From assembly GCA_947650285.1 (NCBI GenBank), contig CANTFL010001182.1, positions 62,001 through 126,000 on the forward strand: a DNA stretch of 64,000 nucleotides, given 5' to 3'. The DNA is from Hyaloperonospora brassicae (taxonomy: Eukaryota; Oomycota; Peronosporomycetes; Peronosporales; Peronosporaceae). The position numbers and the translations under genes are program-made. The notes under the pieces are model-generated. The model did not search any database and was not told the origin of the DNA. It saw only the letters and a list, made by a program, of their open reading frames with translations. Of the stretch, positions 1-64,000 are shown piece by piece. Numbering within the stretch: position 1 is the stretch's first letter; every line of letters starts with the position of its first letter.

Positions 1-317
1 GATCGCGATCGCATACCTGATCGTTGATCACGATCTCGACCACTAATCACGATCTTGATCGTCATCTTGATCGCGATCTCCTTGCTGATCGCGGTTCCGT
101 TCTTGATATACTGATCGCCAACGTTACCTTCCGCCTCATAACTTGATCCAAAATCGCAGGTCCCAACTTGCCCGACATGAAATCCATTTTAGTCTGACTG
201 TCTAATGGACGCGATCTGACCAGATGTGGGATCGAGCAGACAACCGTTGACTGGCTCGGACATAACGAGAATGCGATCAGTTCCTATATAGCAAATTTAC
301 ATAGTCGCTTTACCACA
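1..317 (-). repeat. 3' LTR of Element 1 (partial)
   Basis: This stretch matches 13995-14311 base for base in length, with 13 substitutions. On the minus strand it begins TGTGGTAAAG at 317 and is preceded by a purine-rich tract. The rest of the LTR lies left of the window. It is very rich in GATC. Confidence 0.9.
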
Positions 318-329
318 GTCGTCCCCTGT
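318..329 (-). other. Polypurine tract of Element 1
   Basis: On the minus strand ACAGGGGACGAC directly precedes the 3' LTR start. It occupies the same place as AGGGGGCGGT before the 3' LTRs of Element 2 and Element B. It would prime plus-strand DNA synthesis. Confidence 0.6.
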
Positions 330-408
330 GCCGTTTGTCGCCATATAGTAACGATCTGACTGCGCACTTATCTTTTCGCTTGGTCAGTTCCTCGTGTTAA
401 CTTGCGCC

Positions 409-3085
409 ATGTCGGCGACAAAACCTTCTGGCACCTCTTCTTCTCCCGTTCGGGTGAGTTGTCTCTTGGTCTTGGGTAGGTGACGCACGTCCGCGATACC
501 AACTGGTCGTACGCCAGTTCGTACCCGCTTCTTCTCAGTACCCAGGTGACGACCGCTGCGTACGTTGATCGATTGACGATGGTCGGCATGGTCGCCGCTC
601 TTTACGATAGCTTGGAGAGCTATGAGGAGATCGTGAGGCGTTATGGCTACCTTGAAGATGCCCTGAAAGAAGAGAAGCACCGCGGCGATCGCCTGGAGCA
701 GGATTTGAACTAGTTACGTGAATTAGGGATCCAGTTGCGCGGATATGTCAAGCATCGTTTCGGTCCTTTGTTGTCCACTTTTTAAAAGGCCCGTCAGCAC
801 AGCAAAGAATACGAAGGCGTCTTGAAAAATCAGGAGGATCGGTTGGCAAGGATTAACGCCTTGGCGAACGAGATCGAGCGCTTGGAGACCTCCCTGTCCG
901 AAGCTATCTCTTCTGACTCAGACAAAAATTGGCGTGACCAGACTGCGGTTTGTGCGTCTCTCGAAGAGCAGTATCAGCAAGAGATCAGCTCGCTTGACCA
1001 GAAGTCGAAATCCCGGGTTTCGCAGCTTGAGTCGTTCCGGTCTCTCCGGGGCGCCGACGCGAAGAAGTACCAGGGCACCTCTGCTCGCGATCAGCAGAGG
1101 ATAGCCGATCTCGAGAAACAGATCGCGTCATTCTCTTCGCTGCGTGATCAACATGGCGAGAAGATCACGGATCAGAAGAGCAAACTGGATCGACTGCGCT
1201 AGGTGATGGCGGATTTCTACTCCGAAATGCGTGTCTTCAACGTAAGATCCAGGACGGGGAACATGCTCGTGATGTCGTGACCGCTGATCGTGATCTCGCT
1301 GTAGCTGATCGTGACCAACTTCGGGCTCATTTGGCTCAGCTAGCATCTGGTTGTCCATTTGTTACATCGTCAGTTTCAGCTTTTTCGGACGGCAAGCGTA
1401 GCTGGAGCGACAGTAACCAGGGTCTCCCGTCCAAGCGGTTCGGTTTTCCGGAGATTCCTCCCCTCTGACCCCGACCAGGACTTCGACTCGATCTATTCCC
1501 TCTAAGTCTTCTGCTGGGCCTACGCGATCATGTTCAGCCACGCGATCAGCTGATGCGGTGCAGACGGATGCTTCTAAGCCACGGGACAAGATCCAGCAAT
1601 CGGGCAAGCCTGCATAGCTAACCAAGCCAACCAATTTTACTTCGTTCTCGCGATCGGCCATGCCCACACGATCAACTAGGTCGGCTTCGGCGGAAATTCC
1701 GCACAATCATTTGAGTTGCTGCGAACGGTCGATCCTCCCAAGTCTACTGCATCCAAACCGGTAGCAGCCCCCGCACGCTTGCCTTCTCACGGGATCTCAG
1801 CTAGGTTAACGCGATCACCTAAATCCAAGCGATTGGTGTTGTCGAAGCGTTCATCCAGGGCGTGCCCAAAGAATCCTGCTGATCCTACTCCGGTTTAAGG
1901 GGCTCTGGTGACCTCCGCAAAGACGTCGCAAGAAGAGATGTAAAGTCGAGCGAATCCGAAAAATCGATTTCTTTCGTCATCCTACTTAAGCGATTCGTCC
2001 AGTTCTTCGGAGGACGCCACACGCGCCGCGCTATCTAGGTCGCGATATACTTCCCGCAGACGAGCTTCGACTTCTGCCAAATCGTCCAAAATTGATCGAC
2101 CTGCATCCACGATCGTCATTGAAGAATCCAGATCCAACTCGCGATCTTCTTCTCCGGCTCCATCTACGACTCCTAAGAAATCCAAGGTATCCAATATCGA
2201 TCTTCTGGGCATGGCGTCAAGCGATTCGTCTGGCAGTCTCAGCATGTCCAGTGATGATCGCGAGAACGTGAACAATCTGTTGTCTCCTGGAATGTATATC
2301 GCGCGCTGCCAGCCACTCGTGTACCGCGCGATCAGTGGATCCCTGGGTACAGTTGTCGCGTTCCCCGGTCAATTTTTCAAGTAAGACCCTGGTCGTCGCG
2401 ACGGGTCAGCTATACCAGTGTCGCTGAGCTGACGTGGAGTTCATGGGTAAACAATTCTTTAAACCCAAATTCTTTCCGTTTCCAGCGTACAAGGCACCGA
2501 GGCCGCCGGCACTCCGGGTTGATCAATGGGCTCCCCAGTTGATTTCTTCTGCGCAGATTACGTCTCTGTACAGCCAAGAGCCATGGGAAATTCTTGATCA
2601 ACCGATCGAGCCGATCTCCTTTCCAGTGACTGGGTGGTTCAAGAAGTTTGTGGAAACGTATCGCGAGTTTTGAAGATCGTCACCGACAGGCGCTATGGAA
2701 ATTGACTCATGTTCTCCCCATCTCCAGTCGACAGCGTCAGGCATATCCGGGATTGGCCGAGTTTTGTGATGAGCGCCGGCAACGCCGATCGCGAATGGGA
2801 CCTAGTTGGAAAAATGTACTCCGCTTTATCTTTCAAGGTATGAACGACGGGCGCTGCGACTTGGACATTCTGTTTGACTCCTTCTTTTCACACTTTCCGG
2901 CCTCGTCAGTGATAATTTTGCGGTGCCCTGATTTAGGATGCAAGACGATCAAGGATACAAACTGAATCACTGCCTTGTCGCTAGCTGACTCAGCCGAGCC
3001 ACGGCGAAACCAGTATCGGTCCGCGATCGTAATACATCCTGTATCTTTGATCACCCGTATCTCTGGCAAAATTTTCCCTTTGTGA
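409..3085 (+). pseudogene. Antisense gene (aORF) of Element 1, decayed
   Basis: This gene lies between pol and the 3' LTR and runs opposite to the element. It begins at an ATG about 90 bp from the LTR, as in Element B. Visible pieces are a Ser/Thr-rich start (409), a long coiled-coil stretch rich in Leu, Glu, Gln and Arg (about 600-1200), and a C-terminal domain (about 2430-3085). The C-terminal domain aligns with Element B through motifs such as PISFPVTGW (B has PISFTMTGW), DRHRQALW (B has THRQALW), RRQRRSR and GRCDLDIL (B has GHCDLDIL). The last 37 codons before the stop at 3083 also align. Frameshifts and stops break it. No known family is recognised; the alignment with two other elements is the evidence that it once coded for protein. 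Confidence 0.75.
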
Positions 3086-3215
3086 TCGTCCAAGAGTTGT
3101 CAGTCTCTTCGTTCAATATCAATTTTTTCTTTTGCTTTAACCCCCAAAATCCATTGTCGATATCGTCTCCATGCTTCTTCTTCTCTTTAATCATTCTCGA
3201 TCAGGTCGCCTTTCG

Positions 3216-3335
3216 TCCAGATCTCTCGCGATCAAAGATCCAGTGATCTGATGACCGCGATCAGATCTGCCACCATCCAGATCGCTAGGGATCAAAGATC
3301 CACTGATCTGACCACCGTGATCAGATTCACCGATA
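3216..3335. repeat. Two-copy 60-bp tandem repeat, GATC-rich
   Basis: Two units start at 3216 and 3276, each opening TCCAGATC and containing ATCAAAGATCCA. They lie in the spacer between the convergent ends of the Element 1 antisense gene (ends 3085) and pol (ends near 3480). Nothing else is recognised in 3086-3480. Confidence 0.7.
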
Positions 3336-3479
3336 CTAATCACTGGCGATCATTTATATTGCTAGACCTTCACCTGCGCGATCACGTCAATAAACCTTTG
3401 ATCGCCATAATTACAACATCTACCGCCTTTCCACCTTCATATACAACCTTCCTGAACGTGACATCAAGTCCGCGGCCTG

Positions 3480-6400
3480 ACCCTCACTCACCCGCATTCC
3501 CCTCTTCATGCAACTACAACACTTCAAACCATTAATTCCGCACACGATCAAGATCCCATTCTTGTATCAACGCTCCACAGTTCAAGTCGTCTTCGTCCAC
3601 CCACGATGGATCCCCATACCTTTTCCAATAGAATTTTATCTGTCGGTGCACCCTGCCATAATGTGTCCGCCGTCCGGATCGCATGTCGGCTATTCTCTTC
3701 ACTTCACACTCGTCTTCTGCCAGATCGCTTACTCAACTGTCTTTTGTAAATAAAGCTTCGTCAAAATTAACTCGATCCGCTTCGCTAATTCTCAATTGGT
3801 ATATCGGTCAATTCATAAACAGTCGTAAGAGTTTAAGCTTCGATAATTGAACCACTGGGAAGACTTGGTAGGGCGTACCTGCTATTTTCGATCTAACCGC
3901 GTGATCCCCGCACTTGTCGATCACTCGTAATGGTCTTTGCCACATATGTGCTAGTTTCCGAGCATATCCCTCCTTCACGCGATTCAGAAATGGCCAGACT
4001 TGCGATCCGCTGCATATGTCCAGCAGATCGCGATCCTGATTATGCTGATCAGCGCGATCTTGGATTTCTTCCTTCAGTCTACTGTTCACCGTCGCTCTCG
4101 TCCGTTGATAATGGCGGTGTATGCCAAAACGCTATCGTCGTGAATCTCGATGTCGCGACGCAGTATTCACTAGAGGTAACGTGGCTTCCAACGTTGATCG
4201 ACGGTCCCAGCCGTGGATCAAATAAAATGGGGTGTCACCGCGAATCCTATCATGTGCGATGTTGATCGCGTATGTTAATTGTTCGGCATAAATATCCCAA
4301 TCTCTCTGGTTCTTGTCTGACAATCACACCTTGATCGCTCTAGTTAATGTCTGTACCATGCGCTCTGCTGTATATTTTTTTGGCCTATAAGCTATAGTAG
4401 CTCGTTGTTCGTGGCTCAGGATCTGATTAAACGCACGAAATTAATCATACATATATACTGGCTCTCAATTGTAACGAATTGCTTCACTTGCGCCAAACCT
4501 TCTGAAGACACACTCTTCGTAAATTTCCGCGATTGTTTGTGCGTTCCAAGATGCACTCGCCTTCACAACCACATATCCCGAAAACAGGTCGACCCAGATC
4601 AACAACTCTGTGTTCCCTTTAAACGATCGCGGCAAAGAAGGAATATGATCCATCGATAAAAAATCTGAAGAGGGTACGTCGCTTGAACGTTGATCGGCGA
4701 GCCACTTCGATCGCAGAGGCGGCCTTTACCTGCGTCGCAATCCACACACCATCCCACATACCGTTGCACACTTCGATACAAACCTCTCCAGTAAAACTTC
4801 GCCCTGATCCTCTGTTAAGTTTGACCTATACCCTGGTGGCCGCCCTCCAAACTGGTATGGTAATGATGAAAATTCCTGCTGCAATAGCTACGGGATCACC
4901 AACCGGCATAGCTCTACGCGATCTTCTGACTTTGTAGCTGATCTTAGACAAAAGAGCAACAACTCGTCCTAATCGACCTCATAGTCCGACGCAGTCAAAG
5001 CACATGATTTAGCATCCGCCGATGCAATCGCAGATACGTCTCGAGTCAAATAAAACTATAAGCTAAAGATCCAACTCCCTTCATCCAGCGCTTGTTTGAT
5101 CCGTTCGATTCGTATCTGTTGTACGATCTCCTCTTGAACAATTTGTGGCGAATGGCGTCGTCGTGCGGCGGCACGGGTAATCGCAGCTACTATCACCTTA
5201 TGATTCGTCTTGCGGGGTAAAAGTAACTCATCTAGCCGATTCAGAGTCACTAGATCTTGGCGATCTTGGTCATCCATCACTATCCCACCTTTCTCTTTCC
5301 GCAAGGCTTCGCTTGCCAATCAATCTGCGCGTGCATTCCAATCGCTTTTCACATGTAAGAAATCATGTTTGGGCCAATATCGGAGTTTTTCCATCGCTTT
5401 GTGTCTCAGCAGTTGTAGACCTGGCGCTTTGCAATCGATCTCTCCAAGCATCTGTCTGATCACCAAGCTCGAATCTTTACATATTTTCATCCGTGGCCTA
5501 GTGTGATCAGTCAACAAATCAAAACATAGATGTAGTTTCTATACTGTGATTCGTTGACCGTTAGATCAGGGACGAGCTCAGATACGGCAGCCACAACCTT
5601 CAAACCTGGTAATCTCCATACGATCGCGCTGCATGCTCCACACTTTCTCTCCACTCTATCAGACCCATCAAAACTAGCCACCCAGAATTTTTTTTCTTCT
5701 TCGACCGTAGGTGGAGGCACACTGATCGTTTGTCGTGATTGTTTCTTTGGCGCAATTTCGATTAACATCTCATCCACTTCCTGTCGAGGAGTTATACTTG
5801 CTGCCAGAGTGCCCATATATCATCTTTACCCTTAACATCGACGGATTTACAGTCTCCAATTTGATATAAATGCAGGCAATCGTCCTAATCTCCCATTGAG
5901 ACCGGAAGATTGGAGCAACCAGGCTAAGGTTGAAAAACGCTTCAGCACGGTGATCTCACGAGACATCAGCATGATATAGAATATATCTAGCATCCTCAGC
6001 AATACTAGCAATTCCTTCTCCACTATGCCATATTTAACTTCGTTGGGCTTCAGTGTACGGCATGGAAAAGGGACAAGCCAATACAGATCCTCATTGTCTG
6101 CAGCAACTTCCCGACACAGCCCACTTGCTTGCGTACACTACAATCACTGGCGGTCGATCCGGGTCAAACTGTTTCAAAATGGGTGTATTCAATATCTTCT
6201 GTTTTAAAAAAGTGACGCGATCGTTGCTTTCTCCCAGCGACTCCTGCCTTCCGGATCCTGATCACCCTCAGCGATTGGGTAAGATTTTCTAATCGCGCCC
6301 AGCAACTCGGTGTGATTCCCGATCGCCCCCAGCAATTGAGTGCGATTCCTGATCGCCCCCATCGATTTGGTGTGATTCCTGATCTCCCTCAGTGGTTGGG

Positions 6401-8140
6401 CAAAATTCCTGATTGCTTCCAGTAATTGGATGCAATTCCTTATCATCACCAGGGATTAGGTGCAATTTCTGATCGCTTATATGGGCAGTATGACACCGCC
6501 GAGTTCGCCCTGCAACCCCCCTGTCATTTGGTAGTCATACTCTCGACGGATCTCATAAAATAGGCTTTTCGTAATTCGTACAGTACTGAAGCGTACACCG
6601 AAAAGTCTTCGATGAATCGACTGTAATTGTTGAGGCTCCCCATAAACGATTGCATTGATCGTAAGGAGCGAGGAAATGGTATGTTTACCAATGATTCTAG
6701 ATCCTTTGGGTTTGCTTTTAATCCAGCCATAGACACTTGATGACCCAGGTAGTCTACCTTGCATCGTCCCCAAAAGTTCTTAGCCAGACTGATCGATAAA
6801 TTCCATTGATTACACGTTCAACAATCGTTCCACTTTGCAATAGAGAGATTTACACGACGGGAACGGTATCAGTATATCGTCGATGTATGAACTTCGACCA
6901 AGGAACGACGTCTTTATGTCAGAATCCGATTTCCCGTCGGTAAACTCGTCAATTAGATCTGGTGATCCCGAAGCAATCGTTGTCGAACGTGTACCAATCA
7001 TCAAATATCCATATAACGCATTGTAAATCAGATGTTAGTAAATCTGCGGTGCGTTCATTAATCCAAATGGCATCCTTAGCCATTTAAACAGGCCTGAAGG
7101 TTTAATACTCGCCGAAATTGCTCTGGCTCAGTCCGTCGTCTCCACCACCCAAAAACCACTTGCCCCGTCTAAGGAACAGTGCCACATGAATTTATTCATA
7201 TCCTGCAGCAAGTCGCTGATCAAAGGCAGGAAGTAAACCATCAATCTCGTCAGCTGATATACTCGTCTACAGTCGATGCATAATCGAATTCTTCTCCATT
7301 CTTCTTTTGGATCACCACGATCAGCGATACCAACGGAGAAGTGGACGGGCGAATAATCTGCGCTATGGATAGTCCTTTGATCAGATCAGCTAGCTTCTCA
7401 CGAAATTTGGGATCTACCGGTCCCACCCTCTGTGCGATCGGGTTAGCGCCTCCGACATCAATATCACAGGCCGCTCCACGAGCCGCAGGGGGTAGGGCAT
7501 TACCTTTTCCGATTAGCAGATGAAGATTCGCCCACATTAGTTGTCTCAACTTCTCGTGATCACTTGACAGTAGCTCTCCTGGGTCGCCCACTTGAATGTC
7601 TTCCAAAGATATCCCGGCCGTCGGTGTAACAACTTCCGGTAGGATCGCCATGTGCTGATCGACATCCTCAGCACACAACTCTCCACTTTCGTTGCGGTAC
7701 GTCGACTCAGTAAGCAATGTCACCCCCGTCTTTTCTTCTCCGATCGCCAAGACGTCATTCCGTCTCAACCGTCGATCGGACTTTTCCTGTAACTCACAAT
7801 CTCTGTTCGCACTCCCGTCTGTCTGAAAACGGGACTTTCTTTGCAGCCAATCGCTTGAACCTCGCCCCATGTCTTTTGCGTCGACCAGCTCTACTTCAGG
7901 GATTGGCTTCTAATGCCGATCTTGTGACTGATCACCCATCATACAGGCTTGGGTCGTCGCGATCAACGAAGTAACTTTATTTAGTAGGCATAAATCTTCC
8001 TCGGGCTGCATGCAGAGCTTATCTGTGGCCCTCGCGATCTCGTCAGACTGATTTCTGGACTGTTTTTGTCCATCGCCATACATGGTAGAGATTGCGTCTG
8101 GATGATTGATGGATCGTTTCTGCCCCCGATCAGGCTCCTC
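3480..8140 (-). pseudogene. Element 1 pol: RT, two RNase H, integrase, chromodomain (decayed)
   Basis: Read on the minus strand, pieces in several frames follow Element B pol in order. First is the RT N-terminal part (7870-7250, with GNALPPAARGA and CDIDVGG). Next are the RT palm (7004-6810, YIDDILIP), the RT to RNase H linker (6773-6477), the second RNase H (5816-5056, with FDGSD, VIRQM and the D-containing NARAD), the integrase core (4653-4465, MDHIPSLPRS) and the integrase C-terminus (4089-3808, RVKEGYARKLAHMW). Last is a chromodomain near 3700-3500 (SWVDEDDLNCGAL). Many stops and frameshifts make it non-functional. A 30-bp repeat array is inserted at 6258-6480. The stretch 7871-8140 is weakly conserved linker. 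Confidence 0.85.
6258..6480. repeat. 30-bp minisatellite inside Element 1 pol (7 units plus a partial)
   Basis: Units start at 6258 (31 bp), 6289, 6319, 6349, 6379, 6409 and 6439, with a partial at 6469. A typical unit opens CTGATCGCCCCCAGCAATTG. On the minus strand each unit encodes ten residues of the type GAIRNRTQLL. It sits exactly in the linker that in Element B is LAAGEEWLNE, between RT and RNase H, and pol similarity resumes on both sides (RWEKATIASLF against RWKEAKVAFTML). Confidence 0.85.
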
Positions 8141-9470
8141 TCAATCGATACTCCCTGTAACGGTAGGCATTACCACTGTGCCAGATTCCTTTGAAATGGT
8201 TTGCACACACTCACCGTCTTTCGTTTTGTTAATTGTATATTCCGTCGTAAGTACCTTGGACGATCTCTGATCAAACTTCATAGCGCGGTCATTTTTTTCA
8301 CTTTTGTCTATGAAGTGCATCATATTTTCGTGGACACGTTTTGATCAGGTTGTAACTTGTCAACTATGCAATTATTGCCTCTTCTTCTGTCTTCACCTCT
8401 TGGCGTTTTAAAATCTTTGTCAGTGTATGATATGATCGCTGATCAACCAATGGCCCTTCATACGTTGCGGGCGAGACTTCTTCTCGATTAGTTGAAGCCT
8501 CGAACGCTAATGTCTTCCGCTAGTTATAACGTCGCGACTTCACAGACACGAAAACTGCGATTGGAATATCGTGTCCGCTACCATTTACAGCCCTAATGGA
8601 GTTTCCTAGCGTAATATCACCTCGTGATCACATAGGCTTGTGAGCTGTTGATTAGTTGATAGTGCCAGGCCCGGTAGTCACAGTTGGTACCCACTCCACG
8701 TCTTGTCTTACCCACAATTTATCTCTTGGTGGCGCGATACCTATCCTCACATCTGTTATTTTGCCGACCGGTATCACCATGTGTCGATCAATCAGGTTGA
8801 TCGCTTGGATTGTCAATCTAAAAAGTGGCTTACGCCCCACTAGACCAATGCGGACTTCATCGGGTAGACATAGCGTTCCGTCCGCTAGATCCAAGTGAAT
8901 CCCCGCCGGTCCCATGTAATCCATACCCAGTATAGCCTCTTGACCGACTTGATCACCGACCCAAACGTCGAAATATTACACTAGTGAGCCGTCCAATGCA
9001 ATCTTGATCTTCGTGCGCCCAATTGTAATGTATGCAATTTCCCCTATGCCGACACATTCTTGAGTCTGGCTTTCGTCTATTATGCACCCTACCTTACGAG
9101 CAAAGGCGGTGTGGATGATTGACACTTCAGCACCGGAATCAAACAGCATAGGGGCCTTCTCATTATTGATATTGACAACCGCTTTAGCCTGCTTGAACCA
9201 CTTTCCAAGGATGTGGTATTTCCAATAACTACATGATTCCCCTAGTGCGATATCGAGCTCCATCTTCACGGCTGATCGGGTGTATTACTCAATTCGTTGC
9301 ACACTTAAAATCGCCGGGACACAAGTTAAATCAATACCTATATTAGCGATCTGCTCGGATTGATCGTTAACTTCTTGATACTTCACTTATTTCTCAACCA
9401 ATGCATATATGCAGAGCCTAGAACGCTCGGCTCGTACCAGATTCCATCCTGGCAAGCTTCCTAGTTTAAC
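8141..9470 (-). pseudogene. Element 1 protease region (decayed)
   Basis: The piece 9269-8976 contains the retropepsin motif LFDSGAEVSII and aligns with Element B from MEIELAYGES to the end of the protease core. The piece 8924-8652 carries MDYMGPAGIHLDLADGTLCLP, matching MDFMVPAGVRLDLADGALCLP in B. It would be reached by the -1 shift at 9464-9470. Stops between pieces and a poor match at 8141-8640 mark decay. Confidence 0.75.
9425..9470 (-). promoter_or_regulatory. -1 ribosomal frameshift site of Element 1
   Basis: On the minus strand GTTAAAC (9470-9464) is followed at once by the gag stop TAG (9463-9461) and by a stem-loop with the same inner CCAG/CTGG pair and the same 3' arm CGAGCGTTC as in Element B. 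Two 5'-arm bases differ: one pair becomes G-U and one pair is lost. The signal is thus kept in a diverged copy. Confidence 0.65.
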
Positions 9471-10971
9471 ATCTTCTCCGCCTCGGACGAAACATCCCTG
9501 CACGCTTGGTAGGCACATGCTACTGGAGCATTTAATTGTAATACTTTTTCAAAGAGCACTTGCCACGCACATACCCTTTTCCATAAGCTGCACACGCGTC
9601 AAAACACTTGTCCGATGGATGTACTTTACAACCGCAATTTAGGCAAGTAAATAACTTCCAGCAACAACGGCCATTATGTTTGATCGATCCGCAGTGAATG
9701 CACGGTTTTGATCGTTCTCCATGATCGCGTAACTCCTCCCGATCAGCTTCTTTATGCGGCATACGATGATCTAGGTTTGATTGCACTTAAGTGGGGACGT
9801 AAGTTGCACAAACTCTGCACCGGTCCACGTCCTCTTCCGATCCGCTTGGATCCGACTCCGAACTGCTGCTCTCGCTTTCCATCTTTATCGCTCGTACGGC
9901 TAGGGATGATTTAAACGGCACCTGATCAGCATTAACGCTTGATCGCTGATGAAACTTTCCCGATCTCATCTACGCCTTTGTGTACCGGTTTTCCATCCGC
10001 TGATACGCACGCAACGTCTCTTCTATGTCGTCGGCGTCCGACAATCGCAGTATAGTCAACTGTTTTGCTAGATTGCGATCTTCCAGCGTAGAAATAAAAT
10101 GTTCCACATGTTCACGCTGCGAAGCGTGTCTTCCTTCTCGAATCGCGACCTTGGATCGGATCGCTGCACCATTCAATCGGTGTAAATACTCCAGCGGGGT
10201 TTCATCCGGTCGTTTTCATGCGTGGTAATACTGTCTGGCATTTGACACGCGGTATCCTCCATATTGCACCATGAAACCTTCCAGCAGATCTTTTCACGTG
10301 CGACGAGTTGTTCGATTCAGTTGACTGTGCCAATTCTGTGCCAGTCCCGTCAGTAGATCACCAAACACCAGGCATTCCTCTTTATCTGGAATTTGGTACC
10401 TTAGGAACGCCGACTTGACCTTGCTGATCCAGCTTCTGGCGCGATTTTTGACTCGGTCCCTGCCATTGAATTACTTCAGCTCGCCTATCACCAAGAAATG
10501 GATACGCTATGGAGACGGTCTTTAAATCATTGACACTTCTGCAGGCGCCATTAATGGACGCCTCGGGTCCTCCCGCTCTAATTCGTACGGGGTATGGCAA
10601 TCCGTGATTGCCAAAGTCTGATTGACCTTGACGCGACCCGACCGACTCCATCTCCACATTCGGGATATATGTCTCTCGCGCTTTTGGCATCTTGATCGCT
10701 TGACTCGGGTAGATCGCTTGACAGGCTTGACTACGCTGCCTCTGTTCGAATCGCTCCATTGCGTTGTCAATGCAGGACAGCAGATGTCCTTATAAGGCCA
10801 CTGCGTCATCTCCGGTGGCGCGTATAGCTGCCGATCGCGGCTCAGCCCTCATGTCTTTGGCGCAATCATGCAGATGAGCGTAAGCACTGGGACCAAGTGA
10901 CATCCGTTGAACGCCGATCGAGGCGTCTGAGTCGAGCTCGGATTCCGCTGAGCATTAGTGCGACGATCCAG

Positions 10972-12298
10972 TGTGCTATTACTTCGACATATCCGCGATC
11001 ATGGTAGTCGCTTGATCTTCAATCTTGACTTTGCCTGTGAGAGGGATCAGCTTCTTGTGGAGAAGCGCAAAGGAAGAACGACGGAAGTGTGGATCGCGCG
11101 ATACGCTTAAAGTGCGAAATTTAATATAATTGGCGAAGCTCGTACGGAGACAGGCCCGTTAGCACGGATGATGGTGTCACACGACTGAGTGACAGGAAGT
11201 GACTGTGGAAGTTATTCTGAGTGGCCCACCTAACGGTCAAGGAGTATAGTCAAGGATCGACGATTGACCGACCGCGATCTGCGATCGAAGTTTTGGATCA
11301 CCAAGGTACAAGAACTGGATCATTCAAGGGGTAAAAGTCAAGTGGAGTACTGGATCGATAGAGACAATGGGATGTAGGTGAGCATGGAAGCAAGCTGGGA
11401 GAGTGGATCATCTACCCGGCGTGGATCACATACCGCGATCCGCGACCCCGCGACCCGCTGACCCGCGATTCACTACCCCGCGATCTACCGGATACGTCAT
11501 TGGTGTGGACATATAAGTGGCATGGATCACCTGATTGGTGTGGATCACGTAATTGGTGTAGATCACATACCGCGATCCGGTACTCTGCGATCCGGTACTC
11601 TGCGATCCGGTATGGGGCGATCCACTATGGATTATCTGCTGTGGACCACATGATGCAAGAGGTGAATGACATAGACAGGCGACATGCAACAGCAGTCCTA
11701 GCCTACAGATAGGCATAGGTATAGGCTTTGGACTTGGTTGGTTGACATTAAACAGAATTGAATTTGCAACTAAAGACACGCGTCGACTTTTCCCGGTCAG
11801 GACCTTTGGCCTCCCGTTGAATAAAGAGTCACCCACGTCGAAGCGAACTTCGCCCTTGGATTGTTTGGCCAGGCGGAAGTCAATTCTCACACACCCCTTC
11901 AACTGCGATAGGACGCAGTGAACCCTACAGTTCAGATTAAAGATCGCGAGACGGCTCAAGTGGTCAGAAGGCTCGCGTATGAAGCATCACCCCTGGCAAA
12001 GGCGACTCCGGGAGAGCGCCCAAGTTACAAGCGATCGAGTGAAGAATTTCCACGCGATCCGCACCTACGTCTGACCGTGTGATGCATTTCCACCCGATCA
12101 ACACCTATCCATAAGACGGTCAAGTTCAGCCTCAGCTCACGTCCACCAAACAGAGCGCAACCCGCCCCACCGGCGGATACACAAGGTGAGCAAGAACCTA
12201 CATAACACGGAATCGGGGTACCCCCTCCGTTAGACGGTCATCCGGGCGCCAGTGGAGAGTCGGGATCACAAGGAATTTGTGATCGCCACTCCACCACA
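10972..12298 (+). mobile_element. Solo LTR of the same superfamily, inserted in Element 1 gag
   Basis: The insert ends CACTCCACCACA at 12298, as LTRs here do, and begins near TGTGCTATTACTTCG. Gag similarity stops at both edges. Inside it are LTR landmarks in LTR order: AAGATCGCGAGACGGCTCAA near 11940, then TACACAAGGTGAGCA and GGGGTACCCCCTCCG near 12180-12230. There is no internal element sequence. The 5-bp flanks (TCCAG and TTCTC) do not match, so the start may be off by some bases or the duplication has decayed. Confidence 0.75.
11572..11630. repeat. 15-bp tandem repeat in solo LTR
   Basis: About four units starting at 11572, 11587, 11602 and 11617, each opening GCGATCC, with the full form GCGATCCGGTACTCT twice. 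Related GTGGATCAC motifs lie just upstream (11415-11570). The position corresponds to the U3 part of the LTR. Confidence 0.8.
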
Positions 12299-13030
12299 TT
12301 CTCGTACAACGATCTTTATGCGCAGGTAATTTGAGGTTGATCGAAATCTAATAACCTTTTCACATATATTATCTCCGCCACGAATCTGACTATATGCAAA
12401 GGTCTCATGATCCCTAAATTCCTTTCAGCATGTTCGATGCACTTGCCGGGGTCGATGCCGGACCTTGGATCTCGTCGATCAGTTCTGGCTTCAGCACTTG
12501 GAGTACTGGGTCGCTTGATAGTAGATTATTAGCATCTTCCACTCGTAGATCTTGGCCTGTTGTTCATATTGCCACCCTTCCATCTTGATCTCGTCTTCCA
12601 CGAACTTAAACGGCCTCAAGATCTTTTTCTCAACTTCATGATGTTAATCGGGTTCGGTCGGTGTTTCGTTCACCCTCACGGTCCTCGATCGATCTTATCT
12701 CGCGATCGCGAGTGTGACTTTGGGCAACTTTTGCTCGGCTTATACCGATGAGGTTTCACCCTGAGTTCCATACTTTGTAGCACGATCCGTATTGGTCCCC
12801 GAAGAGACCTCAGGAGGGGGTCGAGGCTTTTCTTCCAAATAGAGCGATCGATTTTCCTCTTTTGTTTTCTTGTCATTAGAGCCCCTCCCAGAACTCTGAT
12901 AAACTAAGATTCTTTCAGACTCACGCGTCTGTCGCGATTTCTTGGCCTTCGACTCTTCCATCCCAAGTTCAGATTATATTTCCCACATCTTCACTTAAGG
13001 ACTCACGATGAAATCCCGAGTCACCAGAAG

Positions 13031-13048
13031 TTCCAGGCACGCGCACCA
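13031..13048 (-). other. Primer-binding site of Element 1, overlapping gag start
   Basis: On the minus strand TGGTGCGCGTGCCTGGAA begins at the second base of the gag ATG, one base after the LTR end. It shares its first 13 bases with the site in Elements B and C, so the same tRNA primer is likely. Confidence 0.6.
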
Positions 13049-13049
13049 T

Positions 13050-14311
13050 TGTGGTGGAGTGGTGATCGCTCTTTTGAGGAATCGATCCCAACTCTTTACT
13101 GGCGCCCAGACGACCGACTAACGGAGGAGGTTGTCCGATTCCGTGTTCTTGATTGCCTTCCTCACCTTTTGTACCCGTCGGTCGGGCGGGTTGCACTCTT
13201 CCAGGTGGACTCGTGTTAATGGAAAACTTGACCGTGTTTGCGATGGGGTCGAGATTCGATCACGGTGTGGAAATCTTCACACCACGATCGGGGTTGGTGT
13301 GGTCACGTGGAATTTGTCACGCAACCACTTGTATGCTTGTGGGATTCTCGATATGAGTCACCCTGATCTGTAACAGATCGCCTTGTCCAAATGTAGACCT
13401 TGATTTGCGAGCCTTCTGACCACTTGAGCCGTCTCGCGATCTTGGGTGCTCAACCACAAAGACTTTCCTGCGTCCAGTCGCAGTTCGGGTGTTGTTTGAG
13501 ATATCTTGATCCCTGGCCAAACAATCCAGGGATATCACTTGATTAAAGTATGTAAACCTTTCCTTGACGTCGGGTGGCCAATGATCCACCCGGAGGAGAA
13601 GTCGACACGTGCACTTTGAAGCAAATTGAACTCTGTTTAATGTTGACCAATCAAACCCAACAACCCTATCCCTATTTTCATGTATTGGACATCGTTTGCC
13701 ACATATCGCTCTCTCTAGACGGTAGCGATCTTGTACTTGCGTGGCCCACACCTGATATGCTTGTCTGATCGCGATCACATACCTGATGAATGATCCCGAT
13801 CTCGATCGCTTCCTGATCCGCGATAACCTTGCTGATCGCGGATCTCACGGTGTGCTCCACACCAACTTGATCGCGATCACATACCTGATCAATTATCGCG
13901 ATCTCGATCGCTTCCTGATCGCGATAACCTTGCTGATCGCGGATCACACGGTGTGCTCCACACCAACTTGATCGCGATCACATACCTGATCAATGATCGC
14001 GATCGCATACCTGATCACTGATCACGATCTTGACCACTAATCACGATCTCGATCGTCATCTTGATCGCGATCGCCTTGCTGATCGCGTTTCCCTTCTTGA
14101 TATACTGATCGCCAACGTTACCTTCCGCCTCATAACTTGATCCAAAATCGCAGGTCCCAACTTGCCCGACATGAAATCCATTTTAGTATGACTGTCCAAT
14201 GGACGCGACCTGACCAGATGTGGGACCGGGCAGCCAACCGTTGACTGGCTCGGACATAACGAGAATGCGATCAGTTCCTATATAGCAAATTTACATAGTC
14301 GCTTTACCACA
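13050..14311 (-). repeat. 5' LTR of Element 1
   Basis: 1262 bp on the minus strand, from TGTGGTAAAG at 14311 to CCACA at 13050. The gag ATG follows without a gap. It is shorter than the 1864-bp LTR of Element B. The part near gag (13050-13450) is recognisably related, while the U3-like part holds a different GATC-rich repeat. I count 29 GATC in 13741-14100. Confidence 0.9.
13766..13994. repeat. About 102-bp tandem repeat in Element 1 LTR
   Basis: Units start TGATCGCGATCACATACC at 13766, 13868 and 13969 (periods 102 and 101). Two are full and the third partial. Each contains GGTGTGCTCCACACC, a short palindrome, and several GATC. They lie in the promoter-side half of the LTR. Confidence 0.85.
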
Positions 14312-16810
14312 ACACTAGCCTCACGGGAGATCACTGTGCTAACCCGACATTCCACGTTAGCGTGATTTATGCAATGTCAGCGGGCTGAACGGAGGATAAG
14401 GGCGGTTGGCTGCTTTGCTGTCAAACTGGACTATGGAGGTGAAGAAGTGCGATAAAGGAGAGGAGAAGATCTTAGGTATGTTGACAGCGAGTATTACCCC
14501 GGAAGAGAAGAGGTGGAAGAGAGGATGATCGCAATCTCCTCGCGAAAGGACTGCAGACTCAAGATACTAACGCCAAATCCAACGGTGGAAGTGGATCAGA
14601 AGTTTCTGGTGGCCAGTTTCGATGGATTGGCGAGGACAAAGAAGAAATGAGGTTCGTAGAGTACCGTGATATGGAGGCTTCCTGGGTGGACGATTGTAGC
14701 GGCGGAGTCTAGATATGCTCACGACCTGACCGTGAGCGAAGCGGAGTATAATGGATTGCTCTTGTGCTTCAAATTACTTGCCGATCCGGACAGGGAGCGA
14801 TTAATTCTTTGTGGAGACTTCAATTTGGTGATTTGACCGATGCGCGGTGAGGTCGACTGCAAGGCACCGGGCCTTTAACTATCGAGGCATAAAGCGTTGG
14901 ATAAATTGCGATCGTGGCCGAGTCATGATTTACTGCACATAAAGCAAGAATGGAATCAAAGCGCGGATCGACTGGACAGCACAGTATTGCAAAACGAAAA
15001 AGGAAGAGTTATTGTAACCGAAGAAGATCTTCGAGATCTGATTACATTGAACTTTCTCGATGAATTGTTGAATCCCAATCAGGCTGGTCGGCTTTCTTGA
15101 ATCACCGCGATCACGAGATCAGCCGGAAGGATATGCCATCAGCCCGGAGTGATACAAGGAGGAATGGTACAGAGGATTTTAATTTATTGCATTGTCCAAG
15201 CTCATGATGAAGAACGTTGGATTTTTCAATCTCAAGAAGTATCTAAGTGGCGATGTATCAACCTTAGACGCGGGGGAAGTGAAGATGTGCGCAAAACTAG
15301 CACCTGAGTACGAGATCGATGAGAACGATCTGCTCTTTTTCTGCCCCATGGCGAAAAGAGAGTCAGAAGATCGCGATGGTTTTATGCGTCTAGTGATCTC
15401 AGAGACGATGCAACAGGACTTTGTGCACCGATACCACGCAATCCCGGAGGGAGGCCACCAAGGTATTGGCAGGACGTAACAGAAGATCAGATCGCAATTC
15501 CACTGGAGAGGGCTGTTCCGGAGTGTGCAACGATATGTAGGCGAGTGTACCGATTGTGAGACCGGGAAGGGATGTCCGACGATCAACCGAAGATCGCCCG
15601 GTAATTTAAAAGCAGCCTATCCATTCCAGATCATCGCAATGAATCATATACCGTCATTGCCTAAGACTTTAGAGGGAACACTGAGCTGCTCATTTAAGTA
15701 GATCTTTTCTCGGGGTATGTGATCGCATAAGCTAGCGCGTCACGGACAGCACAGACGATTGCGGAGAATTACAAAGAATGCGTGTTCCGACGCTTCGGAG
15801 CTAGCGAGGCTGTCAGACACGATCGAGAACCGGGATTTATCCCCGATTTTTTCCGAGCCTTCAGTCGGATCGTAGGACAGAAACAGCGTGCCACCATGAC
15901 CTACAGGCCACAAGCAAATGGAACAGCCGAATGAATGGTACAAACCTTGACGCATTCGCTCAAGATGTACGTGGCTGATGTTGATCAACGAGACTGGGAT
16001 GAGTATGCTGAGCGACTCACATTTGCAATTAACACCGCACAAGATGGGATCCGGGGGGACACCCCATTCTATCTGATTCATGGGTGGGATTTACGATCGA
16101 CGTTGGAAGCTACGTTGTCAGTGGGGAACACGAGAACAAGAGATCGCGATTAGAAGCAGTGGAGATATAATATCCAAAGACAATATCAGCGAGCTCGATC
16201 CGCAGTGAACGATCAACTACGAGCTGCGATCCAAGGGAGGGCAGATCGACATATTGAAGATTTGGAGCAACATGAGATCGAAGTGGGAACGCAGGTTTGG
16301 TTATACCTGGATCGAGTCAAAGAGGGATATGCGAAGAAGCTAGCGCATATGTGGCATGGTCCATTCCGAGTGGCGGATATATGTGGAGATCACGCGGTGA
16401 AATTGGAGATCGCTGGGACCACATATCGGCTATTTCTGATTGTACATCTATCGAAGCTGAAGAAGGTAAAGACGTTCATTGAACGGCCGAAGCATCAGCT
16501 TACGGTGGATGAAGCAGATCGCTTGGATTTTGATGAAGCTCTGCTACCAGAAGAAAGTTGGGAGAGCGATCTTGAGGAGGGAGAATAGGAAGTGGAAGAG
16601 GTATAGGACGTGCGATCTGGTTGGAAAACCCATTGTGGACGAATACACCGTCAATTTCTGGTGAAATGGAAGGGATATCCCGACCTGAGTTGGGTGGACG
16701 AGGCCGATCTGAGTTGTGGAGCGATCTTGCAAAATTTTGAGCGGATCCGAGTGAGTCGAAACCGTTTCGAAGTGATGCAGTCTCACGAAGGCAAGTCGGA
16801 CGAACCTTAA
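14312..16810 (+). pseudogene. Element 2 pol fragment (RNase H, integrase, chromodomain)
   Basis: The sequence joins Element B pol at the codons for LASREITVLTRHSTLAW and follows it to the same C-terminus, MQSHEGKSDEP, at 16810. Visible pieces are the second RNase H (14620-15100), the integrase zinc region (15192-15560, EGGHQGIGRT), the core (15640-16150, with the TPFYLIHGWD stretch), the C-terminal region (16205-16588, RVKEGYAKKLAHMWHGPF) and the chromodomain (16610-16810, VKWKGYPDLSWVDEADL). Several in-frame stops and small indels are present (for example near 14480, 15480 and 15930). It is close to Element B, so it is younger than Element 1's family split but dead. Confidence 0.9.
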
Positions 16811-17065
16811 CAGTTCGAACAAGTGTGCTAGGCGGTAGCACATGCTGGTAGATGAGGTTGCAAGATGTGCTGTGAGGTAGCACAGGCTGATGGATGGTGT
16901 TTTGTGTATGAGTATGGAGATAGTCACGTGTATTACCTTACTGAATGAAACGTATCGAGTAAGAATCGAGGTTGTGGAGGGTAAAAGGAATAAATTAACA
17001 AAGGAGGTGATTAATAGACATACACAATTTAGTAAAAAGGATGTGGATCGAACATCGATCTGGGG

Positions 17066-19684
17066 CTAAGATGATGAAGCATGCTTGAACTTGTTCTGTA
17101 GACAAAAGATCTGCGATCCCGGGTGGTCCCAATACGAGTTGCGGAACTGGTTACGCCATGGATTCTCGTGGTCTGCCATTTTCAACGCTTCTAAATAGTC
17201 TACTGGGTAGAAGGAGTGCATCAAGCCTGGATACTAGACTCGTTCTTCATGAGAGCGCGGGTTATGCAGGAAAAAGGGATCCAACAAGATATTAAGGTCA
17301 CATTGGCCAGCAATCCTACCGCTGAGTATCAATTTTAAAAAATCTTCCAACGCCCTCCGAAGCGAGATCGGCGCTGTTTTCGTTGACGTCACATCGCTTG
17401 AATGAATTGATCAGATTGTCGTAGAGCCGGAGAGATCGAGAAAGGATGTGTGGATTCCCACAGAGCTTACCATCGACTAGGCTTAAGCTCCAAATAGCAC
17501 GTACTCTTGTCCCGATACCATCCGGTCATGGAGAACGATATGGGCTTCACGGGGATCACGACATTATCCCAAGGCCTTGTAGCTTTTAAAGCTTTGATCT
17601 GGTGCCGCGAGATCAGTCCAGGTGCCCACGTCCCCGCGGGCGAAGTCCGTCCGTGATAGTGGGAGGTAAACAGGAATCGGCTAGGCTTGGAGTAGTGGTG
17701 TAACATCAGCTCAATAGTCGTTGTTCTGACGCAGACCGTTGCGGTTCGCGAAACTAAACAAGGGGCGATCTAGGAAGCTGTCCGTTATGGAGGTGATAAC
17801 TAATTAGGGTTGCACAGATCCCGTGATTGCTGAAGTGGCGGAAGGTTAGCCAAATCGACAGGAGAGAGGATTCTGTTAGCCACTTGTCGCACCGGAATGG
17901 TGAAGTTGTTGTCGCTATCGGACGAATGGCGGGCGGAGAGTGTAATGGGGTCGTGGGGATGGCTAACAGAGCCAATCTCGCTGTGTGAATATTCCGGCAA
18001 CGACACATCTACAATGCCAGGGTCATCATTATCCTGGGTGTCAATTACGGGAGCATTATCGACCGAAGTAGACGAGTAATAGAGATAACAGGGTTACTTA
18101 TCGCTTGGTGTTAGGGACGCGAAAGTTCTTGGTCGAGCGTGCTGGTCACGGACAAAGTGGAGTCTGTCGGGGCATCCTGGGAGGGGTCTGAAGATGTGGA
18201 TCGGACATCCGATTTAGATTGACGACGATCGGCCGATCTCGATTGGGATAACACGGACCGATTTAGATCATCCAAGCTAGAACCAGACTTGGTCGACTTC
18301 CCACTTCTTGATTAAGGCCCAGAGGCTGTAGAGGAGGCGAAGAAAAAGAAAATAGTCGGATGAAGGCGCGGATGTGGTTGATCTTGGAGCTTTAGTAAAA
18401 GGTGCTGAGGGGCTCAACGAGAGTGACCGGGATTCTGATTGGGTTGCGAAATACCCCCTGGACCATCACCTCGGTATAATACGGTGACGCTTGGCAGGCA
18501 GGACAGACGATCTCCATCTGGATCTACTAGCAGGCAATCTCGAGCCCAGGGCAACGGAAGCAGGGGTCGATCCGGCCGAAGTAGGCCTCCTGGACGTCGG
18601 CCGAGTAGCCAAAACAGATGACTGATACCCGGGCATGGAAATATTAAGTGTGTCGATGAGAGTTCGATGTTCTGATACGACCCGATCTTGATCCTGCTCC
18701 ACAACCCTTTACCGGTCTCGCATCTCGGTATAGTCCCGAAGCTGAATATGAAGGTTGGAATTCTCTACCTGTGAATTTGTCAGCTGACATTCCAAAGGGG
18801 CCAAATAATCCACTAGCTGTATAAGATCGCTAAGTGCGGCCAGGATTTCTTCGACCTCCGATTGAGACCGACCCAACTTCCTTTTCAATTGTAAACTTTC
18901 GTTTCGAGGAGGTACTTGTCGGAGGTCAGCTGGCTGTGCTGCCGTTGGAGAATATCTTGATCGGTTTGGAGATAATGGACCTGATTTCACAAAGTATTGA
19001 TCTGCTGCTCCAGGCTGGCCCGAACTCGCTCTTCGACACGTCACAAATATTTCAGATGAAGAATCTGCGCCGATCGGTCTTAGGTGGTCCTTAAAGATAG
19101 CCTGCATTCTCTTTAAAAAGTTTGGGTATTGATGTATTGACTTTGCATAAAATCTTACCGACGCTGGACGAGGGAGACAAAGGGAGCGATCGATTTGTGC
19201 AGAGAGTCGATCTCTTGCTGAAAACGATCTCCCCGCGCAACAGCCTCTCGGTACGACTGCTGAAGCACGGAATTTTATCCGCTTTGCCGGAGAAGGTGGC
19301 GTATCTATCCCACAAATACGAAATAGTAGCCAACGTGGTTCGAGCGTCGCCCGCATACAAAATCGGATTGTTAAATGCGGTGTTCACGATCGGAGCGATT
19401 TTACCACGAGACTCTCGAGTACGCAGGGTGTCTAGACTAGACGCGTCGAGGTGATCTGGCGATCCGTGGGACGAGCTTTGCTCAGGTGGGCGATCTGACG
19501 ATTTCGTGAGGATCGACGGCGATCCGGCCGGACCGATATGGCTTGGACCCAGGTAGATTAAGAACTATGGGAATATGCCCCCCCTAATCTGGAAATCTGG
19601 GCGACGGATCTTGATCCGGAGACAGAAGAACGGTGGAGCCTTCCGAAGAGATCGCGAGGTGGTGAGATGCGTAGGGGAGGCCAT
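17066..19684 (-). pseudogene. Antisense gene (aORF) of Element 2, decayed
   Basis: The gene starts at ATG 19684, 88 bp from the 3' LTR, and ends at the TAG at 17066; both positions match Element B. The piece 19356-18709 is the coiled-coil part. The piece 18704-18414 holds the Arg/Ser-rich middle. The piece 17706-17467 (HHYSKPSRFLFTSHYHGR, then PISFSMTGWY) is the C-terminal domain. Frameshifts separate the pieces. The spacer 16811-17065 between pol and this gene holds a short hairpin motif (GTGCTAGGCGGTAGCAC) and nothing else. Confidence 0.75.
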
Positions 19685-19761
19685 GAGACGGATTTAAGTG
19701 CTTAAAAACTATTAATGGGTGATTGAACTGATGCCGATTGCTGCCTAAATAACTTCAGTAT

Positions 19762-19771
19762 AGGGGGCGGT
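19762..19771 (+). other. Polypurine tract of Element 2
   Basis: AGGGGGCGGT directly before the 3' LTR, identical to Element B at 52632-52641. Confidence 0.75.
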
Positions 19772-21576
19772 TGTGGCAAAGTCACTAATCTAATATTGGG
19801 ACGTGGATCGGTGACCACACAGTAAATGCGTCACTTACTAGCGAAAAAAGTCACACCTAGTGATCCAGCGATCCAATAGGAGACGAAAGATGATCCCCCA
19901 CGGAGATAAATGATCCGATCCAACTGTCGCCATAGTGATGAACATAAAACGATTTGGGACGAAGGGTAGAATAAGATGATTTTCATGGAACAATCCGGGA
20001 CGAGTCGTGGATATATATGATTGCTAAAGATATTTCTGGGAACAGGTTGTGCGATATAATTGTGTGACGAAGGTGTAACATCCGGCAGATCGGTGACATT
20101 CTGTACCGGTCTCACAATGAGAGTACTGATTTTGACTAATTATAGGCACATCTGGAGGTGTTAATATTTATGAGAGCCCAGAGTGAATCTAGGACATTTG
20201 GAGGGCTCGTGGACAAGATAAAGTTTAGAGGATGATATTGGAGCACGTACAATGAAGAGATGAACATCTACTGTGGAATTGTACCATGTCGATCCTCATC
20301 GACCTCAAATTTGGGCACCAGATCGGTCATGTTCCTGTTGATTATGGATATATCGCTGATGATAATTTGGGATCACGATGCATATGTTTGTTGAAGATCC
20401 ATGAGTAATGTCGCAAAAGTTCAGACCAAAAGAGCCATCAGAAGCCGGTCGAATTGACGTCGCAAAATGAATTCAGACACATTTGGCATTTGGGTACTAT
20501 TCAGAGCTCTCCGATACCAAAATTGGGAATTTGATACGATATATGGGATCTGGTTCTCATTTGGTGTATAGGTACGATATCGGGAGTATTGGCGCTATCT
20601 TTGGAGTACAGGACATGAAATTCCGACACGTGTTGAAGGGGGCGGCCAAGCTTAAAGGTGATATCGGTTTGGAGAGTGACCTATAGTTTGGAATAGGCTT
20701 AAAGATGGGTTGGCTATTAATTTGGTTGGTTAATAAATAGACTTGAACTCTACTTCTTCTGAACACGACGCGCGTTCCCTCCCTCTCTTCCGGGCAAGAT
20801 TTCGTTGGCTTCCCCGACGGTTTGAGGCACGCGTGCTACAAGGACACTGAACACCGATCTTGGATTGTTGGCCAGGATCGAGAAGAGCGATCTCGGGATA
20901 ATCTGGCCCGGATCGATCAAGTACTCACACTCAACTCAACTACTAGGGTAGCAGAAACACAAGGAAAAGGAAAAGGACATTGGTTACAAGATCGCGAGAC
21001 GGCTCAAGTGGTCAGAAGATCTGGACAAGGCGTTCAAGACAAGACCGAGCAAGATCGAAGCGATCTACAGGGCAGATCGGCACGTTTCATTTTGGCGAAA
21101 CAAGCAACCGATCCACCCATATTGCGCACTTCCGGCAAGATCGGCCGATCCCGAGACTAGATCGGACCGATCCCAACGCAAGATCGACGCAAGACAACTA
21201 TTTGCTGAGTGAAGATTTCCGCACAGCGAAGACCCCGATCCCGAAGACAAATCGAGATCGGTGTGATTCAAGATCCAGATCGCGACATCGCCCAAGAGTG
21301 ACTGCCGCGACTCAAGATCAAGATCGCAGAACCCCGTTCGTGGTGTGAAGATTTCCGCACCGGAAGCGAACACTTAACCCCAAACCCTCAGCGAGATCGA
21401 CATTCCTAAAGGAAACTACGAAGAGCTCATGTCAGCCCAACCCACGGGTACACAAGGTAAGCACAAGGCTATACAGAAAGGTAGAAATCGGAGTACCCCC
21501 TCCGTGAGTCGGCAAGTCCGGGCACGTGGAATATCGACCCTCACATCTGCGATTTTGTTAGATCGACTTCACCACA
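19772..21576 (+). repeat. 3' LTR of Element 2 (complete)
   Basis: 1805 bp from TGTGGCAAAGTCAC to TTCACCACA. The sequence after 21576 is unrelated to gag, which fixes the LTR end for the family. Its distal half (20450-21570) is nearly identical, inverted, to 32660-33810. Open frames inside it are by-products of GATC-rich sequence. Confidence 0.9.
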
Positions 21577-21927
21577 CTGCGCCGATAAAGAGGAGAAAAA
21601 TATCATCCTCTGAACCCACGAGGTAAGGATAGCCCATACTTCAGAATAGATACAGAACTTAAATTAAAGGGTCGAAGTGGCGTTAAAAAATCTTGCTACA
21701 AGTGCCATGATGTGGGCACTTACTTGCGGCGCGTTTAAAGATGACTTTGCCTCACATCGGCAAGTTTCAAGCTTCAGCTTATCCGCACTTTTGGCTAAGT
21801 AGGCAGATCGCGCGCCATCATGCTTCCTATCTAGCCGGCAGGTCAAAACTAAGCTGTTTGACAATTTTAAAGCGTTTAGGACACTCATAGCTGCTGTTCG
21901 AACGATCGTCTCCCCTAGGTCGTCCAT

Positions 21928-22287
21928 GTGACGGTGTTTATGAAAGGTCTTAGTCTTGGCCTCGCCAGATTTGCAGTCTTTCGTGCCCATCCCACCATCG
22001 AAGTATGGGCTGTCGAGAAAGCGCACAATGCCGACCACAACTTGAACTTGCTAAGCTTGCTTATGATGAGCATAGCTCAAGCTCTGCCCGAGCGATCTCT
22101 AGGAGCGCCTTAGCGTCCTCTAGTCCCGAACCCACAGACCTTCGCAATGCTGAAGATGATAGTGGAGATTAAGATGAAATGTATGTCGCTGACCAGAAAC
22201 GAGTCCCGCGTGGCTGCTATGCGTACGGATTTACTAAGTACTCACATCCCAGATGCCCATTGCGCAAAAAACAAAAGAATTACTTAA
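21928..22287 (+). pseudogene. Relic of a retrotransposon gag with a mutated zinc knuckle
   Basis: Two frames carry gag-like sequence. FMKGLSLGLARFAVFRAHP (from about 21931) resembles the end of a capsid domain. Further on, SSPEPTDLRNAED precedes CYAYGFTKYSHPRC. That last stretch fits C-X2-C-X4-H-X4-C if the second Cys and the His have each become Tyr, both single transitions. It probably belongs to the same oomycete-type Gypsy family as the pol relic at 25.5-27.9 kb, with the middle lost or unreadable. This is inferred from pattern alone. Confidence 0.45.
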
Positions 22288-22496
22288 TTTGAGTCTCTGC
22301 CAACAGCTAGAACTCTGGTAAGGCACTGAAAACTTCAGCTGTCAATAGATGCGGGGTGCCCTAGATGGTGAAGTAGGGTTTGTAGTACCTATGACAGGAG
22401 GACAGCGCTTAGCAACATAGAGATTTGTTCTTTATAACTTAGAGCGTTTTGTAAGTCGGGATTGATCAAGTTAACCAACAGTAAACGGTTTACATC

Positions 22497-22529
22497 ATAC
22501 CTTAGATGAATATTTTCATTCTAAGGTAT
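22497..22529. repeat. Short inverted repeat
   Basis: ATACCTTAGA and TGAA pair with TTCA and TCTAAGGTAT around a TATT loop with one bulged T. The stem is 14 bp. No gene context; origin unknown. Confidence 0.5.
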
Positions 22530-23205
22530 CAAGTATATATGCTCGTATTTATTCCAAGAGAATATGTAACCCGTACGCTGAGGCGCTCAAAGCGCAAGAT
22601 AGTGAGAAAAGTTCCGTTCGTTAAATGCCAGGAACGTGTGTCATATCGCCAGATATTGCTATTCATTTAGGCGTACAGTTCTTTGACTAAAATGGCTTTG
22701 TCCTTGAGTTAAACACGAGATGAATCTTATTTTAGGAACGGCCTGTCTGAAAATCCAGCATCATAGATTGATAGAAGATGTTTGACCTTAGGTTAAATGC
22801 GCTTGCTTCCTCGTGGAGCTTTAAAGAATCATTTACCCACTTCTGCTAGGTACCAAAAGCGCTATTGGCGTGAGCCACTACCTAAATTGACTAGTGTGCT
22901 GAATATTAGTTGTCCGAATTATTTGACATCAAATACGTCAATGATGAAGTTCCGATCTAGACTCATCGATAGATGGTGACGCATTACCTATTTCGTTTAA
23001 TGATGCTCATAGTGAGAGTGGATTACTGATGATGCAAGCATGAATGTCCTGGGGACATGAAATTTTAAACTAAAGCTGGCATTATGTGCGCAGAGTGGCA
23101 TGTATGAATTAGCTAAGTGAATTGTTCGAGTATAGTAACACCTCACTTGATGTCGGCCAGGACTTGAGCTCTTGTAAAAGCACGTGATGGTTATAGATTA
23201 ACCAG

Positions 23206-23748
23206 ATGATACCCCTGTACCGACCTCTATTAGGTGTAAGGCCTATTTCAAAGACGACGGCAATTTTTAATGGAAATTCGAAACACAAGGTGTCCTTGTC
23301 ATTGCATATTAATGATAGTAATACAATATATGCACTTGTAAAGGTAGTGACTAATCACGTAGATGGCACCGTTAGCCTAATCATATTTTCATCCTTGGGT
23401 GCTCTTTTTAAGCCAGACACAATTTCTGATATTCAGTTTACTCAACTTCAAAAATTTGGCAACTTATTTGGGCTTGTGTTCGTTTGCCCCGGGCCTAAAC
23501 GAAACATATTATCGCTCATTGATGAGTTTGTCCTTGCAGGCAAGAATATGGCAATCCTTCCTGGTAGTGATTATGCGATCCTTAAAAATCACATGGATCT
23601 CTTCTACAGTTTAGTTAAGTATTTTCAGGACGTGGTGTGCAACAACTCACTCTCAGTTTTACCTTCCGATTTAGGTAAAAACATGAAATTGAACCGGGTT
23701 CTAAACCAAAAAAATTGCGATACACGGCACTTTTCCTTGCCAAGGTAA
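23206..23748 (+). CDS. Unrecognised 180-codon open frame
   Basis: This is the longest open frame in the AT-rich spacer. The translation is Leu/Asn/Ser-rich with no motif I know and no zinc, catalytic or membrane pattern. It has no neighbour that would explain it. Given the surrounding decay it may be a piece of an old transposon or chance. Confidence 0.15.
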   Translation: MIPLYRPLLGVRPISKTTAIFNGNSKHKVSLSLHINDSNTIYALVKVVTNHVDGTVSLIIFSSLGALFKPDTISDIQFTQLQKFGNLFGLVFVCPGPKRNILSLIDEFVLAGKNMAILPGSDYAILKNHMDLFYSLVKYFQDVVCNNSLSVLPSDLGKNMKLNRVLNQKNCDTRHFSLPR

Positions 23749-24581
23749 CAGTACGATGTCATTGACGACTTCTTTGTGCCAAGAACGAGGCGGGGATGTT
23801 CCGATAGGGTAATCATTCTCATTATACACCCCTTTTGTGTCAAGGAGCCGGATGACAAGTATTGCATAGTTCACGCTTACAATGAGATAAATGTAGCCAC
23901 CAAGCCGGTCCAGACACAAATTTTTTAGAAAGGGTGTGCTTAAGAACTACATGAATAGATGTTCCAGGTTCACTGCTTCGAACTATTCGATGTTTAGTAA
24001 CCAACTAATGAGCGAGACTGTGATATCTTTCTAACTAGGGCCACTTCTTAAAGCGGAATGCTATGTAAGGCTTGTGATTCCCCGAGGGTATTTTGATGCA
24101 ACGGCCTAATTTAACCGTCTTGTGACGCAATCGTACAGATCTCATCGAGGATATGCAAAGGCTACATAAATGGCATTTTGTCCATAGTCGTGCGTCGAAA
24201 GGTCAGCCCGACGTAGACAATCATTTTGATTATTTAAGATCGGTGCTTTCGTGTATGCTCTAAAATAATGTGTATGCATACGCAGCTAGATGCTTTTTTG
24301 AAACTATATAAATCCCTTTACTCGGATAAATTATTAGTAAGCAAGCCTTAGGAAAAGCCTCCGCTTGAGTCAAAGCTGTGGTAAAAGCGTTTGAAGAATA
24401 ATGGACGAAGAGATTGGCACGGAGAAGGAACAGGCGGTCACCTTCAGAGAAAGGGTTTTTCAAAGGATAAAGGGCCTTAAAGTGGATGAGTAATTACATG
24501 AGAAGGGTCTGCAGAACCAATAAAGGGAAACATTGTTAATTTATTATCTATAAAAAGGTACTGACAGAAGATAACAGCGTT

Positions 24582-24783
24582 CCTCCATCGGTGTACCCGG
24601 TCCCTCATAACAGAACTGGGCCATCATCGGTAGACCCGATCCCTCATCAGTAGAGTAGAGCCATTCACCGGTAGACCTGGGTACCTAATGGTAGACCTGG
24701 CCCTTCCTCGGTATATCTATGTACTTCACTGGTAAACCCGGTCCTTCGCCGGCAACCGGTCCCTCACTGGTAGACCCAGTACC
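24582..24783. repeat. Degenerate 21-bp minisatellite, about 10 units
   Basis: Units close to CCTCATCGGTAGACCCGGTC follow each other with 1-6 changes each. The best preserved are near 24625-24645 and 24760-24780. It lies in AT-rich DNA with no coding context. Confidence 0.75.
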
Positions 24784-25335
24784 ACAAGATCCGGCTACTC
24801 TTACTAGTCAAATGAAGGGTCAGTGCTACGGGCAAGGATATATATGAGAACTTTAAAAGTGATTATATATAGTACTACTACTAATGCGATTTAAGTGAAT
24901 CGTCGCCTTCGTGCCTAAAGGTATAACTTGTAGTATGCCTATCTGATTTCAGAATGAATTTAGTTTGCCCTACCCCACTGGAAACAGCTGCACGGCGAGA
25001 ATAAGTGCAGTAGAACCTTTGAAAGATACGGTCTGTGGGTTTGTCGAGTAGCAATTGTCCCCCTCATAAAAGGCCATCGGAAGTGGCCTCTTATCCTAGC
25101 AAAAATGGAGCACGGGAAAAGCCAGAAGTTGTACACCTCTGTGATTTACTGATAGGGCTGGGGAGACAATATACCTTCAGGATTTCGTTATAGGGCCTTT
25201 ATTGACCGAGTGGATAGAGTAACCACCTACTGTCCCACTGAGTGAAGCATATCTCTCTCGAAGACCAGGGTCTATCTTTCTGCCGAGAATACCACATCTT
25301 AGTCTACGTTCGAGTCGAATAGTACAACCTGCTAG

Positions 25336-25425
25336 CTTAGGGTACAAAAGGTGAGTCAAGGTCTATACGCGGAATAGAAGTACACTCCCCCTTTCCTTAA
25401 GTCGGCAGTCCGGCACAGTGAGTGT
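25336..25425 (+). repeat. LTR-tail fragment
   Basis: GGGTACAAAAGGTGAGTCAA, then a TACACTCCCC segment and CTTAAGTCGGCAGTCCGGCA match in order the conserved block near the end of the LTRs (for example 41579-41660 in Element B). No full LTR is visible around it. Confidence 0.5.
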
Positions 25426-25506
25426 TTTTGAGGGCTCGTCCCTTAACTTTAAGATCCCACTTTATCAAAAAAGCCATTTTTGAATGGCCGGTTCCTAAGA
25501 TTTAAA

Positions 25507-27910
25507 AAACTTACGCAAGTGGCTCGGTCAAGCCAACAAATTGCACAATTATAGTGCGTATACGAAGACGTGCCTCGGCCATTATCAAACCGAATTCAAA
25601 TTTTTTGGAATGATGCTTGACTAGCACACAAAACAATGCGTATAAAGCTGTTAAAAGAGTCTCCTTTGACACCGAACCTGGCTCTGCCAGATTCTGCGCG
25701 GCCTTTTGGTGTTTTATGGGACCTTTTTGACCTTTCCATTGAATGAGCATTATTGCAAAATAATTCGGATGGTCATAAGAGTGTAGTCTTGTGAAAGAAT
25801 CTCCATCTGAAGGCTGCAGAGAAGAACTTTTCTGTTCATGACGATGCGCTGCTTGCAATAAGGTAAGATGTTGTCAAATTTAGATTCCATCTACTCAACG
25901 CCAAGCCTTGTGTGATATACACCGGTCATCCGTACTTACGCAATAAAAACGCAGTCATCATATATCTCTTCAAATATTTTCGTTGTCTTTTGTTCTTTGC
26001 CGAGTATAACTTTTATAATAAGTACAAGCCGGTCAAGCAGAACTTGTTGGCCGATAATATATCGCGCAGGCCTGACTATGGATCGCTCATGTAACGAATA
26101 TGTCGTGGTCCATACCGTACTTCATTTTCACGGTGTATGCCCGTGATGATCACTGTTAAGCTCTGCTACGTGCTTTTAGTAGCGAATATTCAACCAACTT
26201 AAACGTAGAATTGTCAGCGCACTTACGTGCAAGACTTCATCAATTTTATAATAATTGACGTCTAATATGCTATTACACGGATGGTAAGGATAACACTCGT
26301 ATCGTTGTCCCTCATGATATGGAATTGAAGTATCGGATTTTCAATGGGCCACATGATACTGCGTTGAGTAGTGATCTCGGTCCTTAAAAACCTATAGCTC
26401 AATGATTTTGTTGGCACAAATCTATAAATAGCTCGGTCGCAAGATTACATATGGCGTAATTCTATTGGTGGCACAAAATCTGTAAATTAGTCAGCAATTA
26501 TGTGCCTACGTGTGATATGTGTAAACGGGTGAACCCCTTACCTTACGCGGCAGCGCCGCTATCTAGTTTGCATCGATCCAAGGGGTGTTGGGAGTCCATC
26601 AGCATGAATTCATTGTTTCGTGTACTGTGCCGAAGGATTCGTACGACACAACGGGTATTGGAGTCTTTGTTTTCCCGTTTAAGCAAGATGGATTACTTAG
26701 CGGCAAGGCCGAACTCTATCGATAATGAAGGTATAGCTACGCTGTTGATCGTTCGAGTGATTCGACAACACTGTTTGCCTTTGGTAAATTTTTCTGATAG
26801 AGATCTTCGCTTCACCGGAAAGTTTTGATATTCCAAATTTAAGGTGCTCGGTATACGACTGTACATGTCCACAGCGGATCTTCCGCAGAACATTGATTAA
26901 ATTAAACAATTGAATCGCGTCATCGCTTACACATTACGCAGTGTTTGTGATGTATTACAAGCACGTTGGATCTCGAAGCTCCCTGTCGTCACTTTGCATT
27001 GAACAACGCCGTTCACGTGTCTGCAGAATTTCTCCGTTCTAAGTTGACTGTATTGCACACCCTCGCGTTACGTAAACATTAACACTACGTGATTCTAAAA
27101 TTAATGGTGGAGACTTAGCCGACCTGCTTACCGATGTCAATCCTACTACTGTTCATAAAGGGGCAAATAAGTTTCTCGCAACGCGATTAAATGTCTTACG
27201 ACATGTGCGTGATCCAACAGCTAAGTTCTAGAATGAACAAAAGCAACAATGATATGTGATAGGCATTGATTGTATTAAATCGTTTGAGGTCATATACCAT
27301 GTATTACTTATTGCTGATAGACAATCTACAAATTTTGTACCTGCTGTTTTCAGGTCAAAGTTGCTTCCACTATAATTCGAGCCGGTCCACGGTCGTTGTC
27401 AAGCAGGTCCTTGCTTACACGCTTGAACTTCCGCGCATAACGCGCACAAAACTCGTGTTTAACATTTGATTGCTAAAGCCGTATCGAGATAGTTCTCTCG
27501 TGCGTCTTGAGGCGCTTGCGCCGCCGAAGGTGGCTGTGCCACTAGTCTCCAGTTTTTCATTAGGAGAAGTATCTGTCCATCCAAAATAAGTTGACCGTGC
27601 TCCAAGTCTATTAGCCGGGTCTCGATTGAATCCATGCCTTTTACACGCTCGCGAAGACGTTGCACCTCGTGCTTCAGGTCATCATAATCTTGACGAGAAC
27701 CGGCACAAGATACATCCAATATGTGGACCTTCTCCGTCTCTGATCGAAGATCAAGAAAACCGACTGTTGCACGTAGAACAGCTCCTAATTACACGTCGTC
27801 GCAAATGCCAAAATTAGTACCTGATGAAATGGAGCAGATACCCTAAATCATCGAACTCGTAAAGTTTAAGATAACGTTACGACAAGACTGTATTTACGCT
27901 GTCAACATTC
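25507..27910 (+). pseudogene. Relic of an oomycete-type Gypsy pol (RNase H, integrase, chromodomain)
   Basis: Across three frames the order of a chromovirus pol is readable: RT/RNase H connection (LRKWLGQANKLHNYS, 25508), RNase H end (YKPVKQNLLADNISRRPDYG, to 26086), and the integrase zinc region (VPHDMELKYRIF near 26310, then CDMC at 26510). The core follows (SKMDYLAA..., VNFSDRDLRFTGKF, to 26828), then the C-terminal part (LATRLNVLRHVRD near 27180, VKQVLAYTLELPR near 27400) and a chromodomain start (HVEQLLITRRRKCQN near 27760, YLMKW near 27820). More than a dozen stops and shifts are present. It is a different family from Elements 1, 2, B and C and resembles Gypsy proteins widespread in Phytophthora. 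Opposite-strand frames at 25511-25858 and 27459-27719 are shadows. Confidence 0.85.
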
Positions 27911-29772
27911 TTGATCGCCGCTCATGATTGTCTTTAGATAAAGCATGCTTTTCACGAGTAGTAGTGTGCGATAGGCGGGTTGCTAAGCAACATATGGCTT
28001 AATTTTGCGACTACCCGCGTAGCCGTAGTGTAGCGTGAACAAGTGAGCAATTTTTCTATTACCTAGTGCTCGGTATAGGCATAACTTAAATTTTGTTCTA
28101 GACGAAGATCTGCAACGCTAGCAATTGCTGTTAAAGACAACGTTCTGCCGAGGTGCCTTGTTTAAAACACTTAGCGATATAAGTGGTTATTTTATTGTTC
28201 AGGTAATTAATTTGCTAACAAGACTTAGGGCAAGTCCGAAATTTGATAAGCCGAGGCACGACGTTCTCGTATTTGTAAGGTAAGCCTTATGTCAACTTTG
28301 TGTGATCAAAAAAGACTTGCGATGTTTCGCATGGGTTGCTAAGGTAAGCAATGCCCTTGGGCGACGTAGCCTTTAAATTGATGGTTCATGTCGACAGATT
28401 AAAACCAACTATTCTATGGAAACGTATTTCCACTTCGAATGTGTGAACCTTAAGCAGCAACGGCTTGTGAGTACTCTGTCGGTCTAAGAAATAGACGAGC
28501 ACTCTCTTCTTGCTGAAGGATTAGTTGTTGTTGCTCATTGGGCGGCTTGGTGCTATTAAACTTCCCCGCATCCGATGTATAGTGCTGCACAGCTGGAGCG
28601 TTGGCTTCACCACGTTTGGCAAACTTATTTTGAGCCGAATGAGGTCGAACCTTAGGCACAGATGGAATGGAAATAATTCGTTTGTCATTAACGACACTGG
28701 TATTGCTACCATTGTCCACTTTCCCATCGAGATCGATAAAAGAGGGAAGACTCAGGCGCTTAAATGTGATTATGCTGGAACGTTTAGTGATATGAGTAGA
28801 TGTGAAAAAGGCGCACATGCAACGACCGCTTATATGAATAATTTTAATTGACAGTTTGTGGAAACGTCGGTCTGACGAGAGATGGTGTTAAATGTCACAC
28901 GCCGGTTGTTAAGCGACCTGAAAGCTGTGGTTCACACCAGGGATAAAACTTCATTGAGAATGATATTCGAACAATATGTCTGTTGCTGGAGTCTGACGTG
29001 TGTCAGACACCAAGTGCAAGATCTCTTAAAAGATAATATTGTGTATTAGTGGCTAGATTAAGTACTTGTAATATATGGCACTCATTTTAGATAAAAAGAA
29101 TAAAGTTCTATTCCCCTTTTAATCTATAAGAGATACGTGCCTTATGAAGTCGTCTCATGTCTTAAAAGAGAAAATTCTCGTTGAGACATGGACTCCTCAG
29201 CACACTGTGCCGTCAAGTCAATAAATTGCTAAGGTCCATTGAACAAGGACCTGGAGCTTCAAGCTCGTTCTCTCGCAGAGTCGTGTTTTGGTAAGGAACA
29301 TACTTGCTCGTCAAGCAAGAAGCCAACCTCTGGCTAGGGGCTGTGCTCGGTCCGCTACAACTTCATCATCATCCATTTCGTTTCTAGTATGTAATTATCG
29401 TCGGTGTCGCTAGCAAAAAAAATTAAGCTGTCTTGTCACTAAAATTATATATTTCTCATTGTCGATCCTCCATCATCTAGGCTAAATAATATATACTAAC
29501 ATACGTTCTTATCTCGCGATACGCCACTGATTGTCCATATCATAATCGTCGGCATGTGCTTCTGCCTCGTGACATTGTGCACCACGAAATAAGTCATGGA
29601 TGCATGTATCTCACTACAGATGCTTAGGATTCAGAAGCGACGTAAGACCTGTTATAAATGCACTAATACATCAATAAGAGCTAGTAAGTCATGGAGATAA
29701 GCCCTTGACCCATATATGAATCCTCGTCCAATAAAAGTAGTGTTTTCTTCGCTGACTCTAGTCCAAATATTA
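27911..29772. other. AT-rich spacer with one unrecognised frame
   Basis: No RNA gene, LTR or transposase motif is seen. A 122-codon minus frame (28818-28450) and a 108-codon plus frame (28525-28851) overlap. The minus frame has a run with the look of a real protein (IPSVPKVRPHSAQNKF, KPPNEQQQLILQQEE), but I cannot name it. It may be another transposon relic. Confidence 0.35.
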
Positions 29773-29774
29773 TA

Positions 29775-29797
29775 CAGTCTTCCCTCTGCTAAGTTAT
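29775..29797 (+). repeat. Left terminal inverted repeat of pogo element
   Basis: 23 bp, exact reverse complement of 32062-32084, next to TA. Confidence 0.95.
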
Positions 29798-29803
29798 CCC
29801 CGG

Positions 29804-29848
29804 CTACGGAATAACCTCCGGTAAGTTATAGGATTCGGTCTCCACCGA
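29804..29848 (+). repeat. Left subterminal repeat of pogo element
   Basis: 45 bp matching 32013-32057 in the same orientation at 35 of 45 positions. Both contain GGAATAACCTC and GTTATA and end CCACCRA. A candidate transposase-binding site. Confidence 0.6.
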
Positions 29849-30010
29849 CCTCGTTCTATGGTGACTACGGAATGAGTTATACGGAATAGCCTGAGGGCCA
29901 AATACAACTTATCAGAGGGAATATTTTTGTCCGCCGTAAGCAGAAATATTGTACGCAGAACCTTTTTTTTGTTATTCACTGCAAGAAAGGAGTGGAAAGA
30001 GGAGAGGAAA

Positions 30011-31809
30011 CTACTTCAGCCAGGAATCAAGTGTGGCCTGAGTGGTGCTCGCACTACGGAGATCAGCTTGGACTTGGCGAAGGGTGCGGTGAGCTATACG
30101 ATGGGACTCGTGAGAAAGGTCGAGAAGGGCGATGGATAGACTAAGTCTGGCAAGCTTTTCAGCCTTCGAATGCTTTTCCACCTCCTCATCCGCCTCAGCA
30201 GCACCTTCCTCCTCCCCATACGGATCCTTAACAAGCTTGATGTTATCGGCATCGGTCAGCTCCGCATGCGCCGTCTCCTCCTCCTCAGCCGGATTGAAAA
30301 GAGAAACGATCGACATGGGATTGCGGAGCGGGAGCCTTTCCAGCGCCGAAACAAGATCCTGTTCCACGCGCTGCTCCTCTACTGCAGCAGCTGTTGCCTC
30401 CTGCTGGGCCTGCTATCCAACAGTGCCGGCTTCGTTTTCACCCCCACCAGTCGGCAGAGCCGGACCGTCCATGTGTCCCGTATGACGGAAGCAGTTGGCG
30501 ATTGTGGCACTGGAAATCTCGCTCCACGCAGTCAGCGACCAACGCATGGCCGTGAGCTGATCAACCTTGTAAAGGTTGGTTTCTCCGCGCTCGTCACGGT
30601 CCAAGGCATTCTGCAGATGCAGCCGGCGGTAGTGCCTCTTGAATGCGGCAATGATCCCAGCATCCATGGGTTGGACCTTTGAAGTCGTATTAGGAGGAAG
30701 AGCCTGGACCGTGATGTTGGTGAGTTCCAGGTCAGCAACAATGTGTGAAGGAGCGTTGTCCATGAGAAGCAGGATTTTTCTATCCTTTTGCTGTGGTCAA
30801 CGCGTTAGTCAAACCTCATTTACTGTACTACAACGAAAATGCTCAAGGCATGCCCCAAATTACCTTCATACTTTTGTCGACGTCTCCCAGCCATTCCTGG
30901 AAGAGTATGCCAGTCATCCAGGCTTTCTTGTTGTTGCGGTAGAGAAAGCCCAGTCGCTCAGCTGTCTTGCGCTCAAAACACCGCGGCTTTTTGGCGTGTC
31001 CAATGAAGAACGGCGGGAGTTTGTCGGATCCATCAGCGTTTGCCGTGAGAGCAAATGTGATGCGCGTCTAGAATAGTTGTTAGTGTCAGAGAAACGCAGG
31101 AAACCAAGATGAGAGCAATAATGTACCTTGTCTTTTTTAAACCCTTCGACCTCTTGCTGGGCAATCGTTCTGTCGGGCGTCATACTGTAGAACAACCCTG
31201 AACAGAAAGTGAGCCTTTGAGATGCTTCTGTACTGTACAATGAGTACAGTACTCTACTGTATTCTCAGACCTACCAGTTTCGTCCATGTTGTACACGTCA
31301 CGTGGAGTATACACAGCAACCACGGCCTTGAGGTGTGGAAGACCCTCCTCTAGAACGCCCATATCTGCTAAGCCACTCTCGCCATGAATCCGGACAGCTC
31401 ACAGTTTGTGGCGCTGCTGGAATTTGTGGAGCCACCCATTCGAAAAGCGGATATTTTCCTCCGAGACGCCCATTGATACCGCAAAAGTCTGAGCCTTGGC
31501 CCGTATGAGATCTCCAGTGAGAGCGACCCCACGGTGCTGGCACTGCAAGACCCAGAAGGCGACGGCCTCCTCCACAGCTGGGTGCTGGACAGTCCGAGGA
31601 AGCTTAGCGCTGAGGTTAGTGGTGTCCATTGCCTCAAGCTCCTTCCTTTTTTTGATGATTTTGCTGATCGCTGCCTGGGAAAGTGCCTTCTGAAGGTCAA
31701 AGGCGTCCTTTGTCCAAGCCGCCAGGGCAGTCTGGGTGATGCGCGGGTTAGCTTCCTGGTGCTTGCAGATGCGCAGCTTCTGCTCGTTGGTAAGACGTAT
31801 CTGCGACAT
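30011..31809 (-). pseudogene. pogo-like transposase, three introns, two in-frame stops
   Basis: Exons on the minus strand are 31809-31275, 31197-31127, 31067-30864 and 30790-30011. The introns are 77, 59 and 73 nt, each GT...AG, and the spliced length is 1590 nt (529 codons plus stop). The protein has a CENP-B-type helix-turn-helix start (MSQIRLTNEQKLRICKHQEA), a Tc5-type DNA-binding second domain ending LHKFQQRHKL, and the DDE nuclease: D176 in YNMDETG, D281 in LLLMDNAPSH, D313 in VQPMDAGI. The C-terminal 130 residues are acidic. Two stops interrupt it: TGA at 31401-31399 (codon 137) and TAG at 30415-30413 (codon 396). Both differ from a sense codon (CGA, CAG) by one C-to-T change. The gene otherwise looks intact, so inactivation is recent. 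Intron calls rest on frame continuity and splice consensus. Confidence 0.85.
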
Positions 31810-32012
31810 CTGTTGTGAGTGAGCAAGGTACAGTTGGTGGAAATTCTTGACCAGAGATAGCAAAATCACCAGAGACTGGTAGGGCAACCAAAATCACAAA
31901 ATCGTCAAAGGGCACGTGACACGTGACAGACAGGATTTGGAATCCTGGAGGTTTGTTGCGTTTTTGATTCTTTAATTAATTAAATTAATAATTTTTCCGC
32001 AGCATATCTCTG

Positions 32013-32057
32013 CTATGGAATAACCTCTGCTATGTTATAAGATTTGCCTTCCACCAA
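32013..32057 (+). repeat. Right subterminal repeat of pogo element
   Basis: Direct partner of 29804-29848, just inside the right inverted repeat. Confidence 0.6.
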
Positions 32058-32061
32058 GTCT

Positions 32062-32084
32062 ATAACTTAGCAGAGGGAAGACTG
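32062..32084 (-). repeat. Right terminal inverted repeat of pogo element
   Basis: 23 bp, exact reverse complement of 29775-29797, next to TA. Confidence 0.95.
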
Positions 32085-32086
32085 TA

Positions 32087-32645
32087 GTAGGAATCGATAT
32101 GACATTTTTTTAGAGCATATCAATTATAGTTGTTCGAAGTTATGGACAGGATTTTAAACTTGCGTGCAACTGTATAGTCCCTGGTTGAAGTTGACCTAAT
32201 GCACATTGAGTATTCAATTAATTTTTTTTGTGTCTGTGACCACAGGTGATCAACAAAATATTCATTAGTGTACATGAAAGTGTATGTTGTACTTTGTTTG
32301 CTGTTTCAGTCAAGGTTAAATTGCCGAATACTCTTCGAATTTAAATAAAATAGGTAGTGGCTTAATTCATACAATAATCTATAGCTTATGCTCATACCAC
32401 GTATTCTCACTAGCAAATTCAAATTATTTGACTATCTATAAGATAATATTGAAGCTACTTATCATTCAACGTTATTTCTATACGCACGTACATATAACCT
32501 TTGATGTTCTCGTCTTTTACTCTTTTAATATAGCAATAAGAGCATAACCATTAAATTTTGGAATGTGTTGGTGTTGTAAGACCAACAATATCTTCTAAAC
32601 TGCTCTACGATTACACATATAAAAAGCGGGAGCGTGCTGCATTAC
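32087..32645. other. AT-rich spacer
   Basis: No open frame of note, repeat or known motif is seen between the pogo element and the inverted solo LTR. Confidence 0.5.
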
Positions 32646-34563
32646 TGTGGTAATCTCGATCTTACAAAATCGCAGATGTGAGGGTCGATATTCCACGTGC
32701 CCGGACTTACCGACTCACGGAGGGGGTACTCCGATTTGTGCCTTTCTGTATAGCCTTGTGCTTACCTTGTGTACCCGTGGGTTGGGCTGACATGAGCTCT
32801 TCGTAGTTTCCTTTAGGGATGTCGATCTCGCTGAGGGTTTGGGGTTAAGTGTTCGATTTCGGTGCGGAAATCTTCACACCACGAACGGGGTTCTGCGATA
32901 TTGATCTTGAGGCGCGACGATCACTATGTGGCGATGTCGCGATCTTGACCTTGGATCACACCGATCTCGATTCGTCTTCGGGATCGGGGTCTTCTCTGTG
33001 CGTAATTCTTCACTCATAAATTGTAGTCCTGCGTCGACCTTGCCTTGGGATCGGTCCGATATGGTCTTGGGATCGGTCCGATCTAGTCTCGGGATCGGCC
33101 GATCTTGTCGGAAGTGCGCAATATGGGCAGATCGGTGTCCTGTTTCGCCAAAATGAAACGTGCCGATCTGCCTTGTGGATCGCTTCGATCTTGCTCGGTC
33201 TTGTCTTGAACGCCTTGTCCAGATCTTCTGACCACTTGAGCCGTCTCGCGATCTTGTGTCCAATGTCGTTTTCCTTTTCCTTGTGTTTCTGCTACCCTAG
33301 TAGTTGAGTTGAGTGTGAGTACTTGATCGATCCGGGCCAGATATCCCGAGATCGCTCTTCTCGATCCTGGCCAACAATCCAAGATCTGTGTTCAATGTCC
33401 TTGTAGCACGCTTGCCTCAAACCTTTGGGGAAGCCAGCGAAATCTTGCCCGGAAGAGAGGGAGGGAACGCGCGTCGTGTTCAGAAGAAGTAGAGTTCAGG
33501 TCTATTTATTAACCAACCAAATTAATAGCCAACCCATCTTTAAGCCTATTCCAAACTATAGGTCACTCTCCAAACCGATATCACCTTTAAGCTTGGCCGC
33601 CCCCTTCAACACGTGTCGGAATTTCATGTCCTGTACTCCAAAGATAGCGCCAATACTCCCGATATCGTACCTATACACCAAATGAGAACCAGATCCCATA
33701 TATCGTATCAAATTCCCAATTTTGGTATCGGAGAGCTCTGAATAGTACCCAAATGCCAAATGTGTCTGAATTCATTTTGCGACGTCAATTCGACCGGCTT
33801 CCAATGGCTCTATCGGTCTGAACTTTTGCGACATTACTCATGGACCTTCAACAAGCATAATCATCAATAATCAGTATCTCCATCAACGACATATCCATGA
33901 TCAACAGAATATATTACCGATCAGATTTAGAATATGAAAATGTTGAAGATCTAGTACAAATCAGCCATAGACATTCTCTCGTTTCTTGTACGTGTTCCCG
34001 TATCATCCTTCAGTGTTTATCCGATCGATGCGATCGTCCATACGCTTTGAAATAGCCTCCTTGAATCTCCTGAACATTCATAACGCATCACCTGGTCCCA
34101 AATGCAGCTTTCCGTAGTGACTTAACCACAATATCCACTACCGTTGTCATGGGCATTTAATCCAACGTTCCAATGTCCGTAAATCAAGAGACCTTCGCAT
34201 TAAAATATGAGATCCAGTCTTCGCCTGCTCAAATATACATATTCTCTCCTTAACCAACATTCAGGTAAATTGCATGACTTCGTCCCACTTCCCTGTTCCA
34301 AATCGCTCCATGGAAACCATTTTATTTTTCATCTTGTCCCAGATCGCTTCATGGAGATCGTTCTTTTTTTCATCTTGTCCCAATTATCCCCCCGTCTCCG
34401 TCACCCTGGTAATAGTTGGAATGGATCGTTGAGCTTCGTTGGAATCACCTTCCATCTCCCATTAGATCGCTACATCGCCCGGTGTCGTTTTCCGCCAGTT
34501 AGTGACGTCTTAATTGAGTGGTCACCGATCCACATCCTAAAATTTATTTGCGACATTACCCCA
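32646..34563 (-). mobile_element. Solo LTR, inverted relative to Elements 2, B and C
   Basis: On the minus strand it starts near TGGGGTAATG (34563) and ends CCACA (32646), with the LTR landmarks in order. Neither gag nor a polypurine tract adjoins it, so it is a solo LTR of about 1918 bp. The part 32660-33810 is nearly identical to 21570-20450 of Element 2 (67 codons in one frame are identical), but the outer part is clearly more diverged. The flanking 5-mers ATTAC and TTATT do not match exactly. Confidence 0.85.
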
Positions 34564-36483
34564 TTATTTTAACACTTATCTTTAGATGTATATTGATCCC
34601 TCTATCTTTTGATGTCACCATTTGTACATTTCCTGGTCTTGTATAAACACCATCTGTGCAGTCTGTGGTCAACTTAAGCTAATACCACGAAACGAATTGA
34701 AACATTTTTGTTTGATAGCATCTATCAATTCATTGAATAATAATTATAAATCATTAGTATAATAATTATTCTTTATTTTAATTTGTTTAAGTAACAAGGG
34801 TCTTTTATGGCAAGATTTTATGCGACATGCACCTATATTGCATTACATCACTATATTGTGTCACATTTTCTTTTTAATTAAAATAGTTAAATATCTTTTT
34901 ATTGTCTATTAAAACTTTAAACGCCTAACCTATCAATGGACCACGCTCTCTGTACCCTTCTTTATATCAGGCTCATACTCGATCATTGTTGCGTGATCTT
35001 TTTTGATGGCTTATCGTTCGAATAGGGGTAGACTAGTCCATACGTTTAGGTCAGTAGTGCCTCAAATAATTTAGGTGCTGCGTAGCAAAATTAACCCTAT
35101 TCCACGTCCACGATAGATTTAATTTTTACATTAGAACGAACGAGGCAATAAAAATCAAAGACTACAGCTCTACTAACCCCCTAACCCATAACCATTTATG
35201 GATAAAAGAACATCAGGTACGATTACTTCCTGCTTCAGTTATAATTTTAGCTTTCTTTATCCGGGGCAACCCATGTACAAGGTAATGGAAGCTTTGATAT
35301 TTTATGCTTTGCACCATATTTAATAATGTAGGACGCATTCTCCTAAATTGATTCTATCCTTAAATTCTTAAATCGTTCTAAAAAAGATGAACCCATATCG
35401 CGTTTAATATTGCCTCTGAAGCCTTTGCATTCACTGCCACTGTCGGAATATATAATTAAGATCTTTCACTTTAACTTACGCTTATGGCTCACCCAGGTGT
35501 GGTGTAAGGAATCTTCGAGCGTGGTATGATTACTTTGAATTAAATATAGAAGTATTGAACCCGAAGAGAGAAGTCGGAGCACATCCAACTCGTTTAGACA
35601 AGACTCGACAAGGGAATACTCGACGAGACAAGACTCGATTGGCCGAGAATCCACGAGGAAAGACTCGACGAGGGGGCGATTTAATAGCTGGTACGTCCCA
35701 CGAGAAGGGTGAGAGAGGATCACTTAGGCGTCCTTTGCAATCTGGAAGATAATTAAATATAATCATTACAGAGTAGGATTTTCTATATCCAATACAAGTG
35801 TACATTTTTAAAATAAGTCCCTGCATGGGCTGGATTATGCCTGCTGACAAGCCTCGAATATCCTAGCTTAAAGAGGTCTGAATTGGAAGCGCCAAGAGTT
35901 AAGTCAACCCGGGGTGGAAATTACTCGCTTCGAGAAAAAGACAAATCTAGTCGCACGGCGATCTGGTCAATCAGTAGACGGCACCTCTTTGAGTTTCTTC
36001 GATCGGCGAGCCAGTAACCCCATAGATGGCACTGTCCAAAGACTCTTCAAGTGACGAGCCCGATAGTCTTTGACCAAGGACACCGTTAGCCTTCCAGTCA
36101 GGCGTATACTGCGTCTGGTGCCCTGTAAAAGCGTCAAAACGCCGACCTCAATCCATTGGTCTGGGCCATAGGATTAAGGGAACTGAAATTGCTGAGATCA
36201 GGCATTCTTCTGGAAAGAATAGTGAGTGGTTGGAGGTATTCATCTAGGCGAGAGCCACAACAGAACCCGAAGGGGCGAATCGCGTCAGACATTGAATTGA
36301 CGTACATGCTTAACTACGCCGACTAGCTCGGCGATTGTTATGATGTAAAGCTGAGACTGTATTGCCACAGATCCGACTAATTATAATAACAAAGAGTTAT
36401 TAGTCAATTTGGATTTGAACCCGTGCCTAACACATTAACAAGCACTTTAGCGGGCTTTTAGATACGTTCAATGGACGAAGAAA
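34564..36483. other. AT-rich spacer
   Basis: Apart from the 15-bp repeat at 35585-35674, I see no gene, LTR or protein motif. Stops occur in all frames. Confidence 0.5.
35585..35674. repeat. 15-bp tandem repeat, six units
   Basis: Units at 35585, 35600, 35615, 35630, 35645 and 35660 are close to AAGACTCGACGAGGG. On the minus strand they encode five-residue repeats (LVESF, LVDSR, PIESC, LVEYS, LVESC). Whether this is translated is unknown. Confidence 0.8.
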
Positions 36484-36867
36484 AACGGCATCGAATTTCA
36501 AGCCAGGGACCAGAAAGGACTAGCAGAATATTTGGACGCGGAATAGGCTGACGACGTGGACATCCGACAGAGCACAATTGGCTACACTTTATGATATATT
36601 GTGAATGCTTCAGCTGGAGAATCAAATAGCAGCGCACCATTGCACTGTCGTCAACAGAAGCAAGATACAAGGTGTTATCTAAACCCGTTTGGAAATCAAA
36701 TTGGCAATCGTTATATCTGTGCGAGCTTGGCAAGATGTCACTTAACGAAGCTGGATTATGTGACAAAGAAAATTTAGAATCGATAGCGTTGGCTATTGAC
36801 CCTAGTGCTACAAGTGTACTAATTACATCGATATTCGCTATCATCCATGTGAGAGAAAATTGAAGAC
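36484..36867 (+). pseudogene. Relic of a Ty1/Copia RNase H
   Basis: Reading across frames gives GIEFQARDQKGLAEYLDAE, a stop, then ADDVDIRQSTIGYTL, LSKPVWKSNWQSLYLCELGK, ESIALAIDP and NYIDIRYHPCERK. In order these match the Copia RNase H signature (A-D-W-A-x-D-x-x-x-R-x-S-T-x-G-Y, then E-A-x-W-L...LGF, then H-I-D-I-R-Y-H). At least one stop and two shifts are present. No RT or LTR of this element is recognised nearby. Confidence 0.75.
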
Positions 36868-38229
36868 ATTTAAGTGGTGTTCTAATACTGCTCGGAGTAG
36901 ATAATAAAAAATGAATCAATAAATATTTTAATTAGCGATGGCCCTAAATGAGATATCCGAAGCAATAATTATTCAAGCCACCAAGCGCGGCCGAGTCGAG
37001 TGAGAGCGTTTGAGAGAAGGCGTCTCGACCGGCGAAAGTGTACCGGCAGAAAGCGATACGGCACTTACTTACCAGTAAGATTGCGCTTAAGCTGATGAGG
37101 CGGAAATAGTTATTACGAAGAATCCACGCGCCTATTGGATCACCCATCAGGATGGGAGTATAGTGAGTGTACTATACAAAAATTAGAAGCTTAGGGGTAG
37201 CAAGCATTTTGCGAGCTATTCTTGACCTGATATTTTACTGTGCATTCTGCCAACAAACGATCACTAAACCTTATACAAAAAGTAGATAGACATTCTGCAA
37301 ATCATCGATCTTATTTATCGTCAATTTTGCCCTTCAATGTAATATTGAAGACGTGGATATAATGTGATATGTGCCACTATCCCTACGATATGCGTCGGTA
37401 GGATCATGTCGTTGTCAAGAGTAGTATAAGGTGACGTAGAAGATACGACGAATCAATCATAAGCTCGAATCCAGTAATGCACACTCTTAGGCCCGAAATC
37501 GTCGATTCCACACATATAGATGCGCGCTAATCAACGCTTTTTCCTAATCAAAGATCAATTATTGTATATGATAGCATTCATGGTGACGTGTAGTCCTATC
37601 AAAAAGACACCGTACTTTTTAAGCTTTACTATAAAAAGTCTTTCGACAAAAGGTCTTGAATCTTTGTGATACAATGCTTTAAATAAAATCGAAAGCGCTA
37701 TACAGGTTTCTTCAGTATGTGAAATCTGTCTTAGCATATATAGGGTGAGATAAACAGGAGTTTTAGTGACAATAAAGTGAATGGTATTTAAGATTTATGT
37801 CTCACTATGCGTAATAAAGGTATCGTTCAATTGCTTGATATGCTGTAAATTTATATAATATAGCGAATACGAGTGCACAGAACCAATTTTGTTGTGTAGT
37901 GCACGATTAGTTATAAAAATTATGAATTGCTATTGAAAAGAAAGGCAAAAAGTCCCGCAGTAATTAGTTAGTTAAGTCTCCGCCGGGCGTATTCAACAGA
38001 AACCATTGCGCTGCAAGAAATCTAAAGAGATCAGCAACAAGAATGGTTTGATCTTTTTTATCAGGATTATTTTATATTAGAATTAATTTAGTCATTGAAA
38101 ACATATCGCCAGGGTAAAGAGGGTGAGATAGCGAATGCAAAGTGGCAACATTATCTGCCACGACAATAATCAGCATCATTAACACAACGTTGATCACCCA
38201 CAAGACATTATAGTCGTTTTTAAACATGT
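36868..38229. other. AT-rich spacer
   Basis: No recognisable gene, repeat or transposon end. Short open frames (for example 36944-37147 and 37555-37737, minus) lack known motifs. Confidence 0.4.
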
Positions 38230-38232
38230 TTG

Positions 38233-38418
38233 ATGGAGCGGCTGAAAAAGTTGCTTGAACAAAAAATGAATGGTCAAGCTATTACGTTAAAAGGAGCAAG
38301 TGATATCACGGAAGATAATATTGTCTTACGCTCACATGCTTACTCTGTCACAGCTATTGACGGAGTAGAATACGCTTTACGTGCCTATCTAATTGCAATC
38401 AGCGGTTTATTCCGGTGA
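38233..38418 (+). pseudogene. Possible bacterial-like peptidase C2 (calpain-like) C-terminal fragment
   Basis: The 61-codon frame reads ERLKKLLEQKMNGQAITLK and later LRSHAYSVTAIDGVEYALR. The HAYSV segment with the preceding 'keep-and-display' strand resembles the catalytic His region of C2 cysteine peptidases, including bacterial members. The catalytic Cys part is absent upstream, and the C-terminus after YALR does not look native, so it would be a fragment. The stop lies 7 bases before a long perfect hairpin. No intron or oomycete signal is visible. Family assignment is by eye only and weak. Confidence 0.3.
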
Positions 38419-38425
38419 TCATTTA

Positions 38426-38466
38426 ACAATCTAAAAGTCACCGGTAAGCGGTGACTTTTAGATTGT
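38426..38466. terminator. Perfect 18-bp stem, 5-nt loop hairpin between convergent frames
   Basis: Bases 38426-38443 pair with 38449-38466 without mismatch around GTAAG. It lies between a plus frame ending at 38418 and a minus frame ending at 38481. That is the usual place for a two-way factor-independent terminator in bacteria. Run-off U tracts are weak. Confidence 0.5.
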
Positions 38467-38480
38467 ATAATAATCAAGAA

Positions 38481-38651
38481 TTATGCGTCAGACTTCGTTT
38501 TTTGGTGATGTGGAATCAAGGCCATCACTAGCGCGGCAATCTCACGAAGAGATAATGAGATTGGTACCAATCCTTCTGAGGTAAGAAAATTTTCAATTCG
38601 TGACTGGCAATATTTGAATAAATTATCCTGATTCTTATTGTATTGATCGGG
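38481..38651 (-). CDS. Possible C-terminal fragment of a bacterial-like protein
   Basis: The minus frame is open for 56 codons and ends LVPISLSLREIAALVMALIP, then HHQKTKSDA and a stop at 38481. It has no start in view and no family I know. Its even composition and its position facing the hairpin suggest the 3' end of a real gene rather than chance. Confidence 0.25.
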   Translation of the reverse strand, partial: PDQYNKNQDNLFKYCQSRIENFLTSEGLVPISLSLREIAALVMALIPHHQKTKSDA

Positions 38652-39248
38652 TTAATATATAAACGACCTCGACGTGGGAATGTGTGCTTCTGATTTTGGA
38701 CTATGCGCTAATATCATATGGTATGTTATCAAACGACCATACTCTACAACGACAAAAAGATACATAACACGCGCAATAGATATGTAATTTATTATTTAAA
38801 AATAAATTCATCACACTTAATTAGTGGCAATAAATATTTAAAAAATAGAGATGCGCAAGATTAATGTTCGGCCCTAATGTTAGCGCTTACAGAGTAAAAC
38901 AGGCGATTATAAAAAAGTATACCCAGGTGTAGTTTAGACAACTACATACTACACGCGATGGCTGCGTAAACCACTAGATACTGATAAAAAATTATCAATA
39001 TGAAACTATTTACGTGGTATAGATGACACTTATTATTGAGATGTAATTTCGAGGAAGGATACTAACTAGCAATTCAAGGTTGTGATTTTTGAAGAGGTTA
39101 TAGAAGCCGTTTGAGACAATGTTCAACGTTCAAATCAGAGTATTCGTCATTAAATATTCAAATGAATGCCTCATAGTTGATGTGAACGCAATGGACTCAA
39201 AAAAATTATGATAAATATCATATGTTCATATTTTTGCACCGAGAAATC

Positions 39249-39846
39249 TGTGGTTAAGTCACGGATCAAATGACGGAAGTGAATCTATGACCACCCAGTT
39301 GGGGTGTCACTCACTGGTGGAAAATGATGCCTCGGGACCTAGCGATCCAATAAGGAGATGTAAAGAGATCTCAACGGGTATCGGCGATTCGATCCAACTT
39401 TCGCCAGAATGATGGATATGGAACGACCGGGGACAGAGCGATCTGGGACAAGACGACAAATAGAACGATTTCCATGGAGAGATCTGGGACGAGGAATTGG
39501 GACGAAGTCATACAATTTACCTGAATGTTGGTCAAGGAGAAGGATACTTATAGCAACGGTCGTGGATATTGTGGCCAAGTCATTCTGGAAAGATGCATCT
39601 GGGAACAGGTGATGCGATGCTACATGACTCTGGGAAGAAGGAGTAACATCTTGCAGATGGGGTAATGCTCTTTACCGATCCCACAACAGGAGTACTGATT
39701 TAGGTTAATTAAAGCCCGGTCTGGAAACGTGGATACTCGTGGAGGTCCAGGGAGCTATGTGGAGAGTCTTGTGGACCAGATAAACCCTGAAGGGTGATAT
39801 TGGAGCACGTACAATGAAGAGAAGAACATATACTGTGGAATGGTAC
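39249..39846 (+). repeat. Older LTR, interrupted by Element B
   Basis: Starts TGTGGTTAAGTCACGG and follows the LTR for 598 bp to GTGGAATGGTAC, where the Element B LTR begins. In the Element 2 LTR the same place continues uninterrupted (20270-20290). The remainder should lie right of the window, after the last LTR of the B/C array. GGTAC (39842-39846) is the predicted left target duplication. Confidence 0.85.
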
Positions 39847-41710
39847 TGTGGCAAAGTCACTAATCAAATTTTCTACGAGGATCGGTGACCACATATTTGA
39901 GGCGCCACTTACTGGTGGAGAATTAGACCACGGGACCTGGCGATCCAATGAGAGATGGGAGGCGATCCCGACGGAGAAAGACGATACGATCCAACTGTCG
40001 TCAGACTGACGGGTATGGAACGATCTGAGACGGGGCGTGAAAAGGGATGATTCCCATGCTGCGATCTGGGACAAGGAATGATTGTAACGGTGCGATCTGG
40101 GACAAGGGACTGGATTGTACTAAACGGCTGATCTGAAGCAGAATTACTCTGGGAAAGGTGCATCTGGGACCAGACGATGCGAAGTGACTCTGTGACAACG
40201 GTGTTGAAGTCTATTAGATCGGTGACATTCTATACCGGGCTCCCAAAAGAAGTACTGATTTAGGTTAATTATGGACCGATCTGGAATTGTGGATGTTTGT
40301 GGGAGTCCGTGGGACCGTTGTAAGAACTATGGATGGTCCCATTGAGCAGATAGACCCTTGGGAATGGTATTGGAGTACACACAATGAACGGAAACGACAT
40401 ATAGGGCCGGATCGCACTGTGTCGAGCCTACTCGATCTCGAATTGGACATCAGATCGGTCATGTTCCCTGCTGGTTATGGATATATCGATGATGGAGCTA
40501 TCGTATGATGATGTACATGCTCGTTGAAGGTCCATGAGAGATGTCCCAAAAGTTCAGACCGAAAGAGCCAGTGGAAGCCGGTCGAATGGACGTCGCAAAA
40601 TGGATTTAGACACATTCGGCATTTGGATACTATTTTGGACTTTTCGGTATCAAAATTGGGTATTTGGTACCGTATTTGGAATTTGGTCCCTTCTGGTGTC
40701 TAGGTACGATATCGGGAGTATTGGCGCTATCTTTGGAGTACAGGTCACGAGATTTCGACACGTGTTCAAGGGGGCGGTCAAGCTTAAAGGTGATATCGAC
40801 TTGGACAGTGACCTACGGTTGGGAATAGGCTTAATGATAGGTTGGATATTAATTTGGTTGGTTAATAAACAGACTTGAACTCTACTTCTTCTGCTCACGA
40901 CGCACGTTCCCCTCCCCTCTTCTCCGGGCAAGATTGATTTGGCTTCCCCGGCGGGTCAAGGCGCGCGTGTTACAAGGACACAGAAGACCGATCTTGGATT
41001 GTTGGCCAAGATCGAGAAGAGCGATCTCGGGATATTTGGCCCGGATCGATCAAGTACTCACACTCAACTCAACTGCTAGGGTAGCAGCAACATCAGGAAA
41101 AGGAAAAGGATTTTGGTCACAAGATCGCGAGGCGGCTCAAGTGGTCAGAAGATCTGGACAAGGAGTTCAAGACAAGACCGAGCAAGATCGAAGCGATCTA
41201 CAGGGCAGATCGGCACGTTTCATTTTGGCGAAACAAGCAACCGATCCACCCATATTGCGCACTTCCGGCAAGATCGGCCGATCCCAAGACCAGATCGGAC
41301 CGATCCCAACGCAAGATCGACGCAAGACAACTATTTGCTGAGTGAAGATTTCCGCACAGCGAAGACCCCGATCCCGAAGACAAATCGAGATCGGTGTGAT
41401 TCAAGATCGAGATCGCGACATCGCCCAAGAGTGACTGCCGCGACTCAAGATCAAGATCGCAGAACCCCCGTTCGTGGTGTGAAGATTTCCGCACCGGAAG
41501 CGAACGCTCAACCCCAAACCCTCAGCGAGATCGACATCTCCCAAGGCCGTTACGAAGAGCTCAAGCCAGCCCAACCGACGGGTACACAAGGTGAGCACAA
41601 GGTTATACAGCAAGGCACGGATCGGAGTACCCCCTCCGTGAGTCGGCAAGTCTGGGCAAGTGGAAGATTGACACTCACTAAAGTAATTTTGTGAGATCGA
41701 CTTCACCACA
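39847..41710 (+). repeat. 5' LTR of Element B
   Basis: 1864 bp, TGTGGCAAAGTC...GACTTCACCACA, with imperfect 12-base inverted ends. The first third has repeated GATCTGGGACAAGG-type motifs (40027, 40057, 40093, 40165). AATAAA occurs near 40864 and is kept in all copies, a possible poly(A) signal. A conserved block (41579-41660) contains TACACAAGGTGAGCACAAGG and the hairpin CGGAGTACCCCCTCCG. The gag ATG follows the last base. Confidence 0.95.
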
Positions 41711-44197
41711 ATGGTGCGCGTGCCCGGATCTTCTGAGGCCTCTGGATTTCACCGTGAGTCCACTGGCGAAGATGTCAAGATCAAGCAAGAACCTGGGATT
41801 GAAGTGTCAGCGACAGAGGGATCGACGCAGACACGCAGAAACACAAGATCCTCAGATCATCAGAGTTTTGGGAGGGGCCCTGATGAAAAGAAAATGGAAG
41901 AGGAAGATCGAGAGATCGATCTGGAAGATAAACCTCAAATACCTCCTAGGGCCCTTTCGGGGGCCACCGCAGATCGCTCTGCAAAGAGCGATCTGCTGGA
42001 TGAAAATCCAATGGTGAAAACCACATCGGCGAAAGCCAAACCCTATTCCTTCGTCGAGAGATCGCCCGACCTCAAGCCGAGACACTCGACCGCGAGATCG
42101 ACCGCATTGGAACGATCCAAGATGAGATCGGTGGGATCAGACGTCAAAGAGCGACAGATCGGCCACACCGTGCAACCGAAGACCGGAGTCAAGGAGGAAT
42201 GCGATGAAGCACCAGGTAAGATCGCGAAGCCAAAGACGGAATACAACCCAGGGAAGATCGCGTCCAGGGAGAAGGAGACGAACAGCGAAGCGCGGGACCG
42301 TGCAAAGTGGCAGTATTATTATGGCCATTTGAAAACGCTACTCAAGACGGATCCAGTGTTCAAGATATTAAGGCCCAAGTTGATCGGTCCTCTGGACAAG
42401 CCGATCTCGGTCCCACCTCCGGGGACCAACAAAGTTGACGAGATCAATTTGATTTTGCAGATGTTGGATGACATGGGTGTCTGCCCTAACGCTTTTGATG
42501 GAGATGAACTGCTGAGCTGCAGCTTGGAACAGTTGAAGAACGCGGCGAACGAGTTTGTGGAGATCATGATAATGCTGGTGGGCAAAGCCAACGCTCCTGA
42601 AGACAAGCTCGAGACACCTTTTGATTCGCTTCAGGAACACGCCGTGGGATCGCCCCGCTACGCCTCGGACGACTCCGAGAGCGAGTCAGATGGATCCATC
42701 AGCATTCGTCGAATGTCGTTAGGACCGTCTGGCGGTATGTTTTTAAAGGACAAGATCGGCCAAGCCAAGATCGACGCCTTTAAAGGACAAGCCAAGAGCG
42801 ACATGCCACAGAGATCGGCCGGTACCCGTACTAGGCTGAATGATCAAGAAGAGGGCGATCTAAGCCGGCACTTCAATGCAGCCATGAGGAAGTACGAGGC
42901 GGATCAACGTACAGCTCAGCGAATGACTCGACAGCCGACCCACTACCCAGATCGCCGTGCCTTTTTCCATCCCTCGCACGAAAGCCATGACATGCCGGAT
43001 GTGGAGATGGAATCGGTGAAGTCGGACACTTACCAGCAGATCCATCAAGAGGCGGAATACGACCCGGACGATTTATGGATGCCCGAACCACGGCGCCCTC
43101 ACGTAGCCTCGACCGGTGTGACTGCCGGAGGGGGAAACATCACGCAGAGGATCAGAATCTCAGCGATTTCGGAACTGAAAGAATTCTCAGGGAAGGATCG
43201 GGAAGAAGACAAAGCACGAACCTGGATCGGCAAAGTGAAGTCAGCGTTCCTCCGGGATCAAGCACCGGACGAAGAGAGATGTCTGGTTTTCGGTGATCTC
43301 ATGGTGGGCCCCGCCCGTTATTGGTACCGACAGCTGAGTAGATCGACGAGATTCAATTGGAAGGAGTTGATGAACAGCTTTCTTGTGGAATATGCGGGAC
43401 ACGGGATGTCCGCGAGCCGACAGTATTACCACGCAAAGAAACGATCGGAGGAAGATCCTTTGCAGTACCTGTATCGGCTTAATGTGATGGGAATGGAAGC
43501 GAAGATACCAGTGATGACTGGATCGCCAGCTGCGCGCAAGGAACATGTCAACCATTTCATTGACACTTTGGACGACCCCGATCTGTCCAATCAATTGCTA
43601 CTGCTGAATGTAGAAGACGCGGAGGCCATGCAAAAGACACTGCATGGATATCAACAAGGGAGATCGCGTCAAGGGAAAGTGATGATGGGATCGTCCAAGT
43701 TCAGACAGAAGGGAACTCAGGGTCCAGCGCTGTCTAAGCCTGCACGAGCGGTGAGGATGATCCGTACCGAGGATGTCAGCAGCGAGTCAGGATCGGACAC
43801 TTACGGATCGGATTTGGAAGATCGATTGAGATCAGTCCATGTGGCTGCCACTACGGATCGGCGTTCATCTCCTAATGACGTTACAGCAAACGCGAGATCG
43901 GTCGACCCGAACAATCGTCGAGACTATCAAGATCGCAATTTGCCATCGAAGCCGTGTACTCATTGCGGATCGACCAAGCATGGAGATCTCGGTTGCTGGA
44001 AGCGGCTCACTTGCCAGAAGTGTGGGCGTAAAGGACACCCCTCTGACAACTGTTTCTTCGTGTGCCGTGCCTGCGGTGAGATGCACGACCCGGGGAAGTG
44101 TCCCATGGAGGAGTTCTACAACATGATCCGCCAGTGGTATGTCCCGAACAAGCATGCGGGGATGCTGCCAGAGAAGGCCGAGAAGATGTTAAACTAG
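41711..44197 (+). CDS. gag: Gag polyprotein of Element B
   Basis: 828 codons. The start is the ATG touching the LTR end; the same start (MVRVPG) is kept in Elements 1 and C. Residues 1-290 are charged and low in complexity. A capsid-like Retrotrans_gag domain covers about 490-650 (ELKEFSGKDREEDKARTWI, ARYWYRQL, YAGHGMSASRQYYHAKKR). Three zinc knuckles lie at 749-797: CTHCGSTKHGDLGC and CQKCGRKGHPSDNC fit C-X2-C-X4-H-X4-C, and CRACGEMHDPGKC is one residue short. It would package the RNA and form the particle. It ends at TAG on a frameshift signal. It is unusually long for Gypsy Gag. Compared with Element C, most of the protein is nearly identical, but residues 295-475 hold most of the differences. 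Confidence 0.95.
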   Translation: MVRVPGSSEASGFHRESTGEDVKIKQEPGIEVSATEGSTQTRRNTRSSDHQSFGRGPDEKKMEEEDREIDLEDKPQIPPRALSGATADRSAKSDLLDENPMVKTTSAKAKPYSFVERSPDLKPRHSTARSTALERSKMRSVGSDVKERQIGHTVQPKTGVKEECDEAPGKIAKPKTEYNPGKIASREKETNSEARDRAKWQYYYGHLKTLLKTDPVFKILRPKLIGPLDKPISVPPPGTNKVDEINLILQMLDDMGVCPNAFDGDELLSCSLEQLKNAANEFVEIMIMLVGKANAPEDKLETPFDSLQEHAVGSPRYASDDSESESDGSISIRRMSLGPSGGMFLKDKIGQAKIDAFKGQAKSDMPQRSAGTRTRLNDQEEGDLSRHFNAAMRKYEADQRTAQRMTRQPTHYPDRRAFFHPSHESHDMPDVEMESVKSDTYQQIHQEAEYDPDDLWMPEPRRPHVASTGVTAGGGNITQRIRISAISELKEFSGKDREEDKARTWIGKVKSAFLRDQAPDEERCLVFGDLMVGPARYWYRQLSRSTRFNWKELMNSFLVEYAGHGMSASRQYYHAKKRSEEDPLQYLYRLNVMGMEAKIPVMTGSPAARKEHVNHFIDTLDDPDLSNQLLLLNVEDAEAMQKTLHGYQQGRSRQGKVMMGSSKFRQKGTQGPALSKPARAVRMIRTEDVSSESGSDTYGSDLEDRLRSVHVAATTDRRSSPNDVTANARSVDPNNRRDYQDRNLPSKPCTHCGSTKHGDLGCWKRLTCQKCGRKGHPSDNCFFVCRACGEMHDPGKCPMEEFYNMIRQWYVPNKHAGMLPEKAEKMLN
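41712..41729 (+). other. Primer-binding site overlapping the gag start codon
   Basis: TGGTGCGCGTGCCCGGAT begins one base after the LTR. Its reverse complement ends CACGCGC-A-CCA preceded by CCGGG, which is the exact anatomy of a tRNA 3' end: T-stem strand, 7-base acceptor strand, discriminator, CCA. I cannot name the tRNA. The TG of the gag ATG are its first two bases. Confidence 0.7.
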
Positions 44198-44237
44198 GAC
44201 GCTCGCCAGGTTTGAATCTGGTACGAGCCGAGCGTTC
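44188..44237 (+). promoter_or_regulatory. -1 ribosomal frameshift signal, gag to protease
   Basis: Slippery GTTAAAC (44188-44194, read ATG TTA AAC TAG in gag) sits directly on the gag stop. A stem of 7 Watson-Crick pairs (44199-44205 with 44229-44235, extendable by two) follows, stacked on an inner CCAG/CTGG hairpin (44206-44221). Shifting back one base yields the protease frame (V-K-L-G-R-S). The same heptamer is a known slippery site in an arterivirus. Confidence 0.8.
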
Positions 44238-45504
44238 TAGGCTCTGCATTATTGCATACGTGGAGAAAAAGAAGACGGATCGCGAGAGTAAGCAGGATAC
44301 AGATATGGAAACAAATATATCTCGTTCGAAGTCAAAACGTCTTGCTTCCGTGTCCCATCTGAAGCGGATCGATGAATACTCGCGATCTGAACCAACTATG
44401 GAGATCGAGCTCGCTTACGGTGAATCTCGCGGATACTGGAAACATTATTCGCCCGGGAAGTGGTTCAAACAAGCGAAAGCTGTTGGCAAGATCAACAATG
44501 TAAAAGCCACTCTGCTATTTGATTCTGGTGCTGAAGTGTCGATCATTGACACCACCTTTGCTCGTGAGGTCGGTTGCAATATTGACGAGAGTCAACGACA
44601 AGAATGTATCGGGATCGGAGAAGCTCCGTACATGACGATAGGACGTACCAAGATCAAAGTAACCCTCGCGGGATCGTTAGTATACTATTTCAATGTGTGG
44701 GTAGGCGATCTGGCAGGGCAAGAAGCGATTCTGGGCATGGACTTTATGGTTCCTGCCGGAGTGCGGCTCGACCTAGCGGATGGTGCGCTATGTCTACCAG
44801 AAGAAATCCGCATTCACCTCGCAGGACGTCGCCCCGCGTACGGATCGAAGATACAACATATAACGGCGAAGGACCAACATGTGGTGATCCCGGTCGGAGA
44901 GTCAAGGGAAGTGAAGATCGGGATCGGAGGGGCTAAGATGAAGTTGTGGGTCGCCAGAGGACCAGACTGGGTACCTACAGTGATCTCGGGGTTTGGTAGT
45001 AGGAAGTACCTGCAGATGACCAACACTGGCGACCATGAGATCATATTGCCCACCCACACTATATTGGGCTTGTGGACCGAAGGCGATATGGTACCACGAA
45101 CTCAAGGTTTCGTGACGGTCGGATCGGGGAAGTACAAGGAGTGGCAAACTCTGGCGTATGAGGCTACGACGGATCGAGTGAAGGAACTCCCAAAAGAACA
45201 TACCGGCCCACTGGTAGATCGCCCTACGTATGCCACCCCCAAACGTATCGTGAAACGACCGTCTGATACGTTGAAGAACCTATCTCCAGCGATCTCCACG
45301 GTAACGCAACAAGCTAACAATGGCGAATCGCAAAAGGCAGATGCTGTGGTTGCCAAGGAAGAAACAGTCAACAGAGCCGAGCTATTGTGGATGGAAAACG
45401 ACCATGAGATCGGAACCCAACATGCAACGAAGGGAGATCGCGATATCGATCAAGAATGGCTACGTGACATATCGTCTCTATCGAGAACCGATCCGACCGA
45501 GTAA
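44188..45504 (+). CDS. Protease region of Element B (-1 frame to gag)
   Basis: Made as a Gag fusion by -1 shifting; the open frame extends back to 44098 inside gag. A retropepsin-type aspartic protease core is visible: LLFDSGAEVSIID with the catalytic Asp at 44521, EAPYMTIGRTKIKVTL, and the second motif AILGMDFM. A C-terminal extension of about 200 residues follows (GSGKYKEWQTLAYE, Lys/Thr-rich). The frame stops at TAA 45502-45504, and pol continues in the +1 frame. The core matches the other elements, while the last part is variable. Confidence 0.85.
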   Translation, partial: VKLGRSPGLNLVRAERSRLCIIAYVEKKKTDRESKQDTDMETNISRSKSKRLASVSHLKRIDEYSRSEPTMEIELAYGESRGYWKHYSPGKWFKQAKAVGKINNVKATLLFDSGAEVSIIDTTFAREVGCNIDESQRQECIGIGEAPYMTIGRTKIKVTLAGSLVYYFNVWVGDLAGQEAILGMDFMVPAGVRLDLADGALCLPEEIRIHLAGRRPAYGSKIQHITAKDQHVVIPVGESREVKIGIGGAKMKLWVARGPDWVPTVISGFGSRKYLQMTNTGDHEIILPTHTILGLWTEGDMVPRTQGFVTVGSGKYKEWQTLAYEATTDRVKELPKEHTGPLVDRPTYATPKRIVKRPSDTLKNLSPAISTVTQQANNGESQKADAVVAKEETVNRAELLWMENDHEIGTQHATKGDRDIDQEWLRDISSLSRTDPTE

Positions 45505-48500
45505 ACTGCTGAGGTCGGAGCAGCCGGGAGAGATGAAAGAGCCTAAGGAAGAAGCAATGTTAAAGACTGAAGATGCCGAGATCGCGGGAACACCAGTTTA
45601 CTACCACGAGAGCGGAGATTTGTTTGCTGAAGATATCGAGCAACACATGGCGGTACTACCAGAAATGTCGGCGACTACAGAAGAAGTTACGATTGAGGAC
45701 ATTCAGATCGGCGATCCCGATGTGCCTCTCACCACAGATCAACAGCGGCTCAGATCGCTGATCTGGAAGAGCCGTCACCTCCTCATGGGTAGAGGTAATG
45801 CTCTACCACCAGCAGCACGAGGCGCGATCTGTGATATTGATGTCGGTGGGGCAGCACCGATAGCGCAAAGAGTACGTCCGGTCGCACCTAAATATCGGGA
45901 GAAGCTATCGGACCTCATCAAAGGACTACTAGCGGCCAAGATCGTCCAGCCATCCACGTCACCGTGGGCGTCTCCGATAGTGGTGATCATCAAGAAGAAC
46001 GGAGTGGATATTCGCCTTTGCATTGATTATCGAAGAGTGAATCAGCTGACACGTCTGATGGTTTATCCCATGCCGTTGATCAGCGATCTATTAGAAGACC
46101 TAGATAAAGCTTTATGGTACTGTTCGCTGGATATGGCTAGTGGATTCTGGGTGGTTGAGATGACTGAGCGAGCCAAACTGATCTCAGCGTTTGTCACACC
46201 GTTTGGTCTTTTCGAGTGGCTGCGAATGCCTTTTGGGCTTAAGAACGCGCCCCAAATCTATCAACGTCTGGTCGACAATGCGCTGTATGGATACCTCAAG
46301 ATTGGCCAGAGATCATCCGCTGATGGCCAGATCGACGTGTTCAAAGATGGTGAACCGGAGACAGATCGACGACCTTCTATACTGGGACGCCGATCTTACA
46401 TTGACGACATCCTCATACCAGCCACTTCATGGGAGTCTCTGTACGCAAAAGTAGAGCGATTGCTGGAAGCATGTGATAAGTGGAATTTGTCTATCAGTCT
46501 CACAAAAAGTTTTTGGGGGTGCCGTAAGGTCGACTATTTGGGACACCGAGTGTCGATTGATGGTTTGGAGGCTCAGCCCAAGAACTTAGAGTCGTTGGTC
46601 AACATCCCGTTCCCTAGCACGCTACGAGCTATGCAATCTTTTCTCGGGAGTTTGAACTACTACCGCCGCTTCATTGAAGATTTCGCGGTGTACGCCGCGG
46701 TGTTATATGAGTTAAGAGAATCGGATTTCTTCGAGATCGGCCGATCTCAGCTCGCAGCAGGAGAAGAATGGTTGAACGAAGATCGATGGAAGGAAGCCAA
46801 GGTTGCTTTCACTATGCTAAAGGCTAAGATAGCTACCGCTCCTATGCTCAAACATTTCGACCCAGATCGCCCTCCTGTGATCGTAGTCTACGCTAGCAAG
46901 TGGGCTGTTTCAGCGGCCCTGATACAGGAGTACGAGGGCGTATACCATCCGGTTACGTTTACTAGCCGCACCTTGAAGCCCAACGAGCTTAACTATGGAA
47001 CGGTGGAAAAGGAAGTGCTGGCGCTACTTCGTGTTTTGGATGTATGCTACACTACGCTTGCTTCGCGAGAGATCACTGTGCTGACCCGACATTCTACGTT
47101 AGCGTGGTTGATGCAATCTCGAGGACTCAACGGGAGATTAGGACGGTGGGCTGCTTTGTTGTCGAACTGGACTATGGAGGTGAAGAGGTGCGAAAAAGGA
47201 GAAGAAGAGATTCTGGGTATGCTAGCAGCAAGTATCACTCCGAGAGAAGAGGTAGAAGAGATGCTGATCGCGATTTCCCCTCGAAAAGACTGCCGACTCA
47301 AAGTATCGATGCCTCCTCCAACGGTGGAAACGGATGAAGAGTTGTTGGTGGCCAGTTTCGACGGATCGGCTAGGATCAAAAAGAAAGGAGGGTCGTACAG
47401 TGCTGTGGTATGGAAGTTACCCGAGTGGACGATTGTGGCGGCAGAATCTAGATATGCTCACGATTTGACTGTGAATGAAGCGGAGTATAATGGCTTGCTA
47501 TTGTGCTTTGAGTTACTCGCCGATCTGGACAGGGGGCGAGTAATTCTGTGTGGAGATTCTAATTTGGTGATTCGACAGATGCGCGGTGAGATCGACTGCA
47601 AGGCACCGGGCCTTCAGCTTCTGAGACACAAAGCGTTGGAGAAGCTGCGGTCATGGCCTAGTCACGAGTTTCTACATATGAAGCGAGAGTGGAATCAGAG
47701 CGCAGATCGACTAGCCAGCACAGCGTTGCAGAACGAAAAAGGAAGAACAATTGTAGCTGAAGAAGATCGGCAAGATCTGATGACACTGAACCGTCTCGAC
47801 GAATTGTTGAAGCCCAAGCAAGATGGTCAGCTGGCTCGGGTAACTGCAATCACGAGATCGGCCGAGAGGATACGTCATGAACCTGAAGTGATACAGGAAG
47901 AGATAGTGCAGCGAATTAGGATTCAACGGATTGTCCAAGCTCAAGATGAAGAGCGTTGGATTGTTAATCTCAAGAAGTATCTAAGTGGCGATGTGTCAAA
48001 CTTGGACGCGGGAGCAGTGAAGGTATGCGCAAAACTGGCGCCGGAGTACGAGATCGATGAGAACGATCTGCTATTTTTCTGCCCCACGGCGAAAAGAAAG
48101 TCAGAAGATCGTGATGGTTTGATGCGGTTGGTGATCCCTGAGACGTTGCAACAAGACTTCTTGCACCACTATCATACGAGTCTAGAAGGAGGCCACCAGG
48201 GTATCGGCCGAACCTATCAGAAGATTAGATCGCGATTCCATTGGAGAGGACTGTACCGGAGCGTTCAACGATATGTGGGCGAATGTATCGACTGTGAAAC
48301 CGGAAAAGGAAGCCCGATGATTCATGGGAGATCCCCGGGGAACCTACACGCATCCTATCCATTCCAGATCATAGCAATGGATCATATACCGTCGTTGCCC
48401 AAGTCCATCAAGGGGAACACCGAACTGCTCATTTGGGTGGACCTCTTCTCAGGATATGTAATTGCAAAGGCTAGCTCTTCACGGACGGCACAAACAATAG

Positions 48501-49549
48501 CGGAAAATTACGAAGAATGTGTGTTTCGACGCTTCGGGGCTAGCGAGGCTATCAGGCACGATCGAGAACCGGGATTTATGTCCGACTTCTTTCGAGCCTT
48601 CAGCCGGATCGTAGGACAAAAACAGCGTGCTACCATGGCTTACAGGCCACAAGCAAATGGAACAGCCGAGCGAATGGTGCAAACCTTGACGCATTCGCTC
48701 AAGATGTACGTGGCTGAAGTTGACCAACGAGACTGGGATGAGTATGCTGAGCGGCTCACATTTGCCATCAACACCGCTCAAGATCGAGTTCGAGGGGACA
48801 CCCCATTCTATCTGATTCATGGATGGGACCCGCGATCAACGTTGGAAGCTACGTTATCAGTGGGAAACACGAGGACGAGAGATCGCGATCCAAAGCGGTG
48901 GAGATATAGTATTCAAAGACAATATCAGCGAGCTCGATCAGCGGTGAATGATCAACTACGACTTGCGATCCACGAGAGGGCAGATCGCCATAACGAAGAC
49001 GTAGAACAACACGAGATCGAAGTGGGAACGCAAGTTTGGCTATACCTGGATCGAGTTAAAGAAGGATATGCGAAGAAGCTAGCGCACATGTGGCATGGGC
49101 CATTCCGAGTTGCAGACATATGTGGAGAGCACGCTGTGAAACTGGAGATCGCTGGGACCCCGTATCGGCTATTTCCGATTGTACATTTATCGAAGCTGAA
49201 GAAGGTAAAAACGTTCCCTGAACGGCCGAAGGATCAGCTTACGATAGACGAAGCAGATCGTTTGGACTTTGATGAAGCTTTGCTGCCAGAAGACAGTTGG
49301 GAGAGCGATCTCGAAGAGGGAGAATACGAAGTAGAAGAAATATTGGACGTGCGATCTGGTAGGAAAACCCGTTATGGGCGAGTACACCGACAGTTTCTGG
49401 TGAAGTGGAAGGGACATCCCGATTTAAGTTGGGTGGATGAGGCCGATCTGAGTTGTGGGGCGATCTTGCAAGAGTTTGAACGGAACCGAGTGAGTCGAAA
49501 CCGTTTTGAAGCAATGCAGTCTCACGAAGGCAAGTCGGACGAACCTTAA
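45320..49549 (+). CDS. pol: Pol of Element B: RT, RNase H, second RNase H, integrase, chromodomain
   Basis: 1409 open codons; the real N-terminus probably begins near 45475-45540, since the first 60 codons overlap protease. RT spans about 150-430, with the catalytic YIDD at 360-363. A usual Gypsy RNase H follows (about 510-600, VVYASKWAVSAALIQEY), apparently degenerate. Then comes a second, complete RNase H (about 675-805): D681 in FDGSA, E722 in NEAEYNG, D746 in GDSNL, D796 in SADRLA. Integrase has the HHCC region (about 950-995), then D1021, D1081 and E1117 (D-D-35-E). A C-terminal chromodomain (about 1335-1395, FLVKWKGHPDLSWVDEADL) would direct insertion to chromatin. It lies in the same frame as gag and +1 to protease. 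Nothing essential looks broken. Confidence 0.95.
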   Translation: MANRKRQMLWLPRKKQSTEPSYCGWKTTMRSEPNMQRREIAISIKNGYVTYRLYREPIRPSKLLRSEQPGEMKEPKEEAMLKTEDAEIAGTPVYYHESGDLFAEDIEQHMAVLPEMSATTEEVTIEDIQIGDPDVPLTTDQQRLRSLIWKSRHLLMGRGNALPPAARGAICDIDVGGAAPIAQRVRPVAPKYREKLSDLIKGLLAAKIVQPSTSPWASPIVVIIKKNGVDIRLCIDYRRVNQLTRLMVYPMPLISDLLEDLDKALWYCSLDMASGFWVVEMTERAKLISAFVTPFGLFEWLRMPFGLKNAPQIYQRLVDNALYGYLKIGQRSSADGQIDVFKDGEPETDRRPSILGRRSYIDDILIPATSWESLYAKVERLLEACDKWNLSISLTKSFWGCRKVDYLGHRVSIDGLEAQPKNLESLVNIPFPSTLRAMQSFLGSLNYYRRFIEDFAVYAAVLYELRESDFFEIGRSQLAAGEEWLNEDRWKEAKVAFTMLKAKIATAPMLKHFDPDRPPVIVVYASKWAVSAALIQEYEGVYHPVTFTSRTLKPNELNYGTVEKEVLALLRVLDVCYTTLASREITVLTRHSTLAWLMQSRGLNGRLGRWAALLSNWTMEVKRCEKGEEEILGMLAASITPREEVEEMLIAISPRKDCRLKVSMPPPTVETDEELLVASFDGSARIKKKGGSYSAVVWKLPEWTIVAAESRYAHDLTVNEAEYNGLLLCFELLADLDRGRVILCGDSNLVIRQMRGEIDCKAPGLQLLRHKALEKLRSWPSHEFLHMKREWNQSADRLASTALQNEKGRTIVAEEDRQDLMTLNRLDELLKPKQDGQLARVTAITRSAERIRHEPEVIQEEIVQRIRIQRIVQAQDEERWIVNLKKYLSGDVSNLDAGAVKVCAKLAPEYEIDENDLLFFCPTAKRKSEDRDGLMRLVIPETLQQDFLHHYHTSLEGGHQGIGRTYQKIRSRFHWRGLYRSVQRYVGECIDCETGKGSPMIHGRSPGNLHASYPFQIIAMDHIPSLPKSIKGNTELLIWVDLFSGYVIAKASSSRTAQTIAENYEECVFRRFGASEAIRHDREPGFMSDFFRAFSRIVGQKQRATMAYRPQANGTAERMVQTLTHSLKMYVAEVDQRDWDEYAERLTFAINTAQDRVRGDTPFYLIHGWDPRSTLEATLSVGNTRTRDRDPKRWRYSIQRQYQRARSAVNDQLRLAIHERADRHNEDVEQHEIEVGTQVWLYLDRVKEGYAKKLAHMWHGPFRVADICGEHAVKLEIAGTPYRLFPIVHLSKLKKVKTFPERPKDQLTIDEADRLDFDEALLPEDSWESDLEEGEYEVEEILDVRSGRKTRYGRVHRQFLVKWKGHPDLSWVDEADLSCGAILQEFERNRVSRNRFEAMQSHEGKSDEP

Positions 49550-49804
49550 CGATCTGGATAGGTATGCTGGGAGGCGGTAAATGCGGATGGAAGGGTTGAA
49601 AGATGTGCTAGACGGTAGCATATGCTGGTGGAGGGTGTTTTTGTGTGTGAGTATGGAGATAGTCAAGTGAATTACCCTACTGAATGATGTGGAGCGAGAA
49701 GGATCGAGGTCGTGGAAGTTACAAAGAATGAAGTATCAAACAGAAGATGATTGAATGACTTACACGAGTATGAAAGACGATCGGGCTTGGACACCGATCT
49801 TGGA
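49550..49804. other. Spacer between convergent pol and antisense gene (Element B)
   Basis: 255 bp separating the 3' ends of pol (plus) and the antisense gene (minus). It contains short hairpin-forming repeats around GTGCTAGACGGTAGCATATGC; in Element C the form GTGCTAGGCGGTAGCAC (62362-62378) is a perfect hairpin. Possibly the 3'-end signal for both transcripts. Confidence 0.4.
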
Positions 49805-52553
49805 CTAAGATGATGGAGCAGGCTTGAACTTGTCCTGTAGACGAGGGATCTGCGATCCGGGGTGATCCCAATAGGCGTTACGGAACTGATTGCGCCAAGG
49901 ATCCTCTTGGTCCGCCATATCCAATGCCTCTAACAAGTCGGCGGGGTCGTTAGAGTGTCCTAACCCTGGATACCAAACTCGTTCTTCATGTGGGCGCGGA
50001 TAGTGGAGGAAGAAGGGATCCAGCAAGATGTCGAGATCGCAGTGGCCAGCGATCATGCCGTTGAGTATCATCTTCAAGAAGTTCTTCCAACGTGCTCCAA
50101 AACGAGATCGGCGTTGCTTTCGTTGACGCCAGAATGTTTGCATGAACCGGTCGGATCGTCGTTGGGCCTGGGAGATCGGGAAAGCATGAGTGGACTCCCA
50201 CAGAGCTTGGCGATGAGTGGACTCGAGCTCCAGGTAGCGATGGCTCATGTCGCTGTACCATCCAGTCATGGTGAACGATATCGGGTTCACGGGGACCACG
50301 ATATTATCCCAAGGGGCGGTAGCGTAAAGAGACTCGATGTGTTGCCGTGAGATCAGCCCAGAAGCCCAAGTCCCCGTAGGCGGGGCTCGCCCATGATTGT
50401 GGAAGGGGAACAGAAAATTCCTGGGCTTGGAGTAGTGGTGAAACAGCAGCTCAATGGTCATGGTCCGCACACAAACCATCGCGATGCGCGAAACTGACCA
50501 TGGAGCGATCTCGGACGCCACCCGTCGGGAAGGCGCCAGATAGTTGGGAATCCACCGATCCCGTGGCTGCTGGAGTGGCGGAAGGTTGTCGAAATCAACG
50601 GAAGAAATGATTCTGTTAGCCACTGGGCGCGTCGGAAGGATGATGCTGTTATCGCTGTCGGACAAATGGCGATCCGAAAGCGCAGTGGACCCCGGAGGCG
50701 GACTAACGGAGCCAGTCTCTCTGTGTGTCTCCTCTGTCGGCGACGCCTCCACATCTTCCACGTAACCATCATCTTGAATTTCAACTACGGGAACAGCCGC
50801 GACCGGAGTGGACGGGTACGAAAGATAACGAGGCTCCGGAGCGGCTGGAGAGGGCGACCGCGATAGTGTCTTGAGCCAACATAGTAGCTGCGGAAGAAGC
50901 GGGAGCAACCTGAGCAGCCGGAGAGGGGTCCGGAATTGAAGATCGGGCAGCCGATCTAGGTTGACGACGAGCGGCCGATCTCGAGTGGGACAATACAGAA
51001 CGAGTTAAATCGTCCGAGCTGGAGTCCGACCCGGTCAGCTCCCCACTTCCCGATCCCGTCCCAGAAGTCGTGGACGAAGGCGGAGAAGAAGAGGAATCGG
51101 ATGAAAGCTCGGGTGGGTCCGATCTGGGAAGTTTCTTGGAAGGTGTTGAGGGGTTCAACGACAATAGCCGGGAGGCCACACGGGAGGTAGAAGAATCTCG
51201 GGATCGTGACCTTAGTTGAACACGCCGACGCTTGGCAGGCGGGCCAGACGATCTCGATCTGGACCTACGGGCAAGCGATCTCGATCTCTGGGTAGTGGAA
51301 GCGGGTGGCGATCTGGCCTGAGTAGCACTCGTAGGCGTCGGTCGAACGGTCAATGTAGAGGATTGGGACCCGAGTATGGCACTGTTCAGTGTGTCGAGCA
51401 GCGCTCGGTGCTCGGCTATGGCCCGATCCCGATCGTGTTCCGCCACCTGTAGCTGGTCGTGTACCGTGAGGTGTTCCGCAAGCTGACGACGGAGGTTGGC
51501 GTTTTCTAGCCGCGAAAGTGCCAACTGACCCTCCAGAGGAGTCAAGCCATCCACTTGTTGTATGAGATCGCTGATCGAAGCCAGTCCCTCTGCGATCTCC
51601 GCCTGAGATCGAGCCAATTGCTCCTTCAAGTGCAGAACATCTATGTGAAGGAAAGACCTGTCGGAGGTCAGCTGGTCGCGCTGCCGTCGGAGAGAATTAA
51701 GCTCGGCTTGGAGCGAGTGCATTTGAGTCCTCAAAGCGTTCACCTGTCGTTCCAAGCTGCCTTGATCCTCCTCGTTGGCACGTAACAAAGCGCGTAGTCG
51801 ACGAACCTCCTCCGATTGATCGCGATGTGTCTGCAGAGCTCGTTTACAGTCGCTTAAAGAATGTACTGCGTCGACGTAGCGGCCCTGCATCCAATCGTAT
51901 CGACGCTGGACGAAGGAGACGAAGGGGGCGACCAGTTCATGCAGAGAATCAATTTCTTCGTCCAAACGATCCCCCCGGGCGACCGCATCTCGGTATAAAT
52001 GCTGAAGCTCATGAATGGTGTCGGCTTGGCTGCGGAAGGTGGCCTCGCGATCCCATAAATAAGAGATCGTAGCCAACGTAAGACGAACGTCGTCGGCAGA
52101 AACTCTTGGAACGCGGCCGGTAACGTCCGCAGCTGGAGCAGACTCTGTCCGAGACTCACTAATGGCCAGGGCGTCGGATCTAAATACACCCAGAGTCGCC
52201 GGAGGTACGGGAAGTGAGGACGGTTCAAACGGACGATCTGGTGAGTCCGTGATGATCGAGGGCGATCCGACCGAACGGGAATCACTTAAAGACTCACGTC
52301 GATCCTGCGATCCAGACGGTAAGTCTTGGGTTGGAGACGAGGGTCTGGTCGGCTGTCGATCTGGCGATCTCGTGGCGATCACTGGCGATCCGGCCGAATG
52401 TAGACTACTGGGGGATGCATGTCGATCAGGGACGATGGGAGCATACCACCCGCGATCCGGCGATCCAGGTGACGGGTCGCGATCCGGAGACAGGAACACG
52501 GTGGAGCCTTCCGACGAGATCGGCGAGGTGGGGAGATGCTTCGGAGGGACCAT
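49805..52553 (-). pseudogene. Antisense gene (aORF) of Element B, one frameshift
   Basis: The gene runs from ATG 52553, 88 bp inside the 3' LTR, to TAG 49805. A 590-codon frame (52553-50781) and a 367-codon frame (50908-49805) join at about 50869, where B has one extra base compared with C; without it the protein would be about 900 residues. Residues 1-150 are rich in Ser, Pro, Asp and Arg (SPDR-like repeats). About 170-400 form a coiled coil (LHELQHLYRD, VNALRTQMHSLQAEL). About 405-450 are Arg/Ser-rich with a basic PPAKRRR cluster, a possible nuclear signal. A Ser-rich acidic part follows, then a C-terminal domain of about 250 residues (SVDFDNLPPLQQPRDRWIP, PISFTMTGWYSDM, QRRSRFGARWKNFLK, GHCDLDILLDPFFLHY). 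I recognise no family, no membrane segment and no envelope features. The function is unknown. Confidence 0.8.
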
Positions 52554-52631
52554 GAGATGGACTTAAGTGGTTGGAGCAAAGTTGATGAGTGACTGCACTG
52601 AGGTCAATTGCTGTACAATGGACTTCAGTGC

Positions 52632-52641
52632 AGGGGGCGGT
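52632..52641 (+). other. Polypurine tract of Element B
   Basis: AGGGGGCGGT immediately before the LTR start, shared with Element 2. Confidence 0.8.
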
Positions 52642-54505
52642 TGTGGCAAAGTCACTAATCAAATTTTCTACGAGGATCGGTGACCACATATTTGAGGCGC
52701 CACTTACTGGTGGAGAATTAGACCACGGGACCTGGCGATCCAATGAGAGATGGGAGGCGATCCCGACGGAGAAAGACGATACGATCCAACTGTCGTCAGA
52801 CTGACGGGTATGGAACGATCTGAGACGGGGCGTGAAAAGGGATGATTCCCATGCTGCGATCTGGGACAAGGAATGATTGTAACGGTGCGATCTGGGACAA
52901 GGGACTGGATTGTACTAAACGGCTGATCTGAAGCAGAATTACTCTGGGAAAGGTGCATCTGGGACCAGACGATGCGAAGTGACTCTGTGACAACGGTGTT
53001 GAAGTCTATTAGATCGGTGACATTCTATACCGGGCTCCCAAAAGAAGTACTGATTTAGGTTAATTATGGACCGATCTGGAATTGTGGATGTTTGTGGGAG
53101 TCCGTGGGACCGTTGTAAGAACTATGGATGGTCCCATTGAGCAGATAGACCCTTGGGAATGGTATTGGAGTACACACAATGAACGGAAACGACATATAGG
53201 GCCGGATCGCACTGTGTCGAGCCTACTCGATCTCGAATTGGACGTCAGATCGGTCATGTTCCCTGCTGGTTATGGATATATCGATGATGGAGCTATCGTA
53301 TGATGATGTACATGCTCGTTGAAGGTCTATGAGAGATGTCCCAAAAGTTCAGACCGAAAGAGCCAGTGGAAGCCGGTCGAATGGACGTCGCAAAATGGAT
53401 TTAGGCACATTCCTTATTTGGATACTATTTTGGACCTTTCGGTACCAAAATTGGGTATTTGGTACCGTATTTGGAATTTGGTCCCTTTTGGTGTCTAGGT
53501 ACGATATCGGGAGTATTGGCGCTATCTTTGGAGCACAGGTCACGAAATTTCGACACGTGTTCAAGGGGGCGGTCAAGCTTAAAGGTGATATCGACTTGGA
53601 GAGTGACCTACGGTTGGGAATAGGCTTAATGATAGGTCGGATATTAATTTGGTTGGTTAATAAACAGACTTGAACTCTACTTCTTCTGCTCACGACGCAC
53701 GTTCCCCTCCCCTCTTCTCCGGGCAAGATTGATTTGGCTTCCCCGGCGGGTCAAGGCGCGCGTGTTACAAGGACACAGAAGACCGATCTTGGATTGTTGG
53801 CCAAGATCGAGAAGAGCGATCTCGGGATATTTGGCCCGGATCGATCAAGTACTCACACTCAACTCAACTGCTAGGGTAGCAGCAACATCAGGAAAAGGAA
53901 AAGGACATTGGACACAAGATCGCGAGACGGCGCAAGTGGTCAGAAGATCTGGACAAGGCGTTCAAGACAAGACCGAGCAAGATCGTTTCGATCTACAGGG
54001 CAGATCGGCACGTTTCATTTTGGCGAAACCCAGGACCGATCTGCCCACATTGCGCACTTCCGGCAAGATCGGCCGATCCCGAGACCAGATCGGACCGATC
54101 CCAACGCAAGATCGACGCAAGACAACTATTTGCTGAGTGAAGATTTCCGCACAGCGAAGACCCCGATCCCGAAGACAAATCGAGATCGGTGTGATTCAAG
54201 ATCGAGATCGCGACATCGCCCAAGAGTGACTGCCGCGACTCAAGATCAAGATCGCAGAACCCCCGTTCGTGGTGTGAAGATTTCCGCACCGGAAGCGAAC
54301 GCTCAACCCCAAACCCTCAGCGAGATCGACATCTCCCAAGGCCGTTACGAAGAGCTCAAGCCAGCCCAACCGACGGGTACACAAGGTGAGCACAAGGTTA
54401 TACAGCAAGGCACGGATCGGAGTACCCCCTCCGTGAGTCGGCAAGTCTGGGCAAGTGGAAGATCGACACTCACTAAAGTAATTTTGTGAGATCGACTTCA
54501 CCACA
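52642..54505 (+). repeat. LTR shared by Elements B (3') and C (5')
   Basis: 1864 bp, the same length as 39847-41710. It is preceded by the Element B polypurine tract and followed directly by the Element C primer-binding site and gag, so it serves both units. Differences from the first LTR cluster near 53400-53480 and 53900-54060. Confidence 0.95.
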
Positions 54506-56992
54506 ATGGTGCGCGTGCCCGGATCTTCTGAGGCCTCTGGATTTCACCGTGAGTCCACTGGCGAAGATGTCAAGATCAAGCAAGAACCTGGGATTGAAGT
54601 GTCAGCGACAGAGGGATCGACGCAGACACGCAGAAACACAAGATCCTCAGATCATCAGAGTTTTGGGAGGGGCCCTGATGAAATGAAAATGAAAGAGGAA
54701 GATCGAGAGATCGATCTGGAAGATAAACCTCAAATACCTCCTAGGGCCCTTTCGGGGGCCACCGCAGATCGCTCTGCAAAGAGCGATCTGCTGGATGAAA
54801 ATCCAATGGTGAAAACCACATCGGCGAAAGCCAAACCCTATTCCTTCGTCGAGAGATCGCCCGACCTCAAGCCGAGACACTCGACCGCGAGATCGACCGC
54901 ATTGGAACGATCCAAGATGAGATCGGTGGGATCAGACGTCAAAGAGCGACAGATCGGCCACACCGTGCAACCGAAGACCGGAGTCAAAGAGGAATGCGAT
55001 GAAGCACCAGGTAAGATCGCGAAGCCAAAGACGGAATACAACCCAGGGAAGATCGCGTCCAGGGAGAAGGAGACGAACAGCGAAGCGCGGGACCGTGCAA
55101 AGTGGCAGTATTATTATGGCCATTTGAAAACGCTACTCAAGACGGATCCAGTGTTCAAGATATTAAGGCCCAAGTTGATCGGTCCTCTGGACAAGCCGAT
55201 CTCGGTCCCACCTCCGGGGACCAACAAAGTTGACGAGATCAATTTGATTTTGCAGATGTTGGATGACATGGGTGTCTGCCCTAACGCTTTTGATGGAGAT
55301 GAACTGCTGAGTTGCAGCTTGGAACAGTTGAACAACGCGGCGAATGAGTTTGTGGAGATCATGATTATGCTGGTGGGCAAAGCCAATACTCCTGAAGACA
55401 ATACCGAGACACCCTCAGACTCGCTCCAGGAACACCCCGCGGGATCGCCCCGCTACGCTTCGGATGACTCCGAGAGTGAGTCAGATGGATCCATCAGCAT
55501 TCGTCGGATGTCTCTAGGACCATCGGGTGGTACGTTTTTAAAGAACAAGATCGGCCAAGCCAAGATTGACGCCGTTAAAGGACGAGCCAAGAGCGACATG
55601 TTACTGAGATCGGCCGGTACCCGTACTGAGCTGGACGATCAAGAAGAGGGCGATCTAAGTCGGCACTTCAATGCAGCCATGAAGAAGTACGAGGCGGATC
55701 AACGTACAGCTCAGCGAATGAATCGACAGCCAAACCACTACCCAGATCGCCGTGCCTTTCTCCAACCCTTGCACGAAAGCCATCACATGCCGGATGTGGA
55801 GATGGAATCGGTGGAGTCGGACACTTACCAGCAGATCCATCATGGGGCGGAATACGACCCAGATGATCTATGGATGCCCGAACCACGGCGCCCTCACGTA
55901 GCCGCGACTGGTGTGACTACCGGAGGGGGGAGCATCACGCAGAGGATCAGAATCTCAGCGATTTCGGAACTGAAAGAATTCTCAGGGAAAGATCGGGAAG
56001 AAGATAAAGCACGAACCTGGATCGGCAAAGTGAAGTCAGCGTTCATCCGGGACCAAGCACCGGACGAAGAGAGATGTCTGGTTTTCGGTGATCTCATGGT
56101 GGGCCCCGCCCGTTATTGGTACCGACAGCTGAGTAGATCGACGAGATTCAATTGGAAGGAGTTGATGAACAGCTTTCTTGTGGAATATGCGGGACACGGG
56201 ATGTCCGCGAGCCGACAGTATTACCACGCAAAGAAACGATCGGAGGAAGATCCTTTGCAGTACCTGTATCGGCTTAATGTGATGGGAATGGAAGCGAAGA
56301 TACCGGTGATGACTGGATTGCCAGCTGCGCGCAAGGAACATGTCAACCATTTCATTGACACCTTGGACGACCCCGATCTGTCCAATCAATTGCTACTGCT
56401 GAATGTAGAAGACGCGGAGGCCATGCAAAAGACACTGCATGGATATCAACAAGGGAGATCGCGTCAAGGGAAAGTGATGATGGGATCGTCCAAGTTCAGA
56501 CAGAAGGGAACTCAGGGTCCAGCGCTGTCTAAGCCTGCACGAGCGGTGAGGATGATCCGTACCGAGGATGTCAGCAGCGAGTCAGGATCGGACACCTACG
56601 GATCGGATTCGGAAGATCGATTGAGATCGGTCCATGTGGCTGCCACTACGGATCGGCGTTCATCTCCTAATGACGTTACAGCAAACGCGAGATCGGTCGA
56701 TCCGAACACTCGTCGAGACTATCAAGATCGCAATATGCCATCGAAGCCGTGTACTCATTGCGGATCGACCAAGCATGGAGATCTCGGTTGCTGGAAGCGG
56801 CTCACTTGCCAGAAGTGTGGGCGTAAAGGACACCCCTCAGACAATTGTTTCTTCGTGTGTCGTGCCTGCGGTGAGATGCACGACCCGGGGAAGTGTCCCA
56901 TGGAGGAGTTCTACAACATGATCCGCCAGTGGTACGTCCCAAACAAGCATGCGGGGATGCTGCCAGAGAAGGCCGAGAAGATGTTAAACTAG
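54506..56992 (+). CDS. gag: Gag polyprotein of Element C
   Basis: 828 codons, the same length as in B, with the same start at the LTR end, the same capsid-like region and the same three zinc knuckles. Differences from B concentrate at residues about 293-475 (for example TPEDNTETPSDS against APEDKLETPFDS); outside this patch only a handful of residues differ. Open and apparently functional, so C could still supply Gag or be packaged by it. Confidence 0.95.
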   Translation: MVRVPGSSEASGFHRESTGEDVKIKQEPGIEVSATEGSTQTRRNTRSSDHQSFGRGPDEMKMKEEDREIDLEDKPQIPPRALSGATADRSAKSDLLDENPMVKTTSAKAKPYSFVERSPDLKPRHSTARSTALERSKMRSVGSDVKERQIGHTVQPKTGVKEECDEAPGKIAKPKTEYNPGKIASREKETNSEARDRAKWQYYYGHLKTLLKTDPVFKILRPKLIGPLDKPISVPPPGTNKVDEINLILQMLDDMGVCPNAFDGDELLSCSLEQLNNAANEFVEIMIMLVGKANTPEDNTETPSDSLQEHPAGSPRYASDDSESESDGSISIRRMSLGPSGGTFLKNKIGQAKIDAVKGRAKSDMLLRSAGTRTELDDQEEGDLSRHFNAAMKKYEADQRTAQRMNRQPNHYPDRRAFLQPLHESHHMPDVEMESVESDTYQQIHHGAEYDPDDLWMPEPRRPHVAATGVTTGGGSITQRIRISAISELKEFSGKDREEDKARTWIGKVKSAFIRDQAPDEERCLVFGDLMVGPARYWYRQLSRSTRFNWKELMNSFLVEYAGHGMSASRQYYHAKKRSEEDPLQYLYRLNVMGMEAKIPVMTGLPAARKEHVNHFIDTLDDPDLSNQLLLLNVEDAEAMQKTLHGYQQGRSRQGKVMMGSSKFRQKGTQGPALSKPARAVRMIRTEDVSSESGSDTYGSDSEDRLRSVHVAATTDRRSSPNDVTANARSVDPNTRRDYQDRNMPSKPCTHCGSTKHGDLGCWKRLTCQKCGRKGHPSDNCFFVCRACGEMHDPGKCPMEEFYNMIRQWYVPNKHAGMLPEKAEKMLN
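54507..54524 (+). other. Primer-binding site of Element C
   Basis: TGGTGCGCGTGCCCGGAT, identical to Element B and again overlapping the gag ATG at 54506. Confidence 0.7.
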
Positions 56993-57032
56993 GACGCTCG
57001 CCAGGTTTGAATCTGGTACGAGCCGAGCGTTC
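56983..57032 (+). promoter_or_regulatory. -1 ribosomal frameshift signal of Element C
   Basis: GTTAAAC at 56983-56989, gag stop TAG at 56990-56992, and the same stem-loop as in Element B. Confidence 0.8.
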
Positions 57033-58300
57033 TAGGCTCTGCATTATTGCATACGTGGAAAAAAAGAAGACGGATCGCGAGAGTAAGCAGGATACAGATA
57101 TGGAAACAAATATATCTCGTTCGAAGTCAAAACGTGTTGCTTCCGTGTCCCATCTGAAGCGGATCGATGAATACTCGCGATCTGAACCCACTATGGAGAT
57201 CGAGCTCGCTTACGGTGAATCTCGCGGATACTGGAAGCATTATTCGCCCGGGAAGTGGTTCAAACAAGCGAAAGCTGTTGGCAAGATCAACAACGTAAAA
57301 GCCACTCTGCTATTTGATTCTGGTGCTGAAGTGTCGATCATTGACACCACCTTTGCTCGTGAGGTCGGTTGTAATATTGACGAAAGTCAACGACAAGAAT
57401 GTATCGGGATCGGAGAAACCCCGTACATGACGATAGGACGTACCAAGATCAAAGTAACCCTCGCGGGATCGCTGGTATACTATTTCAATGTGTGGGTAGG
57501 CGATCTGGCAGGGCAAGAAGCGATTCTGGGCATGGACTTTATGGTGCCTGCCGGAGTGCGGCTCGACCTAGCGGATGGCGCGCTATGTCTACCAGAAGAA
57601 ATCCGCATTCACCTCGCAGGACGTCGCCCCGCGTACGGATCGAAGATACAACATATAACGGCGAAGGACCAACATGTGGTGATCCCGGTCGGAGAGTCAA
57701 GGGAAGTGAAGATCGGGATCGGAGGGGCTAAGATGAAGTTGTGGGTCGCCAGAGGACCAGATTGGGTTCCCACTGTGATCTCGGGGTTGGGTAAGACGGA
57801 AGTACCTGCAGATGACCAACATTGGCGACCGTGAGATCATACTGCCCACCCACACTATATTGGGCTTGTGGACCGAAGGCGATATGGTACCACGAACTCA
57901 AGGTTTCGTGACGGTCGGATCGGGGAAGTACAAGGAGTGGCAAACTCTGGCGTATGAGGCTACGACGGATCGAGTGAAGGAACTCCCAAAAGAACAGACC
58001 GGACCACTGGTAGATCGCCCTACGTATACCACCCCCAAACGTATCGTGAAACGACCGTCTGATACGTTGAAGAACCTATCTCCAGCGATCTCCACGGTAA
58101 CGCAACAAGCTAACGATGGCGAATCGCAAAAGGCAGATGCTGTGGTTGCCAAAGAAGAAACAGTCAACAGAGCTGAGCTATTGTGGATGGAAAACGACCA
58201 TGAGATCGGAACCCAACATGCAACGAAGGGAGATCGCGATATCGATCAAGAATGGCTACGTGACATGATCGTCTCTATCGAAAGCCGATCCGACCGGTAA
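56983..58300 (+). pseudogene. Protease region of Element C, frameshifted
   Basis: The core with LLFDSGAEVSIID and AILGMDFM is intact. One extra base near 57790 (GGTTGGGTAAGACGG, against GGTTTGGTAGTAGG in B) diverts the frame to a stop at 57834. The original reading continues in another frame (57812-58300) and ends TAA at 58300. The core lies upstream of the lesion, so a truncated protease might still fold. Confidence 0.85.
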
Positions 58301-58301
58301 A

Positions 58302-61300
58302 TTGCTGAGGTCGGAGCAGCCGGGAGAGATGAAAGAGCCTAAGGAAGAAGCAATGTTAAAGACTGAAGATGCCGAGATCGCAGTAACACCAGTTTACTAC
58401 CACGAGAGCGGAGATTTGTTTGCTGAAGATATCGAGCAGCACATGGCAGTACTACCAGAAATGTCGGCGACTACAGAAGAAGTGACGATTGAAGACATTC
58501 AGATCGGAGATCCAAATGTGCCTCTCACCACGGATCAACAGCGGCTCAGATTGCTGATCTGGAAGAGCCGTCACCTCCTCATGGGTAAAGGTAATGCCCT
58601 ACCCCCAGCAGCACGAGGCGCGATCTGTGATATTGATGTCGGTGGGGCAGCACCGATAGCGCAAAGAGTACGTCCGGTCGCACCTAAATATCGGGAGAAG
58701 CTGTCAGACCTCATCAAAGGACTACTAGCGGCCAAGATCGTCCAGCCATCCACGTCACCGTGGGCGTCTCCGATAGTGGTGATCATCAAGAAGAACGGAG
58801 TGGATATTCGCCTTTGCATTGATTATCGAAGAGTGAATCAGCTGACACGTCTGATGGTTTATCCCATGCCGTTGATCAGCGATCTGCTGGAAGACCTAGA
58901 TAAAGCTTTATGGTACTGTTCGCTAGATATGGCTAGTGGATTCTGGGTGGTTGAGATGACTGAACGAGCCAAACTGATCTCAGCGTTTGTCACACCGTTT
59001 GGTCTTTTCGAGTGGCTGCGAATGCCTTTTGGGCTTAAGAACGCGCCCCAGATCTACCAACGTCTGGTCGACAATGCGCTGTATGGATACCTCAAGATCG
59101 GCCAGAGATCATCCTCTGATGGCCCGATCGACGTGTTCAAAGATGGTGAACCGGAGACAGATCGACGACCTTCTATACTGGGACGCCGATCTTACATTGA
59201 CGACATCCTCATACCAGCCACCTCATGGGAATCTCTGTACGCAAAAGTAGAGCGATTGCTGGAAGCATGTGATAAGTGGAATCTGTCTATCAGTCTCACG
59301 AAGAGTTTTTGGGGGTGCCGTAAGGTCGATTATTTGGGACATCGAGTGTCGATGGATGGTCTGGAGGCTCAGCCCAAGAACTTGGAGTCGTTGGTCAACA
59401 TCCCGTTCCCTAGCACGCTACGAGCTATGCAATCTTTTCTCGGGAGTTTGAACTACTACCGCCGCTTCATTGAGGATTTCGCGGTGTACGCCGCGGTGTT
59501 ATATGAGTTAAGAGAATCGGATTTCTTCGAGATCGGCCGATCTCAGCTCGCAGCAGGAGACGAATGGTTGAACGAAGATCGATGGAAGGAAGCCAAGGTT
59601 GCTTTCACTATGCTAAAGGCTAAGATAGCTACAGCTCCTATGCTCAAACATTTCGACCCGGATCGCCCTCCTGTGATCGTGGTCTACGCTAGCAAGTGGG
59701 CTGTTTCAGCGGCCCTGATACAGGAGTACGATGGCGTATACCATCCGGTTACGTTTACTAGCCGCACCTTGAAGCCCAATGAGCTTAACTATGGAACGGT
59801 GGAAAAGGAAGTGCTGGCGCTACTTCGTGTTTTGGATGTATGCTACACTACGCTTGCTTCGCGAGAGATCACTGTGCTGACCCGACATTCTACGTTAGCG
59901 TGGTTGATGCAATCTCGAGGACTCAACGGGAGATTAGGACGGTGGGCTGCTTTGTTGTCGAACTGGACTATGGAGGTGAAGAAATGTGAGAGAGGAGAAG
60001 AAGAGATTCTGGGTATGCTAGCAGCAAGTATCACTCCGAGAGACGAGGTAGAAGAGATGCTGATCGCGATTTCCCCTCGAAAAGACTGCCGACTCAAAGT
60101 ATCGACACCACCTCCAACGGTGGAAGCAGATGAGGAGTTGTTGGTGGCCAGCTTCGACGGATCGGCTAGGATCAAAAAGAAAGGAGGGTCGTACAGTGCT
60201 GTGGTATGGAAGTTACCCGAGTGGACGATTGTGGCGGCAGAATCTAGATATGCTCACGATTTGACTGTGAATGAAGCGGAGTATAATGGCTTGCTATTGT
60301 GCTTTGAGTTACTCGCCGATCTGGACAGGGGGCGAGTAATTCTGTGTGGAGATTCTAATTTGGTGATTCGACAGATGCGCGGTGAGATCGACTGCAAGGC
60401 ACCGGGCCTTCAGCTTCTGAGACACAAAGCGTTGGAGAAGCTGCGGTCATGGCCTAGTCACGAGTTTCTACATATGAAGCGAGAGTGGAATCAGAGCGCA
60501 GATCGACTAGCCAGCACAGCGTTGCAGAACGAAAAAGGAAGAACAATTGTAGCTGAAGAAGATCGGCAAGATCTGATGACACTGAACCGTCTCGACGAAT
60601 TGTTGAAGCCCAAGCAAGATGGTCAGCTGGCTCGGGTAACTGCAATCACGAGATCGGCCGAGAGGATACGTCATGAACCTGAAGTGATACAGGAAGAGAT
60701 AGTGCAGCGAATTAGGATTCAACGGATTGTCCAAGCTCAAGATGAAGAGCGTTGGATTGTTAATCTCAAGAAGTATCTAAGTGGCGATGTGTCAAACTTG
60801 GACGCGGGAGCAGTGAAGGTATGCGCAAAACTGGCGCCGGAGTACGAGATCGATGAGAGCGATCTGCTATTTTTCTGCCCCACGGCGAAAAGAAAGTCAG
60901 AAGATCGTGATGGTTTGATGCGGTTGGTGATCCCTGAGACGTTGCAACAAGACTTCTTGCATCACTATCATACGAGTCTGGAAGGAGGCCATCAGGGTAT
61001 CGGTAGAACTTATCAGAGGATCAGATCGCGATTCCATTGGAGAGGACTATATCGGAGTGTGCAACGATATGTGGGCGAATGTACCGACTGTGAAACCGGA
61101 AAAGGAAGCCCGACGATTCATGGGAGATCCCCGGGCAACTCTACACGCAACCTATCCATTTCAGATCATCGCAATGGATCATATACCGTCGTTGCCCAAG
61201 TCCATCAAGGGGAACACCGAACTGCTCATTTGGGTGGACCTCTTCTCGGGATATGTGATTGCAAAGGCTAGCTCATCACGGACGGCACAAACAATAGCGG

Positions 61301-62346
61301 AAAATTACGAAGAATGTGTGTTTCGACGCTTCGGGGCTAGCGAGGCTATCAGGCACGATCGAGAACCGGGATTTATGTCCGACTTCTTTCGAGCCTTCAG
61401 CCGGATCGTAGGACAAAAACAGCGTGCTACCATGGCTTACAGGCCACAAGCAAATGGAACAGCCGAACGAATGGTGCAAACCTTGACGCATTCGCTCAAG
61501 ATGTACGTGGCTGAAGTTGACCAACGAGACTGGGATGAGTATGCTGAGCGGCTCACATTTGCCATCAACACCGCACAAGATCGAGTTCGAGGGGACACCC
61601 CATTCTATCTGATTCATGGATGGGACCCGCGATCAACGTTGGAAGCTACGTTATCAGTGGGAAACACGAGGACGAGAGATCGCGATCCAAAGCGGTGGAG
61701 ATATAGTATTCAAAGACAATATCAGCGAGCTCGATCAGCGGTGAATGATCAACTACGACTTGCGATCCACGAGAGGGCAGATCGCCATAACGAAGACGTA
61801 GAACAACACGAGATCGAAGTGGGAACGCAAGTTTGGCTATACCTGGATCGAGTTAAAGAAGGATATGCGAAGAAGCTAGCGCACATGTGGCATGGGCCAT
61901 TCCGAGTTGCAGACATATGTGGAGATCACGCTGTGAAACTGGAGATCGCTGGGACCCCGTATCGGCTATTTCCGATTGTACATTTATCGAAGCTGAAGAA
62001 GGTAAAAACGTTCCCTGAACGGCCGAAGGATCAGCTTACGATAGACGAAGCAGATCGTTTGGACTTTGATGAAGCTTTGCTGCCAGAAGACAGTTGGGAG
62101 AGTGAGCTTGAGGAAGGAGAGTACGAAGTAGAAGAAATATTGGACGTGCGATCTGGTAGGAAAACCCGTTATGGGCGAGTACACCGACAGTTTCTGGTGA
62201 AGTGGAAGGGACATCCCGATTTAAGTTGGGTGGATGAGGCCGATCTGAGTTGTGGGGCGATCTTGCAGGAGTTTGAGCGGAACCGAGTGAGTCGAAACCG
62301 TTTCGAAGTGATGCAGTCTCACGAAGGCAAGTCGGACGAACCTTAA
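58302..62346 (+). pseudogene. pol: Pol of Element C, frameshifted in integrase
   Basis: A 989-codon frame covers RT (YIDD), both RNase H domains and the integrase zinc region. An extra base near 61138 (CCCGGGCAACTC, against CCCGGGGAACC in B) shifts the frame, which closes at 61271. The integrase core and chromodomain continue in the frame 61057-62346, which ends in the usual MQSHEGKSDEP. RT and RNase H could still be made; integrase could not. The pol frame opens only after a TGA at 58266-58268, so protease and pol overlap by about 32 bases here. Confidence 0.9.
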
Positions 62347-62608
62347 CAGTTCTGAACAAGTGTGCTAGGCGGTAGCACATGCGGGTGGATGAGGTTGCAA
62401 GATGTGCTGGGAGGTAGCACAGGCTGATGGATGGTGTTTTTGTGTATGAGTATGGAGACAGTCACGTGAATTACCTTACTGAATGATGTGGAGCGAGAAG
62501 GATCGAGGTCGTGGAAGTTGCAAAGAATGAAGTACCTAAGAAACGAGACGATGATCGAATGACTTACACGATTATGAAAGACGATCGGGCTTGGGCACCG
62601 ATCTTGAA
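62347..62608. other. Spacer between convergent pol and antisense gene (Element C)
   Basis: Contains the hairpin GTGCTAGGCGGTAGCAC (62362-62378) and a second related copy (62404-62420). Nothing else is recognised. Confidence 0.4.
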
Positions 62609-64000
62609 CTAAGACGATGGAGCAGGCTTGAACTTGTCCTGTAGACGAGGGATCTGCGATCCGGGGTGATCCCAATAGGCGTTACGGAACTGGTTGCGCC
62701 AAGGATCCTCTTGGTCGGCCATGTCCAATGCCTCTAGCAAGTCAGCTGGGTCGTTAGAGTGTCCTAACCCTGGATACCAAACTCGTTCTTCATGTGGGCG
62801 CGGATAGTGGAGGAAGAAGGGATCCAGCAAGATGTCGAGATCGCAGTGGCCAGCGATCATGCCGTTGAGTATCATCTTCAAGAAGTTCTTCCAACGTGCT
62901 CCAAAACGAGATCGGCGCTGCTTTCGTTGACGCCAGAACGTTTGCATGAACCGTTCGGATCGTCGTTGGGCTGGAGAGATCGGGAAAGCATGAGTAGATT
63001 CCCACAGAGCTTGCCGATGAGTGGACTCGAGCTCCAGGTAGCGATGGCTCATGTCTCTGATACCATCCAGTCATGGTGAACGATATCGGGTTCACGGGGA
63101 CCACGATATTATCCCAAGGGGCGGTAGCGTAAAGAGCCTGGATGTGCTGCCGCGAAATCAGCCCAGAGGCCCAAGTCCCCGTCGGAGGAGCTCGCCCATG
63201 ACTGTGGAAGGGGAACAGAAAATTCCTGGGTTTGGAGTAGTGGTGAAACAGCAGTTCAATGGTCATGGTCCTCACACAAACCATCGCGATCCGCGAAACT
63301 GACCAGGGAGCGATCTCGGAAGCTACCCGTCGGGAAGGCGCCAGATAGTTGGGGATCCACCGATCCCGTGGCTGCTGGAGTGGTGGAAGATGGTCGAAAT
63401 CAACGGAAGAGATGACTCGGTTAGCCACTTGGCGCGCCGGAAGGGTGATGCTGTTATCGCTGTCGGACGAATGGCGATCCGAAAGCGCAGTAGACCCCGG
63501 AGGCGGACTAGCGGAGCCAGTCTCGCTATGTGTTTCTCCTGTCGGCGACACTTCCATATCTTCCACGTCTCCATCATCTTGAATTTTAATTACGGGGGCA
63601 GCCGCGACCGGAGAGGATGGGTACGAAAGATAACGGGGCTCCGGAGCGTCTGGAGAGAGCGACCGCGACAGTGCTTGAGCCGATGCGGTAGCTGCGGAAG
63701 AAGCGGAAGCTACCTGGGCAGCCGGAGAGGAGTCTAAAGTCGAAGATCGGGCATCCGATCTAGGCTGACGACGGGCGGTCGATCTCGAGCGGGACAACAC
63801 GGAACGGGTCATATCTCCCGAGCTATAGTCTGACTCGGTTGGCTCCCCACTTACCGATCCAGTCCTAGAAGACGTAGACGAGGACGGCGAAGAAGAAGAA
63901 TTGGGTGAAGGCTTGGGCGGGGTCGGTATGGGGAGTTTCTTGGAAGATATTGAGGGATTCAACGACAATAGCCGGGAGGCCACACGGGTGGCAGAAGAAT
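62609..64000 (-). pseudogene. Antisense gene (aORF) of Element C, one frameshift, cut by window edge
   Basis: The same gene as 49805-52553, entered from the right edge in its Ser-rich middle. The frame is open from 64000 through PISFTMTGWY to about 63058, including the place where B is shifted. One extra base there (TCTCTGATACC, against TCGCTGTACC in B) moves the reading to the frame 63052-62609, which carries the rest of the C-terminal domain (SHRYLELESTHRQALWEST, GHCDLDILLDPFF) to the stop at 62609. Confidence 0.8.

Follow-up and report, generated by a model that had tools for sequence, protein, structure and literature searches.

Ty3/Gypsy retrotransposons of the oomycete Hyaloperonospora brassicae, a downy mildew, carry an additional gene, here called aORF, that is built into the element on the strand opposite to pol, is under purifying selection, and has homologues across Peronospora and Phytophthora. 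We are nearly certain that aORF codes for a protein and is, or until recently was, kept by selection as a gene of the element. It was noticed in a window of 64,000 nucleotides (assembly GCA_947650285.1, contig CANTFL010001182.1, positions 62,001 to 126,000), the whole stretch of DNA that was analysed, within a retrotransposon that we call element B (Table 1).

In element B the pol ORF ends at 49549, and the antisense gene extends from an ATG at 52553, next to the 3′ LTR that begins at 52642, to a stop at 49805, 255 bp beyond pol; these coordinates are those given in the initial annotation. Place and strand were thus correctly recognized, but the gene of B is not a single open frame. It is divided over two overlapping minus-strand ORFs, 50781-52553 (590 aa) and 49805-50908 (367 aa), and the B copy therefore carries a frameshift. 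In the pol of B the Pfam matches to RVT_1, RT_RNaseH and Integrase_H2C2 are all above cut-off, as expected for Ty3/Gypsy. The native RNase H is followed by a second one (RVT_3 at residues 680-801, 38.5 bits against a cut-off of 21.6), a chromodomain closes the ORF (PF00385 at 1336-1388, 31.7 bits against 25.1), and two expected acidic positions of the native RNase H look replaced when the translation is compared by eye with the canonical motif. The combination of a dual RNase H and a chromodomain matches the layout published for Chronos. This is one of two LTR groups of oomycetes to have acquired a second, Archaea-like RNase H in parallel to plant Tat elements, and 1555 copies of it were counted in the genome of P. 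infestans (PMC5348765, Table 1). Judged by pol layout, the host element of aORF, which like Chronos occurs in Peronosporales, appears to be a Chronos-type Ty3/Gypsy element.

Elements B and C form a head-to-tail pair (39847-64000 of the window) with one LTR, 52642-54506, between them. The arrangement is therefore LTR-B-LTR-C, for which recombination between LTRs is a likely origin. At 41704-41728 and 54499-54523 the LTR seems to end 1-2 bases before a candidate tRNA-primer-like 17-mer, whose start falls within the gag start codon (ATG/TGG overlap); gag would then begin right at this primer site.

Table 1. Positions within the window of element B, its antisense gene, and the antisense genes of the other elements.
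Feature	Position	Strand	Basis and remarks
5′ LTR of B	39847..41711	+	end inferred from PBS-like 17-mer at 41712
gag ORF of B	41711..44197	+	ORF listing; weak Retrotrans_gag match below cut-off
pol ORF of B: RT, native RNase H, second RNase H (~47357-47722), integrase, chromodomain (~49325-49483)	45320..49549	+	Pfam
aORF of B, accessory gene	49805..52553	-	ORF listing; frameshifted, overlap 50781-50908; single open frame in 14/40 copies
conserved C-terminal helical domain, 273 aa	49808..50626	-	dN/dS, AlphaFold pLDDT 89.6, homologues
Arg/Ser-basic segment with NLS-like run	51085..51314, approximate limits	-	composition and motif scan
coiled-coil region	51315..52106, approximate limits carried over from copy L013	-	weak Pfam coiled-coil matches; region limits from dN/dS partition
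Ser/Pro-rich N-terminal part, least constrained	52107..52553	-	dN/dS 0.35-0.68
3′ LTR of B, also occupying the place of the 5′ LTR of C	52642..54506	+	the single LTR between B and C
C-terminal domain of Element 1 aORF, diverged	2297..3091	+	tblastn, 34% identity; 3 TGA inside
aORF of Element 2, several frames	17069..19785	-	tblastn; C-terminal domain 17069-17883, 66-74% identity
aORF of element C, two frames, running off the window	62612..63998	-	tblastn; C-terminal domain 62612-63428, 96-99% identity

An antisense gene occupies the interval between pol and the 3′ LTR in all four elements of the window (1, 2, B and C), and all four copies are broken. The C-terminal domain is still alignable in the diverged Element 1, as had been claimed, with a tblastn match at 34% identity. 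We searched the assembly (100.6 Mb, 898 contigs) with the DNA of 50500-51500 as query and scored 40 of 163 candidates, B and 39 others. A single uninterrupted antisense frame of 867-1014 codons, running to the normal stop, is present in 14 of these 40 copies; the other 26, including B, have no such frame. The intact-frame copies are either 97.7-99.1% identical to B (L009, L010, L012, L013, L014, L015, L017 and L022-L025) or 87-88% identical (L027, L029 and L030), and L015, from the first of these groups, has its first ATG only deep inside the frame. Over the same DNA, the longest sense-strand open stretch in seven intact copies is 123-173 codons, so that the antisense frame is not the shadow of a sense gene; the other antisense frames reach 135-179 codons. 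Three B-type copies (L012, L015 and L021) have a common break in homology to B near the start of aORF, next to the LTR.

The initial annotation had proposed past selection on the antisense protein and suggested a dN/dS comparison over its C-terminal domain, which bears the proposal out. By the method of Nei and Gojobori, dN/dS over the 259 codons of this domain is 0.07 in five pairs (L013-L029, L013-L030, L027-L029, L027-L030 and L029-L030), 0.22 for L013-L027 and 0.21 for L013-L022; between diverged intact copies the ratio is thus far below 1, and values near 1 are absent. Across the same seven pairs it is 0.14-0.29 for the coiled coil, 0.23-0.44 for the basic/acidic middle, 0.35-0.68 for the Ser/Pro-rich start and 0.25-0.40 for the whole frame, and in a pair from another subfamily (L084-L085) the C-terminal domain gives 0.16. 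The C-terminal domain is under the strongest purifying selection, the Ser/Pro-rich start under only weak selection. Two very recent pairs have ratios near 1 (L078-L081, 1.12; L084-L087, 0.97), as is expected when copies decay after insertion, and comparisons among the three subfamilies have a high or saturated dS, making dN/dS ratios unreliable there. For the integrase-chromodomain region of the corresponding diverged elements dN/dS is 0.02-0.05 (188 comparable codons for L013), and where dS between integrase sequences is only about 0.03 or lower, the ratios vary between 0.12 and 0.87.

Neutral simulations, in which substitutions were placed at random at the observed number and transition share (1000 runs per pair), kept the whole frame free of stops in none of the runs for L013-L027, L013-L029, L013-L030 and L027-L030, in 22 of 1000 for L029-L030 and in 86 of 1000 for L084-L085. 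Amino-acid changes observed over the whole frame were fewer than the minimum of 1000 simulations in all six pairs; over the C-terminal domain they were fewer than the simulated minimum in four of the six and equal to it in two (L013-L027 and L029-L030). A third-position excess was also seen in the antisense frame.

The position and orientation of the gene beside pol are fixed. An integrase query gave 116 scored matches among 4000 candidates, and the aORF matches were pooled to 186 loci. For 82 of the 116, aORF lies downstream of integrase, on the opposite strand and within 3 kb (4 of the 82 by DNA match), where chance would place it at about 0.3% per locus; Element 2 was counted as a miss yet has aORF by tblastn, which brings the integrase matches with the domain to at least 83 of 116. 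The gap to aORF is 221-561 bp, with a median of 292, in the 78 loci outside the DNA-match set, and none of the 116 integrase matches has aORF on the same strand. Similarly, 29 of 30 domain loci with flanks (L048-L077) have pol beside the domain in opposite orientation, the exception being L051. Therefore, the earlier statement that every element has the antisense gene describes the four elements of the window but not the wider family, in which most integrase matches carry aORF and 34 of 116 are without a listed one (Element 2 among them, as a false negative). A database protein from a 1.9 kb contig, P0060, has RT/RNase H and the aORF C-terminal domain in one frame, at odds with the antisense layout.

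Six of the 34 misses were fetched, and nine queries found no domain within about 1 kb in any of them. At L089 the spacer after pol is joined to the start of the aORF region and the LTR. L091 and L092 lie on different contigs, show 84% identity across 848 bp, and have a common junction of an Element 1-type LTR to the post-pol spacer, which points to an aORF-less lineage of Element 1 type at two loci. The C385 element (L088, L094 and L095), with a pol frame of 1801 codons, lacks aORF through a deletion from the last pol residues to the start of the aORF region. Its LTRs are 99.7% identical to each other (2 mismatches and 1 gap in 1115) and match those of aORF-bearing elements at up to 100%; the deletion could be later than the insertion. 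Because some elements, including the two loci with the shared junction, are without aORF, the gene is not needed in cis. We infer that its product acts in trans, and plain dispensability fits the aORF-less elements as well.

The product has the parts first described for it, namely a Ser/Pro-rich start, a coiled coil, an Arg/Ser-basic segment and a conserved C-terminal domain, as seen from composition, weak Pfam coiled-coil matches and dN/dS. For the C-terminal domain AlphaFold predicts a confident all-helical fold (pLDDT 89.6). The profile and structure searches that had been suggested for it gave no Pfam match, in the window pieces or in 40 homologues, and no significant Foldseek match to the predicted fold. 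One helix of the domain has a net charge of +11 and holds the invariant residues R172 and W180. A bZIP_1 match scores 15.2 bits, far under its cut-off of 27.6. A loose pattern, used with no shuffle control, places an NLS-like basic run behind the coiled coil of 24 of 30 proteins. The motif SR[SA]xx(x)RR, which ends an often-acidic upstream stretch, precedes the domain in 22 of 30 long-enough proteins and not in the other 8, with a pattern drawn up after viewing the sequences, no shuffle control, and two of the 30 being the same protein. As functional hints, the basic helix and the NLS-like runs are suggestive only.

A 19-residue hydropathy mean of 1.6 is the threshold for a membrane-spanning stretch. 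The highest means in the 15 sequences scanned were 0.87-1.59, and no membrane-like stretch was found in them. This, together with the minus strand as against a plus-strand pol, rules out an env-like 3′ ORF, and agrees with the earlier reading of the gene as lacking membrane segments and not env-like.

Homologous proteins were found with the C-terminal piece of B (44) and with the L030 protein (18), at BLAST identities from 32 to 96%. Those with species names come from Peronospora matthiolae and destructor and from ten species of Phytophthora: nicotianae, megakarya, cactorum, rubi, fragariae, lilii, idaei, fragariaefolia, palmivora and sojae. The host group is abundant, and these proteins stand in databases as hypothetical, uncharacterised or unnamed, or, in two UniRef entries, as 'Autophagy-related' host proteins.

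Taken as a whole, these data lead us to consider it rather probable that aORF encodes a nuclear, nucleic-acid-binding, trans-acting accessory protein of the Chronos-type element. The gene would have a promoter of its own, within the 3′ LTR or next to it, and its protein would oligomerise via the coiled coil, could enter the nucleus through the basic segment, and may bind nucleic acid by way of the basic helix in its C-terminal domain. It might then act in trans on element expression, RNA handling or a nuclear stage, much as has been suggested for Grande gene23 and is established for retroviral HBZ or Rev, and with such action copies that lost the gene could be served by intact relatives. Several points tell against this explanation: the 26 of 40 close copies that are broken, the recent pairs with dN/dS near 1, the layout of P0060, and a fold search that gave no function-giving match.

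The broken copies would also suit a frame that is open by chance, through base composition or a constrained sense gene, and that is untranslated. We regard this as extremely unlikely given sense frames of at most 123-173 codons in seven copies, dN/dS of 0.07 with a third-position excess in the antisense frame, and protein homologues in other genera; the codon pattern refutes it in the main. Recent capture of a host gene or of another mobile element, riding as a passenger, would be in line with the lack of a Pfam relative. It is ranked lower and is very improbable, given the identical place and orientation of aORF in several diverged element subfamilies and the selection across them.

The two other readings that we weighed concern what the selected gene does. 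A cytoplasmic structural or replication role that is cis-independent, such as particle assembly or a nucleocapsid-like RNA chaperone, instead of a nuclear regulator, draws on the same features, since the basic helix (net +11) and the coiled coil would equally suit RNA binding and assembly; it appears unlikely in view of the NLS-like run that the loose uncontrolled pattern picks out behind the coiled coil (24 of 30 proteins) and of a presumed separate antisense expression, which would make stoichiometric structural use less natural. It may instead be the antisense transcript itself that matters, through double-stranded RNA or copy-number self-limitation, with the protein secondary. Transposon antisense RNAs have been proposed as regulators (PMC7264820), and small RNAs of both strands lie along the Gypsy elements Pi-1a and Albatross in P. 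infestans, where an antisense gene is not shown (PMC3522703). Selection on aORF acts on amino acids and not on the strand alone, however, and we hold the transcript reading to be quite improbable.

The nuclear accessory protein that we favour has partial counterparts among known antisense genes. HTLV-1 HBZ is a retroviral antisense protein whose gene lies beside the 3′ LTR and which has a coiled coil and a basic segment. aORF is like it in all of these respects, a likeness that we use as a working analogy only, and differs from it in a bZIP_1 score far under cut-off (15.2 against 27.6 bits) and in a large C-terminal domain without a match; on the bZIP score an HBZ-like antisense bZIP was rejected.

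Antisense ORFs were initially noted as known in some plant Tat-lineage elements, which is correct, but they are not confined to plants, as the fungal element Boty of Botrytis cinerea carries the antisense gene brtn (cited in PMC7264820). Boty and the oomycete element, likened here by description and not by brtn sequence, are both Gypsy elements outside plants with an extra antisense gene. In the literature searched, which covered few subscription papers, no antisense accessory gene is described for oomycete elements, and term searches found no antisense ORF in the main text of the Chronos paper (PMC5348765) or in PMC10508981. Thus the view that this architecture has no described counterpart stands for oomycetes within that literature, although homologous proteins do exist in Phytophthora.

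Another close comparison is with plant Retand/Tat Ty3/Gypsy elements (Grande gene23, RIRE2 and Retand), whose antisense aORFs encode TRP28 (Transposase_28, PF04195) (PMC7264820, PMC11963269). TRP28 is encoded in 97% of Retand clusters, and is of unknown function with predicted DNA binding (PMC11963269); the Grande antisense protein is reported to be nuclear. Antisense accessory genes of plant elements have long been on record with no function assigned to them (PMC7264820, PMC11963269). The oomycete elements add another lineage in which this site holds an apparently unrelated gene, one that is measurably constrained by purifying selection and has been lost from some sublineages. This opens the matter to testing: how does an antisense protein benefit a retrotransposon, and why do elements with two RNases H come to carry one? 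Like the plant gene, the oomycete aORF lies antisense between pol and the 3′ LTR. It differs in having its own C-terminal helical domain and an N-terminal coiled coil, with no PF04195 match in the window pieces (E <= 1) or in 40 homologues (E <= 0.01), and its host element has a chromodomain, whereas the plant Retand/Tat hosts are non-chromovirus elements without one. The plant Tat hosts, too, have a second, Archaea-like RNase H (PMC7264820, PMC11963269, PMC5348765), and setting these papers beside the present data we infer that the elements of plants and of oomycetes converged in both the second RNase H and the antisense gene. A bolder and decidedly tentative extension is that dual-RNase-H Gypsy elements of the two groups each acquired an antisense gene for a nuclear accessory protein at this site on their own. 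The gene would then be their third convergence, next to the additional RNase H and the decayed native one, and the oomycete protein would be a nucleic-acid-binding trans regulator with a fold unmatched among solved structures and exploited by gene-less derivatives.
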